The position numbers and the translations under genes are program-made. Under the pieces are notes generated by a model. It was not told where the DNA came from. It saw nothing but the letters and a program-made list of their open reading frames with translations, and did no database searches. Of a stretch of 64,000 nucleotides of DNA, positions 1 through 64,000 are shown piece after piece; position 1 is the first letter of the stretch, and each line of letters begins with the position of its first letter. The DNA is taken from positions 96,103,804 through 96,167,803 of the forward strand of contig OX457025.1 of NCBI GenBank assembly GCA_949752745.1. The letters run 5' to 3'. The DNA comes from Protula sp. h YS-2021. Lineage: Eukaryota; Annelida; Polychaeta; Sabellida; Serpulidae.

Positions 1-1485
1 ACTCCTCTGCCTTCAAATTGACCATTGTTTTGACCAGGTGACCAATACCGTCTGTCCTAGCCCTTAACATCTACCCAATGAAAATCTCCCTTACAAAGTG
101 GTTTGACCGGTCGTACTGGGACGGCTGGTCAGGCGTTTTCTTAGCGCTCGGTTGCACTCTAGACCCGGACCCGCCAACACAGTTTTGGATTAAAAAATTA
201 CAGTACAACTTAGGAATCACTCATCTTTGGACTTCGAAAAATTCAATAGTAAACCTCGGACTTGGAATATCTTTTGTGTAAACTTTCGGAAAGCTTCTCC
301 TCGGAAGAAAAGCAAACACCGGATCACCATCTAAAACGGCAGGCGCTGAGATTAGGATCCAGCCTCGCAAAGATACGTATTTATTTCTGTTTTAAGGGTC
401 ATTTAATTTTGTATTTCTGAAAGTATTAATTTTGTAATTAAAGTTTCTCAGTGAAATGGTGACATGGGTAATAGCGAGTGTCATTCGGAGAGTATCAGAG
501 TTTGGTAATGTATGGTTTTATATGTAAAATAGATAGAATTAAGGTGGAAAGGGATAAAATAAAATAAGATTTAATGTGTTATTTGCTCGTCTCATTTGCC
601 AGTTTTCTCCAATTAACCTCCCCTTTTAGCCAGCAAACGGCGTAATAACGGTGCGGCAGCGAGAGCTACATTAATAAAATTATTCCCCTACATTTTCATT
701 TTATAATACTATCATCGTAAATGCACGGATTGTTTCGCACAAGTTCAATCATCTTTTCTAAGTCCTCCGTAGAAACTTTTATGGATTTCGGCACTTTTTA
801 TTTTCTTTTTGTAAACACGTTTTGCTTTTTATTCGGGATAGCCCGATTTTAAACGTCATGACATGGAATTCCCTTTCTTATCCAGGATGATTTATGATGC
901 GTTTTGGATCCGTATTGCCAGTTGAATCGCTCACGGAGCGATCAGATGCGTATGCGTACAGTTTATACGCATACGCAATACGTATACGCATACGCATACA
1001 TGGAGCCGAACTCTATGAAAATATAGTAATTCGATTTTTTATACGCATACGCAATACGCATACGCATACGGACACATGGAGCCGCTGCTTTAAGCTATAC
1101 TGGTCTTTATTAAATGGGTGCGTATTTATACCTCACCTGGATGTGGATTCGCAAAAACCTGGGGAATTTTACCGCATTTTGGAATGACATTTCAATCTCA
1201 GTAATAGGATTATCTTACCTTTCAATCAAAAGCAAATAAAACCCTGTAATACTATTAAATTAATGCATAAGATTGAGGAACCGGATAAGATGGGGATTCG
1301 GGGATTAAACAAAAGTAGGAAACACGTAATCCATATATCCCCGGGTTCAATAGGATATGGATTCATCGCGAAGGTATGTTTAATCCATCGTTCTGGCATC
1401 TCAGGTTTGAACAATTCTATTTATGGTTTAATTTTTAAAACAACTAAAATTAAAATTCGTCCCTTTTGTCGCATTTTAGGTAAAG
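1..1485. other. Intergenic DNA, no gene recognised
   Basis: The open frames here are short and resemble no protein family I know. The only structure I see is a pair of ATACGC-rich direct repeats, listed separately. The stretch is moderately AT-rich like most of the host DNA in this window. Confidence 0.6.
944..1085. repeat. Direct repeat built from ATACGC hexamers
   Basis: Two copies of a segment made of ATACGCATACGCAATACG followed by more ATACGC units lie near 970-1005 and 1040-1075. Each ends in ACATGGAGCCG. They are about 70 bp apart. This looks like local duplication of a short-period repeat. No function is evident. Confidence 0.7.
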
Positions 1486-2815
1486 TCGCAAATGTCGCAG
1501 TCCCTTATGTCGCGTCCCCAACGTCGCCGTCCCTTATGTCGCGTCCCCAACGTCGCCGTCCCTTATGTTGCGTCCTTAACGTCGCCGTCCGTTATGTCGC
1601 GTCCCCAACGTCGCCGTACCTTATGTCGCGTCCTTAACGTCGCCGTCCCTTATGTCGCGTCCTTAACGTCGCCGTCCCTTATGTTGCGTCCCCAACGTCG
1701 CCGTCCCTTATGTCGCGTCCCCAACGTCGCCGTCCCTTATGTCGCGTCCCCAACGTCGCCGTCCCTTATGTCGCGTCCTTAACGTCGCCGTCACTTATGT
1801 CGCGTCCTTAACGTCGCCGTCCCTTATGTCGCGTCCTTAACGTCGCCGTCCCTTATGTCGCGTCCCCAACGTCGCCGTCCCTTATGTCGCGTCCTTAACG
1901 TCGCCGTCCCTTATGTCGCGTCCCCAACGTCGCCGTACCTTATGTCGCGTCCTTAACGTCGCCGTCCCTTATGTCGCGTCCCTTCGTCGCCGTCCCTTAT
2001 GCCGCGTCCCTAACGTCGCTGTCGCTTAAGTCGCGTCCCCAACGTCGCCGTCCCTTATGTCGCGTCCTTAACGTCGCCGTCCCTTATGTCGCGTCCCCAA
2101 CGTCGCCGTCCCTTATGTTGCGTCCTTAACGTCGCCGTCCCTAATGTCGCGTCCCCAACGTCGCCGTACCTTATGTCGCGTCCTTAACGTCGCCGTCCCT
2201 TATGTCGCGTCCTTAACGTCGCCGTCCCTTATGCCGCGTCCCTTCGTCGCCGTCCCTTATGCCGCGTCCCTTCCGTCGCCGTCCCTTATGCCGCGTCCCT
2301 TCCGTCGCCGTCCATTATATCGCGTCCCTAACGTCGCCGTCGCTTAAGTCGCGTCCCCAACGTCCCCGTCCCTTATGTCGCGTCCTTAACGTCGCCGTCC
2401 CTTATGTCGCGTCCCCAACGTCGCCGTCCCTTATGTTGCGTCCTTAACGTCGCCGTCCCTTATGTCGCGTCCCCAACGTCGCCGTACCTTATGTCGCGTC
2501 CTTAACGTCGCCGTCCCTTATGTCGCGTCCTTAACGTCGCCGTCACTTATGCCGCGTCCCTTCGTCGCCGTCCCTTATGCCGCGTCCCTTCCGTCGCCGT
2601 CCCTTATGCCGCGTCCCTTCCGTCGCCGTCCATTATATCGCGTCCCTAACGTCGCCGTCGCTTAAGTCGCGTCCCCAACGTCGCCGTACCTTATGTCGCG
2701 TCCTTAACGTCGCCGTCCCTTATGTCGCGTCCTTAACGTCGCCGTCCCTTATGCCGCGTCCCTAACGTCGCCGACCCTTTTATCGCGTCCCTAACGTCGC
2801 CGTCCCTTATGCCGC
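1486..2815. repeat. 29-bp GC-rich minisatellite with higher-order structure
   Basis: About 45 tandem copies of a 29-bp unit built from CCCTTATGTCGCGTCC and CCAACGTCGCCGT are visible. Variants replace CCAA with TTAA or shorten the unit. A block of about 318 bp (roughly 11 units) is duplicated: the segment starting at 2144 recurs almost exactly at 2462. The unit is CpG-rich, unlike its surroundings. The Arg/Pro/Val-rich open frames across it are by-products of the repeat and not genes. Confidence 0.9.
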
Positions 2816-4100
2816 TGAGGGGGGTCTCTGAAGACTACAAAGAATATTGCTCCGTACCAACCCCCCCCCCCCCCCCTTTATTATTGCTCCGTACCTATGA
2901 AAGATTTATATTCCCCCAGGGGAAGCTATACTAGTTTTCTATCTCCCCCTCCTACCTTTTTTGCCCCCTTGTGTTCAGCTTCCCCCCATTCAGGCTCGCC
3001 CCCCCCCCCCCGTATTTTTCTTCTTCTCTCTTTTGTTTTAGTTTTTATTTATGCATTGTAACGAGCGGTTAAAACAGCCACATGAGAAATCTTGGGTGAT
3101 TTTAAGGCATAAGATATAGTCCTGACGGTAAGTATAAACTGGAAGCTTCTTCACCATCTGTTATCACTTCCTAAATTAAAGATAAAGTTGAAAATACAAC
3201 AAAGCACATCTTGGATAATGTGGATGTTATTTATGATAATATTAGCGATCAGAAGTATCCACCTGTCTCTAAAGATGCTAAAAAGGGTATAAAGAGAAAA
3301 CTTTCTGATCAAGGATGCCTTTTTTTCATTTTTGTTTGAATTATGTTGAATTTAGTCAAAAAGTAGTTTAAGATAGTTATATACAGTTTCATTTGGTCAA
3401 TTTATTCACATGAACAAATATTATGAAAATATATTTACACGCAAAAAAGTTCGTGGGGGTGGGGTGGGGGGCAAATATACTGGAGGGGATGGGAAATAGC
3501 ATAGCTATACCTAGTATAGCTTCCCCCGGGGAGATCTGTACGGGGGGAGGAGGGGGGGGGGTAAGAGAGTCTCTTACACCGCAAATTGGGCTTGAACTAA
3601 CTTCAGCGGCTTCGACGTGCGATGGTTACGTGTTCTTTGTTTTTACGCTCAAGATTAAGAACACGAGAAGACATATATTTAAATTGCATACGATCTTTTT
3701 ATTCTGTGTGTGTGTGTGTGTACCAAATATGACTTTTCTATGACAAATAGTTATAGGAAACCATTTTAAAACAAAAATAACGCGTGGGGTTATTTTGAAA
3801 TTTTAAGTCAAGGTCAAAATATGCCGAGATCGCACCATCCTTTGCATCATAGCAAATTTTTTTTTGTCAATCCCCTAATCCCAGAGGATTTTTTTTCTGA
3901 CACCATCGCTAATGGAAACAATATAAATGGATGACAGGAACACATTTTCGAAACTAGACCGAATTTCGCTACACGTAGCGAAATGACACCCACTTGCAAT
4001 GGTATAATCTATCTGGTTAAAGACATATTTTCAGTCTTTCCACATAATTGTCAGCTTCCGACTTATTATCATGAACAAGGACATCGAAGTATAATGTAAT
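2816..4100. other. Intergenic DNA with C and G homopolymers, no gene
   Basis: Long C runs occur near 2860-2877 and 3000-3011, a G-rich tract near 3540-3561, and a short TG repeat near 3705-3720. No coding region or RNA gene is recognised. Confidence 0.55.
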
Positions 4101-4124
4101 CTCAAATAATCAAATTCAGTTTTC

Positions 4125-5530
4125 TAACCGTTTTCGAGGTAATGGTCAACTTCCGGTTTTTGACCTTGACCATGACGGAGGAGGTCAAGGTCACCGAGGT
4201 ACCTCTTATATAACGTCTTTTAGGCCCAAAGGGTCGAAAATAAGCTCAAAATCGCTCTATCTCTAACCGTTTTCGAGATAATGGTCAACTTCCGGTTTTC
4301 GACCTTGACCATGACGGAGGAGGTCAAGGTCACCGAGGTACCTCTTATATAACGTCTTTTAGGCCCAAAGGGTCGAAAATAAGCTCAAAATCGCTCTATC
4401 TCTAACCGTTTTCGAGATAATGGTCAACTTCCGGTTTTTGACCTTGACCATGACGGAGGAGGTCAAGGTCACCGAGGTACCTCTTATATAACGTCTTTTA
4501 GGCCCAAAGGGTCGAAAATAAGCTCAAAATCGCTCTATCTCTAACCGTTTTCGAGATAATGGTCAACTTCCGGTTTTCGACCTTGACCATGACGGAGGAG
4601 GTCAAGGTCACCGAGGTACCTCTGATATAACGTCTTTTAGGCCCAAAGGGTCGAAAATAAGCTCAAAATCGCTCTATCTCTAACCGTTTTCGAGATAATG
4701 GTCAACTTCCGGTTTTCGACCTTGACCATGACGGAGGAGGTCAAGGTCACCGAGGTACCTCTGATATAACGTCTTTTAGGCCCAAAGGGTCGAAAATAAG
4801 CTCAAAATCGCTCTATCTCTAACCGTTTTCGAGATAATGGTCAACTTCCGGTTTTCGACCTTGACCATGACGGAGGAGGTCAAGGTCACCGAGGTACCTC
4901 TTATATAACGTCTTTTAGGCCCAAAGGGTCGAAAATAAGCTCAAAATCGCTCTATCTCTAACCGTTTTCGAGATAATGGTCAACTTCCGGTTTTCGACCT
5001 TGACCATGACGGAGGAGGTCAAGGTCACCGAGGTACCTCTTATATAACGTCTTATAGGCCCAAAGGGTCGAAAATAAGCTCAAAATCGCTCTATCTCTGA
5101 CCGTTTTCGAGATAATGGTCAACTTCCGGTTTTTGACCTTGATCATGACGCAGGAGGTCAAGGTCACCGAGGTACCTCTTATATAACGTCTTTTAGGCCC
5201 AAAGGGTCGAAAATAAGCTCAAAATCGCTCTATCTCTAACCGTTTTCGAGATAATGGTCAACTTCCGGTTTTCGACCTTGACCATGACGGAGGAGGTCAA
5301 GGTCACCGAGGTACCTCTGATATAACGTCTTTTAGGCCCAAAGGGTCGAAAATAAGCTCAAAATCGCTCTATCTCTAACCGTTTTCGAGATAATGGTCAA
5401 CTTCCGGTTTTCGACCTTGACCATGACGGAGGAGGTCAAGGTCACCGAGGTACCTCTAATATAACGTCTTATAGGCCCAAAGGGTCGAAAATAAGCTCAA
5501 AATCGCTCTATCTCTAACCGTATTCGAGAT
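4125..5530. repeat. 139-bp satellite, about ten copies
   Basis: Successive TAACCGTTTTCGAGATAATG starts lie at 4264, 4403 and 4542, giving a 139-bp period, and the array runs to about 5525. Copies differ by few bases. Each unit carries TTGACCTTGACCATGACGG (or TCGACC...) followed by GAGGTCAAGGTCACC, so it presents an inverted pair of AGGTCA-type motifs around CATGACGG. Degenerate relatives occur near 30120-30650, 39000-39850, 62500-63180 and at the right window edge. It is a dispersed family that has been amplified locally here. Confidence 0.9.
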
Positions 5531-6170
5531 AATGGACAATTTGTCTCTAAGGGATTTCAATATACAAAAGTCACATGACCTTGACCTTGACACTGAATGT
5601 AAAGATTCCATCAAAGATGTTACTGCCTACTGACACTGTACACGTGTTGAAACAAGGATTTGAGCGCTATTTCCAGCAAGTTTTCGTGATGGAATAGGTT
5701 TTTGAAAAAATATTTTGACCTCAATTTGACCTTGAAGGTCAAGGTCAAGGTCAAAAAATTTCGATGCACCACTTTCGATGACCCTCCATACATGTACCAA
5801 GTTTGGTTGGTCTAGCTTCAGTGGTCTCGGACGTCTTCGAGATAACTCATTGTTTTTCTTAAATAACGTTTTTCGCGATTTCAAGGTCATGGTCAAGGTC
5901 AAGGTCAAAAATTTTTATTCGTTGCTTTGTATCACATCGCCCTTTATATATATGCCAAGTTTGGCTTTTCTAGCTTCAACGGTCTTGCAGTAATTGTCTG
6001 AAAACCGTTTGACCTTTTTCGCGATTTGACCTTGACCAGTAAGGTCAAGGTCGAAAATTTTTATCAGGTGCACCACTTCAGATGACCCTCCATACATGTG
6101 CCAAGTTTGGTTGGTCTAGCTTCAGCGGTCTCGGAGGAGATGTCTGGAAACCGATTCGGCGGAAGAAGAA
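5531..6170. repeat. Degenerate dispersed repeat with AGGTCA-rich segments
   Basis: Roughly 150-bp units repeat about three times. Each has a CCATACATGT.CCAAGTTTGG segment, a TCTAGCTTCAG.GGTCTCGGA segment and a run of AAGGTCAAGGTCAAGGTCA. The block ends in GAGATGTCTGGAAACCG, and a similar tail occurs near 31470-31490. It adjoins the 139-bp satellite and is probably the body or tail of the same repeat family. Confidence 0.7.
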
Positions 6171-7080
6171 AAAAAATTTAAAAAAAGCGAGAAAAAAAAA
6201 GGAAAAATAGGTGAAGAATTCGAGGCAATCCATCCCCATTTGGCATTTTCAATGCCAAGTGGGAATAACTACATGAGTGTCCACATATGGAAACCCGTAC
6301 TTGTAAATGAGAATAATAGCCACAGTTATAGTACGGAAACAACAATGACAAGATAGTATGGAAAAAATTTAATTGTGAAAACAAAGAAGTTTGCAGCTTT
6401 TTGAAAACGCAAATAATTACAATAATACTATTTAACATGAAGTGCCTTGAGCACAATGATACGCACGGCACGTATGGAAATCTTCACACGAATAGAGGAG
6501 TATAGTTAAAAGAAGCGGAGGAAACAAAACAATTGAAATATAATCCCAACAGACATTTAGAACCACACCTGGGATATTGAAAAGGTTCAGATTTTTTGTA
6601 CGATCGCATAAAACGACACTAATCATTAATGTTCCTTTGTGACAATTTTTTTTACTGAAGTACATTTTGACACAAACGTATGTTTCGTCGCCTTCGCATT
6701 GTATAGCATTTAAAGAGGTAATCTGATATTGTGACAAGCTGGAAAAAAAGCGAAGGAAAAGTAACAGACAGCATCAGGCTTGAATTTATTCCACTTTAAT
6801 GAAGCTGCACATTGTGAAGTTGATGCCAAATCATTGGTTAAACTTTCAATGTGTGATTTTCGGAGAGTAATTTTTACCGGAATATCAGTTAATGTCCAGC
6901 CAGACTGTTAACCGTCCTGAAACATTCAGAAAATGTAGATGCCAATTATAAAGCATACATTATATTTGAATGAAAAACCTTTTTATACTCTTTGAGAATT
7001 GCCAAATAAAGGCTTCAGCAGCCAGCAATGTTGAGGTAATTGCATAAGATATGGCCACCAGATAAGACCTCACACGTCAT
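6171..7080. other. Intergenic DNA, no gene recognised
   Basis: Only short open frames without family resemblance are present, and no repeat structure stands out. Confidence 0.5.
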
Positions 7081-7082
7081 TG

Positions 7083-7595
7083 TAACAATCGTTTTATTTC
7101 GTAAAATGCTTTTTACGAGTAAAAGCGTAGTTCGCTTTCTCCACCTTTAGACGGCGATCCCCATTGTCTGCGGTAATCGAGGCATAAACTGTGAATTTAA
7201 CTTTTCTAGACGTGAAGATGTACAATGTAAATAAGCAATGCGAAAAATTGCCTTATTAGGCAACACCGGAAACATTCGAGTGTTTAAGACTTATTGACAA
7301 CAAATTGCATCTACAGGAGGTGCCTTTCTTGTTTCAAAAGAATTAATGGAGCTAATGAACTGCAGGGGCTCTTCGCCCGTAGGAGGAAGGCTGGGCTATA
7401 TCCATATTCCTTTTTCACCTCAGTGAACCTCGGCGGGTTTGAATTGGGGATGGATTAAGGCGGGTAACCGAAGGTCTAAGGGGTGGAGAACGCGAACTAA
7501 ACTTTTACTTGTAAAAAGCGTTTTACGAAACAAAACGATAGTCTTGCTTCGCAAAAGGTAGCGTTCGCTTATCTCCACCTTTAGATTTTATTAAA
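7083..7595. repeat. Inverted repeat, possible fold-back/MITE-like element
   Basis: A segment near 7085-7160 containing CGTAAAATGCTTTTTACGAG recurs inverted near 7475-7550 as TTGTAAAAAGCGTTTTACGA. The arms are about 65-70 bp and the spacer about 320 bp. A further partial copy of the outer part (CTCCACCTTTAGA) lies near 7578-7590. I could not identify a target duplication or superfamily. Confidence 0.55.
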
Positions 7596-8061
7596 AACCG
7601 GTTTGGGGGTGAAACCCCCTTCTGACAAGTCTATGACCAATCTCCAGCTGACTGAAAAAATTCTATTCGGATGCTGACATTTCCTGTATAGCCCCTGTAC
7701 AACCCCTGTAAAGTCTTTTTAGTAGCTCTCACACCATATCTTGCTTGGAGCCCTGGCTGTAGCAGGTGGCTATGTGCTTGAAACCTTGAAACAGAGAGGA
7801 ACTTTAAAGCACCTGCTTGTTTGTTTTCAATGGAGGTGAATAGCCATGCCGTAGCCAATTGATTAGCCGACACGGGGCCCCCATTTCTACCAACACTTTG
7901 AAGATATAGTCTAGTCTTCTTCCTACGGACCTGCAGTTCAGTAGTTCCCTTAATTGTTGTGATAAAAGAACGGGCATCTCCTGGAGATGTGTCCTTCGTC
8001 TCTACGCGGTTCCATGATATGTTGCTACCTTATTGCCCGTGGCACTGTCCTCCTGTTGCCT

Positions 8062-9490
8062 CTATCTCTTGGCTGAGGGGGATTGGTTGCGTGACTGAGG
8101 TGCAGACCTGTCCCCTCTGTGTTGCCTCTTGAAGCGATTTTTATTGGAAGTGGCTCTTGCATAGGGGCATCTAGGGCAAAACATCAGCGCAAAGTTCTGG
8201 CATAGAGCTCTGTTTTCCAGGTTGACCTTCTTCACGTTATGAGGAGGGAATAGTTCTGATTGATGCAAGATGCTAGAATGTCTTAATTCTCTAGCTCCTA
8301 TGACCGAGGACCAGCAAGCTAGTAAGAACACATCCCTCCGCAACTGTTCCATTGAGATTAGATTATTTTTCCTCTTTGCCGTATCCAGGGTCTCGTCGAA
8401 AACACACTCCAGTAGTTTTAACGCCACGGAGCCGGATATCCCCGTTTGGGCTAGATCCCCCTTCAATGCTTTTAGCGTATGATCCTGCATTGAGGCAATG
8501 TTCAGCGTTTGGCGGGCTAGTCCCTCTAGGGTTTTAGCGTCCGAGTCTGGTTTGCTCTGGGCTTTTGCGCGTTGCTTTAGCGGCTCGATCGGAATGACAA
8601 TGTCTGCAGATCGATACGTTGGAGATCTGCGTCATGATCTTGCCCTCACCTGAGTCCATTCGCTGAAATTCTCTCTGCCTCGCCACCACGGCATTAGTGA
8701 TTCCGGCACTTGTGGTCAGAGGCAGAAATGCCTCCTGCTCTGGTTCTTCATTTTGCGAGGGCAGCCGAATGGTAGGCTCCCTTTTGCATGCGTAGAAGTT
8801 GCCTGCCACTACCTCCCACTAGCCGTGTAATTTCTTTAATTACATCTCTGAAAGTTATATCTTCCGACAAAATGCGCTGTAGGGTGGAGGGAGATCAGAG
8901 TCAGCTGGGGTGCGGATTGAGAGCCAGCTTACCACCGCTGGGTGCCTCCAATACTGCTGCCCTTTTGGCGATCGCAGTCCATCCAGGAGTCGGATAGTAT
9001 GAGTCAGTACTTCCACTTCTTCCTCTTGAAATTCACGCTCTGACGCTGGGTGTAACGGCTCTTTATCATCTTCCGTCTCCTGGTCACCTTCCACTGGTTA
9101 AAAGGATTTTATCCGTATCTCTAAGGGTGACCTGAAGAGTGAAGCTGGCTCGCGACTGTGTGTCTGTGTCCCTGCAGAACAGAAATATGTCTGACAAGGT
9201 AAGGGCTTCGTCGCTAGCCTGAACCTCACTCGGTTGCTTCCCCATTGATGTTGCTGCCGTGCGCGAAACCTTACTCGTGATGAGAGCACAGTGAGAGGCC
9301 AGTTGGGCTTGCGTCTGTTCTGCAACGTTCTCATCACAGTCATTTCTCTCACCAATGCTGGCTCTGGGGTCAGCCCTTGGCTGGGCATTGCACCAGCACT
9401 CAGTGGGTTGGATACCTGTGACTCCAAACGCTGTGACAGTGGATCCCTATTTCTCCCTCCTGGATAACTAACACAGGCGAGCTGCTCCAA
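8062..9490 (-). pseudogene. Frameshifted coding remnant, possibly retroelement gag-like
   Basis: Several consecutive minus-strand open segments (about 9490-9098, 9094-8855, 8809-8534 and 8490-8062) read as real protein in composition. They include an acidic Glu/Asp-rich stretch, a Leu-rich helical stretch and a C-terminal basic Arg/Ser/Gln tail after a Cys-containing segment (FCPRCPYARA). Their order and spacing suggest one gene broken by frameshifts. A basic tail after a helical domain would suit a gag-like protein of a DIRS or LTR element. I found no reverse transcriptase nearby and cannot name the family with confidence. Confidence 0.35.
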
Positions 9491-12400
9491 CTAACACTTC
9501 TAACTGTTACTGTTCAGCTCCCATTCGCAATACACCTGGTGGAGGGGCTTCAACAACCACGCGTCTCTCAATACCCCTCTGTCCTCCGTGTCTAACTGTC
9601 TCTGAAGGCACGGAGAGATTCGGCTTGGATTTTTTGGGGCTTTTACCCAGTGAGGGCTCAGTTAGTTGAGTATCTTCTGATGCCAGAGCTGGCGAAGATT
9701 TTGTTAGAGGTGTATCCTCAGACTCAGAAAGAACCTTCTGCTTTCTGCGTTCCTCGCTCAGCTCCTTGTGGTTCTTTAAACAGTTTATCTCTATTGCCTT
9801 CCACTCAATATGGGAGAGTTGCTCGCATTCAATGAGTGATCATGCAACAAACCCATTCTAGTTTACCCTTATTCTTTTCTCTCTCCTATCCACACCTAGA
9901 TAGAAGGGAGACACAGAAACTTCGGGAGGGATATAGACAAGAGGGATAACCCCCGTTGGTAGAGTCCCATTGGTAGAGATACGCGGGTAGAGGCACATCG
10001 GTAGAGCCACATGGTTGGAGCTACCAGGGTGCACCTACTCTTGCTAACCCTGCTACCGAAGTAGATATAGCCACTTGGCTCTTCCCTGTCAAATGGGTAC
10101 CTCTACCCAAATGGGTAGTGTCACTGGATGCCCTAACAAGCCCACAAGCGAGGAGAGTGGAAGCAATCCCGTGAAATTAGCTAGAAATGTTTAAGTCTAA
10201 TCGATGCCCTGGTAATTTAGGCACAGCAGCCCTGGCAAGCCAATGGCGCTGGGGTTACGGTGGAGCAGGGTGGCGCCAAGGCAACGACAGAACTTACCAG
10301 CACCACCGCCTGTCTTCGTGCAGCTCCAACACCCAGTCTGACACTAACGCCCTAACAGACAGTCAGATTGACACAGCTCCTAGTATCTCCAGGTACAGCT
10401 GAATCTGCTGATCCATGGAGAAATTACAGGAAACATGGTACCGTGACAAAGACCGCGTTGTTTTCTCTTGGTCAACAATACGATTCCTAGTGCCATTTAG
10501 CTTTGCATTGAAAGTACCGTTGAACTTCCGTCATAACATCAAACAGGAAAAACGAATTTGCTGACTCGTGGAGAAATTACGAGAAACATGGTATGGTAGC
10601 TAAGACCAGTTTGTTTATTCGCTGCCGGCTGTAGTTATCACTTCCTTGACAGACTCTCCCTGACTTTGCGAAAAAAAATAACACTGCTCCAACTCTCTTG
10701 ATTTTGTGGTCCCTTCTGTGGGTTCCCGATGCGCCCTTCCGTTGACAACCACTGCTGTAGACCTGGTGGAGTGGGGTGATCTATTTGTACCGCTTGTGCA
10801 GTACGTGCTTGAAGGTTCTGAATGTGCCTGCCATTGAGCTCCGTCAGCAGGTCATTGGGAAACAGGTGCGACTGTCCCACGCACTCTACATGCTGCACCT
10901 GAAAGCTTGTGCTGTGAGAGTTTACACCATTAGAGTACATTGTCCATCCGTAGCTGTATGCTGGACGATAGCAATGCTATGTGCAGTTTTATCACGTCAT
11001 TTGCACCACGAACTAAATCACCAAATCAGCTTGTTCGCCATGGATGCGCCGGATTCCAGAGCCCCACTCACCAAAGTCTAATTGACGTACTATAAGAATG
11101 TGAGCACCCGCCCTGTTCTAGCGAGGCCCTCGATGTAGCTGAGCTCTTTTTCCCTTGGTTACCTCGTACTGTATGTAACCAATTAGGGGCGTGTTTAGGG
11201 TAACCAAGTGGCTCGAAGTTGATGGTGTTTCTGATGGCCTGTAAGCCGCACAGAGAATCCCTTCTTTGAAAATCCGCCTTCTTTAACCTGATGGCGTCCC
11301 AAATGTCCAGTGTCCAGTGCTATGAATTCTGGGTACTGATCCCGCGGCCCCTTGTATGCCAGCCTGAAGTCTTGCTTATTTGAGCATCCTTACCTACTTG
11401 AACATATCTGACTGACATCCACGACATCAAGAAACGGGATGTGCAGAGGTTCCATCGCTGTTATTGACACCACTCACTTCCCCTGCTAAGGGACTTATCA
11501 CTGAGAAACGTCCCATGGTGACCATAACCAGTCGAGGTGCGTGTAGGCCTCGTTTTGCTCTCGTCCGCCCTCTGTTTTTCGTGGCACTGTTGGAAGGGGT
11601 GGCCATACGGCGACGGCTGGGCAGACGGCTACGTCTCCTTCATCGGCGAGGCGTCGATGAGTTCAGGGGGAAGGAGGACGGAAACGATATCAGACGATTG
11701 CGTTCTCCATCTGTCCCTCATGTCGCTAAGTAGCGTTGATGTGCGCTATAGACTGCTATGCCACCGGTCCTTCATCTGGATAACGAGCGTGCCCCGGGTG
11801 ATATCTCCTCTTTCGTGCTCGACGGTTTACATGCGGTAGTCTTGCTCGGGCTTCTCTGTGCCAGCTGTGGCACTGTTGCCTGTAGCGAAGGTGGGTGTGG
11901 AAGTCAAAGTCTTAGGAATTTATATATCTTTATTGCATTATGTGTAATGCGTGCGCTTCACTGATGTGATTCCTCAATCACGTAAAGACGCAACGATTAA
12001 CTGAAAAAAAATAAATAAAAATAAATCCTAAAACAAGTTCAATTACGTTTCGATCTCAAAATATTATTCGCGTGGAATTCAAAATAATTATCATTTTCAA
12101 ACATAGTCTAATATTCTCATCTAGTACAAACCAACATTTAATAATAATTAATAATCAATTAACCGACCTTACATTTATCATCTAGTACAAACTAACATTT
12201 GATAATAATTAATAATCAATAAACCGACCTGACATTTAACAATAGAGAAATATTGGCAAACACATCTTAATTACACATATATAATCGACCATATAATCTT
12301 GTGCGCAATTTGCTCAATGTGAATTAACTTCAGTCAATTTAAATCCACGAATTAACATAAAACAGCTCACCACATTTTATGCGCTCTTATATTCCTTAAC

Positions 12401-13929
12401 TTCCACAAGTTTCCCTTTAATTACACCTTTGTAATTAAGAGCCTTTGCCTAGATGCGTACCAAATATCATATGCTGCAGAACAGCGATGTACGGCTATTT
12501 ATGGGAAATCGAACGGAAATCAGGATCATACCAATACCAATAAAGTGGGAGGTCGGAAATGAGTGTTTTTGGGGTGTGAAAATAAAGGTCCAGTTTTGGG
12601 GATGTGGTTGGATAAAATACCGGCATTTTCTCCTAATTTCATGGAAACCCTTAGTATTAACGGCAACGTCATACACAGGAAACGAATAACAATTCAAAAT
12701 CAGTGGACTTTTAATTAAACCTGGAAGCAAAACGACATCTTATCTCAACCACGGAAACTTGTTTCGAAATGTTTTTCTAAGAAACAGCTGAATTTTTAAG
12801 AACTTCAGTGTTATTCATATGATGGATTTGCATCCATTGATGCACTTAGTTCTAAAACAATAAACATTTGTTTACTTTTCAAGGTCAAAAATCGTTGCAT
12901 ATCTGGCCGTAACAGTGGGGTTGTGAGTTCATAACTTGGTTCGCCTTGTGATTGCCGCCCTCGATGCCTGTGACTGCAACCTCACCAATTGTAGCGGCGA
13001 GATCACGACTGCCTGCTGCTGAATCTGAATCTCCTCTAGGTTAATTTATATGATGAGAGAAGAATTTTCTGCTGGTGTCTGGTACCCTCCAGCGCGAGGT
13101 TTGTTACCTGAGGTCGTAGTCGTGTTGCACAACGTGCCCAGATTGTACGCCCTACTAGCAATCCGAAAAATGGATTCCTGGAAGGAATCTGTTAGCTTGC
13201 TATCAGTCGGTCGGTGCGCGGTTAGCGGCGTTATGGTTGCGACTCATGAACAAGATGGGGACATTGTTCGCGACCACAGTTTTTTTATCTGTCTCTTCCG
13301 CTGTTGTTGTCGACGTTGCCTGAGAGGGATGCGCAGTACCTTCAATAGTCGTGTGCATCGTCCTTGGCAGCTGGGTGCGCACATCGTGGCATCTTTACCA
13401 CGGTTGTTCATGACTGTAGCACAAACGAATGAACACATGAACACAAACAAATGCATTAATAACAGTGCATTGCCATTTGTGATTTGGTATTTGGTTTCAC
13501 AGTGCAGTGTCGCTGCAGTCTGACCGTGCTACCCCTGATAGTGCTTCTCAGCCTGTGTGCTCTCTCCGAGTAACTCTTTTTAACGTGCGACAAACTAGGG
13601 TGCGGCCAGACTCTGCTCCACGACAACACAAAGATTGGGAAAGCTACCACTTGTGAAAAGTTTCCTGGAACGCATCGCACGCCGCGAAAACCTTTCCCGT
13701 AGGCTAGGTAGCAGATTCTTGTACTCTCTTAGTCACGAGATAGTCAGGAGGTGGCGTGGTTACCAAGGCAACGGTGTCTCCGGTAACTTGCAGCACTGTG
13801 GGCGCCTTCCCTCCAAAACTAAAACTGGATACGCTTGCGTATGTGTCGGACTTACGGGTCTTTGTATCGGACAAAACGTGATGTTGGACCTAACCTAGAA
13901 TCAAAGTGTCAGACTGTTAACTGTACTCA
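9491..13929. other. Intergenic DNA with weak repeats, no gene recognised
   Basis: Open frames are short and unconvincing. Two related segments of about 50 bp (GGAGAAATTAC..GAAACATGGTA) lie near 10402-10452 and 10557-10608. A direct duplication of about 60 bp (ATCTAGTACAAAC.AACATTT) lies at about 12118-12240 within AT-rich DNA. The 9940-10110 segment has several GGTAGAG repeats. These may be remnants of old transposons. Confidence 0.45.
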
Positions 13930-13936
13930 TGTAAAA
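13930..13936. repeat. Target-site duplication of element A, left copy
   Basis: TGTAAAA directly precedes the terminal AGTAGGG. The same seven bases follow the terminal CCCTACT at the right end. Polintons usually make a 6-bp duplication, so the seventh matching base is either chance or a shifted boundary. Confidence 0.75.
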
Positions 13937-14240
13937 AGTAGGGTGAAAACGAGAGTTCTACGCCACTTGATGACGTCATACTGTCTGGAAGTGACGTCAT
14001 AGCGTCTGGACCGGAAGTGCTGTCTGGACCGAAAGTGCTGTCTGGACCGGAAGTGCTGTCTGGACCGGAAGTGACGTCATCATGTCTGGAAGTGACGTCA
14101 TAGCGTCTGGACCGGAAGTGCTGTCTGGACCGGAAGTGACGTCATGATAAGCGTAAGGATAGGCGCGGCCATCCATGACGTGATAATGACGTCATGATGA
14201 CGTCATACTGTCTGGAGCGAAAGTTGCTTGATAGGGTGCT
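13937..14240 (+). repeat. Left terminal inverted repeat of element A
   Basis: The terminal segment is dominated by an 18-bp unit, GTCTGGACCGGAAGTGCT, and by TGACGTCA palindromes. ACCGGAAGTG matches the usual ETS-factor consensus and TGACGTCA the CRE/ATF consensus, sometimes joined as ACCGGAAGTGACGTCA. The mirror image occupies about 19555-19859. The same unit forms the ends of element B. Confidence 0.85.
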
Positions 14241-14324
14241 CTGGCCGAGTCAATCATCATGAAGCCAATGAACTCCACCTGTCAATCAGTGTAACCATGG
14301 CAACAGACCCTAAAAAGCCATGAC

Positions 14325-14480
14325 CCCCCCCCCTAGGACATACTATGTACCGACCCTCCCCCCAGAGCATACTATGTACCCCCCCTAGGACATACTATGT
14401 ACCGACCCCCCCAAGACATACTATGTACCGACCCCCCCCCCCCCCTAGGAGACAGTCGGGACAGACCTCCCCCCCCCCAA
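14325..14480. repeat. C-tract repeat array, left arm of element A
   Basis: Runs of 6-13 C separate copies of TAGGACATACTATGTACCGA. The reverse complement with G runs lies at about 19307-19475. The same unit occurs near both ends of element B (45749-45850 and 61440-61675), making it a family hallmark. The G-rich strand has enough G runs to form quadruplexes. Confidence 0.85.
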
Positions 14481-14504
14481 GGATCGTGATATGGCTAACT
14501 TCAA

Positions 14505-15240
14505 GAATGTATAACTTTAAAACTACTTGGTTGATTTATATGAAAATTTCACTGTTTGATTCAGTTTTATGTAAAGTTTTGTCATAAAGTGGTCACAGGC
14601 TATTTTCGCAGCTGGCTGTATGCATTTTTGTAAAATGCCACCATTTTAACTTTGTAAAAAGTGAAAAAGTGTGATAACTTTCGTTATAGTTGACCGATTT
14701 GAATGAAAATTTCACTATTTGATTCAGTTTTATATCTAGTTTTATTATAAAGTAGTCATGGGCTATTTGCGCATGTGGCTGTATGCATAATTGTAACATG
14801 CCGCCATTTTAACTTTGTAAAAAGTGAAAAATTGAGATAACTTTCGCTATGCTTGGTCGATTTACATGAAAATTTCACTGTTTGATTCAGTTTTATATCT
14901 AGTTTTAACATTAAATGGTTATAGGCTATTTGCACCGATGGTTGTATGCATAATGTGACATGCCGCCATTTTAACTTTGTAAAAAGTGAAAAAATTGAGA
15001 TAACTTCCGTTATACTTGGTCGATTTACATGAAAATTTCACTATTTGATTCAGTTTTATATCTAGTTTTGTTATAATGTAGTCATGGGCTATTTACACAG
15101 CTGCCTGTATACATAATTTGACATTCGCCATTTCAACTTTGTAAAAAGTGGAAAAGTGTAATAACTTTCGTTATGGTTAACCGATTTGAATGAAAATTTC
15201 ACCATTGAATTCAGTTTGATGTCTTAGTTTACAGTAGTTT
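14505..15240. repeat. 163-bp tandem repeat, five copies, left arm of element A
   Basis: TGAAAATTTCACTGTTTGAT and its variants recur at 14541, 14704, 14867, 15030 and 15191, giving a period of 161-163 bp. Each unit also holds GGCTATTTGCGCA-like and GCCGCCATTTTAACTTTG segments. The mirror set lies at about 18540-19275. One partial unit is found in element B at about 46388-46508. Open frames inside are repeat by-products. Confidence 0.85.
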
Positions 15241-15339
15241 GGCATAGGTGAGTTGTTGGAATGGCGCGCGCCCCCCACCATTCAAACATGTGTTTGAATT
15301 ATTTTTACGTCAAACTATTGCTCAACAAGTTGTTTAGCA

Positions 15340-15575
15340 ATTGTACAACAATTGTTCAACGAGCTCTTGTTCAACATGTTGTTGAACATGTTCAACATGT
15401 TCAACAACATGTTCAACAAGTTGAACATGTTCAACATGTTCAACATGTTCAACAACATGCTCAACAAGTTGAACATGTTCAACATGTTGTTGCTCAAGTT
15501 GAACATGTTCAACCTATTCAACATGTTCAACAACATGCTGTTTAACAAGTTGTTCAACAAGTTGTAGTTGAAGAA
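15340..15575. repeat. TTGAACATGTTCAA array, distal, left arm of element A
   Basis: GTTGAAC, GTTCAAC and CATGTT units are interleaved. The decamer GAACATGTTC occurs at least four times. The sequence is locally self-complementary in many registers and could form many small hairpins. The decamer fits RRRCWWGYYY, the consensus half-site of the p53 family; any binding is untested. Met/Phe/Asn/Leu-only and Gln/His/Val-only open frames across it are artefacts. Confidence 0.8.
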
Positions 15576-15724
15576 AAGAAAAAATAAGACATATGTTGAA
15601 TAGGTTTATTAATACACTTAAATACACTTAAATACACTTAAATATATACAGCTTAAATCTATAACAATATTATAACATTTATTGATTTACAAAGTCTTTA
15701 TTATAAATGTTTAGTCAAATAAGT

Positions 15725-16461
15725 CTATTTTTCTTCATCTGCTTCACTCTGTTCACTGGCATCCATATCACTTTCTTCGTCACTGCTTTCATCTTCCTCC
15801 TCCTCATCTAGAAGCTCTTCAAAGAATGCATCGTTTCTTCTTATAGCCGCCTTTAGTGCCTTTGAATACTCGTTATGTTTTTCATCAACAAAGTAATTAA
15901 AGTCTTCTAAAATGGTTTTCAATGTTCGTTTTGTTGTAGACGTTGGGCATATTTGAATAGTCTCATAAACAGTTGTTTAAGTCGACGCTTATAAATGGGT
16001 CGAAAGTCATCACTTGCTATGTCACGCGCATCTTCAAGCCCTTGTTCTTCATATTCTGAAACCTTTTCTTGAAATTTGGTATCATATTCATCGTAGACTT
16101 CTTGAACCATATCATACCAAACAGAGTCTGTTTCTGACTCACTTTCAGAGTCTGTTTCTGACTCACTTTTAGAGCTGCCGTCATTATCACCCTCAACACA
16201 ATGTTCCATATGTTTGAACAAAGCTTCTTGACTGTTGTATAACGCACCACATTCTGTACAAGCATGTGCATTCTTTTCAGTCATGTTGACGCTTTGACTT
16301 TCCATAGAAGACTCATCTAAAATTTCAGTGATAGGTGGTTTCACAGGGTTTTCAATATCTATCTCCAATTCTTCTTCTTCTGAAGTGTGAGCATTCTTTA
16401 AGTGTCTTTTAAGACTTTGTGGCCAAATGTAAGATTTCAGACAAATGTTGCATTTATACAT
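15725..16461 (-). pseudogene. Acidic two-zinc-finger protein, left-arm copy with 1-bp deletion
   Basis: The frame opens at the ATG at 16461 and runs 180 codons. A single-base deletion near 15919-15925, relative to the right-arm copy, then creates a TGA, and the rest continues in another frame to 15725. The protein starts with a C2H2 finger (C4, C7, H20, H25), followed by a Glu-rich linker and a second C2HC finger (C-x2-C-x12-H-x3-C). Next come a Ser/Glu repeat, a helical basic segment (residues about 150-178) and, beyond the break, a very acidic tail. It suggests a nucleic-acid-binding regulatory protein, but I recognise no named family. A TATA-like TATATAAGG lies about 55 bp upstream (16514-16522). 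Confidence 0.8.
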
Positions 16462-16513
16462 CCTTTCGGTTCAACATACACTTTTCAAGTGATGAAAAAG
16501 CCTTTAAACATAG

Positions 16514-16522
16514 CCTTATATA
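16514..16522 (-). promoter_or_regulatory. TATA-like box for left zinc-finger gene
   Basis: TATATAAGG on the minus strand lies about 53 bases before the ATG at 16461. The mirror copy lies at 17219-17227. This spacing resembles other TATA-to-ATG distances in element B. Confidence 0.55.
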
Positions 16523-16615
16523 CAACTTGTTGAACAACATGTTGAACATGTTCAACATGTTGTTGAACATGTTGTTGAACATGTTGCTGAACATGTTGTT
16601 GAACATGTTGTCTAC
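16522..16615. repeat. TTGAACATGTTC array, promoter-proximal, left arm
   Basis: A shorter array of CATGTTGTTGAACATGTT units lies directly upstream of the TATA-like box of the left zinc-finger gene. The mirror copy is at about 17129-17218. Its position just upstream of a promoter suggests a regulatory role, which is inference. Confidence 0.7.
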
Positions 16616-16627
16616 GCCTAGGGGAGT

Positions 16628-16712
16628 TTAACGTCATAACGTCATTATGACGTCATCATTATGACACCATTATGACGTCATCATTATGACGTCATAATGA
16701 CGTCATTGGAAC
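16628..16712. promoter_or_regulatory. TGACGTCA cluster, left arm
   Basis: ATGACGTCAT palindromes are repeated about every 15-18 bp, some altered (ATGACACCAT). The mirror cluster lies at about 17035-17107. TGACGTCA is the full CRE/ATF consensus in animals. Whether it is bound here is unknown. Confidence 0.6.
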
Positions 16713-16739
16713 AGGCGCGTGCTTAATCAAAAACTGTTT

Positions 16740-16990
16740 CAGCAGAATTTATTGCTGTTTGATATGAATGAAATGCATGTCTCACTCTTCCTTTTATGCT
16801 TCTTAGATGTAATCAAAATATGGTGTGTAACTCGTCAAAAATGCCAAACTTGTTAAAATTGCTGACTCAGCAATTTTAGCAATTTTAACAATTTTGGCAT
16901 TTTTGACGAGTTACAGACCATATTTTGATTACATCTAAGTAGCATAAAAGGAAGAGTGAGACATGCATTTCATTCATATCAAACAGCAAT
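16740..16990. promoter_or_regulatory. Central bidirectional promoter-like block and palindrome axis of element A
   Basis: Two outward-facing copies of a block meet here. Each reads, outward from the axis, TGACTCAGCA, ATTTTGATTACATCTAAGTA, GCATAAAAGG and GAGTGAGACATG. The same block lies upstream of the polymerase gene of element B (60729-60960) and in its left arm (46518-46757). The axis is the perfect palindrome TGCTGACTCAGCA at 16860-16872, which equals the Maf-recognition element containing an AP-1 core. The right side holds a short tandem duplication of GCAATTTTA next to the axis. Confidence 0.7.
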
Positions 16991-17034
16991 AAATTCTGCT
17001 GAAATAGTTTTTGATTAAGCACGCGCCTGTTCCA

Positions 17035-17107
17035 ATGACGTCATTATGACGTCATAATGATGACGTCATAATGACGTCATAATGATGACGTCATAATGAC
17101 GTTATGA
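17035..17107. promoter_or_regulatory. TGACGTCA cluster, right arm
   Basis: This is the mirror image of 16628-16712, with about five ATGACGTCAT palindromes. Confidence 0.6.
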
Positions 17108-17128
17108 CGTTAAACTCCCCTAGGCGTA

Positions 17129-17218
17129 GACAACATGTTCAACAACATGTTCAACAACATGTTCAATAACATGTTCAACAACATGTTGAACATGTTCAAC
17201 ATGTTGTTCAACAAGTTG
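17129..17218. repeat. TTGAACATGTTC array, promoter-proximal, right arm
   Basis: This is the mirror of the array at 16522-16615. It directly precedes the TATATAAGG at 17219-17227 and the zinc-finger gene start at 17280. Confidence 0.7.
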
Positions 17219-17227
17219 TATATAAGG
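17219..17227 (+). promoter_or_regulatory. TATA-like box for right zinc-finger gene
   Basis: TATATAAGG lies 53 bases before the ATG at 17280. Confidence 0.55.
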
Positions 17228-17279
17228 CTATGTTTAAAGGCTTTTTCATCACTTGAAAAGTGTATGTTGAACCGAAAGG

Positions 17280-18017
17280 ATGTATAAATGCAACATTTGT
17301 CTGAAATCTTACAATTGGCCACAAAGTCTTAAAAGACACTTAAAGAATGCTCACACTTCAGAAGAAGAAGAATTGGAGATAGATATTGAAAACCCTGTGA
17401 AACCACCTATCACTGAAATTTTAGATGAGTCTTCTATGGAAATTTAAAGCGTCAACATGACTGAAAAGAATGCACATGCTTGTACAGAATGTGGTGCGTT
17501 ATACAACAGTCAAGAAGCTTTGTTCAAACATATGGAACATTGTGTTGAGGGTGATAATGACGGCAGCTCTGAAAGTGAGTCAGAAACAGACTCTGAAAGT
17601 GAGTCAGAAACAGACTCTGTTTGGTATGATATGGTTCAAGAAGTCTACGATGAATATGATACCAAATTTCAAGAAAAGGTTTCAGAGTATGAAGAACAAG
17701 GGCTTGAAGATGCGCGTGACATAGCAAGTGATGACTTTCGACCCATTTATAAGCGTCGACTTAAACAACTGTTTATGAGACTATTCAAATATGCCCAACG
17801 TCTACAACAAAACGAACATTATGAAACCATTTTAGAAGACTTTAATTACTTTGTTGATGAAAAACATTACGAGTATTCAAAGGCACTAAAGGCGGCTATA
17901 AGAAGAAACGATGCATTCTTTGAAGAGCTTCTAGATGAGGAGGAGGAAGATGAAAGCAGTGACGAAGAAAGTGATATGGATGCCAGTGAACAGAGTGAAG
18001 CAGATGAAGAAAAATAG
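17280..18017 (+). pseudogene. Acidic two-zinc-finger protein, right-arm copy with nonsense codon
   Basis: Starting at ATG 17280, the frame stays the same for 246 codons to the TAG at 18015-18017, except for a TAA at 17445-17447 after 55 codons. The left-arm copy has sense codons there, so a local change of a few bases created the stop. Downstream, a 186-residue frame from 17457 covers the second finger, the helical region and the acidic tail rich in Glu, Asp and Ser. The 1-bp deletion of the left copy is absent here. An AATAAA lies about 40 bases after the stop. The two copies thus carry different lesions. Confidence 0.8.
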
Positions 18018-18164
18018 ACTTATTTGACTAAACATTTATAATAAAGACTTTGTAAATCAATAAATGTTATAATATTGTTATAGATTTAAGCTGTATATAT
18101 TTAAGTGTATTTAAGTGTATTAATAAACCTATTCAACATATGTCTTATTTTTTCTTTTCTTCAA

Positions 18165-18440
18165 CTACAACTTGTTGAACAACTTGTTAAACAGCATGTT
18201 GTTGAACATGTTGAATAGGTTGAACATGTTCAACTTGAGCAACAACATGTTGAACATGTTCAACTTGTTGAGCATGTTGTTGAACATGTTGAACATGTTG
18301 AACATGTTCAACTTGTTGAACATGTTGTTGAACATGTTGAACATGTTGAACATGTTCAACTTGTTGAACATGTTGTTGAACATGTTGAACATGTTGAACA
18401 TGTTCAACAACATGTTGAACAAGAGCTCGTTGAACAATTG
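18165..18440. repeat. TTGAACATGTTCAA array, distal, right arm of element A
   Basis: This mirrors 15340-15575 but has at least one extra repeat block. That accounts for most of the length difference between the two arms. Confidence 0.8.
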
Positions 18441-18539
18441 TTGTACAATTGCTAAACAACTTGTTGAGCAATAGTTTGACGTAAAAATAATTCAAACACA
18501 TGTTTGAATGGTGGGGGGCGCGCGCCATTCCAACAACTC

Positions 18540-19275
18540 ACCTATGCCAAACTACTGTAAACTAAGACATCAAACTGAATTCAATGGTGAAATTTTCATT
18601 CAAATCGGTTAACCATAACGAAAGTTATTACACTTTTCCACTTTTTACAAAGTTGAAATGGCGAATGTCAAATTATGTATACAGGCAGCTGTGTAAATAG
18701 CCCATGACTACATTATAACAAAACTAGATATAAAACTGAATCAAATAGTGAAATTTTCATGTAAATCGACCAAGTATAACGGAAGTTATCTCAATTTTTT
18801 CACTTTTTACAAAGTTAAAATGGCGGCATGTCACATTATGCATACAACCATCGGTGCAAATAGCCTATAACCATTTAATGTTAAAACTAGATATAAAACT
18901 GAATCAAACAGTGAAATTTTCATGTAAATCGACCAAGCATAGCGAAAGTTATCTCAATTTTTCACTTTTTACAAAGTTAAAATGGCGGCATGTTACAATT
19001 ATGCATACAGCCACATGCGCAAATAGCCCATGACTACTTTATAATAAAACTAGATATAAAACTGAATCAAATAGTGAAATTTTCATTCAAATCGGTCAAC
19101 TATAACGAAAGTTATCACACTTTTTCACTTTTTACAAAGTTAAAATGGTGGCATTTTACAAAAATGCATACAGCCAGCTGCGAAAATAGCCTGTGACCAC
19201 TTTATGACAAAACTTTACATAAAACTGAATCAAACAGTGAAATTTTCATATAAATCAACCAAGTAGTTTTAAAGT
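18540..19275. repeat. 163-bp tandem repeat, right arm of element A
   Basis: This is the mirror image of 14505-15240, five copies, nearly identical base for base. Confidence 0.85.
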
Positions 19276-19306
19276 TATACATTCTTGAAGTTAGCCATAT
19301 CACGAT

Positions 19307-19475
19307 CCTGGGGGGGGGGGGGAGGTCTGTCCCGACTGTCTCCTAGGGGTAGGGGGGGGTCGGTACATAGTATGTCTTGGGGGGGGTCGGTACATAGTAT
19401 GTCCTAGTGGGGGGGGGGTACATAGTATGCTCTGGGGGGGGGGGTCGGTACATAGTATGTCCTAGGGGGGGGTCA
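19307..19475. repeat. G-tract repeat array, right arm of element A
   Basis: Runs of 7-14 G alternate with TCGGTACATAGTATGTCCTA. It mirrors 14325-14480. Confidence 0.85.
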
Positions 19476-19554
19476 TGGCTTTTTAGGGTCTGTTGCCATG
19501 GTTACACTGATTGACAGGTGGAGTGCATTGGCTTCATGATGATTGACTCGGCCA

Positions 19555-19859
19555 GAGCACCCTATCAAGCAACTTTCGCTCCAGACAGTATGACGTCATC
19601 ATGACGTCATTATCACGTCATGGATGGCCGCGCCTATCCTTACGCTTATCATGACGTCACTTCCGGTCCAGACAGCACTTCCGGTCCAGACGCTATGACG
19701 TCACTTCCAGACATGATGACGTCACTTCCGGTCCAGACAGCACTTCCGGTCCAGACAGCACTTTCGGTCCAGACAGCACTTCCGGTCCAGACGCTATGAC
19801 GTCACTTCCAGACAGTATGACGTCATCAAGTGGCGTAGAACTCTCGTTTTCACCCTACT
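19555..19859 (-). repeat. Right terminal inverted repeat of element A
   Basis: This is the reverse complement of 13937-14240. It has CACTTCCGGTCCAGAC units and TGACGTCA palindromes and ends GTTTTCACCCTACT. Confidence 0.85.
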
Positions 19860-19866
19860 TGTAAAA
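19860..19866. repeat. Target-site duplication of element A, right copy
   Basis: TGTAAAA follows the terminal CCCTACT and matches 13930-13936. Confidence 0.75.
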
Positions 19867-20129
19867 GCTTTGTCACGTCATGATGCTCGTTTGTTTGTTT
19901 GTTTGTTTGTTGTTTGTTTGTTTTGTTTTTTGTTTGTTTTTTTTTTAATAAGTATTGGTATACGAATGAAGGGTGAACAGTAAACAGAATTAGTATAGAA
20001 CTAAAAAGCTGTAACATAAGAAAGTAAATTTGCTTGAAGTGTTAAAAATAAGATTATTATTTGGACGAAATAATTACTGGCAATTGTAAAATAATGCTAT
20101 TGTTGAAATGGAAAAATGAAGGAGACTGC

Positions 20130-20660
20130 ACAGAGACGACACAAATAGGACAGGGCATGTCCCAATACAAACACAAAAATAGGCGATGTCCCAATACAAA
20201 AACAAAAATAGGCCGTGTCCCGATCCAAACAAAACAACTTGTCCCGACACAAAATAAATATATGAAAAATAAAGACGACTGTCCACATAAACACAAAAAA
20301 TAGCCAATGTCCCGATACAAACACAAAAAAATAGGCCATGTCCCGATACAAACACAAAAATAGGCCATGTCCCGATACAAACACAAAAAATAGGGTATGT
20401 CCCGATACAAACACAAAAATAGGCCATGGCCCGATACAAACACAAAAAAATAGGCCATGTCCCGATACAAACACCTAAAATAGGCCATGTCCCGATACAA
20501 AAACAAAAACTAGCCCATGTTCTGACACAAAAAAGGACATGCCCCGAGACACAAACAGAAAAATGGGACATTTCCAGATACAGAAACCAAAAAAATAGTC
20601 CATGTTCCTATACAAAAGCAAAACAATCGGACATGTCACGACACAAAAGAGCCTTTGTGA
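20130..20660. repeat. About 30-bp minisatellite
   Basis: About 15 copies of a unit containing ATAGGCCATGTCCCGATACA and ACACAAAAA run through this stretch, degenerating at both ends. Cys/Phe/Gly-rich frames on the minus strand are artefacts of the repeat. A short TTTG repeat lies just before it at 19890-19940. Confidence 0.85.
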
Positions 20661-22520
20661 TTCTTGCAGAGATAACTAATTCTATTACAAAAGTCTCATA
20701 ATAATTAGATATATCTTAAATCATTTTGAGATATCTTTGACATTGTTTAGATATCTAAGCTTTTAAAGAATATCTGTAAGTCAGACTAAAGATAGTTCAT
20801 TGTTTGTCCTATATTTCCTCATATTGATATCTATAAATATATTTTTTAGTAATCTTTTGTTAAATTTTACGTACATATGAATCAATCTAAGGTATCTGTA
20901 GTTAAATATAAGATGTCTTGATTTTAGATGCCTCTTTTAAGAGTCTATTAACCTAAAATTTATTAAAAATATTTATATATGAATTTGGGAGGTAATGTCT
21001 TATTATTTAACGAGATGGATAGCTGTGGATGTGAAGGCGTTTAATTTTCAAAAAGGCTTCTTAAAAAGCGTGTCGTGAATAGTTGCTTCAATGACAAATA
21101 ATATGACAGGATGCTACCGTGGTCAATCTTGTAAAAAAAAAGAAAAGAAAGTAACATGGCATCTAGAGTGTTGTCGGCTCACACGCTCATCTTTACCGTC
21201 TTTACACAGCGCAGGTGTATGGCATCGGGTGGCATTGCTACGCACGTAAGGCCCAAGGTTTTCCCTTCTGTTTGAAATAATCTTGATGACATCTCAGACA
21301 ATAGTACGAGATTAAGCAGTTTTTCATTTTCGTGTAATTTAAAAAGGTATTTTATAGCAACCAAGGTTGGTTGTCATAATGATTTATATCAAATGTCTAA
21401 TTTTAATTTATCCTCTCTCATAAATAACAAAGCCTTGGGATGAAAAATGTTACTTTTGAAAATTTCTTGCATCAGTTAATTAATATTTTAATCTTTCTTT
21501 CGAGTTGCTTTTTTAAATGTTGAACTGAAATCCGGTATATAGAGGAATACATAAAGCACACGTTTTTATGTCACATTAAGCTTTATTACTAATTGCAGGT
21601 GATTGAAGTGAATTCTCTGTTATAACTGAATATAGTTTAAAGGGTTTATATTGAAATAAACCTTGCGAAGGCGTAACTGGCTTGTTAAGGGAAGCATACT
21701 CGCGATTGACGTTCAAAAAAATATCTTCTTGAAATAAAAATGTCAATATACGTATTACGACATCCGCCATTTTGAAAGTTACATCGTGTCTTGGCAACTG
21801 TGTGTAACCAGCGATATGCACAGATCCAGAACGAGTTGAGATCCAGAACATCAGAATGATGAGAAAATAATTCCACTTATCCCATTTCTATTGGAAAAGT
21901 TTCGAAACCTTATACTTGAGTATGGACTCCGGAACGTGATCTCAAAAATCGCAGTTACTACTATTGCACTTACAATGATTCCTGCCGATTGATGTATTAA
22001 TTGCAATTGTGTAATTACAATTATCAGGTTTTATGATCTTCAATTGTTCGGTGTTTAAAAGATAATTCTACCTATGGTTGACCACATCAGTTAACATCTC
22101 TGGGTCATAATCTTTATCTTTGATGTTGAGGATGTAGGCGGTGTGGGCCGTAGACGTAGGCGTAGTGGTATGTAATCACCGACCATTTTGCCATCAATAT
22201 CTTTTTTTGTAAATTTTTATATTTAATTTCAATGAAACATGGTTTCTATAGATTCTGAGTCATGGGCAAGGGCTGCGGATTCGAGACTTTTTCCGAGTCA
22301 TGTACGCTCCCGAGTCTATACCTGAGGTCAAGGATTGAGGGATGCAATATTCGCGAATTCACGAATGCCCCCAACAAAAGCATGATCTACTCATCCTCAA
22401 TTCTTTTGATATAAGCAAACACGCATTTTGTAGATAAATATGGAACGAACTAGAAGTAATCAGATGCAAAAAAAAAAAGGAAATTCTGACCACAAGCCGT
22501 GAAGGTCAAAAAGTGTGCCT
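20661..22520. other. Intergenic AT-rich DNA, no gene recognised
   Basis: Only short frames without family resemblance are present. No tandem or inverted repeat stands out. Confidence 0.5.
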
Positions 22521-22524
22521 ATAT

Positions 22525-22625
22525 GGTCACATTTAATATACGACAGTTATTCCGACGAGAGTTATTTCGGCGACAGTTATTCCGAATTTCACCTACGACA
22601 TTTATTCGGCGACAGTTGTTTCAGT
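22525..22625. repeat. Short CGACAGTTATTCCG repeats
   Basis: Three to four imperfect copies of CGACAGTTATTCCG or CGACAGTTGTTTC lie just downstream of the MULE remnant. They might be what is left of that element's terminus, but I found no matching inverted copy on the other side. Confidence 0.4.
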
Positions 22626-22910
22626 AAAACGCTTTATTTGATTGCATGAACTTTATTGTTTCAACAGAACAGCACAGCTTAGGCAATTGCATACTATATT
22701 GCATCACAGAACAGAAAATTTTAAGAAAAAACTTTGATCAAAAGTTTGATCAAAACACTGAAGTCACTCAGTCTTCCTGCATTTCACCGTTCCCTGATCT
22801 CCAGCGAATGTTATACCTAACGCCCCTAAAGAATTCCGGTATCGAATTTGCGCCCGTTGACACGTTCCAGACACAGCGTGCGAAGACGTTTCTGCAAAAC
22901 GCGTGGAAAC

Positions 22911-23292
22911 CTATGTAGGTGGTATGCGGCGAACGCGTATTCCTGCATCTTTGGCGTCAGCATTAGCAGCGTTTACTCTTTGAAAGGTACCAGTGACGTA
23001 AGTATTCGTAAATTTAATCTTTCGCCATGTGGACTGTGTGAAGTGGTAATAGCAGCCACGGATCCGAAGATCGGGTCGAAAGACTTCCGAAAGTGCCCGA
23101 ATGACTGCTAAATCGAAGTCGCACATAACGGTAGAAGGGGTCTGGAAACAAATCCATGCTTTCACAGTGATCGATCAAGGCACGTAGCAGTGAGACCTGT
23201 GACGTTCTGTCGTCGGAATCACTGTCGGGATACCGGTCACATGTACACCAAATAGATGGCGAAAAGGACTGGAGTCGATGGTGTTGCGTCAA
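22911..23292 (-). pseudogene. MULE-type transposase fragment, frameshifted
   Basis: The minus strand encodes VMCDFDLAVIRALSEVF followed by RIRGCYYHFTQSTWRKI. This fits the DFE..A....F....GC.FH..Q..WRK pattern of the MULE transposase domain (catalytic D, then the C-x2-H region). The residues before it (LLRALIDHCESMDLFPDPF) sit in a different frame of the overlapping stretch to 23292, so a frameshift lies near 23100-23150. Only about 100 residues of a protein normally several hundred long remain. It is a dead transposon relic. Confidence 0.7.
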
Positions 23293-23299
23293 GCGAACA

Positions 23300-24660
23300 A
23301 GTCATAAATGTGGCGGTGCAGTTATTGTTTTTTTTTTTTTTATTGTTTTGTTGTTGTCTTTTAGTTATGTTTCTAAAAATAAAAAATTAAATTCTACTCT
23401 GATTTTTTATGGCCAAATGGTAGGGCCGTGGTTGCAAAATGGAAATTGACAAAATGGCGATTGGCAAAGTGGCCGATGGCAAAACGACCTACGACCCAAG
23501 ATTTCACCCAGCGCCAGAATAGATAGCCCCCGATACTTATGTAACATTTAGAATTTGTAGCTATCCGCGTTTTTGACGAGATCCACTGAAACCATTTGCC
23601 AAGAAAACATGAGAAAAACCGCTTTCCAGTACGAACCTAATTGAAGGGCAATAACCAAATAACGAAAGTCGCACTTACTTCTGTTTATTTCGTCATTCTC
23701 TGTAATTAATACAACAAATGCATTAAATAAATAATAAATAAATAAATTCATTGGCAGAGAGTTTGTGACAAAAATGGGAGTTGGTAAAAAAATGGCTGCC
23801 AATAAAGACGACTACATTTACAGGTGAATACAAGCCTTTGCATTTCAAGCTTCATCTTGATTCGTGAGACCTGTAGAATGGCCTCACTTTAATCCGCCTT
23901 TTCACTCCCAGCCAAAAGGGGGGTTTAGCTATGTTGCCACTTACAAAAAATGATTGTGCATGCAAAAAATAATATGCACGATATTTTAGATAATTTCATA
24001 ATATAAAAAACAACAACCAAAAACAGAGGTGTTCTTAAACAATTCATTCTTATTTAGAAGGCCGTTATGATTTCTGGCTTCACCACCAGCGTGGGAAAAG
24101 GAGTTGTTAATTTTGACCATGCCCTGTACTACTTTTAAAGGGGTGGAGGTGGGGAGGGGTTGGGGAGAGGGGGGTGAATGCAGTGTCGTTGGTTGAAGGA
24201 TAATTGGCGTGAGGTTAGGCGCGCCGCTGACCCGTGCTAGCTGTTCATATACGTCGTCAAATCATGTGGGCTTTTGACGTGTAACGGGGGGAGGCGAGCG
24301 AAAAGAGAGACCTGCCTTATCAGGTTACATAGATTTAATGGCTTCCTGCACATCATTCTTTTCTGCCGTATATTGCTTAAATAGCATACTAATTTATCCT
24401 TATCTTTATTAACAAACCATATAACATTTTTAAATTCAATTCTTCGTATATTTCCGCGTGGGCATATATTACTACACAATACACGCGGTATATAGCTGTA
24501 TTTTTTACGAGGGAAAAGGGAAGCAGAAATCACAGACATAGATCACAAAACACTGGCATGAAAAATGTGTCTTTTGAAAAATTCTCAGATAATTTATTTC
24601 ACTTTTCAAAGTTTAACATTAATGTAATTTTATATGTGAGACTCTCTCCTAGAGATGCAA
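23300..24660. other. Intergenic DNA, no gene recognised
   Basis: A T-run lies near 23327-23341 and G-rich stretches near 24140-24175. No gene is recognised. The segment 23410-23510 has several GGCAAAATGG-like repeats. Confidence 0.5.
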
Positions 24661-24665
<5 letters not shown>

Positions 24666-24710
<45 letters not shown>

Positions 24711-24765
24711 CACACACACACTCTCTCTCTATCTATCTCTCTCTCTCTCACACACACACACACAC

Positions 24766-24827
<62 letters not shown>

Positions 24828-24957
24828 CTCTCTCCCTCCCTCTCTCCCTCTTCCCCTCTCTCCCTCCTGTATCTCTCTCTCTCCCTCTATCTCTCTCTTT
24901 CTCTCGCACACACACACTGACACACACACACACAAACACACACACACACTCTCTCTC

Positions 24958-25035
<78 letters not shown>
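24666..25035. repeat. CT/CA compound microsatellite
   Basis: Long CT-dinucleotide tracts alternate with short CA tracts over about 370 bp. Ser/Leu and Arg/Glu frames here are artefacts. Confidence 0.95.
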
Positions 25036-25036
<1 letters not shown>

Positions 25037-26140
25037 CTTCCCTGTCTCACACACAGATAAGTGAACCTTAACTGATCTTGACCCCCTCACCGAAGCTGTA
25101 CGAAGCAGGCACACTGAGATGTCACTCTTCCGTCTTACGACAATCATAATTGCTCAAGCATATTGCTACATTACAGCGGTTATGCAGACTTAGAAAATTA
25201 GCGACAGAGCGTGGATAAATTTACTAAATTTAGGCGCTTATCTGAACGTAATCTGAGCGACACGAGGGTCATCAGAAGGACACGACTGTAATTCCTTTTG
25301 TAGCTTTTCACGTAGGGGATTCTCTGATAACATTTTAACCGTCTACAAATTGGCAATTCCTCAGCTACCTGATCTGTGAAAACCGTATTTCAGCAAATTG
25401 ACACCGCATAACGATGATAAAGAAATCGGAATTTATAAAAGACATAACGTTAGCAAAGGGGTATTCCAATATCGCACTCAATGCGTTGGAAATGGGAAAA
25501 TGAACATGCCCACTTAAGAGGAGGAAAGAACTTTTTTTCAGTCCCGTCTATTCCTTAACTCGAGCCCGCAATTTGCATACTTGTGCTGATCAGCTACTTC
25601 TAAACAATTTTCTTTAGTTAAAAAATTTACACATTTTAACAAGTGGTTTACAGGCTGCGTTGCAGTGACGTCATTCACTCACAGTGTTTTTGTTTCAAGT
25701 ACCTGATGTTTTTCTTGGTGTTTATTCTCATCATTTATCAGATCATCTTTACATCACAGAACCACTTTCTAGTTTTTTTCGTGTTTCCGAGAAACCTTCT
25801 GTAAAAGAAAAATCTAAAATGAAAAATATTTGAAACAGTGCCATAGTAATCTGTATCGAATCACTTAAAATGGTTAAAACGCGGTGTTATTCACGAGTAG
25901 TTGAAATAAAAAAGGGTACGCCTTAATGATTAAATTTCACGATTTTCACTAAAAAGTCACGAGTCAATTCATTCAGCACATAGGCGAGGGAGGATTGGTA
26001 GTGGTCTGATCATTTCTTTACACTGATATTATAGTATGTGACGTCACAAATTATGCCAAATTTGGTTAGGAAGAGGGCAGTGAGAGGCAGGGGATCGAAT
26101 AACTCAAAATTTCTCTGTAGGTTCTTAAAGGATTAACATA
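25036..26140. other. Intergenic DNA, no gene recognised
   Basis: No convincing frame, RNA or repeat is seen. Confidence 0.5.
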
Positions 26141-26146
26141 AAAAGG

Positions 26147-26590
26147 ATGGGCCCTGAGAAGGATGAACCCCGAGAAGGATGGGCCCCGAGAAAGATGAGC
26201 CCCGAGAAAGATGAACCCCGAGAAGGATGGGCCTTGAGAAGGATGAACCCCGAGAAGGATGGGCCCGAGAAGGATGGGCCCCCAGAAGGATGGACCCCGA
26301 GAAAGATGAACCCCGAGAAGGATGGGCCCTGAGAAGGATGGACCCCCAGAAGGATGGACCCCGAGAAGGATGGGCCCTGAGAAGGATGAACCCCGAGAAG
26401 GGTGGGCCCCGAGAAAGGTGAACCCCAAGAAGTATGGGCCCTGAGAAGGATGGGCCCCGAGAAGGATGGGCCTCGAGAAAGATGAACCCCAAGAAGGATG
26501 GGCCCCGAGAAGGATGGACCCCGAGAAAGATGGGCCCGAGAAGGATGGACCCCGAGGAAGATGAACCCCTGAGAAGGCTTGGCCCGAGAA
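26147..26590. repeat. 16-bp minisatellite
   Basis: About 27 copies of GGATGGGCCCCGAGAA and variants (GGATGAACCCCGAGAA, GGATGGACCCCCAGAA) run in tandem. The long Gly/Pro/Ser-rich frames on both strands come from this repeat. Confidence 0.9.
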
Positions 26591-27340
26591 GCAGATGTGC
26601 GTGACTCAGCGCTCGTGTGGATTTGGGCGGAGAATGACGACGTTGTCGAGCGTGTCACGAGCGTCACTGTCTCGTCTGTAATCCTTGTTGTCTAGACAGA
26701 CTCGTTCTTTGTCGTATCAATCGTACAGTCATTATATAATTGTTAGCTTCAAGTGGGGTTTTTTTATGAGCCCACAATGGTTGATATCGTGATTTCATTA
26801 TTTATGTATGTTGTCATAGTAGATTCCATTATCACCTAAAATACAAACATGTCACTGTTCTAAATATAAACACACAAAGTAACAGTTTACATAGATGGAC
26901 AGTTATTCGTTTGTGACGTCATAAACCAAGGTTAAGATTTGCGCTAGGGACAAATCAACTATTACTTAACAAGAACAAGGTCGTTGTTGGTTGTCAATGG
27001 CATCCAATCTGTTGCCTAGCGACAGATACGCTTGCGTTTTTACAGTGATAAACAAGAAACAAAAAACATGACTGTAACTGCATGACCTTGAGTTACAAAA
27101 AGCATTCGTGTCGTTTCTTATTTCTCTATTAAATGCATTTACAAACGGGAATTAAAAACACATAGCTGTTACAGAAAGTATTTTTACCTAAGTTTCTTTT
27201 ATTTTCGAACTGAAGATCATCAATTCCGTTCCAGTTATGATCTTCTCATTTTAATACCGAAAAAATATATAAATATATGTATATTAAAAAAACTTTGTAT
27301 AAAGTGTCGCGATGTACATAAAGTCAAATGACCTATTGAT
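26591..27340. other. Intergenic DNA, no gene recognised
   Basis: No convincing coding or repeat structure is seen. Confidence 0.5.
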
Positions 27341-27344
27341 GAAA

Positions 27345-27715
27345 AGAACTTGAGGGTAAGGGTGGTGGAAGACGGTGGTGGTGGTAGCAGTAGTGGTGAT
27401 GATGAGAGTGATGATAGTGCTGCTGGTGGTGATGGTATGGATGAGAGTAGCGGTTGTGGTGGTGGTGGTGGTTGTAAAGATTGTTGTTGTGGTGATGGTT
27501 TTGCTGTTATTTTGACTGTGATGGTGGTGGGGTGATAGCGCGGTGAAGGTGAGAGTGATGGTGGTGGTGACGATGGTGTTAGTGAAGGTGGTGCTACTGG
27601 TGATGATAAGGATGATGATGGTGGTTGGTTGTTGTTGTTGTTGTCATTGTTGTTGTTGTTGTTGTGGTGGTGGGGTGGTGGTGGTACTGGTGGTGGTGGT
27701 GAGGGTGGTTGTTGT
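27345..27715. repeat. GGT/GTT/GAT trinucleotide-rich tract
   Basis: Irregular GGT, GTT and GAT trinucleotide repeats cover about 370 bp. Gly/Val/Cys-rich frames here are by-products. Confidence 0.85.
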
Positions 27716-30115
27716 GCCAGTTATGAAGCAGGTATATTTTGACACCGACTGCCAAAATCTAAAAGAAACGAATATAAATAGATGGTATGCCTCAATTTCA
27801 ATTACAACCCAACAAGATGTTTCACCAATACCGTTCACTTCGAATGCCCGCCCGCCGGACAGGACTGCGGAACGCAGACACATACGCACTCAGTCAGCAT
27901 CGATCATACTTACCCCATGTAAACAAAGGACAGCACTGATGGTTCACACTGTCCAGTAAGGCGTCATACGTCACGTGTACGTCATAGACTTGACGTTGCG
28001 TGGAACAGTGTTTGATTGATAAGCGACTATGTGACAAGCCGGGTTATAGGTCATAACAATTTCCCATGAAATAAACAAACCGTGCGTTGGGCAAAATGCT
28101 ACATACTGAGGAAAAAAAAAGAAAGAAAAAACACGGCAGTTGTCATAAATCTCATTTACATCGTGCATTAATCTAAACAGCATCCGTTATTAGTAAATAC
28201 GAAGGACTGCCAGCCTCCCCCCTCGTTATTAAGATATCATAAAGCACATCTCCCTCCCTCTCAGCCCCCCCCCCCCTCCCCCACACAAAAAGAAAGAAGA
28301 AGAAAGAAAAGAAAAGGAACAGACCCATTTTTCTTCACCTTTTCAAAAAAAATTATTCCTACATATTGATGCCTTGATACGCTCAAGGAGGATCTGTGAA
28401 AGATTATTTTGCTATTTGGTGATTTCAATTCCTTCAATGAAAGGGAAAATTCTTAGTATCATTTTCACATCAAGAACTATGAAATTCTGACGTTGTTTCG
28501 GTACTGTTTAGTTTAAAACCTATCATATATCAAATTGCATCCTTTGCAGTGCTTTAAAAAAAAGGCCCCTAATTCAATATGTTGTTTTGTTGCCTTTTTA
28601 CGATTTCCCATGTGTGAGATTATTATCTGTAGAGAGAACGAGCGCAGTCATACTCGTGTCACGTGTACCAATGTCTGTCTCCAATTCTACCCCAATTTCA
28701 GACAGATAAACTCCTGTCATAATGTTCAATCCTCAATTATGTAATTGTTTTCTTTAAAGATTAGTTACACAAAATTAGTTTCGCTCCCCTCCCCCCCTCC
28801 TCCTTAATCGACAAAGGAGTAATTGTAGGGGATATTTGTAAGCATGCATTATTTCATTTTGTAACAATTTCATTTATTGTCCCCGCTTATAATCAGATAG
28901 AGTGTCGTAGAAAAAAAAAATGATGTACCTTATGAAAAGGAACAATAACTAAAACGTGACTGTGTTAAGACGTAAGTGGAAACTTTAGAGGCGACAGTTT
29001 GTGTGAGAAAAAAATATTTCGAGTGCGTGTTTCAAAAAGCACCCAAATTTCAAACACAAATACACAAATAAACACTTTTCAGCTTTTTGTCTATTTTTTG
29101 TTCACGCAACTTTTAACTTATAATATTACAGAAGAAATGAAATATAAAATTTAAAGAGAAATACTAGTTTGGTCAATTTTCAGTTTTTATTTCATGTTGT
29201 TGACCTTTGTGGTGACCTGTTGCAGAAATGATCTTGCTACAAGTCACATGATAATTACATGATAATCACGTGAACATTTGACAACGGTTTAAGAATTAAT
29301 AAAGAAACGGGTGAAAGTATATAGGTGTTTACTCATATATTTACCAAAAGTTTCAATCTATCCCTCAAAAAATCAAAAGCGAAAAGAAAAAGATGGTCGA
29401 TTCGTGACACTGACCTTCACCCCCTGTGACCAAGATGCAACACTATTGAGATGGATGCGACGGGAGTAAATTTCATGAATTTCATATGCTCTTATAAAGT
29501 GTCACAGGTTTAATTTGTCTCTGCCACGGCATCGCTTGATCACCATGGCAGCTAAAAGACAAAATATGATTGACGACCGGGTAAATACACGTTATACAAT
29601 GGCAATCAATCACTTGACTCTTGTGATTTGGTTACTAATACTAAAAAGGGGGCAATACGTCATCAAAACGGGGTTTGTTTACGTGTGATGAAACTCATCC
29701 ACTTATTAATAGCCCATATATAACTTGAAATGCGATTATTTCAATTCTTTTGTTTTTACAAATAACCACCATAAATCACGTTTGTAAATTACCAGGAAAA
29801 ACAAACAAACAAAAGGACAAAAAACAAACAAACAAACAAACAGCGTTGTGTGACTTGTGTGCCTCAGGAAATCTCAAAACGAAGGTGGATCCCGATTCTG
29901 CAGCAGAAGGAGAGCTGTGGGCCCTCCAGTACCCCTCTCCATGGCAACAACTCACCTCCCCCAACCCCCACCGCTATTCTCCTTCTCTTGTCGTAGCTGA
30001 AGAACACAGATTGTGGTTTGCGGGCTATTAATGGTCCCCTTGAGAATATTCACATGAAATTAACCCAATCAAAACCGTAAAAAAAAAACAATTAAAACTA
30101 GACCAATTTCGCCAC
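27716..30115. other. Intergenic DNA, no gene recognised
   Basis: C-rich and A-rich low-complexity stretches lie near 28260-28315 and 29800-29840. No gene is recognised. Confidence 0.5.
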
Positions 30116-30119
30116 CGAG

Positions 30120-30650
30120 CGACGAAATAAACGCTTTGAAACACTCTAGACTTCCGGTTTTTTTACTCCAACGTGACCTTGAGATGAAGGTCACCGAAAG
30201 TTATACCATACGAACGTCGAAGAGGGTGTGGACGTTGAAAATGAGATCAAAACTGCTTTATCTCTTACCGTTTTCGCAATACAGTGCAACTTTCGGTTTG
30301 GCCTCGAAAGTTACCTTGAGATCAAGGTCACCGAAAGGTATATCTTATGTACCGTTGAGGAGAGGGTTGAAGCTGAAATGAGGTCGAAATGGCTTTTCTC
30401 TTCGAGATAAAGGGCAACTTCCGGGTTTTAACTCGAAAGTGACCTTAAGGTCAATGTCACCAGAAGTTATACCTTGCGTAATGTCTTAGAGGGGGTGGAG
30501 GTCGAAAAGGAGGTCAAAATTGCTCTATCTCTTATATTTTTTGAGATAAAGTGCAACTTCAGACTTTTGACTCGAAAGTGAACTTGAGGTCAAGGTCAGC
30601 GAAATTTGTACCTAACCTAACGTCCTAAAGGAGGTTGAGGTCCGGTGTGA
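30120..30650. repeat. Degenerate relatives of the 139-bp satellite
   Basis: About four tandem units of roughly 120-130 bp contain CTTCCGGTTTT, GACCTTGAGATGAAGGTCACC and CTCTATCTCTTACCGTTTTC-like segments. They match the consensus of the array at 4125-5530 in order and orientation, but with many changes. Confidence 0.75.
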
Positions 30651-31790
30651 TTTTTTCTGGTTGGTCTTATCAAGCACATAAATTACACTTACTTTGGGAG
30701 AGCAGTTATTCTTTATCCTCTATAAAACTATGTGAAACACTCCTTTTCAAAGGACTAACAACAGCAACTTGTAATAGTACATGCATATGTCAAGTGAATG
30801 AGTTTGCAACAAAACCTTAAAACTTGAAACAAAAAAATCAACAATTTGTTCTCTTTGTAATGAAAAGCGTACGGCCAGCTGCTTGTAAAAAACCACGTAA
30901 GTGCAATTCAGCGGCCTCAGTAAAAGCAGCTTCGCAGACAGCAGTAGCTGACAGCTAGACTTCCAGTATCGTCCAGTCACAAGCGAGTATACCATATGCT
31001 TGTGCATTCGCTCGCAGACAGTAAAGCTCTGCTAAGGATAACCGTGAAGACTAAGCATTCACGACGGGCATTTTGTGTACTTTTGTGGGGCTGAGGGTTG
31101 GGCGTTTTACAGGGTACTGGGTGGTTAAAGTTATTTTAACCGTCAATTCGTATACAATGAGCTGTCTGCTTATTGTGTATCAAAGTCTCGCTTTAAAACC
31201 GACCAGGAAAACGAAACGGAAAATGACGTCATTATGACGTGATGCGTTAAAAATAAGTTACCACGATGTCCTTTGTCAAAAAGTAGTCTCATAACGTATT
31301 TTGATCGAAATCTGTAAGTCCAACCGTTTTCGAGATATTCAACTTTGAAATATCCGTGACGTCACAAGATGTTGATGACATCATAGGTCAATAAAAAAAT
31401 TATTTGGCACCAGTTCACATAGTCGACTATAAGTGTGCCAAATTTCATTCGAATATCTTCGTTTTGGGGGAGATGTCTGGAAACCAATGTAAAAATTTTG
31501 GCTGAAAAAAAAAACAACAACAAAAAAGGGAAAAAAGAGATACTTTAAGTACTTTAAGCCCACACTTTCCACACCGAGTAAAACAAATCCGTTTGAAAAG
31601 TTTACTTTTCGAGCGTAAAAAAGAGTTTTACAAAATTAAGATTACTACCTATAAGCTACTTTTTAAGCGGGATCATAAATAAAGTAATGTTTTAAGAATC
31701 AAATTAAAGCTGAAGACCAAACCTGGAAAACAATCCGCTCAAAACTGTAGAAAAAACAGTGTTTTTGAAACGTTGTTTACACACACATGG
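30651..31790. other. Intergenic DNA with a dispersed-repeat tail, no gene
   Basis: The 31310-31490 stretch has AACCGTTTTCGAGATATTC and GAGATGTCTGGAAACC, matching parts of the satellite family and the repeat near 6130-6150. No gene is recognised. Confidence 0.5.
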
Positions 31791-31794
31791 ACGG

Positions 31795-31866
31795 ATGGAA
31801 GGGCGGAGGGGGGAGACAGGAGTGAGAGAAGCAAAGAGAGAAAGAGAGACGGGCAGACAGAGAGAC

Positions 31867-31916
<50 letters not shown>

Positions 31917-32139
31917 GGATAGACAGAGAGGCAGACAGACAAATAGAGAAGCAGGCAGAAATAGATAAAGAGATAAAGAGAGGGAAGATGATACAGACAG
32001 AAAGAGAGAGAAGAGGAGAGAGAGACTGAGAGACAGAGGCAGAGAGACAGATAGATAGAGAGACATAGATAGACAGATATAGATAGAGAGGCAGACAGAC
32101 AAGATTGAAGAGGGGACAGACAGAAAGAGAGAGGAGAGG

Positions 32140-32179
<40 letters not shown>

Positions 32180-32180
32180 A
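31795..32180. repeat. GATA and GA microsatellites
   Basis: GATA repeats (about 31868-31916) lie within a purine-rich tract of GAGA and GACA units. The tract ends in a GA dinucleotide run at about 32143-32180. Confidence 0.95.
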
Positions 32181-33815
32181 TAAAGTCGCTCCCTTTGGAC
32201 TTTTTAAGTTTTTTAAGTTTTTAAGAAGGTCACTCGAATACTGTACAACTGTACAACGTGCATGCCTGTTCTTACGCTTATTGATGATTTATAGCTAGCC
32301 AACCAATCAGTAGTTTCATGTTTTCTACCGTGAGTTGACGACTTACCACTGGGAATAAAATGACCAACACGGGCTAGTAATTTTCCCCTGATCACCTCCT
32401 GTAGCACCATCCAAGTTTCATTATGTAGTACATTATTTTTTCATACATTATATTCTGTGTGAAATTAGTTTTTCATCTCACAATAATATTCTCTTGACCT
32501 TCAATTATTTAGCTGAAGTCCCTGTCTCAGGGGGGATTTGAATGAATAGAAGAACTAATTATCATGGTTAGAGATATATCCCACAATGCCTTGTTCATGG
32601 TGTGTCTCGAGAGGGGTCTCACCTATTGCCGGGTCACGCCTCAGGTCATTGCAATTTGTGTCTCGCAATTCTCTCACACACAAGATGTTCCTTTAAATTG
32701 GTTTAACGGTGACAGTTTGATAATCTGTTAGACGTGAAAAAAGTAAGGATAAAAAAACTTGGACCACAAAAAGGCATTTGATACATAATGTGCGGTTGCA
32801 ATTATAAACAATATCGCAGACGTCATAATGACAGTGTTAACCATCGTAAAAATATTTAAAGTGTCATTTTCACTGAATAGTTAGCAACGAAAGCAAACTT
32901 AGTCTGAATGAAAATTATTGCTTCTAATTCGTTAATTGCAGGTTTTTCTGACGCACACACATTTCTTTGGAGAAGTTACGTAAAATTTACATAAATTGGA
33001 AGCAGCATTAAGCGCTCTAAATGTTCTTATTTCATAGGCTTGGCCACTCCATTTGACACTTGTTCAATGGCAAAAAAATAATTAAATAAATAAAATAAAT
33101 AAATATATATAAAAAATAAAATAAATATCCCCATATTCACGGTGTCATATTTAACAAGCAATTCTTTCTAGATAAATTAAATAAATGTGTTTTGGTAAAA
33201 TTTTGGCTGAATTCTTCATGGGCGGAAGCATGGATCTTCGGGGGGGGGCAGGGGAGGGGGGCGGAGGAGAGACCCATGAGAGGGCATTCTCACAATAAGA
33301 TGGGAGGAAGGGTGGGTTGGGGGAGGGATGGATGTGTTTAAGGCTTACCTACGCTTATGCAATGGTGTATGATTGGCGTAAGTATTTTATGGATGACCCC
33401 CCCCCCCCCCCCCCAAAATTTACGTACTCTCAGAATGTGTCGCTACGAAAAGGGGTGAATTTTTGAACGGTGAACAATTATCAAGAGATATCATTAATTT
33501 CTTTTGATTTATTTGCCATGTTTGAAATGAATGAAAAAAACCAGGATTTTGACAGGTAGTGGGTGCGTTGGTTTAAGAAGAAAGAGTTATTTATAACTTA
33601 TCTTCCCCCTCAAACTGGATTGTTTTCGCACGAATTCTAAGCAAATGGAATTGGAACGCAATTATCGGGTGTATTTAATAATTCATTTTAACAGGGCATT
33701 AAGTACAGAAAATGCTCGATTCGAAGAGCTTTAAATAAACATTCCGAGTGAAACTAAAACACGCTTTTTGTCGTTGTGAGCTGGAAGTGTGGGGTCAGAA
33801 GGGTTGGCATTATTT
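32181..33815. other. Intergenic DNA with G/C homopolymers, no gene
   Basis: A G-rich stretch at 33240-33330 and a C run near 33397-33415 are the only features. No gene is recognised. Confidence 0.5.
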
Positions 33816-33817
33816 AT

Positions 33818-33980
33818 TTGTGTGTGTGTGTGGGTGGGGGGGGGGGGGATTGTGTGCGTGCCTGTGGGTGAACGTGTCTGTGTGCTGGTGTGTGTGATGC
33901 ATGTGTCTGTATGTGTAGGTCTGTGTGTGTGGGTGTGTGTGTCTGTGTGTGTCTGTGTGTGTGTGTGTGTGTGTGTTGTT
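33818..33980. repeat. GT microsatellite
   Basis: Interrupted GT dinucleotide repeats run for about 160 bp, including a G run near 33835-33848. Confidence 0.95.
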
Positions 33981-35420
33981 TTTTGTTGGCGTTCCAAACT
34001 ATGTCATAAAATGTTTTACAGATTTCCCCGTTTTTAACAAATTGTCATGAAATGTCAAGTTTTTTCAGTCAATAATTTCATTCATGTAGCACCTCAGTCT
34101 TTGAAACTGTTCGGGTTCAATCATCTTGGGAGAAGCGCCCCCCCCCCCCCACCTTCCCTTGAACGATCATCCCACTCCTATCCACCCCTGACAGCGAGAG
34201 TTCTCAGAACCCATTGCTGACAGTGTTTTCCACTTGGATGGTGAATGTCATAAAAGGGTCATTTAAAATCAAATTTCAAAGCCTTGTTTGGGATTAACCA
34301 CTGGCTGTTTTATTGTAACCAGTTATTACGGATTGACAATGGGACGATGTGACCAAGTCGTTTGCTGAACCGCCCATTCGATATTCTGGTGCAGCGTATC
34401 GGAACGGAAAGCGAAGGGGGGGGGGGCGTGGATATTTTCCACTGCTCCTGCTATCCCTCCCACCCAATACAACCACCTAGAATTTATTACCCATGTGGAA
34501 AAGCATTCCCATCCGCTGCAATACGTCAGACCCGAAGAAAGTTTTTAGTTTGTTTTTTTTTTTTTTTGTTTCGAATTTTTACTTGTCAAACTTGTCAAAA
34601 CCGTGCAACAGTCATAAATCTCGTGTGCCCTGTGCAGCGTCTTTAGTAGAGCGAAGGAGGTAGACTGGCCTGGTAGGGAGGGAGGGAGGGAGGAAATTTT
34701 CAAGGAAATGAGCAACACTGACTGACAAAAACAAATTATTTTGCCCCGGTTACGAAAATCGCCAATTTGTTCTGTTGTGTTTGCCTGACATATTAGAACG
34801 TCTCACTATAGATCCTGAAAATAACCCCTCCTTTGGATCATCTGGTAATATGGAATATGCCTGAAGCCATTTTCGTAGATAATTTTTAAAATTAGATTTT
34901 ACAGAAGTTGCTCGTTCCTGAAATTCTCGTATTTTACGTCATCATTTTTATCTCTTTTCGAAACGAACTGTCATGGGGTCCATTCCGGGTGAGCGATAAC
35001 ATGGAGAGGTTCTTATTTGGTTGTGAACCCGACGATTGTACAGCTTCGGTTTTCCGACGTCTGGTCAACGTTATGCCGAAGTCGTTGATGGCCTGTTGAT
35101 GTGATGCATTAAAAAGTCTGAAAAGGTTGCTCATCCAACGTCTATTTAGCGTTAGCGAAAGACGTTGATTAGACGTTGATCTGTGAGCGCGATCACACCC
35201 AACTAAATTTAAACGATTTTCAAACGTGTATGCAAAGTTTCACTGCATACGTTGATTAGACACAGGATAAATGGGTGCTTGGTTGCGAGAACGTTCCTTA
35301 TCCAGAGTCCATTCAACGTTGAGTCAAAGATGCTGATTAGACGCAAAACAATTTGTATTTGTTGCATTTCGGAGTTGTCTGTGGGCTGCTATGGGGAGTG
35401 CTTGCTTGTTATTTGTCTTG
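33981..35420. other. Intergenic DNA, no gene recognised
   Basis: C run at 34140-34150 and GGGA repeats at 34676-34695. GACGTTGATTAGAC-like short direct repeats lie near 35160-35345. No gene is recognised. Confidence 0.5.
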
Positions 35421-35421
35421 T

Positions 35422-35497
35422 GGAACCTGAGGGATTCGAACCTCCAACATTTCCTGTTGGCTTTTTTTTTACATGTGGCTGTTTACTTCTAGGTCCC
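35422..35497 (-). pseudogene. tRNA-like pseudogene or tRNA-derived fragment
   Basis: On the minus strand, a 76-base segment starts GGGACCT and ends AGGTTCC, which pair over 7 bases with one G-T. An internal CCAAC/GTTGG stem closes a 7-base loop, and a TTCGAAT loop sits where a T-arm should be. The D-arm is not recognisable, an A9 run replaces it, U33 is missing and the T-stem has a mismatch. A functional tRNA is unlikely. It may be a decayed tRNA or a tRNA-derived SINE head, or chance. Confidence 0.35.
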
Positions 35498-35516
35498 TAC
35501 CGCCATCTTATGATTT

Positions 35517-38055
<2,539 letters not shown>

Positions 38056-38057
38056 AA

Positions 38058-38058
<1 letters not shown>

Positions 38059-38143
<85 letters not shown>
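38059..38143. repeat. AAT microsatellite
   Basis: About 28 AAT units with one interruption (AAC). Confidence 0.95.
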
Positions 38144-38144
<1 letters not shown>

Positions 38145-38990
38145 GGCGAGGCTATGTGTAATTCATGCCCATAAATGGCGTGACGGCGTCTAACAGTAGA
38201 CAGCTTTCGCTAGTGTGGAAAAGACGTGCACTTGGAGAAAAATTATGAAGTAACGAATGATAAGAATTGCCTAGCCGAAGATTGAAAAATAAAACTTCGT
38301 TGATCATTGTTATAAATTATTAAATCGCAAAGATTGTATTCTTGTATGTGTTATAAATTTCAGCATATATCTGGAAGCTAAAAAGTATGACAATTATTAT
38401 TCAAATATGTCAGGTAGTTTGAGTACATAACCTCTCAAATATCAGTTCTAGGGCTATTCAGCAGGCAGATTTATCAGTTACCATCGAGTTTTTGTACCCA
38501 TTTCTTCATAAATTTATTCATGATTTCGTGTTGAGAGATTTGTGTGTATCTGCCTCGGGGAATTCATAGGTTTTTTTTCTTTTTAAATATTTCAATTATC
38601 ATTTTCATTAGTTTGTTTTACATTTGACTTCATAATTTCACAATTTTTGTTGCAATGTACTGTTTTCAACATGAGTACTGTAATGTCTTTTCTAAATTGA
38701 CCAATCCTGCATCCATATGCTAAAACTAATTTTATACAAAAATGCAATCTGACATAGATGATATATCTACATATCAAAACTTGACGTTTGTTTTGTTTGT
38801 TTTTTCTTTTGTTCCTGTTGTTGTTACTGTTGTTGTTGTTGAAATTTTAAGACAGGTTGAAAATGAGAAGCAATATTAGTGAGCATAACTTCCTAAATTA
38901 TTAATAACACATTTTAACTAGACCGAATTCCGTTATACAGTGGGATGAACCTCTTGCAAAAACAGCAAGAGAAAAATGTATGTTTTACAT
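38144..38990. other. Intergenic AT-rich DNA, no gene
   Basis: Nothing recognisable beyond short TTG and T-rich runs near 38790-38840. Confidence 0.5.
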
Positions 38991-38999
38991 GATGAACGA

Positions 39000-39960
39000 G
39001 AAGGTCAGCAGTCACCGAGGTGCCTCTTAAGTAACGGGTTTAGGCCAAAACGGTTGAAAATCATCTTTAACTTATTAAGAGACAATGGCCAGATTCCGGT
39101 TGACCATGATAAAAAAAAGGCCACGATCATACGGGAAATCCTTACATAGCGTCTTTTAGGTCCAAAGGCCGAAAATAGGCTCAAAACCACTCTATCTCTA
39201 ACAGTTTTGAGACTGGCTCAGCTTCCGTTTTTTTACCTTGGCCATGAAAGAGGGGTCGAGATCACCGGAGTACCTCGTATATAACACCTTTTGGGCCCAA
39301 AGGATCATATAAGCTCAAAGCCGCTAACCGCTGAGCTAATCTCTAACCGTTTGCAAGATGATGGTCAACTTCCGCTTTTTGACCTTGACCATGACTAAGG
39401 TCAAGGTGACCGAGGTACTTCTTATATAACGCCTGTTAGGCCAAAAAGGTCTTTCACCGTTTCGAGATAATGGTCAATCTTTCTTTAACGCTTTTCTATA
39501 TACAAAAGCCACACTACATTTGACCTTGACCCTGAACGCCGAGATTCAGATCGCAAGGCTACTCCCTACTGATACCGTATAGGTGTTCAAACAAGGATCT
39601 GAGCGTTATTGCTAGCCATTGTTGCGTGATAAATAGCCGTTTTACAAATATTTTGACCTCAGTCTGACCTTAACCTTGCAGGTAAAGGTGATAACATGGG
39701 GATTTATCGAGAACTCATTTCCCTCTATGCCAAATATCGTCTTCCTTCGAGAAACGTTCCAGGAGGGGTTTTCCGGTACCACTTTGAGGTAAAAAGTACT
39801 TTGACCTCAGCTTGACATTGACTTTGAAGGTCAAGGTAAAAAAAACTGCATCAAGGTTAAAAAACGGCATCTCATCATCCTCTCTCTGTGAGCCAAATTA
39901 TAGGGTCGGAGGACTTTTCTGGAAAATCATCGGAACAGGGAAAAAAACTAAAAAAGAGGG
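39000..39960. repeat. Degenerate dispersed repeat related to the 139-bp satellite
   Basis: AGGTCAGCAGTCACCGAGG, GGCCAAAACGG, CTCTATCTCTAAC and TTTTTGACCTTGACCATGAC segments recur in the same order as in the satellite, with large divergence. The second half resembles the repeat at 5531-6170. Confidence 0.7.
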
Positions 39961-40540
39961 AATAAGCATCCAAAATATCTAGCATACCCATCTGCAAACT
40001 TTGTTTACAAGTGGGAATAATACCAGATTTCACATATTTTCATAAACATTTGTCGCTGTGGTCATTCGCATGGATTAGCGCATAAATAAGGGTATCCTGT
40101 GTTAACTTCTAGCGCACGAATATATGAAAAATTAAACATTGTAGCCTTTGATGATTTGATCTTTTTCACCTGTCCATTACATTTAATAAAACGTGGCTTA
40201 AATTCATACTTCAAAGGATAAGCCGAGATTAGCCCCTTTTACTACACCATAGCAAGCTATTAAACTTTGAATGGTGAATTCTAAAGTTTAGTGTTATTAT
40301 TCTGCATATTAAGCAAGCCAATAGAGTACGGTGGACTGACCAAAGGGGGCAAAAGGACCCTTAACCTTATTTGTAGCCGTCGCAGAATCCTTTAATCTTT
40401 GATTTCCGCAGTCACTCGATGTCAGATATGTTCAATACTGATAATATCGATGACTGTTCATCCCCCACCCCTTTTTCGCTTCCGTAACCAATCAAGTGCC
40501 GTCGTAAAGTCCTTAATTTATGGTCACTGTGTGCTCAGCC
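39961..40540. other. Intergenic DNA, no gene recognised
   Basis: No feature is seen. Confidence 0.5.
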
Positions 40541-40547
40541 CAATAGA

Positions 40548-40850
40548 AGGGTCGCTCACCAAAGTGATATCCCTCACTCACAAAAGTGATGGCCCTCACT
40601 CATCCAAAGTGATGCCCCTCACCCACCAAAGTGATGGGCCTCACTCATCCAAAGTGATGGCCCTCACTCACCAAAGTGATGACCCTCACTCATCCAAAGT
40701 GATGGCCCTCACTCACCAAAGTGATGGCCCTCACTCACCAAAGTGATAGCCCTCACTCACCAAAGTGATGGCCCTCACTCATCCAAAGTGATGGCCCTCA
40801 CTCACCAAAGTGATGGCCCTCACTCACCAAAGTGATAGCCCTCCCCCAAT
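40548..40850. repeat. 22-bp minisatellite
   Basis: About 13 copies of AAAGTGATGGCCCTCACTCA plus CC or TC in tandem. Two stray copies lie 1.4 kb away at about 42190-42235. Confidence 0.9.
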
Positions 40851-43045
40851 GCAAAAACGGATTTATCTTATTTGGTAACTTTTCCTGAGTCGTGATTCCA
40901 AATAATAAATATTATGGCGTCGAGTTTTTGCTGTTACTATGTTATAAATACACTCCTTTATCAAATAACAATTTTGGTTTACGCACAGAATGTAATGCTG
41001 GGCTTACAGTCTGCAACATTTTTTATTTAATATTAGTCAAAGTTCGAGATAAACAAAAACAAATTAAAAATGCAATCTGGTCCGCACAGGTTTTATTGAG
41101 GACCGCCCTGCCAGCCTGATTTTTAGCTCCCGTATTTGGTAACAAGAAATCATTTCCTTTCTTCTCGACTGTTATCGTATTCATAGCTTATTTCTTTTTC
41201 TTTTTTCTTTTTTGTGAACATCCACGGCGTCGACCTTCACACTTGTATACTCTGTTTTGAACGAATGAAATTCTTACAAAAGACTGCGAAATGAACTGGG
41301 TACAATTTCCTGCGTAGCAATTATAAAGTGTCTCGCCAGACTAATGGAATTTTTGCGGGGGTTAATAACGAGCAAACGATACAATGGGCTAAAAGTGATC
41401 ATTTCAATATAGGAGTGGGCTGTGGAAAATTGTCTTTTATAATAACTCTGATGGGTCCAGCGAGTTCAACTGATTTAATTGGAAAACAGGTAAACACCTC
41501 TACAATTTTTCAATATCACTAGAGGTTGTGAATTTGAAAGGAAGGTGTGTGTACCCATTAAAAAGTCCCGAGTGACGTTTAATTAATTTGCCATTTTGAA
41601 AGCACCTATTTCAATATTTTAAGCAACATTTACCACTGATTCTAGGAAGAAGCTTTTAAAAAAATTGTGGTGTTTTCTCACTTAATGCGTAATATCTGAG
41701 TCTTGAAATTAATATTTCAAGTATCCCTTCATAAATTTTAGACATTTAAACTTCTTAGACATATTTCTAAATACGTTTAGATATCTAAAATTCTTTTATG
41801 TGTATGTCGAAACAGTTCAGATATCTTTAATTATTAGAGATATCGTTAACTCATTTACTGACATCACGAACTTTGAATGTGACATCGGCGGTCCATAACC
41901 ATACATCCTTTCGTTTTCATCCTCCATTTTCTACACCCTTATCGTTATTCTCCATAAAAATATGCAAAAAATATAAACAGGACAAATACACTATTATCTT
42001 TTGAAAAATACCTTTTTTCTTATTTTTGTCGCTTTTGTATGGAATGCCATTTTCACATTTAATCGGCAATTATTTATGTCAAGAATTTTTTTTTCTCAAA
42101 AATTCAAAAATTAATTTTGACATCTATAAGTAAACTTAGTCATATTTTTGATTTCTCTAAATGTATTCATGACATTAAACATTAATTTGGTGAGTGAAGG
42201 CCCTCACTCATCCAAGTAATGGCCCTAACTCACCAAAATTTATTTTTAGAGATCAAAAGTTCCATTCTTGATAGCAGACATTAAATATTTGATAGCAAAA
42301 TCTCAATTTTGAGCTCAATAATTTATTTTCTCAGACATGAAATATTTGATAGCACATCTCAATTTTGAGCTCAATAATTTATTTTCTTTTTACTGATCTC
42401 AAGATTTAGTTCAGGTAACATTTCATATTGAGACTTTTTTATTTTATATTTTGAAATCTGCTAGTGAGTTTTGTTCTCAAAAATTAATTTTGGATATAAA
42501 AATGTCAGTATATTTTTATATCTAATATTCAGAAAACATCTGTGAATGAATAATGACTAGTCCCTCTACAGAGAATCTTTCTTTTAATATTTTACCGCAC
42601 AAAAAAGAAGCAATTCTTGAGCTAAAAAAAATTTGGTTATTATTAATGATAGAAATAATTCAATTTTTCATCTCCAAAATTTAATTGACAATTCGTTAAA
42701 TTTTATATAAATATGTGCCTTCCTTAAGATTTTTTGAGATTTAAAATTGATCTTTGATCTCAAATATAAAATTTTGCGGTCTAAGATTCGATTATTGATA
42801 GCAAAATATAAATTAATGACATCTACCTTGATTTATTGATATCTTAAATTATATTTTGACAACAAGTAGCATTAAATGTTAAACGGCATTCCATACTTTT
42901 GTGCCTATAGCAGCATTTGATTTTTTAAAAATATTATATCTATTATATCTTTCCTATTTGGTCCATTTTCGGTTCACGTTTGTGAAAAAAAATGCATACA
43001 TATATTTCGTCGATTGTTGCAACCAGAAAAAGCACAGTATTCTGG
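40851..43045. other. Intergenic AT-rich DNA, no gene
   Basis: Very AT-rich from about 41580 to 42890 with no recognised gene. Stray copies of the 22-bp repeat lie at 42190-42235. Confidence 0.5.
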
Positions 43046-43048
43046 TCT

Positions 43049-43135
43049 GTTTATTATTATTATTACTATTACTATTACTATTATTATTATTACTATAATT
43101 ATTATTATTGTTATTATTATTATTATTATTATTAA
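43049..43135. repeat. TTA/CTA trinucleotide microsatellite
   Basis: TTA repeats with CTA interruptions run for about 85 bp. Confidence 0.95.
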
Positions 43136-44795
43136 GTAAAACATACTATGGTCAGACACAAACATCTCTTTTTAACACACTTTCATGAGAAAATTAGAGA
43201 AACGGACGTCCAAGGACGTTCAATTCAAAATCGCTGTCTGAATCAGATTGACACTACTATGCTAGTTTGACTGGCATGGATGCGAAACTGACAGGGCAGC
43301 GGTGACGCTTAGCAGGGGGCGAACAGCTTAAGTACCGGTCTTCACAAGCGGACAGTCCTTGAGGCTTGGCTGTGCAACAAAAAGCTACGCTTAATGTAGT
43401 GTATTGGTATGAACTTCTAATTGGTAGATGTCCACTTCGCTTTCCGCCTTTTGGATGGATTGGAATTTAAATGAAGTAAACATTTATATGGGCGAGGAAC
43501 TACCGTATATCTCATAATGCAAAACGTACAACATTTGTAATTTGTGCAAGTGACATTTTATACACGGCGATTATAATGAAATGTAATCGGTTTTTAATAT
43601 AGGTATTTCTGATGAGTTTCGGTCAAATTCAACACCCTCCCCCGCCCCCTGCCCCCCCCCCTCCAAAAAAAAAGTCATGACGTCGATTGAGCAGAAAGTG
43701 TGACAAAATCGCCGACAACTTATTTTAATACAAAAAAAAATAATAATATTTTTTCTGGCTGATTAAAATGCAAAGTCAAAATCAAGATAAATAAATAATT
43801 AAAACCATAAAACTATGAATAAAAACATCACAAGTCGTGTCATTGTGGCCGGTTGTTTTTGTTGATATCCCTGCCTTGGTGAATTAAATAACTTAATTCT
43901 GACAAAATACTTATATTGGTACTCAAAGCTTCAAGGCATACGAACTATTGAAATACAGACATGCTGTGTTTTAACTTTGGTGTCGCTGACCACGGTCTCG
44001 AAAACCAAAACGTATGATCGGCAATTAAAGTGTACATGTTTGTGGAAGCTTTGGGACGTAGTTCTTTAATACCCACTGCTGTGTGTGTGAGTTGCTGCAT
44101 TGTTTTTATTCCACAAGAAACACACAAAAGCACCCTCACACACAAACACACATACTAGGTCACCAACACCCCATCACTCTTTCTCTCTCTCACACTCCCT
44201 CACACACACACTTTTCTTAGTATCCTGCTTTTCAGTCTTAAATTTTAAATATTATAAATAACGACACAACTGTTTTTCTACAGTAGTCTTCAAACGTACT
44301 TGAACTGGCAATCACAGACAGCACAGTTGTACAGCCATGATAATATTTTAGTATTTCAGTTCAATTATATTATTATACCTTGCACAATTTAATTCCATTC
44401 TAATTCCCGTGACATAATTGAGCCCAGATTGTATGCACATAAAACGGACACAGTAGCTGTATACTGAATAGTAATTACAGTGTAATAGTAATTACAGCGT
44501 ATCATGTTGTTAAATGTTATATTTACTTGATCTTAATTAATTTCAACAATATATATATGATGTAAAGAGGCGTGGGAATGTCGAAAAAGTTTGCTTTTGA
44601 CTGACCGGAGTTCAGACATGATAACTGCTGAGGTCTGTGTGAAATTAGTTTTATTCACAAAAGACGATCTGAATAAAAAGAGCTTTGCTCTATGACCGAC
44701 AGTGTGTCTCGCTGTGACCTAAACCGTGCGAGAGTTGTATCGAAAAAAATGTCACTTTCACATGAGAAAATTTACAGAGTGTCGTTGTTGGGGCT
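43136..44795. other. Intergenic DNA, no gene recognised
   Basis: Short C-rich (43635-43665) and CA-rich (44105-44210) stretches are present. No gene is recognised. Confidence 0.5.
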
Positions 44796-44799
44796 GTGG

Positions 44800-44879
44800 T
44801 GAGAGGGGAGGGGAGAGGGAGGCGGTGGAGGGGGGCAGAGGGAGGCGGTGGAGGGGAGGGGAGAGGGAGGTGGTGGAGG
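44800..44879. repeat. GA-rich minisatellite, left of element B
   Basis: Units containing GGGGAGAGGGAGGTGGTGGA are interrupted here by the insertion and resume at 62118. They form the pre-insertion target of element B. Confidence 0.85.
44874..44879. repeat. Target-site duplication of element B, left copy
   Basis: TGGAGG directly precedes the terminal AGTAGGG and recurs at 62118-62123 after the terminal CCCTACT. Six bases is the typical Polinton length. The site lies in a repeat that itself contains GGTGGAGG, which slightly weakens the evidence. Confidence 0.85.
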
Positions 44880-45240
44880 AGTAGGGTGAAAACGGGGCTT
44901 CTGGGTCACTTGATGACGTCATACTGTCTGGAAGTGACGTCATACTGTCTGGACCGGAAGTGCTGTCTAGACCGGAAGTGCTGTCTGGACCGGAAGTGCT
45001 GTCTAGACCGGAAGTGCTGTCTGGACCGGAAGTGACGTCATCATGTCTGGACCGGAAGTGCTGTCTAGACCGGAAGTGCTGTCTGGACCGGAAGTGCTGT
45101 CTAGACCGGAAGTGCTGTCTGGACCGGAAGTGACGTCATCATGTCTGGACCGGAAGTGACGTCATCATGTCTGGACCGGAAGTCACGATAAGCGTTAGGA
45201 TAGGCGCGACCATCTGTGACGTCATCATGACGTCATACTG
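44880..45240 (+). repeat. Left terminal inverted repeat of element B
   Basis: It consists of CTGGACCGGAAGTGCTGT and CTAGACCGGAAGTGCTGT units with at least seven TGACGTCA sites. ACCGGAAGTGACGTCA occurs at 45025-45040, 45123-45138 and 45149-45164. The match to the right end extends to the CGATAAGCGTTAGGATAGGC segment, with differing numbers of internal units. Confidence 0.85.
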
Positions 45241-45344
45241 AGATGATGCTGTCTGGAGCGAAAGTGGTTTGGCCGAGTCAATCAACATGAAGCCAATGAA
45301 CCCGACCTGTCAATCAGTGTAACCATGGCAACAGACCCTAAAAA

Positions 45345-45748
45345 GGTCGACAACCCCCCCCCCCTCGAAATTGTGATTTTTGCATATTTATCCGTTTCAG
45401 ACGATTCTGAACATTTTTCATTTTTTCGACCCCCCCCCCCCCTCGAAATTGTGATTTTTGCATATTTATCCGTTTCAGACGATTCTGAACATTTTTCATT
45501 TTTTCGACCCCCCCCCCCCCCCCCACCCCTCGAAATTGTGATTTTTGCATATTTATCCGTTTCAGACGATTCAGAACATTTTTCATTTTTTCGACCCCCC
45601 CCCCCCTCGAAATTGTGATTTTTGCATATTTATCCGTTTCAGACGATTCTGAACATTTTTCATTTTTTCGACCCCCCCCCCCTCGAAATTGTGATTTTTG
45701 CATATTTATCCGTTTCAGACGATTCTGAACATTTTTCATTTTTTCGAC
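45345..45748. repeat. C-tract repeat with about 66-bp core, five copies
   Basis: Five copies of a core that begins CTCGAAATTGTGATTTTTGC and ends ATTTTTCATTTTTTCGA are separated by runs of 9-18 C. The copies are nearly identical, so the amplification is recent. No counterpart exists at the right end or in element A. Confidence 0.9.
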
Positions 45749-45850
45749 CCCCCCCCAGGACATACTATGTACCGACCCCCCCCCAGGACATACTATGTAC
45801 CGACCCCCCCCCCCTAGAACATACTATGTACCGACCCCCCCCCCCTAGGC
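45749..45850. repeat. C-tract repeat AGGACATACTATGTACCGA, left arm of element B
   Basis: Three copies of ACATACTATGTACCGA are separated by C runs. The same unit occurs near the right end (61440-61675) and in both arms of element A. Confidence 0.85.
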
Positions 45851-45884
45851 GAGCAACATTCTGTCAAGTCAGCTTCAGTTCCAT

Positions 45885-46022
45885 CAGAGGGGTATATAAG
45901 GGATGAGCATACAGCAGTGACAGTCATTTCGGTGAGTGGAGCAAGGAAGTACAAGTTGTAGAACTACAATTGGATCACATCAGATCAAGGGATGGCATCC
46001 AGTGACAACTATTTCGGTAAGT
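45885..46022 (+). promoter_or_regulatory. TATA-like promoter with possible non-coding or tiny 5' exon
   Basis: GGTATATAAGGG lies at about 45890-45901. Downstream, ATTTCG is followed by GTGAGT (about 45932) and again by GTAAGT (46017), both good splice-donor matches. An ATG at 45992 opens only nine codons before the second donor. A good acceptor (TTACTTTTTCACAG) ends at 46843, just before the ATG at 46855 of the next gene. A spliced leader onto that gene is possible but unproven. Confidence 0.4.
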
Positions 46023-46029
46023 GTTTATT

Positions 46030-46385
46030 GAAACTTTATAAATAAAAAGTGAACTTTGTAAACAAACTTTAGTTATTTGCATAATTGAAACTTTGTAAAC
46101 AAACTGTGTAAACAAACTTTAAAAACAAACTTTATAAATAAACTTTGTAAACAAACTTTGTAAACAAACTTTGTAAACAAACTTTGTAAACAAACTTTGT
46201 AAATAAACTTTATAAACAAAATTTGTAAACAAACTTTGTAAACAAACTTTGTAAACAAACTTTGTAAACAAACTTTATAAATAAAATTTGTAAACAAACT
46301 TTATAAACAAACTTTATAAACAAAATTTGTAAACAAACTTTGTAAACAAACTTTGGTTATTTGCTTAATTGAAACTTTGTAAAAC
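46030..46385. repeat. AAACTTTGTAAACA 14-bp tandem repeat
   Basis: About 24 copies of AAACTTTGTAAACA and variants with TATAAA run in tandem. If the upstream donor is used, the array would be intronic. Confidence 0.85.
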
Positions 46386-46387
46386 AA

Positions 46388-46508
46388 TACCTTTCGTTAT
46401 ACTTGGTCGATTTATATGAAAATTTCACCATTTGATTCAGTTTTATGTAAAGTTTTGTTATAAAGTAGTCATAGGCTATTTGCGCAGCTGGCTGTATGCA
46501 TTTTTACC
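46388..46508. repeat. Partial copy of the 163-bp element A repeat
   Basis: The segment CCTTTCGTTATACTTGGTCG through GCAGCTGGCTGTATGCATTT matches one unit of the 163-bp repeat of element A in order and orientation. This links the two elements beyond their termini. Confidence 0.8.
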
Positions 46509-46517
46509 GCCATTACA

Positions 46518-46757
46518 GTGCTTCTTCGCGGATGAATACCATTTGGCAGACCATTTAACTTCACCGTCAGTTAACTTCACCGCTAGATGTCTCTGCTGTG
46601 TAGCAGTGCAGCTGTACAACTCGACAACTGTAAGTGAGACATTCATATACACAAGTAAAATTCTGCTGAGTCAGCAATTTTTTAACAAAGTTACACACCA
46701 TATTTTGATTACATGGAAGTAGTATAAAAGCATGAGTGAAACATGTCAACTAGTCAA
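46518..46757 (+). promoter_or_regulatory. Left copy of the polymerase promoter block (subterminal inverted repeat)
   Basis: This roughly 240-bp stretch is the inverted copy of 60729-60960, including GGATGAATACCATTTGGCAG, TAACTTCACCGCTAGATGTC, TGCTGAGTCAGCA (46664-46676), ATTTTGATTACATGGAAGTA and TATAAAAGC. It even retains ATGAGTGAAACATGTCAAC, the first codons of the polymerase, which here stop after nine residues. The block probably now drives the gene that follows. Confidence 0.8.
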
Positions 46758-46820
46758 CTAGTAATACATTCTGTCAACAAGTCAACAAGTGGATATTGTG
46801 TGACGAGAAAAGACTTGACA

Positions 46821-47264
46821 ATGTCAGCCTTACTTTTTCACAGATGTGTAGAGACCATGGATGACGTCTTCAAAGTGAATTATGCTGACTATGTGTTTTC
46901 AAAGCTTCCTGCTTTTGAATCGGATTGGATGCTGCAAGTGAAGAACTTACATCAGCATTGGGAAGCTGTTGGAAAGACCATTCCAAGAGATCGTTTCATC
47001 CGCTCGTTTCTACGTGAATGTGAAGATCTACATTTACCGTTAACTTATGACATTGATTTAGCATTTATCAACGTGAATACAATTTGGGCAGTTGAGCTCA
47101 TGTTAGATGTGGCTGCAAGAATCATTTTACATTATGATGATGATGTTCCATTGAAGACGAATGTATCAGAGCTTGTCCGATTCAACCATGGACGAGTTGA
47201 AGTGAATTCAAAACTTTGCAAGTTCTTTGAAAAGAAAGCTGACTCAGCAAACAGTTGGGTATAA
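46821..47264 (+). CDS. Accessory protein, unknown family
   Basis: The product is 147 residues from the ATG at 46821. An upstream in-frame ATG at 46743 would add 26 residues but lies only about 15 bases after the TATA-like TATAAAAG, probably before transcription starts. The ATG at 46855 has the better context (GACCATGG) and follows a plausible splice acceptor. The sequence is compact and helical, with DIDLAFINVNTIWAVELMLD and a basic C-terminus, and has no motif I recognise. It is the first gene inside the left arm, driven by a duplicate of the polymerase promoter. The next gene's TATA-like GTATAAAAGG overlaps its last codons. Confidence 0.6.
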   Translation: MSALLFHRCVETMDDVFKVNYADYVFSKLPAFESDWMLQVKNLHQHWEAVGKTIPRDRFIRSFLRECEDLHLPLTYDIDLAFINVNTIWAVELMLDVAARIILHYDDDVPLKTNVSELVRFNHGRVEVNSKLCKFFEKKADSANSWV

Positions 47265-47268
47265 AAGG
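47258..47268 (+). promoter_or_regulatory. TATA-like box for Cys-rich accessory gene
   Basis: GGTATAAAAGG lies about 80 bases upstream of the ATG at 47345 and overlaps the end of the preceding gene. A near-perfect Maf/AP-1 site (GCTGACTCAGCA) lies just upstream at about 47238-47249. Confidence 0.55.
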
Positions 47269-47344
47269 GAGTGAACTCAGCAGAGTGAAGTCATTTCTCA
47301 GCAGACAGTTGGAGGGAGTGCATCATCAGTACATTGTAGCAGCA

Positions 47345-47992
47345 ATGGAGAACAAGACAAGCAACGCAACGCAGCGCAGCAGCAGCTTTAAAATTAGTGC
47401 TAACTTAACCATTACTGTGGAGCATGGAGAATATGGGCCATTTCTACGCATCACACGTGGAGAGAGATGGTGTGCTTATTCACCATCTTTGTGGAAGATT
47501 GTATGCCAAAGCTTGAAAAATTTACGCGACATTGGCTTCAAACTGTACTTAACGCAAACGAAGTGGCTTGAAGTCATTTCATACTTGGATATGCGTTATG
47601 TGAGTTTTGTGCGCACGTCACGGTTTGAAGGGAAAGAATACACACATCACATCAACATGAATGATGGTGAATGGGAGACACTGCTTCAGGAGATGGACAA
47701 CATCAACTCAGCCCTATCACCATGTGAGGAATGTCATGACAAGAAAACGATCATCAAGCTGCAAAAGGATGGTCGGATGAAGTTGTCAAAGCTATCCAAG
47801 AAAAGGCTGGCTGAAGTTCAGTTGGAGAACATGAACGTACAAAATCAACTTGGACTTACCTGTGACTATTGCGGTGCTTGTGGATATATGGAGGATTATC
47901 AGTGCCACTGCCACAAGTATAATTGCAAGTTGTGTGAACCAAACAACTTCTGCGGCAAGTGTGGAGTACTTAAAGTCAGTGAAGCAAAGTAA
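47345..47992 (+). CDS. PC4-like double module with Cys-rich C-terminal domain
   Basis: The product is 215 residues from the ATG at 47345; the frame extends upstream only to a TTG. The first 120 residues look like two beta-rich units each ending in a helix with a Trp: ...LRITRGERWCAY..SLWKIVCQSL and ...MRYVSFVR...HHINMNDGEWETLL. The second matches the pattern of the PC4 single-strand DNA-binding fold (beta strands, then I.L...EW..L). The C-terminus has CEEC and then CDYCGACG, CHCH, CKLC and CGKC, probably a zinc-binding domain. It is related in architecture to the minus-strand genes at 55729-57132. A role in DNA binding or transcription is inferred. Confidence 0.6.
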   Translation: MENKTSNATQRSSSFKISANLTITVEHGEYGPFLRITRGERWCAYSPSLWKIVCQSLKNLRDIGFKLYLTQTKWLEVISYLDMRYVSFVRTSRFEGKEYTHHINMNDGEWETLLQEMDNINSALSPCEECHDKKTIIKLQKDGRMKLSKLSKKRLAEVQLENMNVQNQLGLTCDYCGACGYMEDYQCHCHKYNCKLCEPNNFCGKCGVLKVSEAK

Positions 47993-48016
47993 AAGCCCAC
48001 AAGACACTGAAACAAG

Positions 48017-48526
48017 ATGGACGCATGTTTTAAAAATGCTTATATTGACTTGATGATTGCTAAACTTGCTTGCTGTGGCACTCCAGACTATCAACTTTAT
48101 CATTTGGATGCTTTTTGGGATGTTGTACATCATAGTCTTGATGTGATTGAACTGCATTCAAGATTTCTTGGAGAATGTCATAAAACTGGAATAGAAGAAG
48201 ATCCTGACTTTGACTTTGATTCTGCACTTTATTCTGCTCGCACTGATGTGGAAGTATATTTCACCGTGGTTGATCATTTGAGAGATTGTTGTAAAGAAGA
48301 AGAGGAAACCGAGCAGCTTTATCAGGTAAGTTATAAAAACCTTTTCTAAACATGTTTATGACAACATAGTGAATTGTTTCTCAAAGACATAACCATGTTT
48401 TTCTTACTAGCAAATTTAGTTTTATGTGAGTGGTTTCAACGTAAACAAAGAAAGAATATGATAGAAGAGGCAGCAAATATATTAAAAGATATTTTATTAC
48501 AGGAAGAAACCGACATGTCAGAATAA
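48017..48526 (+). CDS. Small acidic accessory protein, probably spliced
   Basis: The ATG at 48017 opens a frame of 110 codons. A perfect donor, CAG|GTAAGT, follows codon 103 (exon end 48325), and a pyrimidine-rich acceptor, TTTTATTACAG, ends at 48502. Splicing out the 177-bp intron keeps the frame and gives a 110-residue product ending EETDMSE at 48526; unspliced, translation ends at 48349. The protein is rich in Asp/Glu and Cys (LACCG, RDCCKEEEE). No family is recognised. It lies between the Cys-rich gene and the NADAR gene. Confidence 0.5.
48395..48526 (+). CDS. Alternative 43-residue frame inside the putative intron, possible small membrane protein
   Basis: An ATG at 48395 opens 43 codons in the same frame as exon 2 of the preceding gene. 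It encodes a hydrophobic start (MFFLLANLVL) followed by a basic stretch (RKQRK) and an amphipathic helix. This would be a typical small membrane protein layout. It could equally be chance within an intron. Confidence 0.25.
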   Translation: MFFLLANLVLCEWFQRKQRKNMIEEAANILKDILLQEETDMSE

Positions 48527-48541
48527 AACAGCAAAGTCAAC

Positions 48542-48979
48542 ATGGAGAATCTTGTACTATTCAGCGGTCATAAGGACGTTCTTTCAAACATGTTTCCAAC
48601 ACGACTTGAAAAGTATGGACATGTGTTCAACTCAAGTGAAGCTTTGTATCAATATGAGAAAGCAGTGTTTCATCACCGTCCAGATATTGCTTCAGCCATT
48701 GTGTCATCCAGAAATGGATATGAAGCAAAACGTATTGCTAAAGTGATAAAGCCATGTCCTTTATGGCATACAGTGAAGAGAAGCAAAATGCAAGATGTTT
48801 TACAAGTCAAACTGGATCAGTGTGTATTGTTTCGCAACAAGTTGAAAGAATGTAAAGACAAAACTTTAGTTGAAGCAACGTATGATCATTGGTGGGGAGC
48901 TGGTGTGAAACATGTGTCATCTGAATATCCTGGTCAGAATATCATGGGAAAGTTGTTAGAACTGTTGTGTGAGGGTTAG
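48542..48979 (+). CDS. NADAR-domain protein (YbiA-like N-glycosidase family)
   Basis: The product is 145 residues from the ATG at 48542 (context AACATGG). It spans a whole NADAR domain: LSNMFP (14-19), FNSSEALYQYEKA (29-41, with E33, Q37 and K40), LVEATYDHWWGAG (109-121) and GQNIMGKLL (131-139). This matches the family pattern S.E...Q..KA, then W.WG.G, then G.N.LG..L. Known members cleave N-glycosidic bonds in riboflavin intermediates, and some remove ADP-ribose from guanine in DNA. Such activity could counter host ADP-ribosylation, but that is inference. It is a single-domain accessory gene just upstream of the late block. Confidence 0.85.
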   Translation: MENLVLFSGHKDVLSNMFPTRLEKYGHVFNSSEALYQYEKAVFHHRPDIASAIVSSRNGYEAKRIAKVIKPCPLWHTVKRSKMQDVLQVKLDQCVLFRNKLKECKDKTLVEATYDHWWGAGVKHVSSEYPGQNIMGKLLELLCEG

Positions 48980-49080
48980 AGACTTTTTCATTTGCTTGCC
49001 AACCGTCATGGTGTGCAGACGTGTGAACATGTAAATTTGAAGTATGTTTAACTTGTGTTGCATTGATTCAAGACTGCACA

Positions 49081-49413
49081 ATGGCGGACATGACACTGAG
49101 ACAATATATTGTGCAAAAAGCTTATTGTGAAGAAATGTTATCCGCTGTAAAAAAGTTTGCCTATTTAGTCTGTCCTGCTTGTCAACATGAAGAGTGTCAA
49201 GAACATACTTGTCATTTTGCATCTGTTTATACATATTGGAATGAAGCTAAATATTACATGCATTTAGATAAAGTGTTAGAGAATGCAAATCAACGTTGTG
49301 AGAAATATGGTGTAGATGCTATTACATTGGATGAACTCAGTCATTGGTTAGTGTTCATTGAAGACCAATGGTCTCCAGTGATTCATACCATTGTATCTAT
49401 ACTTGATTTGTAA
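49081..49413 (+). CDS. Small Cys-containing accessory protein, unknown family
   Basis: The product is 110 residues from the ATG at 49081; the upstream frame has only a TTG. Residues 31-44 hold C-x2-C-x4-C-x4-C (CPACQHEECQEHTC), which could bind zinc. The rest is helical with WNEAKYYMHLDK and a C-terminal hydrophobic helix. No family is recognised. It lies between the NADAR gene and the integrase promoter. Confidence 0.6.
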   Translation: MADMTLRQYIVQKAYCEEMLSAVKKFAYLVCPACQHEECQEHTCHFASVYTYWNEAKYYMHLDKVLENANQRCEKYGVDAITLDELSHWLVFIEDQWSPVIHTIVSILDL

Positions 49414-49463
49414 AAAACTTGTTAGTTAAGTTATAAATGCATGTTAGTTAAGTGATGTTGGTT

Positions 49464-49482
49464 GAGTTATAAAATAAAAGCT
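49464..49482 (+). promoter_or_regulatory. TATA-like box of the late gene block
   Basis: GAGTTATAAAATAAAAGC lies about 45 bases before the integrase ATG at 49519. Because downstream genes overlap, this could be the main promoter for the whole plus-strand block. Confidence 0.5.
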
Positions 49483-49518
49483 GTTCTGTTGAGAAGGTGG
49501 TTTTCATTCGGTGTGACC

Positions 49519-50628
49519 ATGTCGACGTGGAAAGACTACTTGACTGATATTTACTTCAAACCTGGACAGCCTGGAGCATTTGCTGGTCCTTACAAACTGT
49601 ATCACATCTTACGAAAACATAATCAACCAGTCACACATTCACAAGTGAAGAAATGGCTACAGGATCAAGATGCTTTTAGTTTACTCCAACCTGTCAAATA
49701 CAGGTTCAAAAGACAACGTGTGATTACACGTGGTATTGATGACATGTGGGATATTGATTTGGCTGATATGGGAAACATAGCTCCCTATAATGATGACATA
49801 CGCTTTTTACTCATTGTCATTGATGTGTTTTCCAAATATGTCTGGGTACAGCCAATAACTAATAAATCACATACCAGCGTCATACAAGCTTTCCAAAAGA
49901 TTTTTCATGACACACGACGAAGACCGCGAACTCTAAGGTCTGATAAAGGAACAGAATTTAAAAACAGATGGGTAAAAGCATTTTTGAAGAAAGAAGGCAT
50001 TCATGCTTATACCACAAAGAATGAAACCAAAGCCAACTTTGCTGAAAGAGTCATTCGTACTCTGAAGGGAATGATGTATCGGTATTTTCTACATAATCAA
50101 ACTTACCGTTACTTAGACATTCTTCCAGACTTGGTGTACAATTACAACCATAGACCTCATGGTTCTCTTCCTAATAAATATGCTCCAGCCGAGATTCGTA
50201 AAGACAACGAATCAAAAGTGTGGAAGTATATGTATGTTGACAAACTGAAATTGAAACCTAAGAAGAAGAAGAAGAAGTACAAATTTAACATTGGTGATCA
50301 TGTTCGCATTTCTCACATTAAATATGTGTTTCAACGGGATTATCACATCAAATGGACGCAAGAAGTCTTCATTGTCACACATCGTTGTAAGAAGCAAGGA
50401 ATACATTTATATCGTGTGAAAGACTTTTTAGACGAAGATATTGATGGTCATTTCTATGAAGAAGAACTGCAGAAAGTAACCAAAGATATTGAATCTATTT
50501 ATAGAATTGAAAAAGTCTTGAAAACACGTAAAAGACGAGGAGGAGGTGTGAAAGAATTATTTGTCAAGTGGTTAGGTTGGCCAAACAAGTTTAACAGTTG
50601 GGTGAAAGAAACAGACATTCAACAATGA
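49519..50628 (+). CDS. Polinton integrase (DDE, retrovirus-like) with C-terminal chromodomain
   Basis: The product is 369 residues from the ATG at 49519 (context GACCATGT); the longer frame begins with TTG inside the TATA-like box. Residues 1-65 form the usual N-terminal helical domain. The catalytic core has WDIDLADM (D80), LRSDKGTEF (D142) and KANFAERVIRTLK (E176), a D-D-(33)-E arrangement. An SH3-like basic region with KPKKKKKKYKFNIGDHVRI follows. Residues about 327-369 form a chromodomain (YRIEKVL...LFVKWLGWPNKFNSWV). It would insert the element with 6-bp target duplications. The chromodomain may guide insertion to chromatin marks. Its TGA overlaps the ATPase ATG. Confidence 0.95.
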   Translation: MSTWKDYLTDIYFKPGQPGAFAGPYKLYHILRKHNQPVTHSQVKKWLQDQDAFSLLQPVKYRFKRQRVITRGIDDMWDIDLADMGNIAPYNDDIRFLLIVIDVFSKYVWVQPITNKSHTSVIQAFQKIFHDTRRRPRTLRSDKGTEFKNRWVKAFLKKEGIHAYTTKNETKANFAERVIRTLKGMMYRYFLHNQTYRYLDILPDLVYNYNHRPHGSLPNKYAPAEIRKDNESKVWKYMYVDKLKLKPKKKKKKYKFNIGDHVRISHIKYVFQRDYHIKWTQEVFIVTHRCKKQGIHLYRVKDFLDEDIDGHFYEEELQKVTKDIESIYRIEKVLKTRKRRGGGVKELFVKWLGWPNKFNSWVKETDIQQ

Positions 50629-51284
50629 AGCATCCATTTACATGTTTGGTCTCTGGACCTACAGGCAGTGGCAAAACGTCTCTGGTGAAGGAAATTCTAG
50701 AACAAAAGTTGATTCAACCCTCTCCAAAAAGCATTTTATGGCTCTATGCAGCAGATCAGCCTTTGTACAAGGGAATGAAAGGCGTGGAATTTTATCAAGG
50801 CATTCCAGATGACATTGAAGAGCGTTTTAACCCGAAGAAACCAAACTTACTTATCATTGATGACTTAATGACGAAATGCCATAGTGATGAGCGTATGACA
50901 CGTCTCTTTAGTGTTGGCAGCAGTCATCAAAATCTAAGCATTATTTTTATTGTGCATAATTTATTCCATCATGGGAAAGAGATGCGAAATATTAGTTTGA
51001 ATACACATTATATCATTCTGTTTAAAAATCCGAGAGACAGTCAACAAATTAGTACATTGGCGCGGCAAATGTATCCTAGAAGATCTCAATTTCTCATAGA
51101 AGCCTATCAAGATGCTACTAGCAAACCTCATGGTTATTTATTCATTGATTTAAAACCAAAGACAAATGATCAACTACGTATTCGTACAGGCATTTTACTA
51201 AAAGATACACATTATGTATATATTGATAAAGCAGTGTATGAACAAGAACCAAGTCATTTAACCATTCGCAGTCAAGATGTCTAA
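50625..51284 (+). CDS. FtsK/HerA-A32 type genome-packaging ATPase
   Basis: The product is 219 residues from the ATG at 50625, which overlaps the integrase stop as ATGA. The Walker A motif is GPTGSGKT (11-18) and Walker B is NLLIIDDL (74-81, D79/D80). A conserved IIFIVHNLFHHG segment (106-117) follows. The length and order match Polinton, virophage and adintovirus packaging ATPases, which drive DNA into capsids. The ninth codon-pair before this start encodes only chromodomain tail in the other frame, so the ATGA start is convincing. Confidence 0.92.
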   Translation: MKHPFTCLVSGPTGSGKTSLVKEILEQKLIQPSPKSILWLYAADQPLYKGMKGVEFYQGIPDDIEERFNPKKPNLLIIDDLMTKCHSDERMTRLFSVGSSHQNLSIIFIVHNLFHHGKEMRNISLNTHYIILFKNPRDSQQISTLARQMYPRRSQFLIEAYQDATSKPHGYLFIDLKPKTNDQLRIRTGILLKDTHYVYIDKAVYEQEPSHLTIRSQDV

Positions 51285-51603
51285 ACGTATTCGAGCGAAC
51301 CAGCCGTTTCTTCATTTGCTTGCACGCAGTGGGCCTAAACGACGTAAATCCTTGCTACAGCAAGCTACAAAGGAGGAATTAACAAGCTTGTTTGAAATTT
51401 GTTTGAATATATTGCAAGGACATTTACCCTTAAGCTCAAAACGGTTTAAGGAATTTAAACGTGAACGTCATACGCTACGTACTCTAGCAGATAAGAAGAT
51501 ATCCCTTCGACGAAAAAAGAAGTTGATTAATCAGAAAGGAGGATTCATTGGAGTTATTGCTAGATTGGCATTGCCCTTGTTAGCCAAACTGCTGCTAAAA
51601 TGA
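51277..51603 (+). CDS. Small basic virion-type protein with hydrophobic C-terminus
   Basis: The product is 108 residues. Its ATG overlaps the end of the ATPase gene by 8 bases. It has a helical N-terminus (FLHLLARSGPKRRKSLL), a LNILQGHLPL segment, a highly basic middle (KKISLRRKKKLINQKGG) and a hydrophobic tail (FIGVIARLALPLLAKLLL). Proteins with this pattern are common next to the ATPase in animal Polintons and adintoviruses and have been compared with adenovirus core or membrane-lytic peptides. QKGG just before the hydrophobic tail may be a protease site. Confidence 0.7.
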   Translation: MSKRIRANQPFLHLLARSGPKRRKSLLQQATKEELTSLFEICLNILQGHLPLSSKRFKEFKRERHTLRTLADKKISLRRKKKLINQKGGFIGVIARLALPLLAKLLLK

Positions 51604-52178
51604 AACATACGATGAAAATGGTCCTCATTCCTGAATATGAATACAAACTGTTATTAGAAAAGAAGGGTAAAGATGGTGAAATCAAAACGAAAGTGAATAA
51701 ACTTTTACGTGGGAAACGAACACGTGAAAAGGCTATAGAAATATCTCAACTTCTTGGTCGTCATTTACGAACAAGTCAGTCTAGGCAGCAAAAGCCCTCA
51801 TCATCATCACCACCTGAAAAGCCAGAAAAGTTATTTTTAAGTCATTTTCAACCTATCTATCATGGAAAAGTAACACAACTTTTAGCAGAACTGAAGAAAT
51901 ATGGTACGACATGGTCAGAGAAGAATGAACTTGTGTTGAAAACGGGCGATATTATAGCAAATTCCAACATGGTTGATTTGATGAAAGAAGCATTGGTGGC
52001 GACAAGAAGAAAAGAACGAGTCATACCACCGCATGGCTGGCATCCGTTTATCCAGGAAATTGTTGATGCTAATATTCCAAAAACAATGTTTAGTAAAAAG
52101 ACCACTCGTGACGACATTACAACAGAAATGAAACAACGTCAACAAAGACGGTTTCCTGAAGGATGGGAAAATTTTTAA
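51600..52178 (+). CDS. Conserved Polinton-associated protein of unknown function
   Basis: The product is 192 residues. Its ATG overlaps the previous stop as ATGA. It has a basic N-terminal half with a Ser/Pro-rich linker (PSSSSPPEKPEK). The C-terminal half has LLAELKKYGTTWSEKNELVL, IIANSNMVDLMKEAL and PHGWHPFIQEIVDANIPK. The W.E..ELV...I..SN..DL..EAL and GW..F pattern is one I associate with an uncharacterised protein family found widely in animal Polinton-like elements. A structural or assembly role is plausible from its place in the late block. Confidence 0.6.
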   Translation: MKHTMKMVLIPEYEYKLLLEKKGKDGEIKTKVNKLLRGKRTREKAIEISQLLGRHLRTSQSRQQKPSSSSPPEKPEKLFLSHFQPIYHGKVTQLLAELKKYGTTWSEKNELVLKTGDIIANSNMVDLMKEALVATRRKERVIPPHGWHPFIQEIVDANIPKTMFSKKTTRDDITTEMKQRQQRRFPEGWENF

Positions 52179-52384
52179 CATGGCTGAAAGAGCTATGTTG
52201 TTGTTGTGAGGAAGATAAACCAACTATTCCTGTGAAGATCAGATGTACAATTGCTTGTTGTGAAGGAGAAGTCATAGATCATCTAGATCATCATCATGAT
52301 GTAAAAGACCATTTGCATACTTGGTCGAATGGCGCGCGCTATCGTGAAGTATATAGACAACGTCAACGCATCTATACCATTTAG
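52163..52384 (+). CDS. Small protein with N-myristoylation and Cys cluster, putative membrane anchor
   Basis: The product is 73 residues. Its start overlaps the preceding gene by 16 bases. It begins MGKFLTWLKELCCCCEED: Gly2 with Thr6 fits the N-myristoylation pattern, and four consecutive Cys are candidates for palmitoylation. A His-rich middle (DHLDHHHDVKDHLH) may bind metal. The C-terminus is basic. No family is recognised. The anchor suggests a role at a host or virion membrane; this is inference. Confidence 0.55.
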   Translation: MGKFLTWLKELCCCCEEDKPTIPVKIRCTIACCEGEVIDHLDHHHDVKDHLHTWSNGARYREVYRQRQRIYTI

Positions 52385-52395
52385 TTCCCACCATC

Positions 52396-53154
52396 ATGGA
52401 GTCGACAAGCTTTTACATTACTTTGCCTAGCAATGCGAGTATGACCTATTATCCCAACAACAAGGCTTCGAATTATCAAATTCGTATGCCTCGAACCATC
52501 TATCTGAATGGAAAATATGAAGTGGCTTTAGCTGAAATTCAATATCCACATACATGGACAACGATGAGACAGGGCATGGACTATTCTATTCAGTATCGAC
52601 AAGAACTATTCGATGATCCTATTCTTAGCACTCTCGATATTCCTTATGGGTACTATAGAACCATACAAGAACTATGTGAGGCAGTCAATGAAGAAGCGAC
52701 TAATGCTCTGAAACTTACAGAAGCTATTCGGCTAAAGTATGATAAAATTAGACGACGTGTGTTTCTATTTCTCGATTATGGCTATGAAGTGTCTTTTTCC
52801 ACTGGATTGGCTGAGATTTTAGGATTTATCCCAGATCAATGGTATACTGAAACATGTACAGCTGACCATAAAGCGGATGTGAAACAGGGATTTTATACAC
52901 TGTACGTGTATTGTAGCATTTGTGAACCACAAGTTGTTGGTGATTATTATGTGCCGTTACTACGTTCTGTTGGCATACAAGGCCATGATGGTGACATTAT
53001 CATGAAAACGTACGGCGAACCGCATTATGTTCCTGTAAACACGTCCAAATTTGACGTGATAGAAATGAATATTAAGGACGACACAGGCCATAATGTTCCA
53101 TTTCAAACTGGAAAGGTGATCTGTAAACTTCATTTTCGACCAAAAGCAATATGA
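52396..53154 (+). CDS. Minor capsid protein, penton-like (single jelly roll)
   Basis: The product is 252 residues and starts 11 bases after the previous stop, with ATCATGG context. It opens SFYITLPSNASMTYYPNN..SNYQIRMPRTIYLNGKYEVALAEIQYP, the hallmark start of Polinton penton-like proteins, in which a beta strand leads into the jelly roll. A mid-region YGYYRTIQELCEAVN and a C-terminal VICKLHFRPKA strand complete the fold. It would form the pentameric capsid vertices. The stop overlaps the next start as ATGA. Confidence 0.85.
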   Translation: MESTSFYITLPSNASMTYYPNNKASNYQIRMPRTIYLNGKYEVALAEIQYPHTWTTMRQGMDYSIQYRQELFDDPILSTLDIPYGYYRTIQELCEAVNEEATNALKLTEAIRLKYDKIRRRVFLFLDYGYEVSFSTGLAEILGFIPDQWYTETCTADHKADVKQGFYTLYVYCSICEPQVVGDYYVPLLRSVGIQGHDGDIIMKTYGEPHYVPVNTSKFDVIEMNIKDDTGHNVPFQTGKVICKLHFRPKAI

Positions 53155-53492
53155 AAGCTTATACACACGATCCGTCTGCATATCGCAACCATTTTCTTCG
53201 TCAAGTGGGCGGGGAATTACCAGGATTCAAAGGAGCGCGAATCCAATATGGCGATGGTATTGGTTCCATACTGGGATCATTGGCTCGCAAAGCTATTCCA
53301 CTACTTAAGGCTGGGGCTAAGATCGTTGCGCCACATCTTAAGAAGGCTGCAAAGAATGTCGCGAAAGATGTGACGGGTCGAGTAGCAGAACGTGTGTTTG
53401 GTGAACAAAAGCGTATGCAACCGACGAAACGTGCCAGAAGACGAAAAACAGCCAGACGGATAACATCAAAATATCGCAAAGATATTTTTTAA
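53151..53492 (+). CDS. Basic virion-type protein with amphipathic helix (adenovirus core/lytic-peptide-like)
   Basis: The product is 113 residues, with its ATG overlapping the penton stop as ATGA. After FLRQVGGELPGFKGARIQ comes GDGIGSILGSLARKAIPLLK, an amphipathic helix. It is followed by a Lys/Ala-rich helix and a very basic tail (KRARRRKTARRI). The layout resembles small adenovirus core and capsid-interior proteins that are cut by the viral protease; QVGG is a candidate cut site. It would condense DNA or help breach membranes, which is inference from layout. Confidence 0.65.
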   Translation: MKAYTHDPSAYRNHFLRQVGGELPGFKGARIQYGDGIGSILGSLARKAIPLLKAGAKIVAPHLKKAAKNVAKDVTGRVAERVFGEQKRMQPTKRARRRKTARRITSKYRKDIF

Positions 53493-53503
53493 AGAAAAAA
53501 AAA

Positions 53504-54877
53504 ATGTCTCTCATTCATAATCATTCGTGTGAATGTAGTCTTTCTCCATTGGAATGGTTTCACGTACCACCAACGCAAACTGCTGTAGAGAAAAGTTATA
53601 ATGTTGACTATCAACCACTTACAAGCATTAGAGAAGGCGCTCCAATAGAATTCTACATTCCTGCGAGTACAGAAGAATATCTGGATTTAAAGAACAGCAA
53701 ACTTCATATTGTATGTCGCATTCTAAAGGCTGATGGAACAGCGTGTGGCGCAGATGATAATGTCTCTTGCATCAATGATGTGTTTAATGGGTTATGGTCT
53801 AATATTGAATTGTTTCTGAATGATCGGTTGGTTTCGCATAGCAACAATACTCATGGTTATACCAGTATTATCTCTCATCTCATCCATGATTCGGAAGAAA
53901 GTCTACATTCTGAGCGCTCTATGCGTCTCATGTACAAGGATACTGCTGGGTCAATGAATAGTCATGAGGTGAAAAGACCTAATCATGAACAATATGTATC
54001 CGGGTTTCATGTCAATGCCGACGGCGGTGACTTGGCTGAGCAAGGCAACAATGGCTTACATCATCGTTATTTGCATACACGTCTTAGCCGTGATGTTATG
54101 CTTACTGGTGGTTTAAGGATAGATTTGTTTGAGCAGGATCGTTATCTTCCGAATGGCATCAGTTTGAAATTGCGTTTCCATAGACAAAAAGATGACTATG
54201 TATTGATGGCTGCAGATAATACCTATAAGGTAGAAGTGAAAGAGGCATTTTTAACCATTCGCAAAGTGAGGGTGAGTCCAGGTATTCAGTTAGGACATAC
54301 AGATGCATTGATGAAAAGTCCTGCCAAGATCATCATCACTAGAAAAGAATGTAAAGTCTTGGCTATTCCAGCAGGATTTCAGTCTTTTGTGAAAGATAAC
54401 ATCTTTTTGGGTCAATTACCAAATCGTATTGTCATTGGTCTGGTTCATAATGAAGCTTTTGGTGGATCAGTATTGAGGAATCCATATGATTTCAAACATT
54501 TTAATCTGGACTATATGCAACTGTACACGGATGGTGAACCAGTTCTATCCAAACCTCTCAAGCTTGACATTACACAGAACAAATACCTGGACGCTTTTGA
54601 AACGCTTTACAAATCGTTTGATCGGTTGAATGGTGAGAAAAGTTCCATTATAAAACGGGAAGATTGGCCTAGAGGTTATGCTTTATTTTCGTTTGACTTA
54701 ACACCGGATTATGATGGCGATGATCATTTCCCCCTGATCAAGCATGGGAATTTGCGGCTAGAAATGAACTTTGCTACGGCTTTGCAACATACCATCAATG
54801 TCATTGTCTATGCTGAATTTGACAACATTATTGAGATCAGTGCAAATCGCAGCATCCAATTCGACTACCAGTCATGA
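53504..54877 (+). CDS. Major capsid protein, double jelly roll (hexon-like)
   Basis: The product is 457 residues. The ATG at 53504 follows a run of A bases. Features typical of Polinton major capsid proteins are an N-terminal PPTQTAVEKSYNVDYQPLTSI, IEFYIPASTEEYLDLKNSKL, NGLWSNIELFLNDRLVS, an internal PNGISLKLRFHR and a C-terminal SFDLTPDYDGDDHFPLIKHG followed by beta strands. Length is within the family range of about 450-600. It would form trimeric capsomers. Its TGA overlaps the protease ATG. Confidence 0.9.
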   Translation: MSLIHNHSCECSLSPLEWFHVPPTQTAVEKSYNVDYQPLTSIREGAPIEFYIPASTEEYLDLKNSKLHIVCRILKADGTACGADDNVSCINDVFNGLWSNIELFLNDRLVSHSNNTHGYTSIISHLIHDSEESLHSERSMRLMYKDTAGSMNSHEVKRPNHEQYVSGFHVNADGGDLAEQGNNGLHHRYLHTRLSRDVMLTGGLRIDLFEQDRYLPNGISLKLRFHRQKDDYVLMAADNTYKVEVKEAFLTIRKVRVSPGIQLGHTDALMKSPAKIIITRKECKVLAIPAGFQSFVKDNIFLGQLPNRIVIGLVHNEAFGGSVLRNPYDFKHFNLDYMQLYTDGEPVLSKPLKLDITQNKYLDAFETLYKSFDRLNGEKSSIIKREDWPRGYALFSFDLTPDYDGDDHFPLIKHGNLRLEMNFATALQHTINVIVYAEFDNIIEISANRSIQFDYQS

Positions 54878-55311
54878 ACACGAAGCAGATTGATGCCATA
54901 TTGAGTCATGATGTCATGACCAAAGACTTGTTTCAAGGCGTGTTTGCCATGGACCAGTTACCGTCTCTACAACGCGGCGCCTATGTGATCAACACAGACG
55001 ATCAAGATGAACCAGGAGAACATTGGGTGGCAGTGTATTATGACAAAGACCCTGCAGAATATTTTGACTCTTATGGACTGTTCCCTCTCGATGATCGTTT
55101 AGATATGTTTTTAAGAAATGACTATATGTATAATTCTATATCATTACAAACGCCAATATCATCGTCATGTGGTTTTTATTGTGTCTATTATATATTACAT
55201 AGAGCTCGAGGTCAGAGTATGTTTGATATTGTGAATATATTAAAAAGAAAGGATGGTGATTTTATTGTAAAGGATTTTGTATATAGACATTATAAACCAT
55301 TGTTTTATTAA
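54874..55311 (+). CDS. Adenain-type cysteine protease (Ulp1/C48-like fold)
   Basis: The product is 145 residues, with its start overlapping the capsid stop as ATGA. The catalytic triad is visible: H50 in GEHWVAVYY, D65 in YFDSYG and C99 in SSCGFYCVYY, with Q92 as the oxyanion residue. The family processes virion proteins during maturation. It is the last gene of the plus-strand late block and is followed by the TTG-rich 3' region. Confidence 0.92.
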   Translation: MNTKQIDAILSHDVMTKDLFQGVFAMDQLPSLQRGAYVINTDDQDEPGEHWVAVYYDKDPAEYFDSYGLFPLDDRLDMFLRNDYMYNSISLQTPISSSCGFYCVYYILHRARGQSMFDIVNILKRKDGDFIVKDFVYRHYKPLFY

Positions 55312-55445
55312 TGTTGTTGTTGTTATATTAGTTAAGTTGTTGTTGTTATATTAGTTAAGTTGTTGTTGTTGTTGTTATATTAGTTAAGTTGTTGTTGTTG
55401 TTGTTATATTAGTTAAGTTGTTGTTGTTGTTAAATAAAACAAATC
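55312..55445 (+). repeat. TTGTTGTTATATTAGTTAAG repeats, 3' region of late block
   Basis: Five copies of a 24-30 bp unit follow the protease stop directly and end at AAATAAAAC, a likely polyadenylation signal. They are probably the 3' untranslated region of the late transcripts. Confidence 0.7.
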
Positions 55446-55489
55446 AAGTTTCAAACAACTGTCTTGTTTATTGTGTTGTACATACGTTT

Positions 55490-55735
55490 ATTTACAAATT
55501 CTTAACTACAAACACTATTTACAAAGTTTACAAACACTATTTACAAAGTTTACAAACACTATTTACAAACTCTTAACTACAAACGCTATTTACACTATTT
55601 ACAAATTCTTAACTACAAATTCTATTTACACTATTTACAAACTTTTATTTACACTATTTACACTATTTACAAAATTCTTAACTACAAACTCTTAACTACA
55701 AAGTCTATTTACACTATTTACAAACTTTTTATTTA
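55490..55735. repeat. ACTATTTACAAA tandem repeats between convergent gene blocks
   Basis: Short ACAAACACTATTTACAAAGT and CTTAACTACAAA units are repeated. They lie between the convergent plus and minus gene blocks and resemble, inverted, the AAACTTTGTAAACA array of the left arm. Confidence 0.75.
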
Positions 55736-56103
55736 CAAACACATTCATTTTTCAATACATTCATCAATGAATACCATTCATTAGAATCTAAATTGATATA
55801 GGTATCATAGACATTACATCCATGTTTGTAAATGCTATGAAAGCTTACATAACACACATCACCAAACTTTATCACTTTAACAGTTACATGTTCAGACAGT
55901 TTCAGTTCATATCCTTCTTCTAAGTCAATGTCCATCACACGCATAGGTTGTGTCAGCTCAATGGATTTGATGCCTCGTGTAAGCCATATTTCTGTTTCTT
56001 TGAATTCAAGCGTTAGGTTCTTTCCAATCCAATGCTTGTAACAACGCGTTCCATTCCACTGTGTTGAGGGTGATGTAGTCATAGTTTTCTGTAAGCTCGT
56101 CAT
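55729..56103 (-). CDS. Divergent PC4-like double-module protein (copy 1)
   Basis: The product is 124 residues from the ATG at 56103; the longer frame starts at TTG. An N-terminal unit (NLTLEFKETEIWLTRGIKSI) is followed by a second, LSEHVTVKVIKFGDVCYVSF then YINLDSNEWYSLMNVL. The latter fits the PC4 pattern of beta strands and a final I.L...EW..L helix. It overlaps the next gene upstream by about 98 bases. It is related to the genes at 56006, 56403, 56788 and 47345. Single-strand DNA binding is inferred only. Confidence 0.6.
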   Translation of the reverse strand: MTSLQKTMTTSPSTQWNGTRCYKHWIGKNLTLEFKETEIWLTRGIKSIELTQPMRVMDIDLEEGYELKLSEHVTVKVIKFGDVCYVSFHSIYKHGCNVYDTYINLDSNEWYSLMNVLKNECVCK

Positions 56104-56347
56104 ATTGGCGAAATTGTACAAACACGTCTAAGCAGTTCTCAGTCACACGCACTTCTAATTCATTTGAGACTGCTAGGAGAAAGCCAGGTATCCTGAACTT
56201 CTCTAGATGGTCTTTCAACACGGATTGATCATCAAGTGATAGGACGAGATACTGTCCAAAATGTCTTAGCACAATGTCATCATATTCGTTTCTCAGATAT
56301 GAGAACCCATGCGTAATGGGTTTATATTCCGTTAAAAAGTCTTCCAT
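56006..56347 (-). CDS. Divergent PC4-like double-module protein (copy 2)
   Basis: The product is 113 residues from the ATG at 56347. Two units are visible: DDIVLRHFGQYLVLSLDDQS and ELEVRVTENCLDVFVQFRQ followed by YITLNTVEWNALLQAL. The final I.L...EW..L helix is shared by the whole cluster. A TATA-like GCATAAAAAACG lies about 45-55 bases upstream (near 56398-56409). Its end overlaps copy 1 in another frame. Confidence 0.6.
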   Translation of the reverse strand: MEDFLTEYKPITHGFSYLRNEYDDIVLRHFGQYLVLSLDDQSVLKDHLEKFRIPGFLLAVSNELEVRVTENCLDVFVQFRQYDELTENYDYITLNTVEWNALLQALDWKEPNA

Positions 56348-56402
56348 CTCGTTCAACAGTCAGATGAACTATGAGCTGTCTCCTTGTCTGCAAAGACGTT
56401 TT

Positions 56403-56774
56403 TTATGCTCGCAAGATGGCGAAGAGTGGATGTTGTATCGCTTCTAGGAATCGTAAGACTGCGCGCCAGTTCTTGATATCAAAGAGGATCAAATCTGTAT
56501 ATGGTGTATCTAGCACAACTCCCTTATAATCCTTTGGATAATCCTGTAAAAGATTTCTACAGATTTCTACACGTATGTTAGAATCATATTCAGCCACCGT
56601 CACTTCCACTTTATTTTCAAGTCTGCGTTTAAACCCAGCTTCAAGTGGTATGTTTTTAAAGTCTTTCCACACTTCAGGTTTAAACCGATGATAACTTGTC
56701 TTAGAATCTAGTATCACTTCATTCCTCTCATTGACAGTAAGGTAAACACCACCGTTCAGCATGAGTGCATTCAT
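56403..56774 (-). CDS. Divergent PC4-like double-module protein (copy 3)
   Basis: The product is 123 residues from the ATG at 56774, 13 bases after the PC4 gene ends. Units: GGVYLTVNERNEVILDSKTS...PEVWKDF and KVEVTVAEYDSNIRVEICRN followed by LILFDIKNWRAVLRFLEAI. The helix Trp is kept. It was likely made by duplication within the cluster, followed by strong divergence. Confidence 0.6.
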   Translation of the reverse strand: MNALMLNGGVYLTVNERNEVILDSKTSYHRFKPEVWKDFKNIPLEAGFKRRLENKVEVTVAEYDSNIRVEICRNLLQDYPKDYKGVVLDTPYTDLILFDIKNWRAVLRFLEAIQHPLFAILRA

Positions 56775-56787
56775 GATTGTTACCTTG

Positions 56788-57132
56788 TTATGACTTGTCG
56801 TCTTGTCTGCGAAGCCTTTTATCCACTTCTTTCACCTGCTTCTTCAGCATTTTCCATTCAGGTATTGTCAGCAAGATACCCTTTTTCGTTGGACGGTTTT
56901 TTCCAGTCCCCTCATCTCTGAGGTATTTGCGAATGTTTACCACACCTTCATTACTTTGTTTCATAATCTTGATATACTTTCCATTGCCTAGAGAAAGCAT
57001 TCCATCCCACGACTGTGGTGTTGGTGCTATCTCCACTTTTAATTTCTTAATGGTAGTATCAGGATGTTTCACTTTCATGTCTTTGACTGTATCAGCAAGA
57101 GTATCCATATCCGTTGGTGCAGATCTTTTCAT
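56788..57132 (-). CDS. PC4/Sub1-type single-strand DNA-binding transcription coactivator
   Basis: The product is 114 residues from the ATG at 57132. Residues about 44-108 match the PC4 domain: a LGNGKYIKIMKQ strand, VVNIRKYLRDEGTGKNRPTK and KKGILLTIPEWKMLKKQVKE. The RKGI.L...W..L..... signature and the RE-Y-.-D-G...P-.-KKG order are as in the family. PC4 proteins bind single-stranded DNA and act in transcription, replication and repair. A TATA-like TATATAAGG lies about 55 bases upstream, inside the polymerase 3' end. It is the clearest member of a cluster of related genes. Confidence 0.8.
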   Translation of the reverse strand: MKRSAPTDMDTLADTVKDMKVKHPDTTIKKLKVEIAPTPQSWDGMLSLGNGKYIKIMKQSNEGVVNIRKYLRDEGTGKNRPTKKGILLTIPEWKMLKKQVKEVDKRLRRQDDKS

Positions 57133-57183
57133 GTTGACGCTTCAGTGTTCACACCACAACTAACTCATAAGTTGAAGTGTCTC

Positions 57184-57197
57184 CCCCTTATATACTG
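57184..57197 (-). promoter_or_regulatory. TATA-like box for the PC4 gene
   Basis: CAGTATATAAGGGG on the minus strand overlaps the last codons of the polymerase and lies about 55 bases before the PC4 ATG. Confidence 0.55.
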
Positions 57198-60100
57198 TAA
57201 TGCCCATGCGCCAAAGTGGAATAGCCATCACTCATCACATATCGCTTGTCATCAAAGGGAGAGAGAGCCACTTTCCTCAACTTCTCCGAGAAGATCTGGT
57301 GGTTATGACTTCGAATGATGTGTCCTGTAGTCATCGTTTGCGTTTGGTTGAACAAACTGTCTCTATACTGCTGATGTTTCATCCGTCTTTGACACGCGCG
57401 AGTGATGCCTTTGGCCGTACGTTTTTCTTTCCCACCATACATCATACTATACATTTTCGGCCGAAGTCCAACAAACTCTTCAATGGGAATGCCCGCCGTC
57501 TCATCTTTCATTTTCCCAAGCACTTTCTTGTTCACGTTGGAATGTAGGAAATGATCTGGGGGATAGTCACTTGTGTCGAACAAGTCGGCATCTTCCTGCA
57601 TGTCTTTGTAGATATCTTCCGTTTCTATGTCATAACATAGACTGTCGGTGTCGCTGAACAAGAGTTTGGCGTTGGGATACTTGGTCATGATGTAGTTGTA
57701 ATGAAAGTGGAACATGAGCACCTTGCTGAGGTCGAGAATGGTGAACCCAACTTGAATGGGTTTATCCAGAAGCAGATCCACTTTGCGCAAATGTACCGCG
57801 GTTAAATCTTCGTTGAAAATTCTAAATTTGTGGAAGGAAGGTTTGGCTACAAGTTTCTTGAACCGCTTTTCCTGGTGAACAAGTTCCACATTCATGCGCT
57901 TTCTTACATTTTCCATGGTTTTGCCAAACACAGAGTTGTTCATCAATTTGAAGAAGTCTTTCTCAAACGGGTTCTTGGCCAACTTTCTCTTTTCCGTGTT
58001 CAAGGAGATGTATTTTGCCAACCATTTGCTCTGTGCAAACATGATGGCACGGTGCACCTTCGTGACTTTCAATCCCAGTGAGACATATTGCTGTAAATTT
58101 CTATAATGAAGCACATATTTCTTCTTGTCACACAGGTTGGGAATGAGCTTTTCACTAGGTTTGCCTTTCATGTTTAGATCTTTCCGTAGCTTCTGACTAT
58201 GTTTTGACAATTCTCCCACTTTCACACATTTCCGTTCTGGAGCCACTGGATAGTGATTATGATGATCATGGATTGAATATGGGTATTCCAAATCCACTTC
58301 TAAAATGTATCCAATCTCGTCATCTTCATCCACATCCATAAAGTCAATGGATTCTGGCTCGCTCACCCACATAAATCCACTTTCCGGCATGCTTTGCGAC
58401 ATAGCCCAGCCATACAAGTTGTTTGCATCCAGGTAAGTCAAGTAGTTGGTTGGTTTCAAGGGATCGTAATCTGCTACGTAGGGGTTATTTGCTTTCGCAT
58501 ACTTGTGTGTGATGACAGATATTCCTCCACGTAAACCTTGTTCAACCATTTGGTACATGTCAATGTCGTTGATCAATTCCAATTTCACCTTTGTCGCTTT
58601 CAACATGGCATCCCACGACAGTCCTGGCGCTGTATAGTAGTGAGCAGGATCCAATTCATACGTGTTGAGACATACGTGACGAAAGTTTTCAAACACGTCA
58701 GCCAGCAGCAACACATCTGATTTCAGGTACAAGTCATGGTATTCGCCAAATGTAGTACAGTGGAATGTCTCCCACACCTTCTGCGCATGCGCATAATCCT
58801 CATCGCTAATGTCTTCTTCACTGAGTAGACTGTAAAACTTGTCCTTGGACTGCAGTTGTGTTTCAGCAAACTTGGATGGCTCATCCACGTAATCATAAGG
58901 GTACACTCCCTTTCTCAACAGTAAATCTTGTTGGTCGCTATCGTGAATGTGTGACGTCATGTGATAAAAGTTGTCTTTCCCTTCTGCTGCCAGGTTGGAG
59001 ACCAACTTCTGTAGAGAAGTACTCATGAACTGAAAGCTGTCTGTAAATTTCAGATTGCTCATGGTGAATGCAATATATTTCTCAACGGTGTTGGGAATGA
59101 CTGTAATCCTTTCGTTTTTGAACTTTCCAATTTCTTCCATGATCAAATGGCTGTCATAGCCTCGTAAATTGTGGAAAAACACAGGAATGATGAAAGAATC
59201 TTCAACATCCTGCTGATCTTTTCGAAATCGAAATTGTAAATTGCATTCATTATGTGCAGCTCCGCGGTATTTGCCATTAATATGATCATGATCTCTCACA
59301 CGATCTGCTCCTAGAGGCTCATGACAAATGTAGCAATCTGTGGCGTTCTTATAATGCTCTTCATGTTCATGAGTCATGACTATTTTCTTTTTCTGCTGTA
59401 GACCATGCACAATACGATCACGTTCATATACCATATGGTCTAAAAAGACTTTCACGGCATTATCGCCTCGATATACGACTGGCGCACGTGTATCATACTG
59501 GCTGACAACCACATAGGCAAAGCTGTTTGGACGATGATGCTGATACTTGTCTCCTTCATGCTTTTTCGTGAAACATTCAAAGTCTGCATAAATGACAAAC
59601 GGCGCTCGCTGTTGTTTGGCTACATTCTTGAACTTGATGAAGGGTTCCTTGGGGAATGATAAACGTTGTGCGCCATGCTTGCCACACACTTCACGATGCT
59701 TGTCTAAAAGATCTTGTCGCATAAACCCATGAAGACAGTTGAAACAATAAAATGCTGTAGCCTTATGCTTTGATCGATAAGCCATCAGTCTGCTGAAATT
59801 CTTGATGAGGCAGTAATGTCTTGTCTTGTCATTGCTAATCAAAAGCAAGTTGATTTCTCTGGCGCTGTTGGCGCTGGTGTTTCGACTGAGTTGTATGGGA
59901 ACAACGACATCATGTTCATATCCAAACACGTTAATGGACACATCATTCTCCTTTTCAAACTTTGGAATGTCTGTAATCGGTGTTGGAAATGTCATGCCTT
60001 CCACCTTCAATTCGTTCTCAAATGGTGTGTAATGACTCACGCGGCAAGGACTGTTTGTTGAAGGGAGAAGGTGAGCCAATACAGACCATAAGAAGCACTT

Positions 60101-60745
60101 GTTGTCTTTATTCTGAATGTTTAACACAGCCTTTGTACTCTGTACTTTCTTCGGTAGTGGGATAAAACTGCTTGCTTCCAGTGGTGCTGACGTCGCTGTA
60201 TGCACTTCAATGAATAATATGTTATCCAACACCCAGCCAGAGCCTTGTCGCTCATGTTCATCAAACCTAGTAAACAATTCTTTATAGGCTTCTGGCAAGT
60301 CCTTCTCAATATCCGTTGGATTGTATGCTGCATATGTCGGACTGCTGATGAAGGCATTATCCACTTGTTCTACCATCACGCCTTCAACATTTGGTGTCAT
60401 TTTCTTGAAGCGTGCATGTACCACAATGTACCATTTCATACCACGGTTTAACGTCTCTAGCAAATGTCTCTTGATTCTATTCTCTTGTTGTCGCATTTCG
60501 AGTAGCAAATCCGATCCATCTTCAGGCTCAAACCGCCTTTCCTGCGCGTTTTCACCAAGACTCACTCTTCTGCCTCTGCCTATTTGTCCTGTCTCTTTCT
60601 TTCTTTGTTCTTCATGAGACACATTTTCCATCTCAGCACATGCATGTGTCTCAAATGCATCCAAAGATGAAAATATCTTGGCGCATTTACAGCAGAGGAC
60701 TGGATCAGGTCTGTCAACACCATCTTGTTGACATGTTTCACTCAT
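57188..60745 (-). CDS. Protein-primed type B DNA polymerase (pPolB)
   Basis: The product is 1185 residues, starting at the first in-frame ATG (60745; a TAG lies just upstream). Order: N-terminal zinc finger (CCKC...H, about 18-34); a KAVLNIQNKDNKCFLWSVL segment (206-224); a C2H2 finger (YCFNCLHGFMRQDLLDKH, 333-350); Exo I IYADFECF (D388, E390). Then an Endo VII-like HNH insert (CYICHEPL...DHDHINGKYRGAAHNECN, 471-502), Exo II FFHNLRGYDSH and Exo III YLKSDVLLLAD (D677). The polymerase core has motif A YLDANNLYGW (D773), motif B KLMNNSVFGKT and motif C FSDTDSL (D1032, D1034). Every catalytic motif is kept, so it is probably active. It replicates the linear element by protein priming. Confidence 0.95.
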   Translation of the reverse strand: MSETCQQDGVDRPDPVLCCKCAKIFSSLDAFETHACAEMENVSHEEQRKKETGQIGRGRRVSLGENAQERRFEPEDGSDLLLEMRQQENRIKRHLLETLNRGMKWYIVVHARFKKMTPNVEGVMVEQVDNAFISSPTYAAYNPTDIEKDLPEAYKELFTRFDEHERQGSGWVLDNILFIEVHTATSAPLEASSFIPLPKKVQSTKAVLNIQNKDNKCFLWSVLAHLLPSTNSPCRVSHYTPFENELKVEGMTFPTPITDIPKFEKENDVSINVFGYEHDVVVPIQLSRNTSANSAREINLLLISNDKTRHYCLIKNFSRLMAYRSKHKATAFYCFNCLHGFMRQDLLDKHREVCGKHGAQRLSFPKEPFIKFKNVAKQQRAPFVIYADFECFTKKHEGDKYQHHRPNSFAYVVVSQYDTRAPVVYRGDNAVKVFLDHMVYERDRIVHGLQQKKKIVMTHEHEEHYKNATDCYICHEPLGADRVRDHDHINGKYRGAAHNECNLQFRFRKDQQDVEDSFIIPVFFHNLRGYDSHLIMEEIGKFKNERITVIPNTVEKYIAFTMSNLKFTDSFQFMSTSLQKLVSNLAAEGKDNFYHMTSHIHDSDQQDLLLRKGVYPYDYVDEPSKFAETQLQSKDKFYSLLSEEDISDEDYAHAQKVWETFHCTTFGEYHDLYLKSDVLLLADVFENFRHVCLNTYELDPAHYYTAPGLSWDAMLKATKVKLELINDIDMYQMVEQGLRGGISVITHKYAKANNPYVADYDPLKPTNYLTYLDANNLYGWAMSQSMPESGFMWVSEPESIDFMDVDEDDEIGYILEVDLEYPYSIHDHHNHYPVAPERKCVKVGELSKHSQKLRKDLNMKGKPSEKLIPNLCDKKKYVLHYRNLQQYVSLGLKVTKVHRAIMFAQSKWLAKYISLNTEKRKLAKNPFEKDFFKLMNNSVFGKTMENVRKRMNVELVHQEKRFKKLVAKPSFHKFRIFNEDLTAVHLRKVDLLLDKPIQVGFTILDLSKVLMFHFHYNYIMTKYPNAKLLFSDTDSLCYDIETEDIYKDMQEDADLFDTSDYPPDHFLHSNVNKKVLGKMKDETAGIPIEEFVGLRPKMYSMMYGGKEKRTAKGITRACQRRMKHQQYRDSLFNQTQTMTTGHIIRSHNHQIFSEKLRKVALSPFDDKRYVMSDGYSTLAHGHYSI

Positions 60746-60960
60746 GCTTTTATGCTACTTCCATGTAATCAAAATATGGTGTGTAACTTGTTCCAAAAAG
60801 TTAAAATTGCTGACTCAGCAGAATTTTACTTGTGTATATGAATGTCTCACTTACAGTTGTGAAGTTGTACAGCTGTTATACAGCAGAGACATCTAGCGGT
60901 GAAGTTAATTGGTCTGCCAAATGGTATTCATCCGCCAAATGGTATTCATCCGCAAACTAG
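60729..60960 (-). promoter_or_regulatory. Polymerase promoter block (subterminal inverted repeat)
   Basis: The block upstream of the polymerase carries GCATAAAAGC next to the ATG, ATTTTGATTACATGGAAGTA and a perfect TGCTGACTCAGCA at 60808-60820. It also has CCGCTAGATGTCTCTGCTGT and a duplicated GGATGAATACCATTTGG. It recurs inverted at 46518-46757 and in shorter form in the centre of element A. TGCTGACTCAGCA is the canonical Maf-recognition element. Confidence 0.75.
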
Positions 60961-61073
60961 ACCTGAAATGTGATAAAATGTATTCTCTCTCTCTCACACA
61001 CACACAGACATGTTTTGCTTCATTTCATAATATAGGATGGCCCTTAAAAGGGCCCGAAATATTTTAGTATATA

Positions 61074-61349
61074 TCAGCAGCAGTTATGGGGTTGTCCCTC
61101 ATATTCCAACCACACTTGACATTTGCAGTATCGTTGAGTCAGTGTTACTATGCGGTTGTTCCACATAAATGTAATTACTACGTCAGGCTTCACTGCAGTG
61201 ATCTGAGTTGGAAATTGTAGCACCTCCTCCAAAGCATATGTAATATCAGCTGCTTCAGCTTCATCACGCATATTTACCCAGATGCAAACAGATTCATTCG
61301 CTTGAAACGCTGTTAAGTCATCAATGATGATAGCTGGTGTGTTATCCAT
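61074..61349 (-). CDS. Small accessory protein, unknown family
   Basis: The product is 91 residues from the ATG at 61349. The longer frame begins with TTG and would include the TATA-like CCTATATAAG (61390-61399), which lies about 45 bases before the ATG, so I choose the shorter start. It has PAIIIDDLTAF, an acidic EAEAADITYALEEVL stretch and a C-terminal TQRYCKCQVWLEYEGQPHNCC. It is the outermost gene at the right end. No family is recognised. Confidence 0.5.
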   Translation of the reverse strand: MDNTPAIIIDDLTAFQANESVCIWVNMRDEAEAADITYALEEVLQFPTQITAVKPDVVITFMWNNRIVTLTQRYCKCQVWLEYEGQPHNCC

Positions 61350-61439
61350 GATGTGTCTGACAATGTCTCTAAGCCTTGAGACACCACACTTATATAGGAT
61401 TTTATCATGCTGATTCGGCAAAAGTTTTTGTTGCTCCCC

Positions 61440-61675
61440 TTTGGGGGGGGGGGGGTCGGTACATAGTCTGTCCTAGGGGGGGGGGGGGTCCGTACATAGT
61501 ATGTCCTAGGGGGGGGGTCGGTACATAGTATGTCCTAGGGGGGGGGAGGGGGGGTCGGTACATAGTCTGTCCTAGGGGGGGGGTTTGTACATAGTCTGTC
61601 CTAGGGGGGGGGGGGTTGTACATAGTCTGTCCTAGGGGGGGGGGGTCCGTACATAGTATGTCCTGGGGGGGGGGG
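61440..61675. repeat. G-tract repeat array, right arm of element B
   Basis: About seven units of GTCGGTACATAGTATGTCCT or its CTGTCC variant are separated by runs of 8-13 G. It is the counterpart of 45749-45850 and of the arrays in element A. Confidence 0.85.
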
Positions 61676-61890
61676 AGGTCAGCACTTTTTAGGGTCTGTT
61701 GCCGATTGACTTCGGAAATGAAAGCTTGACTTCATTGACTTCGACGATCATAGACTGCGCCAAAACTCTCATGCAAACCCTAGGAAGCCATCACACAGCA
61801 TGACGTCATTATGACGTCATTATGGCCTCATTATGACCTCATTATGACCTCATTATGACCTCATTTGGACCTCATTATGACCTCATTATG
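61676..61890. repeat. TTATGACCTCA repeats, inner right end
   Basis: ATTATGACGTC units grade into ATTATGACCTC units at about 61800-61890. They look like decayed TGACGTCA sites. There is no equivalent at the left end. Confidence 0.65.
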
Positions 61891-62117
61891 ACGTCACAGA
61901 TGGTCGCGCCTATCCTAACGCTTATCGTGACTTCCGGTCCAGACATGATGACGTCACTTCCGGTCCAGACATGATGACGTCACTTCCGGTCCAGACAGCA
62001 CTTCCGGTCCAGACAGCACTTCCGGTCTAGACAGCACTTCCGGTCCAGACAGTATGACGTCACTTCCAGACAGTATGACGTCATCAAGTGACCCAGAAGC
62101 CCCGTTTTCACCCTACT
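61890..62117 (-). repeat. Right terminal inverted repeat of element B
   Basis: The reverse complement of the left end, with fewer ACCGGAAGTG units. TGACGTCACTTCCGGT lies at 61949-61964 and 61975-61990. The end reads GTTTTCACCCTACT. Confidence 0.85.
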
Positions 62118-62123
62118 TGGAGG
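62118..62123. repeat. Target-site duplication of element B, right copy
   Basis: TGGAGG matches 44874-44879. Confidence 0.85.
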
Positions 62124-62295
62124 GGAGGGGAGAGGGAGGTGGTGGAGGGGAGGGGAGGGGAGAGGAAGGTGGTGGAGGGGAGGGAAGAGGAGAGGGAGAG
62201 GTGGAGGGGAGGGAAGAAGGGGGTGGTGGAGGGGAGGGGAGAGGGAGATGGTGGAGGGGAGGGGAGAGGGAGGTGGTGGAGGGGAGGGTAGTCAT
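62118..62295. repeat. GA-rich minisatellite, right of element B
   Basis: Units with GGGGAGGGGAGAGGGAGGTG continue the array cut at 44879. Arg/Gly/Glu frames here are artefacts. Confidence 0.9.
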
Positions 62296-62460
62296 CAAAC
62301 GACGTAGTTCTTTAAAGGAAGTACGGTTATTCTATTTTCGGAGCATTCTGCTATGAAAAGTATACTGTCACTTGCACTTGAATGTAGTTAAAAGAAATGA
62401 TTACAATAGCGAATTAAAACTATACCGTTTTCGCTATCGAGTTCCGAAAATTACACTTGG
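62296..62460. other. Short intergenic stretch
   Basis: No feature is seen. Confidence 0.4.
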
Positions 62461-63180
62461 GGCCACAATAATACGATTCTTAACTCTTAAAATTCAAAAT
62501 TGGGCATAAACTAGGAGGTCAAGGTCGCCGAGATACCTCTTACATGTCTTCTTTTATACCCATAGAAGGTCAAATAAACTCAAATGCTCTATCTCTAACT
62601 CGTGTTGAGGTAATGGTCAACTTTCGGTTTTTGAGATTTACCTTTACCGAAAAGGTCAAAATCAGCAAGGTACGTCTTGCATATGGTCTTTTAGGCCAAA
62701 AAGGTCGAAAATAAGCTCAACATAGCTGTCTTTAACTGTTTTCGAGATAATAGTCAACTTCCGGTTTTTGACATTGATCATGACCGAGGAGGTCAAAGAC
62801 ACAGAAGTACCGCTTACATATATTTTATTAGGCCCAAAGGGTCAAAATAAACCTCACAATAATTCTGTATCTAAACGTTTTCGAGATAATGGCCCACTTA
62901 CGGTTTTTGACACTGAAGATGGCCGATTAGGTCAAGGTCACCGAGGTGCCTCTACTTAACGTCTTTTAGGTACGTAGGATTGAAAATAAGCTCAAAATAA
63001 TTCTGTCTCTAATCGTTTTCGAGATAATTACCCATTTTTTATTTTTGACATTGAAAATGATCGAGGAGGTCAAGGTTATCGAGGTACTTCTTACATATCG
63101 TCTTTCAGGTCCATAGGGTCGAAAATAACTCAAAATCGCTCTATCTCTAACCGTTTGAGAGGTGATGGACAAGTGGTCTC
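62461..63180. repeat. Degenerate relatives of the 139-bp satellite
   Basis: About five units with TAACCGTTTTCGAGATAATG-like, CTTCCGGTTTTTGACATTGA-like and GAGGTCAAGGTCACCGAGG-like segments in the same order as at 4125-5530. Confidence 0.8.
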
Positions 63181-63182
63181 TA

Positions 63183-63191
63183 AGGTCATGC

Positions 63192-63252
<61 letters not shown>

Positions 63253-63290
63253 ATATGTGTGTGTATGTGTGTGTGTGTGTGTGTGTGTTC
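63183..63290. repeat. AT/GT microsatellite
   Basis: An AT dinucleotide run of about 75 bp continues into a GT run of about 30 bp. Confidence 0.95.
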
Positions 63291-64000
63291 TTTAGCAAGC
63301 GGGAAAACTAAAACGCTGCAATCAACATGCACACACAAGTTGTAATCGCTCTCATTGTGGACAGCTGGGCGATCAATATGCCTATATTGACATTATACCA
63401 GGTCCCTTAACTGCAAAATTAAAGCGTTTGTCTGCCTTGTAATGTGCGTGAATGGCAAAATGTCAATATCAATTTTTGCATATAAAATGTTAATGTATTT
63501 CAAGTTTGGTTGCCCTAGCTTTAGCCGTCTTAGAGGAGTTCGCATGGCAAGGTTTTCAAATTTCTATATCCGTTTTAGCCGTTCTAAAATGAGCTAGAGC
63601 AACTCAAATCCCCAAGAGTCAAAGTCTTCTGCTAGAATTCCACTAGACAACGAAAAGACCGATTTGATTAAACCGCGAGAGAAAATTATGGCTTACATTA
63701 CACCGGGGGTGATTTTCAAGATAGAGTTGTCACGTGACTGACAGCTTGCAACTCAAGGTCACGTGGTTATCCTTTACTTCATACCACATATGGACTGAGG
63801 TTTCACTAATGGCAGTCGAAATAAAAATTCACTTCCGGTGTCAGAACTTAGACTTTGCAGGAAAACATCAAGGTCACCAATGGAGTCTCTTGAGCCAAAG
63901 GGTTTGACCTTGACACTTACAGACAAGCCGCGATACCTCTTATATGACGCTTTTTAGGCCCAAAGGGTACAAAAAAGCTCAAGATAATGGCTAATTCTGG
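63291..64000. other. Intergenic DNA with satellite-family fragments at the edge
   Basis: The last 180 bases contain AAGGTCACCAATGG, CCAAAGGGTTTGACCTTGAC and TTATATGACGCTTTTTAGGC, matching the 139-bp family. No gene is recognised. Confidence 0.5.

Follow-up and report, generated by a model that had tools for sequence, protein, structure and literature searches.

What kind of element ends in Polinton-type tips and consists almost entirely of one palindrome, and how could it have arisen? These questions are raised by 5923 bp (positions 13937-19859) of the window, the 64-kb stretch of DNA that was analysed as a whole.

Architecture of the palindromic element

The element is a single palindrome whose arms of 2927 and 2982 nt are separated by a 14-nt centre (Table 1), in agreement with the original prediction of an almost complete inverted repeat with arms near 2.9 kb. 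From tip to centre, a scan for inverted repeats yields five pairs (13936-14331/19465-19860, 14469-15488/18301-19320, 15380-15634/18098-18352, 15621-15918/17824-18121 and 15921-16863/16878-17820), with complementarity of 98-100%. Global alignment of one arm with the other gives 2922 aligned positions with 24 mismatches, five of which fall in the non-palindromic centre, and nine gaps amounting to 81 bases, of which a single gap within the TTGAACA repeat contributes 57 bp. An element of this length falls outside the range described for MITEs, which are usually under 600 bp (PMC3573991).

We favour the view that the element is a non-autonomous Polinton derivative with two left termini, and assign to this reading, together with the scheme for its origin given below, a probability of roughly 0.57.

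Table 1. Positions of features of the palindromic element and of the neighbouring Polinton in the window.
Feature	Position	Strand	Remarks
Left TGTAAAA copy, target-site duplication	13930..13936	.	Direct repeat flanking element
Left arm, Polinton-type terminal repeat: TGACGTCA / CCGGAAGTG repeats, then ~100 bp subterminal DNA	13937..14323	+	Subterminal part matches Polinton left end
Left arm, C-tract / GGACATACTATGTACC array	14327..14438	+	Also at both Polinton ends
Left arm, 163-bp tandem repeats, 4.3 copies	14524..15230	+	One related unit in Polinton left end, 46387-46505
Left arm, TTGTTGAACA array	15368..15564	+	Tandem array
Left C2H2 zinc-finger gene copy, outward (toward left tip)	15919..16470	-	Frame lost near 15.92 kb
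Left promoter-like copy, CCATATTTTGATTACAT and TATA-like GCATAAAAG, outward-reading	16730..16859	-	Putative promoter
TGCTGACTCAGCA at palindrome axis	16860..16872	.	Motif shared with Polinton promoter-like regions
14-nt non-palindromic centre	16864..16877	.	Axis offset by 9-bp AGCAATTTT tandem copy
Right promoter-like copy, outward-reading	16878..17010	+	Putative promoter
Right C2H2 zinc-finger gene copy, outward	17271..18017	+	In-frame stop 17445-17447; open frame 17448-18017
Right arm, TTGTTGAACA array	18200..18476	-	57-bp stretch absent from left arm
Right arm, 163-bp tandem repeats	18559..19263	-	Inverted match to left arm
Right arm, G-tract array	19350..19474	-	Tandem array
Right arm, Polinton-type terminal repeat	19475..19859	-	Inverted match and tip 15-mer
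Right TGTAAAA copy, target-site duplication	19860..19866	.	Direct repeat flanking element
Neighbouring Polinton	44880..62117	+	Candidate helper and yardstick, outside palindrome
Polinton 6-bp duplication TGGAGG	44874-44879, 62118-62123		
Polinton integrase	49456-50628		
Polinton packaging ATPase	50595-51284		
Polinton adenain-like protease	54835-55311		
Polinton PolB-type frame	57188-60754	-	

Tips and flanking repeats

The 15-mer AGTAGGGTGAAAACG is identical at 15 of 15 bases at all four tips of the palindromic element and of the complete Polinton 25 kb away (13937 and 44880 on the plus strand, 19845 and 62103 on the minus strand), as had been claimed for their terminal sequence. These are its four matches in the window when up to two mismatches are allowed, where 0.10 would be expected by chance. 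The tips of the element start with AGTAGG, which is close to the (AGT)2 end motif described as being used for vertebrate Mavericks (PMC8097293). Three viral contigs also matched the 15-mer, without inverted repeats of at least 30 nt in the stretches examined, and these matches are taken as chance.

The duplication TGTAAAA that had been attributed to the element is present as direct copies at both flanks. It is 7 bp long, compared with 6 bp (TGGAGG) at the neighbouring Polinton, and represents either a 7-bp duplication or a 6-bp duplication with one extra terminal base at one tip. In its unoccupied form, the target site would read CTCATGTAAAAGCTTTG.

Both arms resemble the left end of the neighbouring Polinton

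The original prediction had proposed that the arms be compared with full-length Polintons. When this comparison was made with the neighbour, whose candidate helper genes lie 25 kb from the palindromic element, both arms were found to match the Polinton left end, and not the right end, inside the shared tips. Specifically, the left-end subterminal DNA (45241-45345) agrees with the two arms at 96/100 and 95/100 positions, and the 163-bp-type unit, which blastn places exclusively at the left end, agrees with each of them at 99/106. Against the arms, the right-end stretches 61695-61800, 61080-61440 and 60840-61070 do not outscore the best of 20 shuffles; the last of them is partly common to the Polinton left end and hence a weaker right-end marker. 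With this one Polinton as the yardstick, left-end markers are found in both arms and right-end stretches in neither, as for a genome with one terminus.

Several observations count against the presence of two left ends. The outermost bases of the arms are 88.6% identical over 202 to the Polinton left end and 90.5% identical over 189 to the right end; the outermost ~190 bp do not discriminate between the two. A sequence weakly related to the left subterminal stretch is present at the right end (score 45, versus 210 for identity), and the left-end stretches 45844-46100 and 46505-46640, the second of which is partly shared between both Polinton ends, have no match in either arm.

The axis lies on a motif shared with Polinton promoter-like regions

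The palindrome turns at TGCTGACTCAGCA, which we take to be a Maf/AP-1-like motif. The pattern TGCTGA[CG]TCAGCA occurs three times in the 64 kb (0.01 expected), once at the axis and once in each of the two promoter-like regions of the Polinton. These regions lead inward into genes in the Polinton, whereas in the palindromic element they read outward. The axis defined by the arms, 16870.5, is 4.5 bp away from the motif centre, 16866, because of the 9-bp AGCAATTTT tandem copy. Symmetry about the motif centre over 60 bases on each side is 58/60 with one 9-bp unit skipped and 35/60 with that unit kept.

As single-stranded DNA, the centre is predicted to fold at -12 kcal/mol, and none of 200 shuffles was as good. 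Its Polinton counterparts fold more weakly, at -5.6 (6/200 shuffles) and -5.0 (15/200 shuffles), and in the Polinton copies of the motif the perfect arms are only 6 bp long. The arms of the palindrome are rich in local inverted repeats: a loose test finds 68 axis positions in the left one. A snap-back genome should have a short inverted repeat able to prime at its axis; such a repeat is found here, with a capacity for priming that is predicted from the sequence.

Gene content of the arms

Each arm carries one copy of a C2H2 zinc-finger gene, and each copy is broken at a different place. The left copy has two Pfam finger stretches, and a counterpart of the gene was not found in the neighbouring Polinton. 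Pfam was applied to the five stop-to-stop frames of at least 100 amino acids among the 27 frames of at least 60 amino acids that overlap the element. It returned the zinc-finger gene copies and, for the frames in the arrays, nothing above the cut-off; genes for PolB, integrase, ATPase, protease or capsid were found in none of the five. For these frames, the claim that the element lacks any replication or capsid gene therefore stands. As its own core genes are absent among the frames scanned, we regard the element as a derivative and not as an autonomous Polinton. Three features were absent from the original prediction: the pair of zinc-finger gene copies, the promoter-like motif on which the axis lies, and the match of both arms to a single Polinton end.

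Differences between the arms

The arms differ by 19 substitutions and by indels. With the C-tract (4/155) left out, substitutions number 1/1507 in the outer arms and 14/1252 in the inner arms (Fisher P = 2.4e-4, or 9e-4 with neighbouring changes counted as one event), P-values that are optimistic because the border at 15600 was picked after the positions had been seen. This uneven spread opposes uniform mutation after integration as the source of the whole difference. It can be explained by conversion between the arms, by drift before insertion or by extra mutation near the hairpin. By comparison with the Polinton promoter-like regions, the left arm has one derived substitution, at 16801, and the right arm has one at 16916. 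Because each arm has a derived change, and because the two gene copies are disrupted at separate sites, the arms were formerly more alike.

Palindromes are hard to assemble, and our analysis starts from assembled sequence and not from reads; a fold-back read or an unresolved mirror might in principle have created the second arm. Such an artefact is most improbable here. The arms stop exactly at the tips, TGTAAAA is directly repeated on both sides, and the flanks are unlike, with 25% ungapped identity over 600 bases and a local score of 22 against a mean of 20 and a maximum of 35 for shuffled sequence. The substitutions and indels also speak against it, as does the presence of a derived change in either arm. 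Given the unlike flanks, the direct repeats and the arm differences, we reject a mirror made in assembly.

Origin of the palindrome

In the scheme that we favour, a parent would have lost the Polinton core, leaving its left end joined to a zinc-finger gene under an inward-reading promoter of the right-end type; a parent whose left end already bore an outward-facing zinc-finger gene is less likely. During protein-primed replication from the left end, a strand whose free 3' end lay near the promoter would fold on TAAAATTGCTGA/TCAGCAATTTTA, and its extension as far as its own 5' tip would yield a single-terminus hairpin. The next round would open this hairpin into a linear palindrome with the left terminus, and hence an origin, at each end. 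Integrase from a full Polinton would then insert the molecule with target duplication, and the two zinc-finger copies would subsequently decay separately. Movement would have taken place in trans, by the proteins of another Polinton, and the neighbour, with its integrase and PolB-type frame, is a candidate helper. Some facts sit poorly with this scheme. No parent was found: the neighbour shows no counterpart of the zinc-finger gene and its promoter-like regions are oppositely oriented, so that one has to postulate either a previous deletion or another parent. A flanking repeat of 7 and not 6 bp, the abundance of local inverted repeats in the arms and the short perfect arms of the motif in the Polinton also count against it. 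The palindromic element is known from one copy, and a single recent event does not predict uneven mutation along the arms.

The snap-back origin put forward by the original prediction is made likelier by the two left ends and by an axis that lies on an inverted repeat shared with the Polinton promoter-like regions. It is not proven, because a fusion of two molecules at the motif leaves the identical sequence. In such a fusion, two core-deleted Polinton copies would have recombined, or a polymerase would have switched strands, at the motif, placing two left halves head to head; the resulting molecule and its subsequent history would be those of the favoured scheme. This would also account for the two left ends, and the motif, which is its own reverse complement in all but the middle base, would let copies pair in either orientation. 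We nevertheless consider it quite unlikely: it requires two near-identical molecules to have come together at one motif, which the sequence neither shows nor excludes. We give still less credence to growth of the Foldback/Galileo kind, in which the terminal repeats of a Polinton derivative would spread inward, with one end serving as the template for the other, until they met. Galileo offers described precedents for repeat-only copies and for repeats that recruit internal DNA (PMC3573991), and the outer arms are more alike than the inner arms, as if the layers differed in age; but copying would have to stop exactly at the motif, and no right-end remnant was detected in the arms.

A Polinton type with zinc-finger-bearing terminal repeats of ~2.9 kb, from which the core was deleted between two promoter motifs, appears very unlikely. 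In the neighbour, each end does bear the motif, within a stretch of ~230 bp; the two stretches (46525-46750 and 60727-60956) are inverted and 86% alike, and a deletion from motif to motif is thus possible. However, much of the DNA from tip to motif is unlike at the two ends of the neighbour, and it is the left of these that the arms match inside the tips. Two further derivations were rejected. Plain internal deletion of a Polinton with a left and a right end fails as sole cause, as neither arm has right-end markers inside the tips. A plain mirror of the neighbour's left end would not contain the gene and arrays that the arms hold and that were not found in the neighbour, and in the arms two left-end stretches are missing and the promoter-like region is reversed.

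It is also conceivable, although doubtful, that the element belongs to a satellite lineage and is not a one-off, that is, a Polinton satellite that had for a time replicated as a linear palindrome before insertion. Such a satellite would have carried an origin at both ends, with a single bidirectional promoter in the centre driving its two zinc-finger regulator genes. Panhandle copying would keep the outer arms alike while the inner arms drifted, and insertion would have come last.

Comparison with known systems

The palindromic element shares its tips, terminal repeats, subterminal arrays and promoter-like region with the Polinton 25 kb away, and has a flanking direct repeat as Polintons/Mavericks do. 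It differs in the absence of PolB, integrase, ATPase and protease genes from the frames scanned, in its two left ends in place of a left and a right end, in its 7-bp rather than 6-bp duplication, and in its size of 5.9 kb, not ~17 kb. Among protein-primed replicons, palindromic defective genomes occur as SYREC of adenovirus type 12 and as deletion derivatives of yeast killer plasmids. They also have one terminus twice around a central axis and are replicated by the proteins of another copy, but they are extrachromosomal, and we know of none that is integrated with a target duplication.

Adeno-associated virus (AAV) replicates by a rolling hairpin and not by protein priming. Snapback genomes are described as a major category of defective particle in AAV, with dimers in which promoter and coding regions stand head-to-head (PMC8235507). 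Like the element, they are self-complementary and built from one end only (PMC8235507); unlike it, they are packaged molecules and not a chromosomal insertion. Foldback-like elements (FB; Galileo of Drosophila) likewise include copies described as little else than long inverted repeats, whose arms hold tandem repeats, and the terminal repeats of Galileo reach about 1.26 kb (PMC3573991). Foldback-like elements have a P-superfamily transposase, whereas the ends here are of Polinton type.

To our knowledge, the protein-primed replication of Polintons has been inferred from their genes and not observed. Two copies of one terminus with an inverted repeat at the axis are the expected trace of a fold-back replication error, and finding such a trace in a chromosome makes the model of Polinton replication testable in genome assemblies. 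In this respect, the element resembles an integrated relative of the 'snap-back' defective genomes of some DNA viruses. If it does represent a satellite lineage, protein-primed Polinton replication would have left an integrated fossil here, and any transcript that crosses the axis would be a hairpin RNA of 2.9 kb that could supply the small-RNA silencing of Polintons. Among the Polinton/Maverick papers listed, taken mostly from outside subscription journals, no title or abstract opening described a palindromic Polinton.

Relatives of the encoded proteins

Comparison of the PolB-type frame of the Polinton with solved structures gave no match, and scans of viral contigs with its integrase, or for the zinc-finger protein or its relatives, gave no confirmed relative. 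NCBIfam had no match for either zinc-finger copy, and the right piece alone, as a protein query, had none at E 0.001 among 415 candidates. In PHROGs, the sole match below E 0.01 was that of the left copy to phrog_6283 (unknown function, 8.3e-7). With the two zinc-finger copies as a profile, scored against the 7993 candidates that had most words in common, the metagenome C2H2 proteins P0121 and P0122 were reached at E 3.5e-7 and 3.2e-3. P0121 and P0122 come from contigs of at most 1.1 and 1.5 kb, and the predicted fold of P0121, mostly helices (mean pLDDT 63.9, pTM 0.34), was too weak for a fold search. Both have one finger by eye, compared with the two Pfam finger stretches of the left copy. 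The right copy is 23% and 22% identical to P0121 and P0122 over 146 and 109 positions, respectively, and finger, acidic linker and C-terminal part are common to these proteins and the zinc-finger copies.

Structure of the palindrome

The original prediction described an element made of two mirrored arms, with Polinton termini and its own TGTAAAA duplication. Both an inverted-repeat search and an arm-to-arm alignment bear out the palindrome, whose arms span from tip to centre and differ at 19 of 2914 positions. With the 14-nt centre counted, there are 24 mismatches in 2922 positions and nine gaps totalling 81 bases; seven gaps fall within C-tracts or short tandem repeats and two within the zinc-finger gene. 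The flanks show no mirroring (ungapped identity 25%; local score 22, shuffled mean 20, maximum 35) and carry the duplication as direct copies of 7 bp, compared with 6 bp at the neighbouring Polinton. The termini are as predicted, with 15/15 bases identical at all four tips of the two elements. The analysis covers one copy of the palindrome, as assembled, and one Polinton for comparison. Because the arms stop at both tips, the duplication is direct and derived changes lie on both arms, a fold-back read or assembly mirror is not the expected source of this arrangement.

Features of the palindrome and the neighbouring Polinton
Feature	Position	Remark
Palindrome	13937-19859	
TGTAAAA direct repeat	13930-13936 and 19860-19866	Flanks palindrome
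13-mer TGCTGA[CG]TCAGCA	16860	At palindrome axis
Polinton	44880-62117	6-bp duplication TGGAGG
13-mer TGCTGA[CG]TCAGCA	46664	Before first long frame of Polinton left end
PolB-type frame	57188-60754	1188 aa, Polinton
13-mer TGCTGA[CG]TCAGCA	60808	Before PolB-type frame

Differences are rarer in the outer arms (1/1507) than in the inner arms (14/1252; p 2.4e-4, or 9e-4 with neighbouring changes merged to single events), although these p-values are optimistic, as the border at 15600 was set after the positions were seen; the C-tract (4/155) was omitted. Comparison with the Polinton allows the derived state to be assigned for two changes, one per arm. Given these unequal rates and the polarised change on each arm, divergence of the arms seems to postdate formation of the palindrome and to have been uneven. 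The unevenness may reflect conversion between arms, pre-insertion drift or mutation close to the hairpin.

Gene content

The Polinton encodes an integrase (PF00665, 8.5e-11) with a chromodomain (6.9e-8), a packaging ATPase (Pox_A32, 6.9e-7; Adeno_IVa2, 9.2e-7) and an adenain-like protease just under the Pfam cut-off (PF00770, 4.7e-4). Among the best 120 of 1244 integrase relatives, the top match reaches 82%; named animals are represented by Pinctada (55%) and Saccostrea (49%, twice), which would point to a molluscan host. The 1188-aa frame is labelled PolB on the strength of motifs including DTDSL; Pfam finds in it an endonuclease VII stretch alone (residues 467-507; PF02945, 8.7e-4, under cut-off), which PHROGs also matches (phrog_423, 5.1e-5), and its N-terminus looks C2H2-like by eye. 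No capsid gene was identified, frames 52357-53154 and 53405-54877 having no Pfam or PHROGs match. A NADAR-domain gene lies at 48527-48979 (PF08719, 1.9e-18).

As predicted for replication genes, none was found among the five palindrome frames of at least 100 aa, nor were integration or packaging genes. Each arm carries one C2H2 zinc-finger gene directed outward from the axis (PF13912: left, 7.7e-8; right, 4.6e-5, under cut-off). In the left copy the reading frame is lost near 15.92 kb, and a stop at 17445-17447 interrupts the right. A profile of both copies retrieved two metagenome proteins at E < 0.01 from 7993 candidates scored, both of which have a finger and resemble the copies in the tail; elsewhere in the window tblastn gave nothing below E 0.28.

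Two left ends

Over its outermost ~190 bp the palindrome matches either Polinton end about equally. Further in, the left-end stretch 45241-45345 matches the arms at 96/100 and 95/100, and its right-end relative is weak (score 45 versus 210). A 163-bp-type unit, for which blastn gives a left-end location alone, is matched by both arms at 99/106, and the arms follow the left end in the order from tip through C-tract array to 163-bp unit. Against the arms, the right-end stretches 61695-61800, 61080-61440 and 60840-61070 (the last partly common to the left end) never beat the best of 20 shuffles. In this comparison with a single full-length Polinton, left-end markers occur in both arms, but 45844-46100 and 46505-46640 match neither, so the neighbour's left end is not copied in full.

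A promoter-like motif at the axis

The 13-mer occurs in the window only at its three tabulated sites (0.01 expected). CCATATTTTGATTACAT and a TATA-like stretch lie downstream in 4/4 copies (the palindrome holds two), and these regions are putative promoters. The arms' copies are closest to that of PolB (78/85 and 72/80, versus 57/66 to the left one). A 9-bp tandem copy shifts the arm-defined axis 4.5 bp from the motif centre, about which 58/60 bases on each side mirror with one unit skipped and 35/60 with it kept. The centre is predicted to fold as a single strand at -12 kcal/mol, its Polinton counterparts at -5.6 and -5.0; other local inverted repeats are many in the left arm (68 axis positions, loose setting).

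Possible origin

In the Polinton the motif copies lead into inward-reading genes at both ends; in the palindrome a single pair is directed away from the centre, with a left end on either side. The simplest course of events we see would begin with core loss, by which a right-end-type gene and promoter would come to lie next to a left end. During replication, a strand whose 5' end is the left tip might then fold at the motif and copy itself, the next round would open the hairpin into a palindrome, and the integrase of a full element would insert it. We favour fold-back because a single event would yield two left ends together with an axis placed on an inverted repeat. Fusion between molecules at this motif would account for both as well but requires two partners, and ranks next.

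Palindromic genomes also occur among protein-primed replicons, in adenovirus SYREC and palindromic yeast plasmids. For AAV, snapback genomes of a related kind, arranged head to head, are described (PMC8235507). Full-text literature searches returned no description of a palindromic Polinton among the titles and abstract openings listed.

Other repeats

A GGAGG-rich minisatellite surrounds the Polinton (44798-44879 and 62118-62288). The window also holds a 29-bp minisatellite (45.7 copies, 1494-2815) and a 139-bp tandem array (10.2 copies, 98% matches, 4123-5539), to which an array of 137-138-bp units at 62566-63156 looks related by eye.
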